Assembly: GCA_024278975.1 (NCBI GenBank) | Contig: JAJRSD010000109.1 | Location: 1 to 33,046 of the forward strand | Direction of reading: 5' to 3' | Length of the DNA stretch: 33,046 nucleotides | Source of the DNA: Bacteroidota bacterium | GTDB taxonomy: Bacteria; Bacteroidota; Bacteroidia; Bacteroidales; Prolixibacteraceae | Shown: positions 1-33,046 of the stretch, in pieces | Numbering within the stretch: the stretch's first letter is position 1 | How the letters are laid out: each line of letters begins with the position of its first letter | The notes under the pieces: generated by a model | Told to the model about the DNA's origin: nothing | The model's input: the letters and a program-made list of their open reading frames with translations, nothing else | The model's database searches: none | Translations under genes and position numbers: made by a program

Positions 1-183
1 AGCAAATACTCAGTTGGTAGTGACGAAACAGGAGTTAAAGTAAATGGTGATAAACACTGGGCGTGGACTTGGCAAAACGAAGAAGCCACATTTATTACCA
101 TCACCGATAATAGAGGACAAAAATCCATAACCAATACTTTTTAAGATGGGTTTAAAAACTCTGTTTTAGTTCACGATTGTTGG
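1..183 (+). pseudogene. IS66-family transposase remnant (internal fragment)
   Basis: Frame 1 is open from the window edge and reads SDETGVKVNGDKHWAWTWQ, the segment of IS66 TnpC transposases that carries the first catalytic Asp (DETG). A TAA stop lies at 142-144. The same frame then continues as DGFKNSVLVHDCWG, which matches the next conserved IS66 block around the second catalytic Asp (HDCW), so the stop interrupts a formerly continuous gene. Similarity ends near 183 and the frame closes soon after; the third catalytic Glu and the C-terminus are missing. The upstream part lies outside the window. What I see is a decayed, truncated transposase; the family call rests on the DETG and HDCW blocks recognised from memory. 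Confidence 0.72.
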
Positions 184-445
184 GGAATACGCCTAAACAT
201 CTGGACAATAATTTTATAACATCCCAAAAAGGAATCCCACTTTTTTTAACTGCACTAAATAATTTTGAGGTTTTCGAGAATTTTAAAATTTTAAAGTGCT
301 CTGATAAAAATCCCGGTTGAATCCAACTATCTTTAAATAGTGTTTTTATTTCTTGAATTTTAGCAATATCTTTGTTCTGTAGTATATTTGTATTTATTTG
401 TTTACACTTACAAAATACAGTAAAACCAAACGTTATGCAAGGTTT
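152..445 (-). pseudogene. Possible N-terminal remnant of a second transposase
   Basis: On the minus strand a frame of 98 codons is open between stops at 446-448 and 152-154 but has no ATG. Its middle reads LSEHFKILKFSKTSKLFSAV and then KKSGIPFWDVIKLLSRCLGV. This hydrophobic and basic pattern resembles the N-terminal region of IS4-superfamily transposases, before the catalytic domain, which is absent here. The resemblance fades near 180, where IS66 similarity on the other strand begins, so the junction of two decayed elements may lie at about 175-190. The assignment is tentative; chance openness in AT-rich DNA cannot be excluded. Nothing else is recognisable in the gene-free stretch 184-514. 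Confidence 0.3.
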
Positions 446-514
446 TTATGCTACTTTTTTAATTTTTATACACCCTGTAATGTTAGTATTTACTGGGTGC
501 GAAACTTGAGTTAC

Positions 515-2767
515 TTATTGGTTTCCCGAAAAAACTAATTTTCCACCCTTTCTAATATTTTCATGGGTAATCATTGGTTCGATATCTTTTCCGTTCCACT
601 CGACTTTTGTGAAAGGATTCCGGTTAATACTCGATTTAGCTTCAATGGTAAACCTTTTCCCGTGATAGTATTTTTTATCGAGTTTTAGCGTTACTTTATC
701 GAAAATAGGGGCTGATAGCTGGTAACTGTTGCTACCTGGGCATGTAGGGTAAAACCCAATGGAGCTAAATACATACCACGCAGACATTTGTCCGGCATTG
801 TCGTTTCTCGACAATCCTTCAGGACTCATACCGTATTGGGTTACCACTATATCTTTTACAACTTTTTGTGTCTCCCCCCAGTTTTCAACGGCATTGAAAA
901 GATAAGGGATTTGCTGACTTGGCTCATTCCCCGGCCACAGCCCGTTATGTTTTACCAACTCAATTAATTTTTGCTGAAATTGATTTTTGCCACCCATTAT
1001 TTCTATCAGTCCTTCAGCATCGTGCGGGGCGAAAAAAGAGTACTGCTCTGGAGTTCCTTCGGTAAGATAAGGCATTAAAGTACTGGCATTAAATTCATTG
1101 GTGAAAGTATCGTCGGCAAACTTTCCACAAACAAAGTTTTTCTCAAGATCAAATAAATTGGAGTAATTATACGACCTAAGTAAAAGGTTTTTGTAATCAT
1201 CCATCTTCCCAAGCTTCTTTGCCATTTGGGCAACACACCAATCGTTGTAGGCATATTCAAGTGTTTGCGAAACTTGTCCTCCATTTTTGTCTGTGCCTGC
1301 CAATGCTTCTTCCAGTGGAATGTAACCTAATTCGATATACGAATCAAGGTTACGCCTGCCTTTTCCGTTATTATAGTCAATAAGTTCAGGCAATTCAAAA
1401 GCATTCTTCTGTAAATAATAGTAGGCTTTGTTGTAATCGAAGTCGAATCCTTGCATGCACGCATCCGCAATAATTGTTGCGCTGAAATCTCCAACAGCCA
1501 CAGATGAATAGTTGTTCATTAATGAAGCCGACGGGAGCCAGCCGCCCTGTTCTGCTTTTGCAATAAGCGACTTTATCATGCCGGTGTACTCATCCGGTAC
1601 CACTAAACTTAGAAGTGGCATCTGGGTGCGGTACGAACTTTCTGTGGCAAAATCGCCATAGTATTCAAACCCATTGGCAATGTGGATTACAGTATCATCG
1701 GCAAAACCGCAATATTCACCATTAACATCGCTAAACAGCCGTGGTTGCAACAATGAGCGATAAAAAGAAGAGTAAAACTTTGTCTGCTCATCAAGGTTGT
1801 CACTTTCTATTTCAATCCTGCCGAGTATTTCATTCCACGTTTTTTCTAAATCCGTTTTTATGTTGTTAAAATCCCAAGCAGATATTTCTGAATCCAGATT
1901 CTTACGCGCATTTTCTATGCTGGTAAACGAAGTGCCAATTTTCATCTTCACTGGCAAATTGTTGTTCAAATCGAAGGTAACAAATGCCCCAATTTTATCC
2001 ATGTTTTTTCTTTGGTTTACACCAAACTCATAATCCATTCCCGTGTATGTACCTGAATTTACAATTTTTGTGTCGAATTTTGCAACAAAATATCCTGCAA
2101 AACCATCTGTAGTGCCCTCTTTAGCATTGGGAAGGGAAACCGGATTGTAGCCATAAATTTCTTCACTTTTCCTATCCACTTTAATAAACCCTTTCCCATT
2201 ATCACTATTGATATCAATAATAATAGCAGGCAGGTTCGGCGTGAGCCACGAGAATTTAAAAATAGCCGACCGTTTTGTTGCTGTTAACTCTGTAATAATG
2301 TTTGCCTCTGGCATCAGAATTGAGAAATAGGCGGGAGACGCAAATTCTGAATTATACATGTACATTGTTTCGCGCTGCCCGGGCAAAAACCGGTAACTAC
2401 CTTTTAAACTTGTAGGAAATACAGTAAATGAGCCATAATCTTTTGAACGCGAACCATTTAGCCAGTGAGTTCCCCTAAACCCTTGAAACCTTATTCGACC
2501 TGAAAAAAATGGAGGAATGCCTTTCTGCTCCGTAGATTGCGACTGAAGTGTCCATTGGGTCATTCCAAAAGGAGCAGAAACCGACGGGATTGTAAGCCCA
2601 CTGCTAACATATTCATCCCCTCTGCTATTTTCAAAATTTGAAACCGGGAAAGCCGTCCCAATAAGAGGATCGACATATTGAAGGTAGTTTTTTGTTCGTG
2701 TTTTGTTGCACGAGTTCAAAAAGACAACAAACAACAGGAGTAAAAAACTGAGTCGGACTGTTTTCAT
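515..2767 (-). CDS. GH92-family glycoside hydrolase, lipoprotein, atypical active site
   Basis: Predicted 750-aa surface or periplasmic lipoprotein: hydrophobic signal followed by a lipobox ending at Cys20 (FLNSC). The length fits GH92, a family of calcium-dependent exo-alpha-mannosidases. Family hallmarks run in order: YVDPLIG (31-37), APFGM (65-69), GTHWLNG (99-105), GGWLPS (408-413), TLEYAYNDW (502-510), LTEG with Glu570 as probable general acid, PHDAEGL (581-587), NEPSQQIPY (614-622) and NDNAGQMSAWY (655-665). Two positions look unusual: the catalytic-base block, normally ending in Asp before xGQ, has Asn657, and the usual NEPSHH is NEPSQQ. Mannosidase activity is therefore doubtful; an altered substrate or loss of activity is possible. 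It is transcribed divergently from susC, which suggests a shared glycan target, probably a mannose-containing one. Confidence 0.88.
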   Translation of the reverse strand: MKTVRLSFLLLLFVVFLNSCNKTRTKNYLQYVDPLIGTAFPVSNFENSRGDEYVSSGLTIPSVSAPFGMTQWTLQSQSTEQKGIPPFFSGRIRFQGFRGTHWLNGSRSKDYGSFTVFPTSLKGSYRFLPGQRETMYMYNSEFASPAYFSILMPEANIITELTATKRSAIFKFSWLTPNLPAIIIDINSDNGKGFIKVDRKSEEIYGYNPVSLPNAKEGTTDGFAGYFVAKFDTKIVNSGTYTGMDYEFGVNQRKNMDKIGAFVTFDLNNNLPVKMKIGTSFTSIENARKNLDSEISAWDFNNIKTDLEKTWNEILGRIEIESDNLDEQTKFYSSFYRSLLQPRLFSDVNGEYCGFADDTVIHIANGFEYYGDFATESSYRTQMPLLSLVVPDEYTGMIKSLIAKAEQGGWLPSASLMNNYSSVAVGDFSATIIADACMQGFDFDYNKAYYYLQKNAFELPELIDYNNGKGRRNLDSYIELGYIPLEEALAGTDKNGGQVSQTLEYAYNDWCVAQMAKKLGKMDDYKNLLLRSYNYSNLFDLEKNFVCGKFADDTFTNEFNASTLMPYLTEGTPEQYSFFAPHDAEGLIEIMGGKNQFQQKLIELVKHNGLWPGNEPSQQIPYLFNAVENWGETQKVVKDIVVTQYGMSPEGLSRNDNAGQMSAWYVFSSIGFYPTCPGSNSYQLSAPIFDKVTLKLDKKYYHGKRFTIEAKSSINRNPFTKVEWNGKDIEPMITHENIRKGGKLVFSGNQ

Positions 2768-2809
2768 AATTTAAACTATAACAAGAATTATGTACCACTT
2801 ATTTTCCCG

Positions 2810-2817
2810 CAAAACTA
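2810..2817 (-). promoter_or_regulatory. Probable -7 box of the GH92 gene
   Basis: The minus strand reads TAGTTTTG, a perfect match to the Bacteroidota -7 consensus TAnnTTTG, 43 bases upstream of the GH92 ATG. A -33 TTTG at the usual distance of about 19 bases is not clear: there is only an ATTG at 2834-2837, 16 bases away. Confidence 0.45.
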
Positions 2818-2982
2818 TGGAAAAAAAATGAATCAATTAATCTGTTTTTATATCGAAAATAGTTGTTTATAAAAAACAACAAACACTCATTGTTATTGTA
2901 TAATATTTATTTCATTGTGCAATTTCCAATTATAAAATTTGCACCTCCCATATTTGCGTACAGGTTTTGAATATTATTTCGA

Positions 2983-2990
2983 TATTTTTG
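2983..2990 (+). promoter_or_regulatory. Possible -7 box for susC
   Basis: TATTTTTG matches TAnnTTTG exactly, but it lies about 200 bases upstream of the susC ATG, and the nearest upstream TTTG (2966-2969) is only 13 bases away. It would imply a long leader. The call is weak, as such octamers are common in AT-rich DNA. Confidence 0.25.
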
Positions 2991-3023
2991 TTAAAATACG
3001 TTAATTTATTAGAAAATAAATGG

Positions 3024-3102
3024 TATATTGCCTACCAAAAAATATATCGCTACAAGCATATATTTGATAATCATTAAATTATAAACTTAAATATATCGCC
3101 TA
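3024..3102. promoter_or_regulatory. Repeated TATATYGC motif upstream of susC (possible operator)
   Basis: Three similar words lie in the same orientation: TATATTGCCTA (3024-3034), AAATATATCGC (3040-3050) and AAATATATCGC followed by CTA (3089-3102). Two of them share 11 identical bases, with starts 49 bases apart. They sit in the 421-base divergent spacer between the GH92 and susC genes, where a regulator of the locus would be expected to bind. No regulator gene is in the window, so this is a candidate only. Confidence 0.25.
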
Positions 3103-3188
3103 TGTGAAAATTTGTTGAAATTTATACGAGTAAATGAGTTTTTTTTAAGGTTTATTTACCTAATTATTAATTACAAAACTTAAGATCT

Positions 3189-6100
3189 ATGGAAAAAAAT
3201 TATTTTAAAGGTTTTATAACCTTTTTGTTTTTTACGATTTCAATCGTAATCTCTCTGGGTTCTCAGGCACAAACTCAAGTGTCCGGAAAGGTAACTGATC
3301 AGGACGGAATGGGTGTGCCCGGAGTAACTATTGCAATTAAAGGAACCACGCAGGGCACAATTACCAATATTGATGGTGCGTATCAAATAGCTGTTAATGA
3401 AGGCTCTTCTTTGATATTCTCCTATATTGGGATGCTTACCCAAACAATTGAAGTGGGAAGCCAAACAACAATTGATGTTCAGCTTAGCCCCGATGTAATT
3501 GGCGTTGACGAAGTTGTTGTGGTTGGTTACGGTACCCGGATGAAAGAAGAACTTACCGGTGCTGTGTCAACAGTTTCGAACGAAAAGCTACAAGTATCAA
3601 CCGAGTCGAGCGTTGTAAGCCGCCTTCAGGGCCATGTTTCCGGAGTAACAGTTACCTCATCGAACATACCGGGAGGAAGTGCAACAATACGAATTCGTGG
3701 GGTGGGAACCGTTAATGATCCTAATCCACTATACATTATCGACGGAGTACCAACCAGTCCGGGAAACAATCTCAGTCCCGGAGATATCGAATCGATTTCG
3801 ATATTGAAAGATGCCTCTTCGGCTGCAATTTATGGAACAAGGGGTGCAAATGGTGTTATAATTATAACCACCAAACGCGGGCGTGCAAACCAACAGCCCA
3901 CAATTAAGTTCTCGGCAAGGGGTGGTGTTTCAAATTCCATTAATCAATACGACTTATTAAATACTAAAGAATATGCCGATGCTGTTTGGCTGTCATATGC
4001 GAACAGAGGTGCAGCACCTGTGCATGCACAGTATGGCTCGGGTTCAACTCCGGTTATCCCCGACTATATTTTGCCCGGCGGTGCAATGGAAGGCGATGCC
4101 TCGGTTAATCCCGACCTGTACAATTACCCTAGCTATGTCATATTCAAAGCAAACAAAGAGGGCACAAACTGGTACGACGAGATCTACCAAGCCGGTGTTG
4201 TGCAGGAATATGATCTCTCTGTAAGTGGCGGTGGTAAAAATGCAACCTATGCTTTCTCGGGAAACTATCTCAATGAAGACGGAACACTAAAAAATACCAA
4301 TTTTAAAAGATATACTTTTAGAATGAACTCTGATGCCAAATTTAATGACTGGTTTAAAATTGGCGAATCGCTACAGGCAATTTACACCAAACAGACTGGT
4401 AATCTGGGCGACAACGGTGAGGGAACGGTTATTTCACAAGCCTATCGTGCTCAGCCAATTATTCCTGTTTACGACATTAACGGCCAGTTTGCAGGTTCTA
4501 AAGCCCCAGAAATGGGAAATGCCAGCAACCCGGTGGCAATGCTCGACAGGGCTAAAAACAATACCGGAGAATGGGTGCGTATTCTTGGAAATATTTTTGG
4601 CGAATTTAACCTTTATGAAGGACTAACTGCTAAAACATTACTTGGCTATAACTACGGACAATGGAATTCTAAATCGTATGTTTTACCAACCTATGAACAT
4701 TCAGAACCCAATAGGGTAAACGGGTTAAACGTTGGGTCAAGTTACTCGATGCAGTGGAACTGGTCGAACACAATTAACTATAATAAAACCTTTGCCGATA
4801 TACATAAACTTAATGTAATTGTTGGAACTGAGTCAATCGAAAACAGGTATCAGTACCTCAATGCAAGCCGTCGTCAGTATTTTGCGGAAACACCTGAATA
4901 TATGCAACTTAATTCAGGCGAGAGCAACAAAGAGAATAGCGGGTCAGGTTCAGAGTGGTCGTTATTTTCGATTTTTGGACGCGTTAATTACGATTTAAGT
5001 GGTAAGTATTTTCTGGAGGCTACAGTCCGTCGCGATGGTTCTTCTCGTTTTAGTTCCGTAAACAGGTACGGAACTTTCCCGGCAGCTTCCGCTGCATGGG
5101 CAATATCGGAAGAGAGTTTCATGTCGAATACAGACAACTGGTTAGACTTGCTTAAGGTTAGATTAGGATGGGGTGTTGCAGGAAACGATAGAATTGGTAA
5201 CTACAACTCTTATTCGACTTATGGTACAGATACTTACAAAGCATCGTATGCACTCGATGGATCAAATACCAGTGCTGTTTCAGGTTTCCGCCCAGCAACT
5301 TTGGGCAACGAAGATGTAACATGGGAAACAACTGAAACAATTAACCTTGGTATCGATGCTAACATGTTAGACAACCATCTTGCTGTTTCGTTAGATATTT
5401 GGAAAAGAAATACAAGCAATATGCTTTTTAGGGAGCCAATCCCACAGGTAATGGGAGTTGCAACTGCCCCGTATGTAAATATTGGCGAGATGCAAAACAA
5501 AGGTTTCGACATTGAAGTTGGGTACAATAATGCTTCTGCCGACAATAAATTTACATACAGTGCTAACCTTACATTTTCTCATTATAAAAACGAAATTATA
5601 AAACTTTCAGGAGACCCTGACAGGACAATAGATGCGGGAAGCAACCGCCAAATGACCTATACGCGGTATGCCAATGGAACTGCATTCCCTGAATTTTTCG
5701 GTTACGTTGTCGAAGGTATTTTTCAAACGCAAGCCGAGGTTGATGCGCATCCACAATATGGGTCCACAACCTATAACCAACCAGGACACTTTAAATTTCA
5801 GGATCAGCTTACCGTTGACACTGATGGGGACGGAGTACCCGATGCAACAGATGGAGTTATTAACGCCGATGACAGAACATTTATTGGTAGTCCACACCCC
5901 GATTTTACCAGTGGCCTAAACTTAGATTTTGGTTATGGGAACTTTGATCTAAACATGTTCTTTTACGGCAGCTACGGAAATGAAATGGTTAACTACGTTA
6001 CCCGTTGGATAGACTACGGTATGTTCAATGGCGGACTAAGTAAAGATGCACTTTACAACTCGTGGGGAAGCCCATATTTAGATAACAATGCTAATGCAAA

Positions 6101-6398
6101 GTTGCCCATGTTGGACCAAAGTGATATTTCGCAACAACCTTCAACCGCATTTGTTGAAGATGCGTCGTACCTAAGACTTAAAACCATGAGACTGGGTTAT
6201 ACACTTCCAAAAAACATTCTGGATAAAGCTCAAATTAAAAGTGTACGCATTTACGCACAAGTTACCAATGTATTTACCATTACCGGTTACAGTGGGCTCG
6301 ATCCGGAATACAATACTTCTGGCAGCGGCATGGGACTCGATAGAGGTGCATGGCCAACACCGAGACAAATTATGTTTGGAATAAACCTCGGATTATAA
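3189..6398 (+). CDS. SusC/RagA-family TonB-dependent glycan transporter
   Basis: Outer-membrane importer of oligosaccharides, energised through TonB, forming a lidded complex with the SusD-like protein encoded 25 bases downstream. The 1069-aa length is normal for SusC. Order of parts: signal peptide (1-28, ending SQAQ), a carboxypeptidase-regulatory-like beta-sandwich (about 31-100) with VSGKVTDQDG at its start, the TonB-box-like DEVVVVGYG (107-115), the plug domain (about 118-230) with LYIIDGVP, SISILKDASSAAIYG and ANGVIIITTK, then a beta-barrel to the C-terminus. No N-terminal STN signalling domain is present, so it probably does not act directly in sigma/anti-sigma signalling. It ends GINLGL rather than in the usual terminal Phe. 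A weak Bacteroidota-type promoter lies upstream. Confidence 0.96.
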   Translation: MEKNYFKGFITFLFFTISIVISLGSQAQTQVSGKVTDQDGMGVPGVTIAIKGTTQGTITNIDGAYQIAVNEGSSLIFSYIGMLTQTIEVGSQTTIDVQLSPDVIGVDEVVVVGYGTRMKEELTGAVSTVSNEKLQVSTESSVVSRLQGHVSGVTVTSSNIPGGSATIRIRGVGTVNDPNPLYIIDGVPTSPGNNLSPGDIESISILKDASSAAIYGTRGANGVIIITTKRGRANQQPTIKFSARGGVSNSINQYDLLNTKEYADAVWLSYANRGAAPVHAQYGSGSTPVIPDYILPGGAMEGDASVNPDLYNYPSYVIFKANKEGTNWYDEIYQAGVVQEYDLSVSGGGKNATYAFSGNYLNEDGTLKNTNFKRYTFRMNSDAKFNDWFKIGESLQAIYTKQTGNLGDNGEGTVISQAYRAQPIIPVYDINGQFAGSKAPEMGNASNPVAMLDRAKNNTGEWVRILGNIFGEFNLYEGLTAKTLLGYNYGQWNSKSYVLPTYEHSEPNRVNGLNVGSSYSMQWNWSNTINYNKTFADIHKLNVIVGTESIENRYQYLNASRRQYFAETPEYMQLNSGESNKENSGSGSEWSLFSIFGRVNYDLSGKYFLEATVRRDGSSRFSSVNRYGTFPAASAAWAISEESFMSNTDNWLDLLKVRLGWGVAGNDRIGNYNSYSTYGTDTYKASYALDGSNTSAVSGFRPATLGNEDVTWETTETINLGIDANMLDNHLAVSLDIWKRNTSNMLFREPIPQVMGVATAPYVNIGEMQNKGFDIEVGYNNASADNKFTYSANLTFSHYKNEIIKLSGDPDRTIDAGSNRQMTYTRYANGTAFPEFFGYVVEGIFQTQAEVDAHPQYGSTTYNQPGHFKFQDQLTVDTDGDGVPDATDGVINADDRTFIGSPHPDFTSGLNLDFGYGNFDLNMFFYGSYGNEMVNYVTRWIDYGMFNGGLSKDALYNSWGSPYLDNNANAKLPMLDQSDISQQPSTAFVEDASYLRLKTMRLGYTLPKNILDKAQIKSVRIYAQVTNVFTITGYSGLDPEYNTSGSGMGLDRGAWPTPRQIMFGINLGL

Positions 6399-6423
6399 TC
6401 GTAATTTTATTAATTTAAGTAAA

Positions 6424-8265
6424 ATGAATAATATGAAAAAACTATCAATATTAATGGTTACAATACTTTTATTGTCCATGTCATATTCATGTTCAGAAGA
6501 TTTTCTGACAAAAGCACCACTCGGTTCCACATCGGAAAACGTTTTTTACGATGCAAAAGGAATTGATGCCTTATTGACCGGAACCTATGCAATGGTTGGC
6601 GGAAGCTCGTTATGGGACGTTTCATGGGGTGCCTCAATTCAAAACTGGACTTACGGTTCAACTGCATCCGACGATGCTTACAAAGGCTCTGAGGTAACCG
6701 ATCAGGTTCCTGTTAACGACATTGAGCGCTGGGAGGTACAAAGTACCAATGGTTACCCTGCAAATAAATGGAAACTATGTATTGGCATGGGTGTTGACCG
6801 TACCAATAAAACACTTAAAGTTATTAATGCAACCGAAGAGGAAGGTAAGATTACAGCATCCGAAGCAAATAGCTTCAGGGCTGAAGCCCGTTTTCTCAGG
6901 GCTCTTTTCAACTTCGAAGCCCGTTTGGTTTTTGGCGATTATATACCAATAATTACCGAAGAGACCGAAGATGCCGCATTGGTATCAAACGTAAATCCTG
7001 AAGATGCTGTGTTGAACCATATAATTGCAGACCTTGATTTTGCAATTGAAAACCTTCCTGCAACACAAAGTCAGGTTGGCCGCCCAACAAAATTTGCTGC
7101 TATGGCGTTGGCAGCAAGGGCTTTTTTGCAGGACCTTAAGTACGACAAAGCAAAACCGTTGCTTGATGAAATTATCAACAACACCGAACACAGTTACTCA
7201 TTAATGCCCAATTTTATCGATAATTTCAACATCGAGACAAATAACAATGCAGAGTCTATTTGGGAAATTCAGGCAAATGTGAACGATATCAGCCAATCGT
7301 TAAATGCAGAAATGGGAATAGGTTTAAATTGGCCACACGGTGGAGATATTGGCATGTGCTGTGGTTTTCACCAACCATCGCAAAACCTTGTGAATGCATA
7401 TAAAGTTGACGAAAACGGATTGCCGTTGTTCAATTCATTCAACGATTCAGACCTTGCCAATGATGCAGGAATTTCATCAGACGAAACTTTTGTTGTTGAT
7501 TCGCATCCGGTAGATCCACGCCTTGACTATACAGTTAGTCGAAGAGGAATTCCTTATAAAGACTGGGGAATTAACCGAGGTAGTAACTGGGTGCGCAAAC
7601 AATCTGACGGAGGTCCTTATTTGCCCGTATCAAAACCTTTCTTTAAAAAATCGGAGCGTTACACGTTGTCAACCACAACAGGCTGGATGAGTGGAATAAA
7701 TGCCAATAATTATCGTTACTTACGTTATAGCCACATTTTGCTTTGGAGAGCCGAAGTTGCAGCTTACGAAGGCGACCTAGGTTTAGCACGCACGCTGGTT
7801 AACCAAATTCGCGAAAGAGCTGGCCATAAAGTGGTCATGGGAAAAGTTTTGATTAACGAACTTCCAACTTCAGTATATCCATGGGGAGAAGGTTCTTCCG
7901 ACGGTGATTACATGACTGGTGGTGCTGTTGATTGGTCGCAACCAGCAGCCAACTATAAAATTGGGCTTTACCCAGCATTCGCCAATAAAGAAGAAGCCAT
8001 GACGGCAGTTCAGTGGGAGCAACGATTGGAGTTTGCCACCGAAGGTTTTAGGTTCTTTGATTTACGCAGATGGGATAATCTGCCAAATAAAATTGGTGGA
8101 AAAAGTATGGCAGATATATTAAATTCTTTTGCCGTCGGCGATTTAAGAACGAGAGCTTCGTTTATGCAAGGAGCTAACTTCAACGATGCCGACAAATACC
8201 AGCCTATTCCACAATCTCAACTCGATCTTCAACCAGATGTTTTGGAACAACGTCCTGGTTATTAA
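6424..8265 (+). CDS. SusD/RagB-family glycan-binding lipoprotein
   Basis: Surface lipoprotein that binds the glycan and acts as the lid of its SusC partner. It has 613 aa, a signal peptide and a lipobox ending in the Cys of SYSCSEDFL. SusD hallmarks are FLTKAPLGS near the N-terminus, the RAEARFLRALFNFEA helical repeat region (about 151-165), and the C-terminal signature WEQRLEFATEGFRFFDLRRW. It ends with PQSQLDLQPDVLEQRPGY, close to the usual IP..E....P.. ending of the family. An alternative ATG lies three codons downstream (6433) and would give a more typical MKKLSIL start. The gene lies 25 bases after susC and is followed by a strong terminator, so the two form one transcription unit. Confidence 0.95.
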   Translation: MNNMKKLSILMVTILLLSMSYSCSEDFLTKAPLGSTSENVFYDAKGIDALLTGTYAMVGGSSLWDVSWGASIQNWTYGSTASDDAYKGSEVTDQVPVNDIERWEVQSTNGYPANKWKLCIGMGVDRTNKTLKVINATEEEGKITASEANSFRAEARFLRALFNFEARLVFGDYIPIITEETEDAALVSNVNPEDAVLNHIIADLDFAIENLPATQSQVGRPTKFAAMALAARAFLQDLKYDKAKPLLDEIINNTEHSYSLMPNFIDNFNIETNNNAESIWEIQANVNDISQSLNAEMGIGLNWPHGGDIGMCCGFHQPSQNLVNAYKVDENGLPLFNSFNDSDLANDAGISSDETFVVDSHPVDPRLDYTVSRRGIPYKDWGINRGSNWVRKQSDGGPYLPVSKPFFKKSERYTLSTTTGWMSGINANNYRYLRYSHILLWRAEVAAYEGDLGLARTLVNQIRERAGHKVVMGKVLINELPTSVYPWGEGSSDGDYMTGGAVDWSQPAANYKIGLYPAFANKEEAMTAVQWEQRLEFATEGFRFFDLRRWDNLPNKIGGKSMADILNSFAVGDLRTRASFMQGANFNDADKYQPIPQSQLDLQPDVLEQRPGY

Positions 8266-8286
8266 TACATAGTTAGGTTAGTGAAC

Positions 8287-8318
8287 AAAGAGGGGGGCTG
8301 TTTAGCCCCCCTCTTTTT
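8287..8318 (+). terminator. Strong rho-independent terminator after susD
   Basis: Perfect 13-base stem, AAAGAGGGGGGCT (8287-8299) and AGCCCCCCTCTTT (8304-8316), with a GTTT loop and a T-rich tail. It separates the susCD unit from the downstream GH5 operon. Confidence 0.92.
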
Positions 8319-8363
8319 CTTTCTACACATTTTACACTGAAACTGTCAATAAAACAATTAAGT

Positions 8364-8394
8364 TTTGTAATGCAGTTTCAATTCACTATTTTTA
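8364..8394 (+). promoter_or_regulatory. Bacteroidota-type promoter of the GH5 operon
   Basis: TTTG (8364-8367), a spacer of exactly 19 bases, and TATTTTTA (8387-8394), which matches 7 of 8 bases of the TAnnTTTG -7 box. The start site would be near 8401, just upstream of the ATG at 8424. With the terminator before it, this makes the GH5 gene the head of a separate unit. Confidence 0.6.
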
Positions 8395-8423
8395 CGCATC
8401 GACTAAAATCTAAACCTGAAATT

Positions 8424-9515
8424 ATGAAAAACTTAATTCCTATTATTAGCCTTTTCTTCCTGTTTTCATGCCAGACTAACACAAATAAAAATACCGAAAA
8501 ATTTGAAGTAAAACGCGGAACCAATGTTGCTCACTGGCTTTCGCAAAGTGGTAAAAGAGGTGTCGAACGCGAAAATTTTATTACAAAGCAAGATATTCAG
8601 AATATTGCTGAAATGGGTTTCGACCATGTTCGCCTGCCCATCGACGAAGAACAAATGTGGGACGAAAACGGTAACCGCCACGACGATGCTTTTAAAATAA
8701 TGACGAATTGTATCGACTGGAGTATTGAAAACAGTATGCGGGTAATTGTTGATTTGCATATTTTACGCTCGCACCATTTTAATGCTGATGTAAAACCACT
8801 TTGGACAGACCCCGCCGAACAGGAAAAATTTTACGATTTGTGGCGCAACCTTTCTAAAACACTAATTAAATACCCGAACAGTTCGGTTGCTTACGAATTG
8901 ATGAACGAAGCCGTTGCCGACGATCCTGAACTTTGGAATAATCTGGTTGCAAATGCAGTAAAAGCAATTCGCGAAATTGAGCCCGAACGAACTATTGTTA
9001 TTGGCTCTAATAAATGGCAGCAGGTTCAAACATTCGATGTTCTGAAAATTCCCGAAAACGATAAAAATATTCTACTCAGTTTTCATTTTTACGAACCATT
9101 TCTTTTAACTCATTACAATGCTGGCTGGACAAATTTAAAAGGATACACCGGGCCCGTTCATTATCCGGGAGCAATTTTAACACAGGAAGAATTTGATAAA
9201 CTGCCGAAAGAGATGCAGGATATTTCTAAAAGATGGGTGAACAAAGAATTCAATAAAAAATGGATCCTGGAGCAGTGGCAAAAACCAATCGAGAAAGCAA
9301 AAGAGTTGGGTCTTCCTTTATATTGCGGCGAGTTTGGTATAAATGCAGGACCACCTGCCGAGGATGTTTTAAACTGGTACACCGATATGATTAAACTTTT
9401 TGAAGAAACTGGAATTGGCTATGCAAACTGGAATTATAAAAGCGATAATTTTGGTTTGGTAAATTCGGATGGGAAACGGAATGAGGAATTAATTGGAATT
9501 GTTTCGGCGAAATAG
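8424..9515 (+). CDS. GH5-family glycoside hydrolase (endoglucanase/mannanase-like) lipoprotein
   Basis: Predicted 363-aa retaining glycosidase with a (beta/alpha)8 barrel, acting outside the cytoplasm. The ATG at 8424 is chosen because MKNLIPIISLFFLFSC gives a clean lipoprotein signal with Cys16, and because an upstream in-frame start at 8370 would precede the promoter. GH5 hallmarks: RGTNVAHW near the start of the barrel (31-38), HVRLPI (68-73), VIVDLH (108-112), the acid/base Glu162 in ELMNEAV, HFYEP (221-225) and the nucleophile Glu303 in YCGEFG. Substrate cannot be told from the sequence; GH5 includes cellulases, mannanases and other beta-glycanases, and a beta-mannan would fit the neighbouring GH92-like gene. 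First gene of a probable four-gene operon. Confidence 0.9.
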   Translation: MKNLIPIISLFFLFSCQTNTNKNTEKFEVKRGTNVAHWLSQSGKRGVERENFITKQDIQNIAEMGFDHVRLPIDEEQMWDENGNRHDDAFKIMTNCIDWSIENSMRVIVDLHILRSHHFNADVKPLWTDPAEQEKFYDLWRNLSKTLIKYPNSSVAYELMNEAVADDPELWNNLVANAVKAIREIEPERTIVIGSNKWQQVQTFDVLKIPENDKNILLSFHFYEPFLLTHYNAGWTNLKGYTGPVHYPGAILTQEEFDKLPKEMQDISKRWVNKEFNKKWILEQWQKPIEKAKELGLPLYCGEFGINAGPPAEDVLNWYTDMIKLFEETGIGYANWNYKSDNFGLVNSDGKRNEELIGIVSAK

Positions 9516-9584
9516 TGCAATTCAATATTATTAAAGCAATTATTATAAATTAGCATCATATTAAATTAACTAAACTTTATAATT

Positions 9585-12248
9585 ATGATTTCAAATATCA
9601 AAAAATTTGGGAGTGTTTTTGTCTCTCTGTCTTTACTTCTGATTTTCACTCAGGTTCAAGGTCAAAATCTCAATCAATATTCAATTCCGGAATCTTCTAC
9701 ATTAGGAGAGCCAACAATAAAAACTGAGTTTCAGTTTAACGGATACACAAATTACTGGCACGATACGTACACCAATCAGTATCGGTATGGGAATCTATTT
9801 AAAATGGCTGTATCAGATGTTGAAAAGACAATTCAACAAAGTAAAGTTGATATTGCCGAAGATTTAGGAATACCCGGTTTTATTATGCAGGATGGATTTA
9901 TGACAGGGTTGCTTTCAGAAAAATATGCACTTTTAAAACAACCTTCTACCAATGAACTGGAGCGTAAACTCAAAAAAGGAAATGTACTGGTTTTTGTTGA
10001 TCCGGGTTCGGATGTTGGTAAAAAACTAATTGAAAAACTGCCGCCAAATAAATGGCCTGAAATTTTAAAAAGCCATCAATACGATGCTGTTGATTTAAAA
10101 TGGGCTAACGCTTTTTATCTCGAAAATGGAAATACGAAACTGTTTGTTGTAAGTTCTGCTGACCAGAATACACTCGACAAGGTAAAAGACCAAATTGATA
10201 ATGCAAAAGAGATTGTTGAAAAATATGATTTTCATAAAGGATGGTTTGGTGCTTACACTTTGCTTAACAGTGTTACTTGTACTCCCGGGCATCCCATTGA
10301 AGTTATGGGTAAAGGAATGAACGAAGGTTGCGACTGGTTTGTTTTTGAAGGTTATATGGATTTCATGTCGAAAGATGAAATTGCCGGTTGGATTGACGAA
10401 GTGAAATTACCGGTTGTTACCGATGTGGGAGCTACAAATCTTTTTGGATGTAAAAACTGGGACGGTTTTCAAATTCAGCAGATGTACGACAAAGAGTCGT
10501 GGATAAAAGCAGCCAAAGAGCGAGAAGGATATGTATTCAGGAATGTGTTGGATTTAGAAGCCGATCCGTACACTTACGATGGCTATTTTGCTCAGGAAGG
10601 TAATAAATTTCAGATTGATAATGAGGATGTGCCATTTGTATTAAAAACCGGAAAACTGGAAGACAATGCTCTGTCGAGTATGGTTTTATTCTTAAAAAAA
10701 GGAGAACAACTGACGCAGGAAAGTATGTGGGAATCCATTCTCGACCGTCGTGAAGTGGGTGTAATTGCCAAAGGGAAAATGATGGGACCGGCTAATTTCA
10801 GAAATGCGCTACAAATGCTTCTGTTAGACCGCCTGTTTTTGGAAGAGTATTTTGGCGACAGAATTAATATGGAAACTTCTACTGATGGTTATGATTTGCA
10901 GGTAACTGTAACGAATTCTTATTCTCATTCGGTTTCGGGTAATTTAAAATTAGTTTTGCCACCACAAATCAAAATAAAAGAAGATATTTCGGTTGCTGCT
11001 ACTTTGCCTGCAGGCGCATCAATCACAGTACATTATCCGTTAATTCCAACTGCTGCTGCAATGGACAATGCAAATTCGATAGCTGTTCATTTTAATTGGG
11101 ATAAAAAAGAGAAGAGTACACTTGCCTTGCTCGATTTACCACCTGCAATTTCGGTACATCGGCTTTTGTATGGGCACACGCCAAAAGTAGCCTATCCGGT
11201 TACTATCCATAATTTTACCAACGAAAAATCATTTCCTGTAAAAGTAGAAGTTCTCGATGGCGAAAATGTTGTTTTTGAAGCTACGCAGCAGTGCGAAACA
11301 CCACAGTCAACTTTTAAAGATATGGTATTCGACCTTGAACTTCAACCCGGAAATTACAATGTAAAAGTTTCGGCAATGGGAGTTGATTACACGTCGCAGT
11401 TAGGAGTTGGAAAAGCAGAAGGAAGACCGTATGCTTATGAAATTGATATTAATAACGACGGTGTAAAGGAGTTCAGAATGGAAAACGATAGTGTGCAAAT
11501 TACACTTCTACGAACAGGTGCCCGTGTTATTGAATATATTGTAAAAAGCCGCGAAGACAATGTTCTGTTTAAATTATGGCCGAAAAAAGCCATTGACGAC
11601 AAAGGTGCTTTTAGGGAAAGAGGTTACTATCCGTACGGTGGTTTCGAAGATTTTCTGGGGCAGGCAAGTATGGAAACCCACCAGATTTATAATGCCGAAC
11701 TGGTTAAAGCCGATGGCGATTATGTTCGTGTAAGAATGTGGACCGACTATTACGGAAACCGTATTGAAAAGACATTTACATTGTATGGCGACACACCATT
11801 GCTGGAGGTGCGTTTTGCTCTTACTTTTAAAAATCGCGAAGCAAATATGCTGGGGCCGCAGCCTATTCTCGAACTGGGTGAAAAGCACTGGACAGAGGAT
11901 GTATTTTATGTGCCAGAGACGAGTGGAATCCATGAATTCAGGATGAATCCGGATAAATATTACGGACAGGCATTCGAAATTAAAGAGGGGTGGAATTCGG
12001 GTTACGACACCAAAGAAGATATTGCTTTCGTGGGTGCATTTCCGGTTGACCAGCCGCTGTTTTTACACATGTGGCAAAATCATCCGAGCAATCCTTCAGC
12101 ACACCATTATTATGCTGAATTTCAGCCATGGCTGCCTATTTTTCAGAAAAGTACAATGTACTTTACCTATTATTTGTATGGTGTCGGTGGCCCGTGGGAA
12201 AATGGTGTAGAATGGTTGCGCGAAAGAAATTTAATTACTACAAGATAA
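9585..12248 (+). CDS. Large secreted protein of unknown function, paralogue 1
   Basis: 887 aa with a signal peptide (about 1-27, ending VQGQ). I do not recognise its family. Apparent layout: an N-terminal region (about 30-430) with conserved aromatic and acidic motifs such as NEGCDWFVF, VTDVG and YTYDGYFAQEGNK; two Ig-like beta-rich segments (about 440-530 and 535-610); a calcium-loop-like DINNDGVKEF near 621; then a C-terminal beta-sandwich (about 630-887) with GARVIEYIVKS, YPYGGFEDFLGQ and IEKTFTLYGDTPLLEVRF, which recalls galactose-mutarotase-like or lyase C-terminal sandwiches. No T9SS C-terminal domain is evident. It lies 69 bases after the GH5 gene without a terminator and 13 bases before its paralogue, so it is probably co-expressed and works on the same glycan. 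Enzymatic activity is plausible but not shown. Confidence 0.9.
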   Translation: MISNIKKFGSVFVSLSLLLIFTQVQGQNLNQYSIPESSTLGEPTIKTEFQFNGYTNYWHDTYTNQYRYGNLFKMAVSDVEKTIQQSKVDIAEDLGIPGFIMQDGFMTGLLSEKYALLKQPSTNELERKLKKGNVLVFVDPGSDVGKKLIEKLPPNKWPEILKSHQYDAVDLKWANAFYLENGNTKLFVVSSADQNTLDKVKDQIDNAKEIVEKYDFHKGWFGAYTLLNSVTCTPGHPIEVMGKGMNEGCDWFVFEGYMDFMSKDEIAGWIDEVKLPVVTDVGATNLFGCKNWDGFQIQQMYDKESWIKAAKEREGYVFRNVLDLEADPYTYDGYFAQEGNKFQIDNEDVPFVLKTGKLEDNALSSMVLFLKKGEQLTQESMWESILDRREVGVIAKGKMMGPANFRNALQMLLLDRLFLEEYFGDRINMETSTDGYDLQVTVTNSYSHSVSGNLKLVLPPQIKIKEDISVAATLPAGASITVHYPLIPTAAAMDNANSIAVHFNWDKKEKSTLALLDLPPAISVHRLLYGHTPKVAYPVTIHNFTNEKSFPVKVEVLDGENVVFEATQQCETPQSTFKDMVFDLELQPGNYNVKVSAMGVDYTSQLGVGKAEGRPYAYEIDINNDGVKEFRMENDSVQITLLRTGARVIEYIVKSREDNVLFKLWPKKAIDDKGAFRERGYYPYGGFEDFLGQASMETHQIYNAELVKADGDYVRVRMWTDYYGNRIEKTFTLYGDTPLLEVRFALTFKNREANMLGPQPILELGEKHWTEDVFYVPETSGIHEFRMNPDKYYGQAFEIKEGWNSGYDTKEDIAFVGAFPVDQPLFLHMWQNHPSNPSAHHYYAEFQPWLPIFQKSTMYFTYYLYGVGGPWENGVEWLRERNLITTR

Positions 12249-12261
12249 TTTATTGAAACAG

Positions 12262-14937
12262 ATGGTTATAAATAAAATTGGCTATTTCATAATTCTGCTT
12301 ATCTCTCTGAGTTCGTTGGTTTCTGCGCAGTCGCTCGACGGGTTTAAATATAACGAACAAGGTTATTCTTCAATTGACCCCGTGGTTGCCAATTTTCAGT
12401 TTAACGGTTATACCAACCATTGGCAGAACAATTACACGAAATTGTATCGAACAGGAAACCTGTTAAAAATTTCGGTTGATGATGTTGAAAAGAGTATTTT
12501 ACAAAGTAAAATAGATATTGCACAAGATTTGGGTATTTCGGGGTTGATTATTCAGGAGGGTTTCTTTTGGAATTTAAACAGAGAGTCGTACGAAGTTCTT
12601 GAACAACCTAAAAAAGATGAGCTTTTATTGTCGCTTAAAAAAGGAAATGTTTTAGTTTATGTAACACCCGGTTCGGAACTGGGGACGGAACTGACAGCGA
12701 CGATTGAAAAAACCATAACAAAATATAAAGCTTTAAAAAGTTACCAGTGGGGAGCGGAAAAATTAAAAAGAGTTGATGCTTTTTTCCTTCACAATGACTA
12801 TGGAAACAAAATTTTTGTTGTAAGCAGTTCAGATAATAATTTGCAAAATAAGTTTAACCAACTGCTCCAAAATACGCAAACCATTCTTGCAAAATACGAT
12901 TTTTATAAAGGGTGGTTTGGTGCAGAAACGTTGGCAAACAGTGTTTCAATAACTCCTGGAAAACCTATCGAAATAATAGGTAAAAGTTTAAACGAAGGAT
13001 GTAGCTGGATTGTGTTTGGCGGCTATTACGATATCTTTTTAAAAGATAAACTCGAACGGTGGTCGAATAACGTAAAACTGCCTTTTGTTACCGATGTAGG
13101 TTTTTCGCCAATTTATGGATGTAAAGATTACGACGGTTTTCAGGACAGGTTACTAACAGAAAAAAAATTGTGGGTTGATTTCGCTCATAAAAAAGAAGGT
13201 TATATTTTTAGAAGTGTGCTCGACCCGGCTGCCAATGAATACCTGTACGATGGTTATTTTGCTGTTGAAGGGAACAAAAAACAGATAGACAGTGAAAAGA
13301 TACCGTTTGTTGTAAAGGCAGGAAAAATGAAAGATAACCTTCTAAATAGCATGGTTTTATTTCTTAAAAAGGGAGAAGAACTGACACGGGAAAGTATGTG
13401 GAAAGCCATTTTAGAACGCCGCGAAGTGGGAGTTTTCGAAAAAGGATTAATGGTAGGACCGGCAAATTTCCGAAATGCTTTGCAAATGTTACTGTTAGAC
13501 AGAGTTTCGTTGGAGGAGTATTTTGGCGACCATATAAATATTGAGGCAACTACAACAGGATACGATTTGCAAGTAACAATTCGCAACGCCTATTCGCATT
13601 CGGTTTCAGGAAAATTAAATCTGGTTTTACCTGCCGAAGTGAGTATAGAAAAGCAAACATCGATTATCGTAGATTTACCTTCCGGAACAAATAAAACAGT
13701 TCATTTTACTTTACTTCCTTCGGCACAGGCAATGAACGATGCTAACCCAATCTCAATTCAGTTTAATTGGAATGGCAAAACTAAAAATGCGTTGGCAATG
13801 CTCGATTTGCCGCCCGTTATTTCTGCAAATCAATTATTGTACGGGCACACACCAAAAGTAAATTATCCGGTTACCATTCATAATTATTCCGATAAATTTT
13901 CATTTCCTGTAAAAGTTCAGGTAATTGAAAATGAGAATGTTGTTTATGAAGAAACGCAAATATGTGAAACTCCGCAGGCAACGTTTAAAAGTATGCTTTT
14001 TGAATTGAAAGTGCCTGCAGGAAACTACAATGTAAAAGTTTCGGCACTTGATGTTGAGTTTTCGTCGCAACTTGGAGTTGGCAAGGCCGAAGGATTTTCG
14101 CGTGCCAAAACCGTTGATTTAAACAACGACGGGGTAAACGAATACCGGCTCGAAAACGACAGTGTGCAGGTAACACTGCTGGCAACCGGCGCACGGGTAA
14201 TCGAGTACATTGTAAAAAGCCGCAACGATAATTTGCTGTTTAAACTCTGGCCCGAAAAAGTTATCGACCACAAACGGCCGTTTCGCGAAAGGGCATTTTA
14301 TCCGTACGGCGGTTTCGAAGATTTTCTGGGGCAGGGAAGCATGGAAAACCATAAGATTTATAATGCCGAGATTGTAAAATCGGAGGGCGATTTTGTTCGT
14401 GTTCGAATGTGGGCAGATTACTACGGCAACCGTATAGAAAAAACGTTTACGCTTTATGGAAATTCTCCTTTGCTGGAAGTGAGGTTTGCTCTCACTTTTA
14501 AAAATCAGGAAGCAAATTTGCTGGGGCCGCAGCCAATGCTTGCACTTGGTAAAAGGCAATGGACAGAGGATGTTTTTACAATTCCCGAACTCGATGGAAT
14601 TCACGAATACCGGATGCGTCCTGAGCATCGTTACGGAATGGTTTTCTTTTTAAAAGAGGGATGGAATGCTGGTTACGATACAAAGGAAGACATCACTTTT
14701 GTGGGTGCATTTCCGGTTGACCAACCCATATTCTTACACATGTTTTTAAATGAACCGGGGAATCACGACACACACTATTGTTATGGCGAATTCCAGCCCT
14801 GGGTACCCATATTTACTAAAAGTACAATGTACTTCTCTTACTATTTTTGGGGAGCGGGAGGAGTGATTGACAATGGAATTAGCGAGTTACGAAAACGAAA
14901 TCTAATAACAATAACTAAAAAAAATATAGCTGACTAA
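12262..14937 (+). CDS. Large secreted protein of unknown function, paralogue 2
   Basis: 891 aa from the ATG at 12262; an in-frame TTG at 12253 is possible but less likely. Signal peptide MVINKIGYFIILLISLSSLV followed by SAQ. It is collinear with the preceding gene along its whole length, with higher similarity in the C-terminal half (for example LLYGHTPKV, SFPVKV, GNYNVKVSA, SQLGVGKAEG, YPYGGFEDFLGQ) than in the N-terminal half. Shared motifs include NEGCSWIVF, FVTDVGF, YLYDGYFAVEGNK, MVLFLKKGEELT, GPANFRNALQMLLLDR and DLNNDGVNEYRLE. This is a tandem duplication, with the diverged N-terminal part perhaps giving different specificity. No known family is recognised. It sits 13 bases after paralogue 1 and 21 bases before the next gene, within the same operon. 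Confidence 0.9.
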   Translation: MVINKIGYFIILLISLSSLVSAQSLDGFKYNEQGYSSIDPVVANFQFNGYTNHWQNNYTKLYRTGNLLKISVDDVEKSILQSKIDIAQDLGISGLIIQEGFFWNLNRESYEVLEQPKKDELLLSLKKGNVLVYVTPGSELGTELTATIEKTITKYKALKSYQWGAEKLKRVDAFFLHNDYGNKIFVVSSSDNNLQNKFNQLLQNTQTILAKYDFYKGWFGAETLANSVSITPGKPIEIIGKSLNEGCSWIVFGGYYDIFLKDKLERWSNNVKLPFVTDVGFSPIYGCKDYDGFQDRLLTEKKLWVDFAHKKEGYIFRSVLDPAANEYLYDGYFAVEGNKKQIDSEKIPFVVKAGKMKDNLLNSMVLFLKKGEELTRESMWKAILERREVGVFEKGLMVGPANFRNALQMLLLDRVSLEEYFGDHINIEATTTGYDLQVTIRNAYSHSVSGKLNLVLPAEVSIEKQTSIIVDLPSGTNKTVHFTLLPSAQAMNDANPISIQFNWNGKTKNALAMLDLPPVISANQLLYGHTPKVNYPVTIHNYSDKFSFPVKVQVIENENVVYEETQICETPQATFKSMLFELKVPAGNYNVKVSALDVEFSSQLGVGKAEGFSRAKTVDLNNDGVNEYRLENDSVQVTLLATGARVIEYIVKSRNDNLLFKLWPEKVIDHKRPFRERAFYPYGGFEDFLGQGSMENHKIYNAEIVKSEGDFVRVRMWADYYGNRIEKTFTLYGNSPLLEVRFALTFKNQEANLLGPQPMLALGKRQWTEDVFTIPELDGIHEYRMRPEHRYGMVFFLKEGWNAGYDTKEDITFVGAFPVDQPIFLHMFLNEPGNHDTHYCYGEFQPWVPIFTKSTMYFSYYFWGAGGVIDNGISELRKRNLITITKKNIAD

Positions 14938-14958
14938 TAATAACTAAATATAAATATC

Positions 14959-16779
14959 ATGAAAAAGTATTCACTAATTATTTTAAGCATCGTTTTTCTG
15001 TTGATTCCATCGTTTGTTGCTAACGCAAAAGAGAATAAAACAGGAGAGCTGAAAGTGAACAGAATCGAACTTGGATATCCGTGCCCTGCTATTCCTTTCT
15101 ACCATTTTATTGCTGAATTGGAACTGCCGGAGGCATCGATTATTGAGGTTGAAACCGCGGTTGATGATAAAGTTCTGCGTTTTAACGACCTTCACAAAGA
15201 GAACGAAATTACCGATATGAATCGTCCCGCACTTAGTCATCGTCCACCGTCGGGTTACGGTTTGTCGCAAGACGGAACTCTTTATAAGAATCCGCATGTT
15301 GTGGGTTGGTTTAAATGGGAGCCGGGCAAAGATTATAAAGTAACTATTAGAGTTAGGTTGAAAAAAGATATTCATGCTTCGGAAAACGATAAGAATTTAA
15401 CAGCAACAATAACTTTAACAGCACCAAACGAAGCCGCTGTTTTCAGTAGAGAATGGAAAAGTTACAAATCGGTTGTGCTGTCGGAAACTGCCGGAATGGA
15501 AAGGAAATCGGAGCCGGTTGAAATACTGTTATCATTTTACCCCGATGAGTCGGAACATATAAAACGCGATATTCGTGTTATTGCTGTTGATCCTAAAACT
15601 CATGAAATTACCGAAATTCCAAGTCAGGTTTACGATGTTAAAAAGTTCTTAGAGGAAGATCCTCTTGACCCGGACGAGAATGGAAACCCTACCCGCGAGA
15701 TTCCTTTTTGGATGCCAACAGTAACTGCAAGGGTTGCTTTCCTTGCTGATGTTCCGGCTAAATCGAGTAAAGTATTTTTGGTTTATTACAACAACGAAAA
15801 TGCACTTGCCAAAATGTATAAAACAGATCTTCGTATGCAGGGCGAAGCACCGGGATTACGAATAGACAACGATAAACTTTCAATTGTGTTACATCCAAAT
15901 TCCGGTCATTTAGATCAGATTACATTAAAAAGCAAGCCGCAAAACCCACTCTTTCACCGCATGGAGACAAACGGGGCAATCCACTGGAATCCCGGGGTTT
16001 ATGCACCGCCACGTCCGTGGACACACACTGCCGACTGGAAACCACCAACAAATGTAAAATTTATGGCGGGTCCTGTAATTTCAACTGCCGAAATGTGGGG
16101 GAATTTACGTGAGCTGCCCGAAGTTGATGCATCTGTTCGTTACGAGTTTTATCCGGGAGTTCCATATTTTATAAGTTCAACTTCTATGCGGATTAATAAA
16201 CGGGTTGACTGTATCGCACTGCGTAATGGCGAGATTGTATTTAAACGCGAACTGATGACTCATGCTGCCTGGTACGATGCAATTAGCGATAGTGTAATTA
16301 TTTACAATGTTGCAGAAATGCCCGACCTTGCCGACCTGTTTTTGGAAGCAGATGTTCCATGGATTTCGTTTTATAACGAGGAGACCGGAATTGGTTTCTG
16401 TGGAATTCAACTCAGTTACTCCAACGCCGGGTTAGAAACACGTCCGCGACTGTTAAATCCTTATATGTACATAACTGCCGGGCCGTGGATCTACTGGGCG
16501 CGAGCTTTATCGTTAAGCTTTTTAGCATCGAATATGCAACAGGTAATTCCTGCAATGGAAGGAAACTTCTTTTCGGAAAAATGGGCATATCTTACATACG
16601 AAATCGATAAAGGCGGCAATCCGCTTAAACCCGTATTCGAGTGGCAAAAAAAGTTAAACAATCCACTGAGAATACGTTTGGTCGAAGAAGTTGACGAGCG
16701 GGTTTCGAGAACAGTTAACGAAATATTTATTGATGAAGGGAAAAGTGGTTGGGAAAATCGTGAATCCAGCAACCATTAA
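14959..16779 (+). CDS. Secreted protein of unknown function with beta-sandwich segment
   Basis: 606 aa with a signal peptide (1-23, ending VANA). It is the last gene of the GH5-headed operon, 21 bases after paralogue 2. I do not recognise the family. The first 200 or so residues look beta-rich; a central part (about 295 onward) begins LRIDNDKLSIVLHPNSGHLD, then ITLKSKPQNPLF, echoing the ENDSVQITLLRTGARVIEY and KSREDNVLF pattern at the start of the C-terminal sandwich of both neighbours. Next comes GAIHWNPGVYAPPRPWTHTA, rich in aromatics and His, then RYEFYPGVPYF and a C-terminal stretch with SFYNEETGIGFCGI. The composition fits a carbohydrate-active beta-sandwich (lyase- or mutarotase-like), but no catalytic residue can be named. 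Possible roles are an accessory enzyme or a binding protein for the same substrate. Confidence 0.88.
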   Translation: MKKYSLIILSIVFLLIPSFVANAKENKTGELKVNRIELGYPCPAIPFYHFIAELELPEASIIEVETAVDDKVLRFNDLHKENEITDMNRPALSHRPPSGYGLSQDGTLYKNPHVVGWFKWEPGKDYKVTIRVRLKKDIHASENDKNLTATITLTAPNEAAVFSREWKSYKSVVLSETAGMERKSEPVEILLSFYPDESEHIKRDIRVIAVDPKTHEITEIPSQVYDVKKFLEEDPLDPDENGNPTREIPFWMPTVTARVAFLADVPAKSSKVFLVYYNNENALAKMYKTDLRMQGEAPGLRIDNDKLSIVLHPNSGHLDQITLKSKPQNPLFHRMETNGAIHWNPGVYAPPRPWTHTADWKPPTNVKFMAGPVISTAEMWGNLRELPEVDASVRYEFYPGVPYFISSTSMRINKRVDCIALRNGEIVFKRELMTHAAWYDAISDSVIIYNVAEMPDLADLFLEADVPWISFYNEETGIGFCGIQLSYSNAGLETRPRLLNPYMYITAGPWIYWARALSLSFLASNMQQVIPAMEGNFFSEKWAYLTYEIDKGGNPLKPVFEWQKKLNNPLRIRLVEEVDERVSRTVNEIFIDEGKSGWENRESSNH

Positions 16780-16926
16780 CTTCATTAATTAGGCTGATTG
16801 TTTTTTGTCGCAATAGCAGTTTAAACTATGTACTTTCATTCCATTGTGGTTTATTGTAATATTTTATCTACTTTAGATTTAAAATAATTCAAACCAAATA
16901 ACTTCGATAACTAAATTATAATAATT

Positions 16927-18252
16927 ATGAAAAGGATTTTGTTTCTGTTTGCTTTCAGTTTAATGTTTATTCCGGTTTTTTCTCAAGATAAAGAAGAGGT
17001 TGCAAAAGAGGGTTGGAATTTTGGAGCACTGCCCACAATTACATTCGATACCGACCTTGGATTTCAGTATGGAGCACTTGTAAATTTATACAACTACGGC
17101 GATGGGAGCAATTACCCAAACTACAACCACTCGTTGTACTTCGAAGTCTCACGTTTTACAAAAGGGAGCGGTATCAACCGGTTTTACTACGATTCAGACG
17201 AATTAATAAAAGGACTGCAAACTTCGGTTGATATTAGTTATCTTTCCGACCAGGCGTACGATTTTTATGGATTTAACGGTTACGATGCTGTTGTTAATCC
17301 CGACTGGGTTGACGACACAAGTCCCGACTATGTATCGCGAATGTTTTACAAATACGACCGAAAAATGTTCCGATTCAAGGTAGATTTATTGGGTAAACTT
17401 TCGGGTGAGAAACTGAAATGGGCTGCAGGTATCAACTTCCTGAATTTTAAAGTTGCACCTGTTAATTTAGATAAATTAAACGATGGCAAGGAGGGAGACG
17501 ATTTACTTCCTGATGTGGATGGATTGTACGATAAATATATAGCAAACAACATTATTTCTGAAGAGGAAGCCGATGGAGGTTTCGTACCGGTTTTAAAAGC
17601 AGGATTGGTTTACGACACACGCGACAACCGCCCTAACCCGATGAAAGGAATCTGGACAGAAGCCGTTTTAATTGGTGCTCCCGGGTTTATAGGTGCTGAA
17701 ACTTCATTCACAAAATTAAGCTTAACACACCGTCAGTATTTTACAATTATTCCCAATAATTTGTCGCTCGCTTACCGATTGGCATACCAAACAACCCTGA
17801 GTGGCCATGTACCATATTACTATCAAAGTCAGGTAATTACTTCGGTTATGAAAGGTGCCAGCTCTGAAGGGCTTGGCGGTGCAAAATCGCTTCGGGGAGT
17901 TCGGCGCAACCGGATTGTTGGAGATGGCTTTTTCTACGGAAACATTGAAGCTCGATGGAAATTTGTCCGCTTTCAATTCATCAACAATAACTTCTACCTC
18001 GGATTAAATGCGTTTATGGATTTTGGTCAGGTTACCAAAAAAATTGATGCGAGCTTTAATAATCCTTCAATTTCAAGTGACGATCCAGTTGATTATTTTG
18101 ATATCGGTTCTGAACAAATGCACATTTCGTATGGTGCGGGATTGCGGATTGTAATGAACCAAAATTTCATTATTGCAATCGATTATGGTGTTGCTGCCGA
18201 CGAACGCGATGGCGATTCAGGACTTTATATTGGGTTGAATTATCTGTTTTAG
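16927..18252 (+). CDS. BamA/TamA (Omp85)-like outer-membrane beta-barrel protein
   Basis: 441 aa with a signal peptide (1-19, ending VFSQ). It has features of the Omp85 surface-antigen barrel: [14 protein letters not shown] (strand and turn typical of the first part of the barrel), [14 protein letters not shown] (a variant of the conserved RGF/Y motif of the L6 loop) and a C-terminal strand ending LYIGLNYLF. The N-terminal [19 protein letters not shown] replaces POTRA domains, so this is a short, POTRA-less member, common in Bacteroidota, and unlikely to be the essential BamA. Function unknown; an outer-membrane channel or secretion role is possible. It lies 147 bases after the glycan operon, which may mean a separate promoter. 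Its 3' end abuts a truA remnant on the other strand. Confidence 0.85.
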
Positions 18253-18438
18253 TTGACTGTTTTCCTGTTTCCATTCGGCACGATATATTTTACAATTATT
18301 GATTTTTACATCGGTATGCAATCTGCTAAAGATTGTAAAATCTTCGTAATCAAACAAAACTTTTGCCACCTCGTTCATTTTAGAAATATCGAGTGGTAAT
18401 TCTGCATTAGTAAAATTCAGTATTGTATTTATATCCAT
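18253..18438 (-). pseudogene. truA: Truncated remnant of truA (tRNA pseudouridine synthase A)
   Basis: The minus strand from an ATG at 18438 reads [20 protein letters not shown] and then [20 protein letters not shown], followed by [10 protein letters not shown]. This matches the middle of Bacteroidota TruA, where I recall LDI..MN.A...L....DFTSFSKLHTDVKTNNC. The N-terminal catalytic part (with the Asp nucleophile) and the C-terminal part are absent: the frame runs into the antisense of the BamA-like gene at 18252 and stops at 18217, and upstream it meets the 3' end of the DUF4056 gene. Only about 50 of roughly 250 codons survive, so it cannot be functional. A functional truA is expected elsewhere in the genome. 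Confidence 0.75.
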
Positions 18439-18446
18439 TTTATGGA

Positions 18447-19508
18447 TTAAGATGTGCTATTTGTTTTTCTGTCCCTACTATCCTTTCGTTTCTGATGACG
18501 CGATGCTCGATACAACATTCTCAATTGTAAGTCAATAATATCCTGACGTACATAACTCATTATCCTACTAAAATCTTTCTGATTGATTGTCCTATCATCG
18601 CGTGATGGAAATATAGATTTAAATGGGAATTTATGATTGAGTTTAATACTCAGTTCATAAAAATCGCAAAGATTGTTACCTGGCACAATTAACTGATATG
18701 GAACTATCTCATCTCCCTCATTAGGAACAAGCCAAGGTAATAAATACGATTCTGAATAAATATATCGTTCAATAAGAATTTTTTTACTGGGTAACCTTTT
18801 TTCTTGTGTCCACCAAATATCTTCAACTTTTTCCATAGCTATGTACGTTTCGTCCATACTTGTTACCGACTCCAAACTATCTAGCATATTTGTAATAAGT
18901 ATGGTCATAGCATCATTGTACTCCAAATTGCTTTTTAATGCTCTAATACCCAAATTAACACCTAAAAGATTTGAATACAAATCCTCAGGCGAGAAACTTG
19001 AATAACGCTCCGGTATCAACGGAATATAAGACACGCCAAACCATGTTGCAATTTCGTGCCACAACGATAAATCATAAGCAATTTTTCCTGCCAACTCATA
19101 AATTTTGAGGCTATCAAATTCATTTGGTATCTCAAAAGTTAATATTTTCGGACCTCCCTCGGCTTTAAGATCTTTTAAAATTTCAACCTCATTTCCCTTA
19201 TTTGATTGAATCAAACAATATAAATACGCAGTCCAGTCTGCACAGTCACGAACATGTCCGATATCAATAAAACCACCTCTTTGCGTATAAATAATTCCAT
19301 TACCTTCACTCCTTTCACCAAGATAATTATGTTGCCCCAAATCGTTCTCCGAAATAATATCTGTTCTTTTAATTAAAGGAAATATTACAAATTTTAAATC
19401 AACTCCAAATGAACAACAAGCCCTAATAATTCTGGGCGGAGGCGTAGCAATATCTTTTTCAGTAAGAATCGGAGCCTTTGCAAAAATTGATGTCCATATC
19501 GATAACAA
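18447..19508 (-). CDS. DUF4056-family protein, start probably displaced by a frameshift
   Basis: 353 aa counted from a TTG at 19508. It matches my memory of DUF4056: [75 protein letters not shown] and LLPWLVP. Function of the family is unknown; the conserved His, Glu and Asp residues (GHVRD, HE) could bind a metal, but that is inference. No good in-frame ATG exists. In the next frame an ATG at 19568-19570 gives MKRLFFASNYTIVLRIITTF. One additional T in the seven-base homopolymer at 19507-19513 would join it to [14 protein letters not shown] and make a normal signal peptide. So the true gene probably spans 18447-19570, broken by a slip or a sequencing error. It is isolated, with a truA scar downstream. 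Confidence 0.8.
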
Positions 19509-19836
19509 AAAAAGGTTGTAATTATTCTCAAAACAATCGTGTAGTTTGATGCAAAGAATAATCTTTTCATAGTTTATTATAGTTTTAACTATTGTTTGTG
19601 TGCAATTTATATTTTTCTCTCTTTACAACCAAAAATGCTATTTGTATTCTCAAAATATTTAGACAAATCTACGCATGTAAAATACCTTGAATCCGCAAGC
19701 AAACAATTAAAGTTCAAAAATATGGCATTTCATTGATTTTTGTTCTTTTTTTGAAGGATAGTTTTAGGGAAAAGACAAAAATACACGTTATTATCGACCG
19801 TCTAATATTTTCAAAAACTTACACACAAATTATTGT

Positions 19837-19844
19837 TAACTTTG
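19837..19844 (+). promoter_or_regulatory. Probable -7 box of the alpha/beta hydrolase gene
   Basis: TAACTTTG matches TAnnTTTG perfectly and lies 45 bases upstream of the ATG at 19890. No TTTG is seen at the expected -33 position. Its position argues against an upstream TTG start at 19833. The rest of 19571-19836 holds nothing recognisable. Confidence 0.45.
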
Positions 19845-19889
19845 CTGCTGAGTAGTAACGTTAATTTAAATATTTATAAAAACTATATT

Positions 19890-20897
19890 ATGAAACGTAT
19901 TAAGCGCTTTTTTTTAATTGTATTTATTCTGGCAATTGTAGTTTATTTGCTCGGACCAAAACCCGAGAAACCCGAAATGAGTAAAGATTTGCCATCTATT
20001 TCGGCAAGCATCGGAAATATTGAAAAATATGTTGAAAATAACGATGCCGGATTACAGATAAAACCCGATAATCAATCGCGGATTATTTGGGCAAACGATT
20101 CTGTTAAGGAACGTACAAATTATAGCTTACTTTATTTACATGGATTTTCTGCATCGTGGTACGAAGGTTACCCTGCACACGAAAAGTTTGCCGAAAAGTT
20201 TGGGATGAATTTATACTTACCACGTTTGGCGTCGCACGGTATTGAAACTGAAGATGCTTTAATTGATATGACTCCCGACCGTTTGTGGGAATCTGCAAAA
20301 AAAGCATTAATGATTGCCCGTACACTCGGTAAAAAAGTGATAATTATGAGCACTTCTACTGGCGGAACTTTGGCATTGCAATTGGCCGCTACTTTCCCTG
20401 AGTATGTTAATGGGTTAATTTTATATTCACCAAATATTAGAATTAATGAAGCTGGTGCTTTTATGCTGTCAAAGCCATGGGGATTACAAATAGGACGAAA
20501 AATGATGGGCGGTAAATACAGGGTTACAAACGAAGATTTTGCATCGAAAGATTGTCAGTACTGGAATTGTAAATACCGTATGGAAGCACCAGTTTACCTG
20601 CAACAGTTAGTTGATGTTACCATGAAAAAAGAGACGTTTAAAAATGTTACAGCACCAGTGTTTTTGGGCTACTATTATAAAGATGAAGATAATCAGGATG
20701 AAACCGTAAAAGTAAGTGCCGAGCTAAAAATGTTTAAACAGTTGGGTACTTTGCCTGAGCAGAAAACAAAAGTTGCATTTGCCGAAGCAGGAGACCATGT
20801 TATTGCTTGCGAATTAACATCGGGCGCAGTGGACGAAGTTATTGCGGAGACGATAAAATTTGGAATTGAAATTTTGAATTTAAAACCTGTAAACTAA
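19890..20897 (+). CDS. Membrane-anchored alpha/beta hydrolase
   Basis: 335 aa, serine hydrolase (esterase/lipase/carboxylesterase-like) of the alpha/beta-hydrolase superfamily. The ATG at 19890 gives MKRIKRFFLIVFILAIVVYL, a basic start and one hydrophobic anchor, so the catalytic domain probably faces the periplasm. Features: YLHGFSASWYEGYP (oxyanion-loop HG motif), the nucleophile elbow STSTGG (the usual first Gly of GxSxG is Ser), YSPNIR after the next strand, YYKDED as a likely acid site and GDHVIA with the catalytic His near the C-terminus. Substrate unknown. It stands alone on the plus strand and converges with pgl, 57 bases away. Confidence 0.85.
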   Translation: MKRIKRFFLIVFILAIVVYLLGPKPEKPEMSKDLPSISASIGNIEKYVENNDAGLQIKPDNQSRIIWANDSVKERTNYSLLYLHGFSASWYEGYPAHEKFAEKFGMNLYLPRLASHGIETEDALIDMTPDRLWESAKKALMIARTLGKKVIIMSTSTGGTLALQLAATFPEYVNGLILYSPNIRINEAGAFMLSKPWGLQIGRKMMGGKYRVTNEDFASKDCQYWNCKYRMEAPVYLQQLVDVTMKKETFKNVTAPVFLGYYYKDEDNQDETVKVSAELKMFKQLGTLPEQKTKVAFAEAGDHVIACELTSGAVDEVIAETIKFGIEILNLKPVN

Positions 20898-20954
20898 TTC
20901 AAATAAATATTTATTAACGAGAGACTTCCTGATTTTACATTTGCTTGCTGTATA

Positions 20955-21683
20955 TTAAATCTTCGATGCAGCAGCTTCGTCTAAAAACCAAATCAGCTCC
21001 CCATTTTTTGGCGAAATATAATATGCCGGCAGCAGTTTTGCTACTTCGTCGTCGTTCATAATTTCTGAAATTCTAGAAGATTTATTTGCACCCGTAACAA
21101 GAAAAAATATACGACTTGCATTGTTTAAAACACGTCCGGTAATAGTAATCCGATTCTGCTTTGTAATAGGATGTTGAGTTACAGAGCATATTTTTTCATT
21201 TTCAAAAAGTTCAATCTCATCAGGAAAAATAGAAGCCGTGTGTCCATCGTCGCCAATACCTAAAATCAGTAAGTCGAAAACAGGGTTCTCTCCACGTTGG
21301 TTAAGTTGATTGTTTATTTCATTTGAATATCTGACTGCCTCTCTCTCCGGATTTTCTTCGCCTCTTATTCTATGAATATTTTCTTTAGGAATAGATATTT
21401 TAGACAACAAATTATCATAAGTCATTTTGTAATTACTTTCCTCGTTGTCAGGTGCAACGCATCTTTCGTCGCCCCACCAAAAATGAATTCTGTCCCACGG
21501 AATAGAATCAGAATACTTTTTTACAAGCTTTTTGAAAAGTCCTTTTGGTGTATCCCCCCCCGAAAGAGCAATGTGAAATTGCGGTTGCGCGGAGTTTTGT
21601 GTGAGATACAAAATCTCTTTCGCAACAGCTTTGTACACTTTTTTTGGAGTCACAAATATTTTAACTTCTGTAATTGATGTCAT
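20955..21683 (-). CDS. pgl: 6-phosphogluconolactonase (DevB type)
   Basis: 242 aa, full length for the family. Hydrolyses 6-phosphogluconolactone to 6-phosphogluconate, the second step of the oxidative pentose phosphate pathway, in the cytoplasm. Key motifs: ALSGGDTPKGLF (phosphate loop), IHFWWGDERCVAPDNEESNY, and LLILGIGDDGHTASIFP, which carries the conserved active-site His. It lies downstream of zwf on the same strand, whose product makes its substrate. The 344-base spacer between them is full of repeats, so it may have its own promoter or be regulated through the leader. Confidence 0.95.
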   Translation of the reverse strand: MTSITEVKIFVTPKKVYKAVAKEILYLTQNSAQPQFHIALSGGDTPKGLFKKLVKKYSDSIPWDRIHFWWGDERCVAPDNEESNYKMTYDNLLSKISIPKENIHRIRGEENPEREAVRYSNEINNQLNQRGENPVFDLLILGIGDDGHTASIFPDEIELFENEKICSVTQHPITKQNRITITGRVLNNASRIFFLVTGANKSSRISEIMNDDEVAKLLPAYYISPKNGELIWFLDEAAASKI

Positions 21684-21726
21684 TTCTTATTTACTTTGTT
21701 CATATTAAAAAACAATAACAGTATTC

Positions 21727-21787
21727 ATTTGCATTTAAGGAGACTTCTAAAAAAACATTTCTTGATGCAAATATTAGAAGTCACCTT
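21727..21787 (-). repeat. Two interleaved inverted repeats in the pgl leader
   Basis: Pair A: ATTTGCAT (21727-21734) and ATGCAAAT (21765-21772), 8 of 8 bases complementary. Pair B: AAGGAGACTTCTA (21737-21749) and TAGAAGTCACCTT (21775-21787), 12 of 13. The arms alternate A, B, A', B', which is the topology of an H-type pseudoknot in a transcript running toward pgl. It could also be a decayed mobile element or chance in AT-rich DNA. Confidence 0.35.
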
Positions 21788-21800
21788 ATAAAGAGAAAAC

Positions 21801-21880
21801 TTTACGAACGTCATGCTGAATTTATTTCAGCATCTCAGTATTACTAACAGATTCCGAAATAAATTCGGAATGACGTAAAG
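21801..21880. repeat. Palindromic intergenic repeat element (REP-like)
   Basis: Outer arms CGTCAT (21809-21814) and ATGACG (21870-21875) enclose two inner palindromes, GCTGAATTTATTTCAGC (21815-21831) and TTCCGAAATAAATTCGGAA (21852-21870). The flanks TTTACG and CGTAAA extend the symmetry, with AACG interrupting the left arm. It resembles the dispersed GTCATGCTGAA...TTCAGCATCT...GAC intergenic repeats that I recall from many Bacteroidota genomes, so it is probably one copy of a family mobilised in trans. Confidence 0.6.
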
Positions 21881-21932
21881 TGCGTATTCTCATCATAACA
21901 TAGTTATTATAAAAATGTTGTTCATTTAAACA

Positions 21933-22016
21933 CATCTTCCTTCCCCCATCTTCCATCTTCCATCTTCCGTCTTCTGTCTTCCATCTTCTGTCTTCCATCT
22001 GCCATCTTCCATCTTC
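21933..22016. repeat. Heptanucleotide tandem repeat (CATCTTC), about 12 units
   Basis: Twelve consecutive 7-base units from 21933 to 22016; seven are exactly CATCTTC and the others (CGTCTTC, TGTCTTC, CATCTGC, CTTCCCC) differ at one to three bases. A partial unit reaches 22019, nine bases from the zwf stop. On the minus strand the unit reads GAAGATG. Because 7 is not a multiple of 3, and the frame translation (repeated MEDGRWK) has no other support, it is not coding. Copy number is likely to vary between strains. Confidence 0.85.
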
Positions 22017-22027
22017 CATATTTATTT

Positions 22028-23527
22028 TTACAGTTCGCAATACAATCCATCGTCAGTTAAGTTTTTGCACGGAAATCGCCATTCAGAATCGGAGACCAGA
22101 TTATTTGCTTCTTCAGGGCCCCAGGTTCCGGCGGGATATCCATAAATCGGAATCTCCGGATTAGTTTGCCACGCATTAATAATAGGTTGAACAAATTTCC
22201 AGGCTTCCTCCACAGCATCGCCGCGTGCATACAAAGTTGCATCTCCTTGCATGCAGTCCAATAGTAATCTTTCGTAGGCAGCCGGAACAGTTGTATTCGC
22301 CAAATCGGAGTAGTGAAAATCCATGTTTACGGTTTGTACATCGAACCCGGCACCCGGCGTTTTCATACCAAACTTTAAGAGAATTCCTTCGTCGGGTTGA
22401 ATGCGGATAATTAGCTGATTGTTATTTGGAGATGATAATTCTGCGGAATCGAACAGGTGATGTGGTACACTTTTAAAATGAATAACAATTTCAGTAACCC
22501 GTGTTGGTAATTTTTTGCCTGTTCTGATGTAAAACGGAACTCCTGCCCAACGCCAGTTATCAATAAAAAACTTCAGCGCCACAAAAGTTTCTGTTCGCGA
22601 AAGTTTATTAACACCCGGTTCTTCACGATATCCTGCAACGGTTTTATTTCTAATTTTCGACTCGGTGTATTGCCCACGAATTACATACTTCGCAACCTTG
22701 TTTTCGGGAATTTGACGCAGCGATTGAAAAACTTTAATTATTTCGTTTCTTATAGCAGTTGCATTAATTATCGTTGGCGGTTCCATGGCTACAAAACCAA
22801 CCAGTTGCATCAAATGGTTTTGTAACATATCGCGCATTGCTCCCGAGTGGTCGTAATATCCACCTCGCCCCTCAACTCCCAAACTTTCTGCCGAAGTTAT
22901 TTCAACCCTATCAATATAATTACGATTCCAAAGTGGCTCGAAAATACCATTCGAGAAACGGGTAACCAACATATTTTGCACGGTCTCTTTTCCCAAATAA
23001 TGGTCGATACGATAAATCTGTTCTTCGTCGAAATAATTCAACAAGTTTACATTTAATTTTTTCGCCGAATCTAAATTAGTCCCAAATGGTTTTTCAACAA
23101 TAAGTCGCCTGAAAAATTTGCTCGATTTACTCAGCCCGTTTTCAAACAATAAACGTGGAATAATTTCATAAAGGGAGGGGGGAGTGGAGAGATAAAAAAC
23201 AAAGTTATTATCGATTTGTAAATCGGCCGACATTTGTTGCAGCCTGTTTTTTAGTGGAATTAAATCGTTTGCGTTATTTGTTAAAACCGGCTGGTAGAAA
23301 AGCATTTTTTTAAAAGAATCCAGATTTTCATCTTTTGGTAAAAACTCTTCAACTTTAGCTCTGAACTCATCATCTGTTAATTGCGAACGCGATGCTCCCA
23401 AAACAGCAAATTTTTCGGGCAGTAAATTTTGTTTGAATAAATCGTAAAGTGCCGGAATTAATTTTCGTTTTGTCAAATCGCCCGATGCTCCGAATATTAT
23501 TAGAATTTGGTTTTCTGTCTGTTTCAT
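22028..23527 (-). CDS. zwf: Glucose-6-phosphate 1-dehydrogenase
   Basis: 499 aa, normal length. Oxidises glucose-6-phosphate to 6-phosphogluconolactone, reducing NADP+ or NAD+; entry step of the oxidative pentose phosphate pathway, in the cytoplasm. Motifs: nucleotide-binding IIFGASGDLTKRKLIPALY (9-27), the active-site RIDHYLGKE near residues 173-181, then QNMLVTRFSN, EPLWNR and GRGGYYDHSGAMRDMLQNHL. It lies 58 bases after the phosphopantetheinyl transferase gene and upstream of pgl on the same strand; gnd is not in the window. The short spacer before it contains a small TCCCCTTGGGGA palindrome (23557-23568). Confidence 0.97.
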   Translation of the reverse strand: MKQTENQILIIFGASGDLTKRKLIPALYDLFKQNLLPEKFAVLGASRSQLTDDEFRAKVEEFLPKDENLDSFKKMLFYQPVLTNNANDLIPLKNRLQQMSADLQIDNNFVFYLSTPPSLYEIIPRLLFENGLSKSSKFFRRLIVEKPFGTNLDSAKKLNVNLLNYFDEEQIYRIDHYLGKETVQNMLVTRFSNGIFEPLWNRNYIDRVEITSAESLGVEGRGGYYDHSGAMRDMLQNHLMQLVGFVAMEPPTIINATAIRNEIIKVFQSLRQIPENKVAKYVIRGQYTESKIRNKTVAGYREEPGVNKLSRTETFVALKFFIDNWRWAGVPFYIRTGKKLPTRVTEIVIHFKSVPHHLFDSAELSSPNNNQLIIRIQPDEGILLKFGMKTPGAGFDVQTVNMDFHYSDLANTTVPAAYERLLLDCMQGDATLYARGDAVEEAWKFVQPIINAWQTNPEIPIYGYPAGTWGPEEANNLVSDSEWRFPCKNLTDDGLYCEL

Positions 23528-23585
23528 ACAGCTTGCTATTTTAAAGTTTTACTTTCTCCCCTTGGGGAAATTAAGAGGGGGCTTC

Positions 23586-24206
23586 TTATTCAACACAATA
23601 TACAATAACATTGTTTTCAATAAAAAAGTACCAAAGTTCGAAATGTGTTATTTTGTTGAGTGTTCCGAAGAATTTGCCCTCTCTTTTTATATTGAATGGA
23701 TGAATATAAATTTGTTTGTCGAATATAACTCCATCTTTATCGGTACATTTAAAAATGGCTTCTTTTGCGCTCCAGTAAAGTATTGTGGCTGTTTGCGTAT
23801 TATCAACTTTCTGAATGCACTCCAACTCTTCTTTACAAAGAAACCGATTGGCAATTTTTTTAATATTGCGTTGGATATTTTCAACGTCAATTCCAATTTT
23901 ATTTTCAGAAACAAGTACCACAACAAAATCTGAAGAGTGCGAAATGGTTATATTTCTTTGAATATTGGTAAGTTCTGGTTTACCCGATTCGAGATAGTTT
24001 ATTTCAGGTTTTATATTTATTAGCTCCTTTAATAAAAGTCGGGTGGCAATGTATTCTATTTTTCGACGGTCAACTTTAATTTTAATAAACTCCTCTTTTT
24101 CTTTTGCTGAAAACTGAAAAATCGACATTAAATATGGTACAGTTTCCGTTAATTTCCAGATTCCTAAAACTCCTGCTTCTGTTATTTTTTTGTCTATTAT
24201 TGGCAT
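23586..24206 (-). CDS. 4'-phosphopantetheinyl transferase (Sfp type)
   Basis: 206 aa. Transfers the phosphopantetheine arm of coenzyme A to a Ser of carrier proteins of fatty-acid, polyketide or nonribosomal-peptide synthesis, in the cytoplasm. Sfp-superfamily signatures are all present: ISHSSDFVVVLV (about 88), the magnesium-binding IGIDVENIQRN (about 108) and WSAKEAIFK (about 144). The length is close to that of other Bacteroidota members. Its ATG overlaps the gldD stop by one base (TAATG), so the two are translationally coupled. Its carrier-protein substrate is not in the window; it could serve the housekeeping acyl carrier protein or a secondary pathway such as flexirubin-type pigments. 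Confidence 0.9.
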   Translation of the reverse strand: MPIIDKKITEAGVLGIWKLTETVPYLMSIFQFSAKEKEEFIKIKVDRRKIEYIATRLLLKELINIKPEINYLESGKPELTNIQRNITISHSSDFVVVLVSENKIGIDVENIQRNIKKIANRFLCKEELECIQKVDNTQTATILYWSAKEAIFKCTDKDGVIFDKQIYIHPFNIKREGKFFGTLNKITHFELWYFFIENNVIVYCVE

Positions 24207-24796
24207 TAATTCCAGGTTGTGGTTTCGATAAGGCGAATAACATCGGGTTCAAAAAAATCTATAACAGGTTGTAACGAGTCTATGTTTGGCACTTCGCGAA
24301 TATAAAATGCACCACGTAAAAAATTGTTGGTGCTGTCGGTTAAAAAAAATTGCAGTGGCGAAGCTGCGTTTCCCTTGATTCGATAAATTGTACCAAAGAC
24401 ATTTTTTTCAGGATTCATAAAAATTTGCTCCTCAATTGCATCGGCTTTTATGGAATGTTTGTACGCCAGACTTCTGGTGTCTTCCATTAATTTCGATAGA
24501 AATACTCTTTTAGATTGTTTGTTTTCTGATATGTCGTAATACGAAATATGTATTTCTGCATGGTTTTTAGGCACTGTTATATTTATCCAAAAAGGTTGAT
24601 TGGGGTTGCGTTTGTCGGGTTGTATTACTGCATAGTTTGGTATCTCGAAGTTGTATGGAAAATCATTTTCCGACAAATTATGATACTCTTTATCCGGAAA
24701 ATCTATTCGGAAAAAGGCATGCGGTTTAGGCGTGTATTTTTCTTTACATCCTACAACGAAAAATAAAAAAGTTAATAATATAGTTATTTGTCTCAT
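24206..24796 (-). CDS. gldD: Gliding motility/T9SS lipoprotein GldD
   Basis: 196-aa lipoprotein; signal MRQITILLTFLFFVVGC with the lipid-attached Cys17. Motifs typical of GldD: YTPKPHAFFRIDFPDKEYHN, FPYNFEIPNYA, WINITVPKNHAEIHISY, NVFGTIYRIKGNAASPLQFF and RGAFYIREVPN. In Flavobacterium johnsoniae GldD is required for gliding and is linked to the type IX secretion system. It lies 105 bases downstream of gldE, the order known from other Bacteroidota, and overlaps the phosphopantetheinyl transferase gene by one base. Non-gliding members of the phylum also keep gldD, so motility cannot be concluded. Confidence 0.93.
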   Translation of the reverse strand: MRQITILLTFLFFVVGCKEKYTPKPHAFFRIDFPDKEYHNLSENDFPYNFEIPNYAVIQPDKRNPNQPFWINITVPKNHAEIHISYYDISENKQSKRVFLSKLMEDTRSLAYKHSIKADAIEEQIFMNPEKNVFGTIYRIKGNAASPLQFFLTDSTNNFLRGAFYIREVPNIDSLQPVIDFFEPDVIRLIETTTWN

Positions 24797-24901
24797 CGAA
24801 CTCTTTTTGAATTTAAACGAAAAGAAACTCTAATTAATTGTTTAGTACAAACTTTTGCGACTACATTATAACATTCAACATTTCAAAAATTTGCCGGGTT
24901 T

Positions 24902-26224
24902 CTATTTTTCCAATTCCACCTTTATTTGTTTTATCCGCCGGTTGTCAACTGCTTCAATAGTAAAAATAAAATTGTTATAATTTATCTTTTCATGAAGTGG
25001 AGGAATTTCTCCTTTAATCTCTAAAATAAGTCCTGCCAAAGTATCGGCATCTCCTTTTATTTCATCAAAAATATTATCGTTGCAATCTACTGTTCTGTAG
25101 AAATCACCCAAAAGAACTTTCCCATCGAACATAAATATATTATCCGATATTTTCGAAAAGAAGTTCTCTTCGTCGTCGAACTCATCAGTAATATCGCCAA
25201 CAATCTCCTCCAGAATATCTTCTAAAGTTACAATTCCCGAGGTGCCTCCATATTCGTCGACAACAATTGCTAAATGAACTTTACTTTTTTGAAACTCTTC
25301 TAAAAGCGAACTGATTTTTTTTGTTTCGGGAACATAAAAAGAAGCTCTTATAAGTGTTTGCCATTTAAAAGAATTCCCTTTGTGAGCATGCGGTAAAATA
25401 TCTTTAATATAAAGTATTCCGCTTATATTATCGAATGAATTTGTAAACACCGGAATACGCGAATAACCAGTGTCGTTTATAACCTGTAAGACTTTTGAAA
25501 AGTTGGTATTAATTTCTAATGCCACCACGTCAACGCGCGGCTTCATAATTTCATCAACACTTTTATTCCCAAATTTTACGATACCTTCCAGAATCTCTTT
25601 TTCTTCAGAAAGTTCCTTGTCAGATGTTAATTCTAACGCCTGCGAAATTTCGTGCATCGATATTTTTTTTCGGTGTTTTTGCAGGCGACGATTTACAAAA
25701 GAGGTGGAATAAATTAAAAGAGAATTAACCGGACGAAATAATTTTTCGAGTATTTGTAACGGCAATGCCATAAATTTGGCAAACCCTAAAGCAAAATGTG
25801 TTGCATAAACTTTGGGAATAATTTCACCAAAAAGAAGAAGAAAAAATGTAATCAATACAACCTGAAGTCCGAATTCTATTACTTGCGAATTTTCGATAGT
25901 AATAAGGTTATTAGTAATATAAGCACTTAAAATAATAATTCCGATGTTGACAAAATTATTCGAAGTTAGAATGGTTGCCAGCAGTTTCTCTGGATTGTCG
26001 AGATTTTTTAGTACCCTCTTATTTGTTCTGCCCCTTTTTTGCAGCTTTTGCTTATCGGTTGCACTAAGCGAAAAATATGCAACTTCGGATCCACTGATTA
26101 AAGCCGAACTCAACAGTAGAAGTATTACAATTACAATACTAATGGCAATACCTAAAGTAAATGGGTGAAATTGAATATTGAAACTGCCAAGTGTGGCAGT
26201 TTCTAATAACGGTTCTGTTTCCAA
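24902..26224 (-). CDS. gldE: Gliding-motility-associated GldE (DUF21-CBS-CorC/HlyC membrane protein)
   Basis: 440 aa inner-membrane protein. The N-terminal half is a DUF21/CNNM-type transmembrane domain with helices near 22-48 (ending SGSEVAYFSLS), 88-106 and 115-140 (ending FGEIIPKVYA). Then come a CBS pair (about 205-345, with IMKPRVDVVAL and VDEYGGTSGIVTLEDILEEI) and a C-terminal CorC/HlyC domain (about 355-440). The family includes magnesium and cobalt transport-related proteins; GldE enhances gliding together with GldD in Flavobacterium. It lies 30 bases after ssb, so the two are probably co-transcribed, and precedes gldD. Confidence 0.92.
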   Translation of the reverse strand: METEPLLETATLGSFNIQFHPFTLGIAISIVIVILLLLSSALISGSEVAYFSLSATDKQKLQKRGRTNKRVLKNLDNPEKLLATILTSNNFVNIGIIILSAYITNNLITIENSQVIEFGLQVVLITFFLLLFGEIIPKVYATHFALGFAKFMALPLQILEKLFRPVNSLLIYSTSFVNRRLQKHRKKISMHEISQALELTSDKELSEEKEILEGIVKFGNKSVDEIMKPRVDVVALEINTNFSKVLQVINDTGYSRIPVFTNSFDNISGILYIKDILPHAHKGNSFKWQTLIRASFYVPETKKISSLLEEFQKSKVHLAIVVDEYGGTSGIVTLEDILEEIVGDITDEFDDEENFFSKISDNIFMFDGKVLLGDFYRTVDCNDNIFDEIKGDADTLAGLILEIKGEIPPLHEKINYNNFIFTIEAVDNRRIKQIKVELEK

Positions 26225-26254
26225 ATTACGTTGTTAATTTAAATAATGGTTCTG

Positions 26255-26692
26255 TTAAAATGGCAAATCGTCTTCAACTGCAGTGTCCTCAACTTCGGGT
26301 TTATTAACAACGGGTTCAGAAACTGTGGATTCTGGTTTATTCGCCTCTTCGGGAGGTTTTTGCGACCCCTTAGAATCTAACATCACCATATTATTAGCAA
26401 CAATTTCGGTGAAATATTTAGTTTGTCCATCTTTTTCGTATTGTCTCGAAGTAATTTTTCCTTCGATATAAAGTTTCGAACCTTTCTTTACATATTTCTC
26501 CACAACATCTGCTAAGCCACGCCACATTACAATGTTGTGCCACTCGGTATTTGTAACTCTTTCTCCGTTTTTAGCATTGTACGATTCTGAGGTTGCTAAA
26601 GTAAAATTTGCAACTGCCACACCCGAATCGAGGTGTCTTATTTCCGGATCTTTACCCACATTTCCAATAAGAATTACTTTGTTTACTGACAT
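26255..26692 (-). CDS. ssb: Single-stranded DNA-binding protein
   Basis: 145 aa. Binds and protects single-stranded DNA during replication, recombination and repair. The OB fold (about 1-105) begins MSVNKVILIGNVGKDPEIRH and includes VANFTLATSE, WHNIVMW and GSKLYIEGKITSRQYEKDG. A disordered linker rich in Pro and Glu follows, and the acidic tip DDLPF, which docks partner proteins, is intact. Head of the minus-strand series ssb-gldE-gldD. mutY, which often precedes it in Bacteroidota, is not present upstream. Confidence 0.96.
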   Translation of the reverse strand: MSVNKVILIGNVGKDPEIRHLDSGVAVANFTLATSESYNAKNGERVTNTEWHNIVMWRGLADVVEKYVKKGSKLYIEGKITSRQYEKDGQTKYFTEIVANNMVMLDSKGSQKPPEEANKPESTVSEPVVNKPEVEDTAVEDDLPF

Positions 26693-27085
26693 AATTTCTT
26701 TTTTTTTAAAGGTTTACACTATAATTTCAAAATATATTAATTGTTAATTGAATGTAACCGGATTCATAAATAATTTAATTTTAATAAAATACCCAACAAA
26801 GCGGGTACAGCAAATTTATAAATATCTTTTTATTTATTTTATTTATTTCAAATAATAAATATCTGTTTTGCCATAATAGATAGTAAGAATTAGGGTTTCA
26901 ATTATTTGAAAGTTTCTAATTTAAAATGAATTAGAAGCTTTTGTTGCCACAAAGTTCTCTGCTTTTTTTGATTAGTGTAAGTAAATTAAGTCCAATAATT
27001 GCACTTTTTTATGCAAAGTGATTAAGAATCTTCGCAAAAACGCAAATTATTTAATTGAAATGCTTTTCAGTTTTTAAAATATTTT
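26693..27085. other. AT-rich gene-free stretch between ssb and the HU gene
   Basis: No coding sequence was found on either strand of this divergent spacer; no remnant of mutY is visible. It contains a hairpin, AAAGTTTCTAATT (26909-26921) and AATTAGAAGCTTT (26929-26941), 12 of 13 bases complementary with a T-run after it. Otherwise it is low-complexity AT-rich DNA that should hold the promoters of ssb (minus) and the HU gene (plus). Confidence 0.6.
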
Positions 27086-27093
27086 TACTTTTG
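27086..27093 (+). promoter_or_regulatory. -7 box of the HU gene
   Basis: TACTTTTG matches TAnnTTTG exactly and lies 48 bases upstream of the ATG. A weak -33 element, TTTT (27064-27067), stands 18 bases before it. Confidence 0.5.
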
Positions 27094-27141
27094 CACACTC
27101 GATTAACGAGATAATATATTGAAAATTAAATATTTTAAGAA

Positions 27142-27426
27142 ATGACAAAGGCAGATATTGTAAATGAAATCTCGAAAAATACAGGGATTGAGAAAGTAAC
27201 TGTACAAAAAACAGTTGAAGCTTTCATGGAAACAGTGAAAGACTCATTAGTTGAAGGTAAAAACGTATATCTTCGAGGTTTTGGTAGTTTTATAGTGAAG
27301 AAAAGAGCAGAAAAAACAGCTCGGAATATTTCGAAAAACACAACTATTATTATCCCAGCACACAATATTCCTTCGTTTAAACCAGCGAAAACATTTGTAT
27401 CACAAGTTAAAAACAAAGTAAAATAA
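27142..27426 (+). CDS. HU/IHF-family DNA-binding protein
   Basis: 94 aa nucleoid protein that bends DNA as a dimer. The two N-terminal helices (TKADIVNEISKNTGI, VTVQKTVEAFMETVKDSLVEG) precede the beta-saddle with the signature RGFGSFIVKKRAEKTARN; the DNA-intercalating Pro lies in IIIPAHNIPSFKPAKTF. I recall its position beside the RNase G gene, and often divergent from mutY-ssb, in other Bacteroidota, where it is annotated himA or hup. A Bacteroidota-type -7 box lies upstream. Its stop is 6 bases before the small basic protein gene. Confidence 0.95.
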   Translation: MTKADIVNEISKNTGIEKVTVQKTVEAFMETVKDSLVEGKNVYLRGFGSFIVKKRAEKTARNISKNTTIIIPAHNIPSFKPAKTFVSQVKNKVK

Positions 27427-27432
27427 AAAGGT

Positions 27433-27525
27433 ATGCCAAGCGGAAAGAAAAGGAAAAGACATAAGATGGCTACTCATAAACGCAAAAAAAGATTGCGTAA
27501 GAATAGACATAAGAAGAAAAAATAA
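27433..27525 (+). CDS. 30-aa very basic COX24/AURKAIP1-like (mS38-type) protein
   Basis: The sequence starts MPSGKKRKRHKMATHKRKKR and ends LRKNRHKKKK; about two thirds of its residues are Lys, Arg or His. The KMxTHKRKKRLRKNRHK core is that of the COX24/AURKAIP1 family, which includes mitochondrial ribosomal protein mS38 and the mycobacterial small-subunit protein bS22. A ribosome- or RNA-bound role is therefore likely but inferred from relatives. It lies 6 bases after the HU gene and 112 bases before the RNase G gene, an arrangement I recall from other Bacteroidota, so it is a real gene despite its size. Confidence 0.88.
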   Translation: MPSGKKRKRHKMATHKRKKRLRKNRHKKKK

Positions 27526-27559
27526 GAATTTACTAAGTAATTCTTATTGAGAGTTTTGA

Positions 27560-27593
27560 TTAAACCTAAAGCATTACTATGCTTTAGGTTTAA
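27560..27593 (+). other. Perfect 15-bp hairpin before rng
   Basis: TTAAACCTAAAGCAT (27560-27574), loop TACT, ATGCTTTAGGTTTAA (27579-27593), fully complementary. No T-tract follows (TAGTATATA), so it is not a classical terminator. It may be a leaky terminator, an mRNA 3'-end stabiliser for the HU/COX24-like transcript, or an RNase processing site in the rng leader. Confidence 0.6.
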
Positions 27594-27637
27594 TAGTATA
27601 TAAACAATAGTATTAATTTAAAATTACAGTAAAGGTT

Positions 27638-29188
27638 GTGAGTAGCGATTTAATTATTGATGTAACTCCATCCGAAATTGTTATTGCCTTACAGGAGAAT
27701 AAAAAACTTGTTGAATTATCAAGAGAGAGAAGCGGGGCTAAATTTACCGTAGGAGACATATATCTTGGCAAAGTAAAAAAAATAATGCCGAGTTTAAATG
27801 CCGCTTTTATCGATGTTGGTTACACCAAAGATGCTTTTTTACATTATCTCGATATGGGGCCGCAATTTGCTACGTTAAACAAATTTATCAGGATTGTTTC
27901 TTCTAAAAAAAACAATCTTTCTTCCATTTCTCGGATTCATTCAGAACCCGATATTAATAAGGAAGGAAAAGTTAACGAGATTTTAAAAGTAGGTCAGAAA
28001 ATTTTGGTTCAGGTTTCAAAAGAACCAATTTCAACAAAAGGACCACGTTTAACTTCAGAAATTTCGATAGCAGGGCGGAATCTGGTTTTAATGCCTTTTA
28101 GCGATAAAGTTTCAGTTTCGCAAAAGATTAGAACAAGTGAAGAGAAAAGCAGGCTAAAAAAATTAGTTCAAAGTATTAAACCACGTAAATATGGTATAAT
28201 AGTTCGAACGGTAGCCGAAGGAAAAAAAGTAGCTGAACTCGACAAGGAGCTAAACAGGTTGGTTGACAAATGGGAAACCATATTTAACAAACTTCGCCGT
28301 ATTCATGCACCATCGCTGGTAATTAGCGAAATGGACAGAACAACAGCACTGTTGCGCGACATTTATCATCCTAAGTTTAATAGTATTATTGTTAACGATC
28401 AATCGGTTTGTAACGAACTTTCCGATTACATAGGCAGCATTCAGGCTGATAAAAGAAAAATTGTAAAGTATTACAACGGGCGACAACCTATTTTCGAACA
28501 TTTTGGAATCGAAAAACAGATAAAAGGGTCGTTTGGTAAAACTGTTTCTTTTAAAGAAGGTGCGTATTTAATCGTAGAACATACCGAAGCGTTTAATGTA
28601 ATTGACGTTAACAGTGGTAACAGGGCGAAAGCAGGTTTGGATCAGGAGACAAACGCGTTGGATGTAAATATTGCAGCGTGCGACGAGGCAGCAAGACAAT
28701 TGCGGTTGCGAGACATGGGTGGAATCATTGTAATAGATTTTATAGACATGCACATGGCTGCTAACCGGCAGAAAGTGTTCGAACACATGAAAACGGTTAT
28801 GGCAGTAGACAGAACAAAGCACAATATTCTGCCACTAAGTAAGTTTTGCCTGATGCAAATTACCAGGCAACGGGTGCGTCCCGAAGAAAATATTGAGACA
28901 GCAGAAAGTTGTCCAACTTGCAAAGGAAGCGGGAAAATTGTGCCTGCAATCTTATTTGCTGACGAATTAGACAGTAAAGTAAAATACATTTTTAAAGATT
29001 TGAGTAAGAAAAAATTATTATTGAAAGTTCATCCTTATGTAGCAGCGTTTTTAACTAAAGGCTTTAAAAGTTTACAGAACAGATGGCTTTTGAACTATTT
29101 TAAATGGGTTAAAATTGAAACAAATAATTCTTATTCATTTTTAGAATATCATTTTTATGATGAAAATATTGAAGAGATTATTCTTTAA
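27638..29188 (+). CDS. rng: Ribonuclease G (RNase E/G family)
   Basis: 516 aa, starting with GTG (SSDLIIDVTPSEIVIAL). Single-strand endoribonuclease for rRNA maturation and mRNA decay in the cytoplasm. It contains the S1 domain (GDIYLGKVKKIMPSLNAAFI near 44, then DVGYTKDAFLHY), the RNase-H-like catalytic core with FNVIDVNSGNR near 318-328 and GGIIVIDFIDM (metal-binding Asp residues), and the zinc-link ESCPTCKGSGKI near 423-434. The length fits RNase G and lacks the long RNase E C-terminal scaffold. The S1 domain carries an insertion (about 74-110), usual in this phylum. It is followed by a strong terminator. Confidence 0.94.
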   Translation: MSSDLIIDVTPSEIVIALQENKKLVELSRERSGAKFTVGDIYLGKVKKIMPSLNAAFIDVGYTKDAFLHYLDMGPQFATLNKFIRIVSSKKNNLSSISRIHSEPDINKEGKVNEILKVGQKILVQVSKEPISTKGPRLTSEISIAGRNLVLMPFSDKVSVSQKIRTSEEKSRLKKLVQSIKPRKYGIIVRTVAEGKKVAELDKELNRLVDKWETIFNKLRRIHAPSLVISEMDRTTALLRDIYHPKFNSIIVNDQSVCNELSDYIGSIQADKRKIVKYYNGRQPIFEHFGIEKQIKGSFGKTVSFKEGAYLIVEHTEAFNVIDVNSGNRAKAGLDQETNALDVNIAACDEAARQLRLRDMGGIIVIDFIDMHMAANRQKVFEHMKTVMAVDRTKHNILPLSKFCLMQITRQRVRPEENIETAESCPTCKGSGKIVPAILFADELDSKVKYIFKDLSKKKLLLKVHPYVAAFLTKGFKSLQNRWLLNYFKWVKIETNNSYSFLEYHFYDENIEEIIL

Positions 29189-29190
29189 AA

Positions 29191-29224
29191 AAAAACGCCG
29201 TTCTGTAAAAGAGCGGCGTTTTTT
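29191..29224 (+). terminator. Rho-independent terminator after rng
   Basis: AAAAACGCCGTTCT (29191-29204), loop GTAAA, AGAGCGGCGTTTTT (29210-29223), one G-T wobble, with a T-run completing the signal three bases after the stop codon. Confidence 0.9.
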
Positions 29225-29375
29225 ATAAAATATGTTAAAATCTCATTTTGTGTCATACAAAATACATATTTATTTGTCTTTTAAATGAATATTTGCGCAA
29301 TACAAAAACATTGTAATATTTACGTTGTTTATGTATTATTGCCACATTGTTAAAACAGTAATATAATTACGTAAT

Positions 29376-31313
29376 ATGAAAAAGATATTTTTAATATTCG
29401 CACTATTTGCAACTACACTGATTGCACATGCTCAGATGGTTAACCCAACTACATGGACATTTGATTCGAAGCAAAATGGAAATGAAGTTGAATTAATTTT
29501 TACAGCCAGCATAGAAGATGGATGGCATTTGTACGACACTTACCTTCCGGAAGGAGGACCAATAGCAACTTCGTTTATTTTTGCCGATTCTACGCTGTTC
29601 GAATTTGTTGGCGAGATTCAAAAGAATCCGCAACCGGTAATCCATTTCGACGAGACCTTTAAAATGGATGTAGGCTATTTCAGCAACAATGTAGTTATTA
29701 CACAGAAAATAAAATTGGCAAATTCAGCTTCGGTTAAAATAGATGGTTATGTTGAGTTTATGAGTTGTAACGACGAAACTTGTACTCCTCCCGAAGAAGC
29801 TGAGTTTTCGTTTAGTTTTAATCAAAATGCAACTACTTCTGCTAATATTGATAAAAATGATAGTGGAATTCCTGCTACCGCTTCGGGAAGTGGACAATCA
29901 TTGTGGCTGTTTATTTTAATATCGGCACTTGCAGGTTTTGCAGCAATTTTAACTCCGTGTGTTTTCCCGATGATACCGATGACAGTTTCGTTTTTTATGC
30001 GAGATAGCGACGATAAAGGGAAATCAATAAGAACCGGGATATTTTTTGGGTTCTCGATAGTATTGATTTTCACCTTACTTGGTGCACTATTTTCGTTTGG
30101 TGTTTTTGGCCCGAACGTGGGAAGTATTCTAAGTACACACTGGATTCCTAATTTACTATTCTTCATATTATTTTTGGTTTTTGCAGTTTCATTTTTTGGA
30201 GCATTCGAAATATTACTACCCAGCAGTTTTGTAAATAAAACCGATGCAAAAGCAGATAAAGGCGGAATGATTGGAGCATTCTTTATGGCACTAACAACTG
30301 TTATTGTCTCATTTTCATGTACCGGTCCGTTTATTGGCGCGTTAATAATTAAAGCTGTTCAAGACGGTGGAATGCGTCCTATGCTTGGAATGTTTATCTT
30401 CGGATTGGCATTTGCAACACCTTTTACGTTACTCGCTATTTTTCCCTCGGCACTTAATAAACTTCCAAAGTCGGGTGCTTGGTTAAATTCAATAAAAGTT
30501 GTTTTTGCATTTGTATTACTTGCATTTGGTCTGAAGTTTTTAAGTAATATCGATCAGGTTTACGGATTCGGAATATTAAATCGCGAAATTTATCTTGCAA
30601 TTTGGATTGTTGTATTTGGATTGTTGGGTATGTATTTCCTTGGCAAAATAAAATTCTCGCACGATAGCGATTTACCTTTTATTGGTGTTGGAAGACTCTT
30701 CCTATCCATTATAACTTTTACTTTTGTTATGTATCTGTTTACCGGGTTGTTCGGTGCTCCATTGGCTTCTGTTTCGGCATTAATTCCACCTGCAAGCAGT
30801 CACTCTTTTGTATCTTCACAATCAGGTGGTAATGTTTTAAGAAATCCAGCAGCAGAATTATGTGGTCCGGCAAAATATGCCGATAAACTTCATTTGCCTC
30901 TGGGGTTGCCTGGCTATTTCGATTTGGAACAAGGACTTGCCTGTGCAAAAGAGCAAAACAAACCTGTGTTTTTGGTTTTTAAAGGTCATGCCTGTTCTAA
31001 CTGTAAAAAAATGGAAAATACAGTTTGGACAGATCCTGAAGTTCAGAAAATGTTAGCAGAGAAATACATTGTAGTTGCTTTATATACTGACGATAGAACT
31101 AGACTTACAGAGAATGAGTGGGTTACTTCTGCTATTGATGGGAAAGTGAAGAAAACAATGGGGAAAATTAATCTTGACTTACAGATTTCGAAATACGAAA
31201 CAAATAGTATCCCGTTTCATGTAATTATACAACCCGATGGATCTGAATCCAAAATGGGGGTAACTTTTAAATCTGATGAGTTTAGGGCATTTCTTGAAAA
31301 AGGACTGGAATAG
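29376..31313 (+). CDS. DsbD-type thiol:disulfide interchange protein (protein-disulfide reductase)
   Basis: 645 aa inner-membrane protein that carries reducing power from cytoplasmic thioredoxin to periplasmic proteins. Layout: signal peptide (1-19, ending AHAQ); an N-terminal DsbD-alpha-like domain with the Cys pair in SCNDETCTPP (about 131-136); a CcdA/DsbD-beta membrane core (about 175-475) with the redox Cys residues in LTPCVFP (about 194) and FSCTGP (about 314); and a C-terminal thioredoxin-like domain with GHACSNCK (about 539-542). All six redox Cys are visible. This is the usual Bacteroidota arrangement of cytochrome c biogenesis/DsbD proteins. It stands alone between two terminators. 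Confidence 0.92.
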   Translation: MKKIFLIFALFATTLIAHAQMVNPTTWTFDSKQNGNEVELIFTASIEDGWHLYDTYLPEGGPIATSFIFADSTLFEFVGEIQKNPQPVIHFDETFKMDVGYFSNNVVITQKIKLANSASVKIDGYVEFMSCNDETCTPPEEAEFSFSFNQNATTSANIDKNDSGIPATASGSGQSLWLFILISALAGFAAILTPCVFPMIPMTVSFFMRDSDDKGKSIRTGIFFGFSIVLIFTLLGALFSFGVFGPNVGSILSTHWIPNLLFFILFLVFAVSFFGAFEILLPSSFVNKTDAKADKGGMIGAFFMALTTVIVSFSCTGPFIGALIIKAVQDGGMRPMLGMFIFGLAFATPFTLLAIFPSALNKLPKSGAWLNSIKVVFAFVLLAFGLKFLSNIDQVYGFGILNREIYLAIWIVVFGLLGMYFLGKIKFSHDSDLPFIGVGRLFLSIITFTFVMYLFTGLFGAPLASVSALIPPASSHSFVSSQSGGNVLRNPAAELCGPAKYADKLHLPLGLPGYFDLEQGLACAKEQNKPVFLVFKGHACSNCKKMENTVWTDPEVQKMLAEKYIVVALYTDDRTRLTENEWVTSAIDGKVKKTMGKINLDLQISKYETNSIPFHVIIQPDGSESKMGVTFKSDEFRAFLEKGLE

Positions 31314-31336
31314 TTGATTCGAAATATAGATATAAA

Positions 31337-31380
31337 ATAAAAGCTCCGGGTTAAAGTAATTACCCCGGAGCTTTTATTTT
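31337..31380. terminator. Bidirectional terminator between dsbD and the cold-shock gene
   Basis: ATAAAAGCTCCGGG (31337-31350) and CCCGGAGCTTTTAT (31364-31377) are perfectly complementary with T-rich tails in both directions, fitting the two convergent genes. Confidence 0.88.
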
Positions 31381-31414
31381 ATTTTAAACTTGGTGTAATT
31401 AAACTACCAAATTG

Positions 31415-31867
31415 TTATTTGCTTAATTCAACATTCACAGCGGTTGGGCCTCTTTGTCCCATCTCCACCTCGTAAGTAACCAAATTGCCTTCTCTAATTT
31501 CACCAATAACATTATTTATATGTACAAAAACGTCTTGTTTTGTATCTATATTTTTAATAAATCCGAAACCTTTTGATTCATTGAAAAACGAGACCAATCC
31601 TTTTTTAATCGGGTCTTCTTCAACCGCACTTCCTCTCGGAACACTTACCTCAATGTCTTCAAGTTTAACTTTGCTTTTTTTGATTGCCGGATCTGGTGGT
31701 GCCGAAGTCAGCATTCCATTTTCGTCAACGTAGGCAATCATATCATCTAAACTAGATTTTTTTTCGCCATCTTTTCTGGCAGCCCGTTTTGCAGCCTTCT
31801 CTTTTCTCTTTTTCTCTTTTTTATTCCGTACCTCTTTTTTGTTGAATGTCTCTTGTGATCTACCCAT
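31415..31867 (-). CDS. Cold-shock-domain protein with basic N-terminal extension
   Basis: 150 aa. The C-terminal third is a cold-shock OB fold with both RNA-binding motifs: KGFGFI (RNP1) and DVFVHI (RNP2), within a domain starting KKGLVSFFN and ending VEMGQRGPTAVNVELSK. The N-terminal 35 residues are highly basic (RNKKEKKRKEKAAKRAARKD) and an acidic linker follows. This Lys-rich extension plus cold-shock domain is a common Bacteroidota variant, likely binding RNA as a chaperone. A perfect -7 box lies 29 bases upstream. Confidence 0.9.
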   Translation of the reverse strand: MGRSQETFNKKEVRNKKEKKRKEKAAKRAARKDGEKKSSLDDMIAYVDENGMLTSAPPDPAIKKSKVKLEDIEVSVPRGSAVEEDPIKKGLVSFFNESKGFGFIKNIDTKQDVFVHINNVIGEIREGNLVTYEVEMGQRGPTAVNVELSK

Positions 31868-31895
31868 AAAATATTATTGCATTAAATTATTTTCG

Positions 31896-31903
31896 CAAAG
31901 ATA
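31896..31903 (-). promoter_or_regulatory. -7 box of the cold-shock-domain gene
   Basis: The minus strand reads TATCTTTG, matching TAnnTTTG exactly, 29 bases from the ATG. No -33 TTTG is seen. Confidence 0.45.
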
Positions 31904-31936
31904 AGGTTATATTCTTAATAATTATAAAAATGTAAA

Positions 31937-32440
31937 TTATTGGAGTAACTTTTTATAAATTTCAAAATTAGAGTTGTCGAAAACACAAAAAATAACTTTT
32001 TCAATTTGAGCGTTTCCCAGAAGGAAATCTTTTACTTTACTGATGGCAATTTCGGCAGCTTCTTGTTTAGGATATCCGTAAATGCCGGTACTTATATTTG
32101 GGAAAGCAACAGTTTTTAAACTATTCTCATTTGCTAACTCTAAACTTCTACGGTAGCAGTTACCCAGCTTTTTCGCTTCGTTATATTTACCATTATTGTA
32201 AACTGGTCCCACAGTATGAATCACAAATTTTGCAGGTAAATTATAACCTTTTGTAATTTTTGCATCACCAGTTTCGCAGCCGTTTAGAGTGCGGCATTCA
32301 TTGAGCAATTTTTTTCCGGCAGCACGGTGGATTGCCCCGTCAACACCGCCGCCGCCAAGTAATGTTTTGTTAGCCGCATTTACAATGGCATCAACTTTTA
32401 GTTTGGTAATGTCTCCAAGGTGTAATTCTATCTTTTTCAT
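31937..32440 (-). CDS. Macrodomain protein (O-acetyl-ADP-ribose deacetylase type)
   Basis: 167 aa, a single macrodomain of the YmdB/MacroD type, which hydrolyses O-acetyl-ADP-ribose or removes ADP-ribose from proteins. Signatures: [20 protein letters not shown] (the ADP-ribose adenine site), [14 protein letters not shown] (catalytic loop), [20 protein letters not shown] (then GPVYNNG) and [12 protein letters not shown] (diphosphate loop). Complete at both ends. It lies 69 bases upstream of the cold-shock gene on the same strand, divergent from the gene at the right edge. Confidence 0.94.
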
Positions 32441-32535
32441 CGGAAATATTTTTAGTATGTAATAAAACTGTTACCTCCGTAATTTTTCCCTAATTTTAAA
32501 CGCTTTTAAGTCCTTAAAAATAATAACATTTTATC

Positions 32536-33046
32536 ATGAATAAATTTGTCTTAGTCTTTTTATTGAATTTTTTTTCAGTATTTACACTTTTTGCACAACC
32601 AATTTCGTTGCATCCCGAAAATCCGCATTATCTTTATTACAAAGGTAATCCAACTGTTTTAATAACGTCGGCAGAACATTATGGAGCGGTGTTGAATGCC
32701 GATTTTGATTTTAGGAAGTACCTACAAACAATGCATTCCGAGGGAATGAATTATACTCGTATTTTTACAGGATCTTACATTGAAATTCCAGGCAGTTATG
32801 GTATTGAGAATAATACACTTGCACCAAAGCTGGGAAGTTTTTTAGCTCCATGGGAACGAGTTGCAGAATCCGGACTATACAAAGGGGAAAAGAAATTTGA
32901 TCTTGCAAAGTGGAATCCTGCTTATTTTGAACGGTTGAATGACTTTATATCTTTGGCAAACGAGTTAGATATTATTGTGGAGGTTACTTTTTTTAGTTCA
33001 ACATATCAAGATGCTTCGTGGAAACGACATCCTTTTAATCCGGAAA
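32536..33046 (+). CDS. Secreted glycoside-hydrolase-like protein, 5' part only
   Basis: 170 codons are present and the gene runs off the window. Signal peptide MNKFVLVFLLNFFSVFTLFA followed by Gln-Pro. The mature start, LHPENPHYLYYKGNPTVLIT, then SAEHYGAVLNADFDFRKYL, MNYTRIFTG and LDIIVEVTFF, resembles the first strands of DUF4038/GH140- or cellulase-like (beta/alpha)8 barrels, in which such an HPENP...YYKG.P opening is common. Catalytic residues would lie beyond the edge. Substrate unknown. Confidence 0.8.
   Translation, partial: MNKFVLVFLLNFFSVFTLFAQPISLHPENPHYLYYKGNPTVLITSAEHYGAVLNADFDFRKYLQTMHSEGMNYTRIFTGSYIEIPGSYGIENNTLAPKLGSFLAPWERVAESGLYKGEKKFDLAKWNPAYFERLNDFISLANELDIIVEVTFFSSTYQDASWKRHPFNPE

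Follow-up and report, generated by a model that had tools for sequence, protein, structure and literature searches.

What do the three large secreted proteins encoded behind a GH5 gene in this locus do, and do they act together with the GH5 enzyme? The genes lie in a 33,046-nucleotide stretch of DNA (the window) from a 4.65-Mb genome, and were originally predicted to form one transcribed unit, with the three proteins as candidates for new carbohydrate-active families whose function is linked to that of GH5. The layout of this prediction was confirmed. The four same-strand genes (here GH5, A1, A2 and B) are separated by gaps of 69, 13 and 21 bases, a terminator stands upstream of them, and profile scans recovered the SusC/SusD pair and the GH92-like protein described nearby (Table 1). 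Alternative starts would lengthen two products, an in-frame ATG at 8370 for GH5 (381 aa) and an upstream TTG at 12253 for A2 (894 aa).

Table 1. Features of the four-gene unit and its surroundings, in window coordinates
Feature	Position	Strand	Details
GH92 alpha-mannosidase-like lipoprotein (context)	515..2767	-	PF07971 E 1.2e-138; lipobox pattern
SusC-type TonB-dependent transporter (context)	3189..6398	+	Pfam/NCBIfam scans
SusD-type glycan-binding lipoprotein (context)	6424..8265	+	profile scans; lipobox pattern
Intrinsic terminator	8287..8316	+	after susD, upstream of the unit; 13 pairs and T run
Candidate Bacteroidota-type promoter	8364..8394	+	TTTG-19-TATTTTTA; one mismatch to the presumed consensus
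GH5 lipoprotein gene	8424..9515	+	363 aa; open ORF
Family A copy 1 (A1) gene	9585..12248	+	887 aa; open ORF
Family A copy 2 (A2) gene	12262..14937	+	891 aa; open ORF
Family B gene	14959..16779	+	606 aa; open ORF; signal peptide, all-beta

The upstream terminator was strong by its predicted fold (-26.7 kcal/mol, z -4.8), and none of 200 shuffles was as good. The promoter assigned to the unit stood only in part: its sequence comes within one mismatch of what we take to be the Bacteroides consensus, but it did not rise above chance, the exact consensus matching once in the window against about two matches expected, and elsewhere than at this site. It is therefore treated as a plausible but unproven candidate. 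No terminator-like site was found by the terminator scan between B and the next plus-strand gene (an Omp85-family protein at 16927), so that transcripts may continue past B toward that gene.

The three secreted products were found to represent two families. A1 and A2 are paralogues sharing 62% identity over 867 columns, so that they form one family in two copies (family A), B being the other; homology between A and B was rejected (hhalign probability 0.4%). In the window, A1, A2 and B gave no Pfam match above cut-off (A2 matched AmyA-gluTrfs_C at E 0.015), no NCBIfam match at E 0.1 and no convincing match to a PDB sequence (best E 0.016 for A and 1.8 for B). PDB searches with profiles of 85 A members (best E 0.15) and 57 B members (no match) ended likewise. 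At family level, a sub-threshold AmyA-gluTrfs_C stretch was seen in 19 of the 50 A members scanned out of 85 (best E 0.015) and CarboxypepD_reg in 16 of the 50 (best E 0.0088), other Pfam families matching at most 3 of the 50 members each among the matches listed (25 of 36 families). Among the 57 B members the best Pfam match was DUF4861, in three of them (best E 0.025). Literature searches, which covered part of the published record, found no publication naming either protein, which does not prove them unpublished. Judged by these comparisons, A and B are unnamed in the libraries searched (Pfam, NCBIfam and PDB); the absence of a recognized family thus stood as predicted, with two families in place of three.

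The first gene does encode a GH5 enzyme (PF00150 at E 6.5e-41 and 141.1 bits, against a cut-off of 23.5). Its candidate catalytic residues, Glu 162 (NEAV) and Glu 303 (CGEFG), were located by sequence in the NE and GE motifs that presumably carry the acid/base and nucleophile of this family. The closest solved relative was the endoglucanase CelC of Clostridium thermocellum (1cec), matched over nearly the full length at E 9.3e-58. Comparison gave no homology between A and the GH5 protein.

The proposed link between GH5 and its neighbors did not hold across loci. Species-representative genomes were scanned for A, recruited by two peptide motifs in its C-terminal sandwich domain, and 77 loci were obtained from the best 80 of 124 confirmed stretches; all locus counts apply to that sample. 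BLAST with the window GH5 as query found a GH5-like gene in one of the 77 loci (26% identity), many of which end early at contig ends, A itself starting at the contig end in the nearest relative. A search of 15 of the 24 same-genus genomes found no close GH5 homologue, the best match by E-value being 31% identical. On both counts, GH5 was rejected as a conserved member of the module. Two GH5 homologues of 45-46% identity came from a single genome in a different family; neither A nor B adjoined them or occurred elsewhere in that genome. The GH5 gene appears to have been added locally to an older, widespread A-B module, and as such it does not reveal the substrate of A and B.

The conserved unit is the A-B pair, not the four-gene GH5 operon. 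A and B adjoined on one strand in 60 of the 77 loci, and where A directly preceded B (59 loci) the median gap was 33 bases, with at most 100 bases in 53 cases. B was present but non-adjacent in one locus and absent from 16, of which 13 had at least 3 kb of sequence downstream of A. Both families occurred in the same nine of 41 genomes (40 relatives and the window genome). Their distance matrices were correlated (r 0.71 over 51 one-to-one pairs, none of 2000 permutations being as high), a value that includes the common phylogeny. A profile search for B in 295 genomes of the order matched two others, one with a full B and one with a 39-residue match at a contig end. A was found in neither genome, one of which is 78% complete, nor in the 472 bases remaining upstream of the full B on its contig. 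A plasmid search for B gave no match.

Two or more A genes were present in 12 of the 77 loci. In a FastTree tree, each window copy of A grouped with its counterpart from another Draconibacterium; A1 and A2 fell into different branches, each also holding other genera, with the A2 branch the older; judged from this tree, the duplication looks older than the genus. Nearly all loci came from records titled Bacteroidota or its groups, together with one Aminicenantes and one Chlorobiota bin; isolates carrying A-B include Draconibacterium aestuarii and a Maribellus strain. In a sample of 395 genomes of the phylum, A was recovered only from the window genome and as one weak match in the Ig region (E 5.4e-4), so that the family appears rare and sharply bounded in these samples. 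Record titles suggest that the genomes with A-B came from marine, freshwater, soil and insect-gut samples.

Among 110 immediate neighbors of A-B scanned (of 128 eligible, from related loci that are not independent), CBM9_2 was found 14 times, SusD-like proteins 10 times, DUF4838 five times, and GH109, GH92 and GH78 three times each; AA_kinase (5), GFO/IDH (4) and MMPL (3) also recurred. A control set drawn from the same loci comprised 110 of the 197 eligible genes that lay five or more genes off, and was shorter in sum (34,412 vs 49,492 residues). In this set CBM9, SusD-like proteins, DUF4838, GH92, GH78 and GH109 each had fewer than two members, GFO/IDH and sigma-70 had at least two, TonB Plug had three and GH95 one. 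Individual neighbors of A-B included GH127, GH29, GH109, GH31, GH116 and CBM9, as well as GH42-like, GH78, DUF4838, GH27 and GH95 proteins. A cluster of DUF5107-TPR-like proteins (one representative scanned) occurred in 8 of the 77 loci, at most four genes from A or B; a relationship of A to these proteins was rejected (profile against six neighbors, not significant), and likewise for B.

Long flanks (7 kb or more upstream, 6 kb or more downstream) were available for 35 loci. SusC or SusD was detected in 16 of them and not in 19, by a criterion (BLAST E 1e-8 to the window proteins or membership of a neighbor cluster) under which divergent members escape detection. Among the 19, L115 represents a locus also sampled as L028, which has a TonB-dependent-receptor Plug protein beside GH31, GH116 and CBM9, so that 19 of 35 is an upper bound. 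A-B is thus linked to glycan genes without being strictly a PUL module. One outcome that the original prediction named as refuting it, occurrence of the genes without any PUL context, was therefore seen in part, and the candidacy of these proteins as new carbohydrate-active families, which their glycan-related neighborhoods support, applies to two families with no conserved GH5 link and a PUL context that is not universal.

The loci lacking SusC/SusD could also be read as a sign that A and B serve a non-glycan role, e.g., envelope maintenance, their glycan neighbors reflecting chance insertion near carbohydrate loci. The Chlorobiota locus, in which A-B stood among respiratory-chain-like genes (judged from the N-termini of the neighbors), would fit such a role, as would the YidC periplasmic domain that appeared among the fold matches of both families. 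We consider this unlikely, given that carbohydrate families were enriched beside A-B relative to distant genes of the same loci and that patchy presence among the 41 genomes is unlike a housekeeping function. The activity of the pair is probably directed at glycans.

The predicted signal peptides were recovered, A1, A2 and B having signal-peptide-like N-termini without a lipobox; GH5, SusD and GH92 of the window carry a lipobox-like pattern. A broad regular expression for the lipobox left 74 of the 85 A members and 51 of the 57 B members unmatched. It matched 11 A and 6 B members, several of these matches being doubtful since they fell inside the hydrophobic stretch, while a narrower pattern missed known lipoproteins. 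The rarity of the lipobox suggests that most A and B members are probably soluble periplasmic or secreted proteins rather than surface lipoproteins.

The model of A (85 rows; pLDDT 91.6, pTM 0.89) displayed a signal peptide, an alpha/beta domain (about residues 46-425), two Ig-like domains (about 426-612) and a mutarotase-like beta-sandwich (about 613-887), limits that we set from DSSP and conservation because Foldseek gives no residue ranges. Foldseek matches in PDB comprised beta-galactosidases, complement C3, protein 4.2, galactose-mutarotase-like proteins, the YidC periplasmic domain and 5cd6. They were weak, with a best TM on query length of 0.23 among the best 50; the highest TM on target in that set (0.63) belonged to the YidC periplasmic domain, and YidC is not a sugar enzyme. 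The C-terminal domain qualified as a super-beta-sandwich, several mutarotase-like structures standing in the top 50 with TM on target of 0.47-0.60. The alpha/beta domain had no evident PDB match in the best 50, and a resemblance to GH20b/GH67N-DUF4838 guessed by eye was not significant by hhalign.

A lead for the alpha/beta domain came from BFVD, where a viral PHP-domain protein ranked third for A (E 1.2e-7, prob 1.0, TM on target 0.37, rmsd 17). The HxH and TDH signatures, which we assume to be the PHP metal motifs, were absent, their candidate positions in A reading NLFKM and MQDGF. No PHP or NF038032 match was found in window A (Pfam/NCBIfam) nor among the matches listed for 50 of the 85 members, and a PHP hmmsearch gave nothing significant (best E 0.23). 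In global hhalign against CehA/McbA PHP, A scored 3.9, a value exceeded by 6 of 20 column-shuffled decoys (range 0.1-13.3). By eye the sequence follows the presumed PHP pattern with its metal ligands lost; the alignment being no better than decoys, assignment of A to the CehA/McbA PHP proteins was kept only as a lead. E. coli DNA polymerase III offers a known case of a PHP domain devoid of metal-coordinating residues (PMC3666897). A and B might be imagined as a novel two-part system for glycan processing, in which the beta/alpha barrel of A would derive from a metal-dependent PHP hydrolase that lost its metal ligands, catalysis would have moved to the mutarotase-like sandwich, and B would complete the reaction. 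The pair would have been inserted repeatedly beside various glycosidases, serving generally to break some common linkage or modification. We regard this proposal as quite improbable.

B was modeled with lower confidence scores (57 rows; pLDDT 79.8, pTM 0.78) as an all-beta protein apart from its signal helix and short helices. Its first PDB Foldseek matches were GH38 mannosidases and a PL26 lyase at 8-11% identity, followed lower down by GH36, GH174, mutarotases and YidC, all weak (best TM on query length 0.42 among the best 50). B could on this ranking be the polysaccharide lyase or hydrolase itself, built on a PL26- or GH38-like beta-sandwich, with A as an accessory, and the weak DUF4861 matches of three members point the same way. 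No PcRGLX-type Pfam domain was found in window B or any of the 57 members (E up to 1), a GH38 Pfam match was lacking, and the DUF4861 (PF16153) cut-off was reached by none of the 57. Comparison by hhalign with one PcRGLX and 12 DUF4861 proteins returned nothing, so that B was rejected as a DUF4861 or PL26 protein, and its model lacks an alpha/alpha domain. That B alone would be the enzyme seems unlikely to us on this evidence.

Conservation was concentrated in the sandwich of A and the second half of B. Columns at least 97% identical amounted, per 100 positions of the 85 A rows, to 30.2 in the sandwich, 12.1 in the alpha/beta domain, and 5.3 and 14.1 in the Ig domains. Recruitment through two sandwich motifs biases these rows toward the sandwich; without the 16 motif positions the sandwich still had 28.2, and in 10 rows from a whole-protein search invariant positions numbered 43.3 per 100 in the sandwich and 19.5 in the alpha/beta domain. 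The conserved residues of the A sandwich include GGFEDFLGQ.SMETH at 685-699, H828 and E845-F-Q-P-W849. In the 57 B rows, the second half (34.5 per 100) exceeded the first (21.7). Such strict conservation points to the sandwiches as the likely working parts of both proteins.

B and over half of A consist of beta-sandwich and Ig-like domains, CBM9-like proteins are frequent neighbors, and a lipobox occurs in one clade of A (by eye, 7 of the 85 members). A and B might therefore be non-catalytic glycan-binding or scaffold proteins, periplasmic or at the surface, in a role like that of surface glycan-binding proteins. Most members lack the lipobox, and the strict conservation of the A sandwich and the second half of B, where many acidic, His, Arg and aromatic residues are near-invariant, contrasts with binding proteins, which usually diverge fast. 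A purely binding role deserves consideration but appears doubtful.

We favor, with moderate confidence, the reading of A and B as secreted, glycan-active proteins of two unnamed families that are mostly periplasmic and work as a functional pair on a shared saccharide. It is favored by their adjacency, shared genomes, correlated distances, enriched neighbors, conservation, models and few lipoboxes. The weak fold matches, including those of both families to YidC, weaken it, as do the loci without SusC/SusD, the chemical diversity of the neighboring enzymes, the AA_kinase and MMPL neighbors, the 13 loci with A and no B, and the two genomes of the order with B and no A. The working site of A would be the pocket of its C-terminal sandwich, with the conserved motifs given above, its alpha/beta and Ig domains serving as scaffold or substrate-positioning parts; B would be either another enzyme or a partner protein with a sandwich that binds this glycan too. 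In the window, a polysaccharide would be cut at the cell surface by the GH5 lipoprotein and its fragments taken up through SusCD, after which A1, A2 and B would process these fragments or their side groups in the periplasm. The pairing, together with the strictly conserved sandwich motifs, narrows attention to a short list of residues and could reveal a new family of carbohydrate-active enzymes, thereby giving a function to a blank in the annotation of glycan loci.

Among known systems, the GH5 protein is closest to CelC, from which it differs as a Bacteroidota lipoprotein in a SusCD context. B was best matched by the beta-domains of GH38 alpha-mannosidases (3lvt at E 1.3e-11, and 5kbp), enzymes with an N-terminal alpha/beta metal-dependent catalytic domain that B lacks both in its model and by Pfam. 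The PL26 exo-rhamnogalacturonan lyase (5xqg_F) covered most of B (560 columns, E 1.2e-8; TM 0.42, 8% identity), yet its C-terminal alpha/alpha toroid has no counterpart there. For A, similarity to PHP and CehA-McbA proteins was seen by eye in strand order and in a terminal ..GP motif. The TPR protein BDI_1685 (5cd6), whose N-terminal domain we take to be DUF5107, differs from A, which has no TPR match. GalM (4bze) and HI1317 (1jov) matched part of A (TM on target 0.55 and 0.60, with no sequence match); in A, however, the sandwich is one domain of four and carries a near-invariant motif of its own.

A cluster of CBM9-like proteins (median length 244 aa, one representative covered by single-protein scan) lay at most four genes from the A-B module in 15 A-bearing loci of other genomes (L055, L057, L059, L060, L062, L065, L067, L068, L070, L071, L074, L091, L105, L112 and L115), and the CBM9-like protein is a possible third partner of this module.

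Other protein groups were also encoded near the module. DUF4838-type proteins with GH20b/GH67N-like N-termini, defined as a neighbour cluster of which two members were scanned singly, were found in Tannerellaceae, Chitinophagaceae and a Proteiniphilum bin (L076, L082, L102-L104, L113, L114 and L116). DUF5107-TPR-like proteins of about 1040-1060 aa, scanned through one representative, adjoined A or B in L059, L060, L098 and L111, and stood one gene away in L084.

Two genes downstream of B in the window are listed below.

Genes downstream of B in the window
Product	Position	Placement	Profile match
Omp85-family outer-membrane protein	16927-18252	immediately downstream of B	
DUF4056 protein	18447-19508	downstream, opposite strand	PF13265, E 2.5e-51

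The Omp85-family protein had a 70% identical counterpart close to A-B in Draconibacterium aestuarii (L024/L079), where a GH109-like gene intervened between the module and the homologue.
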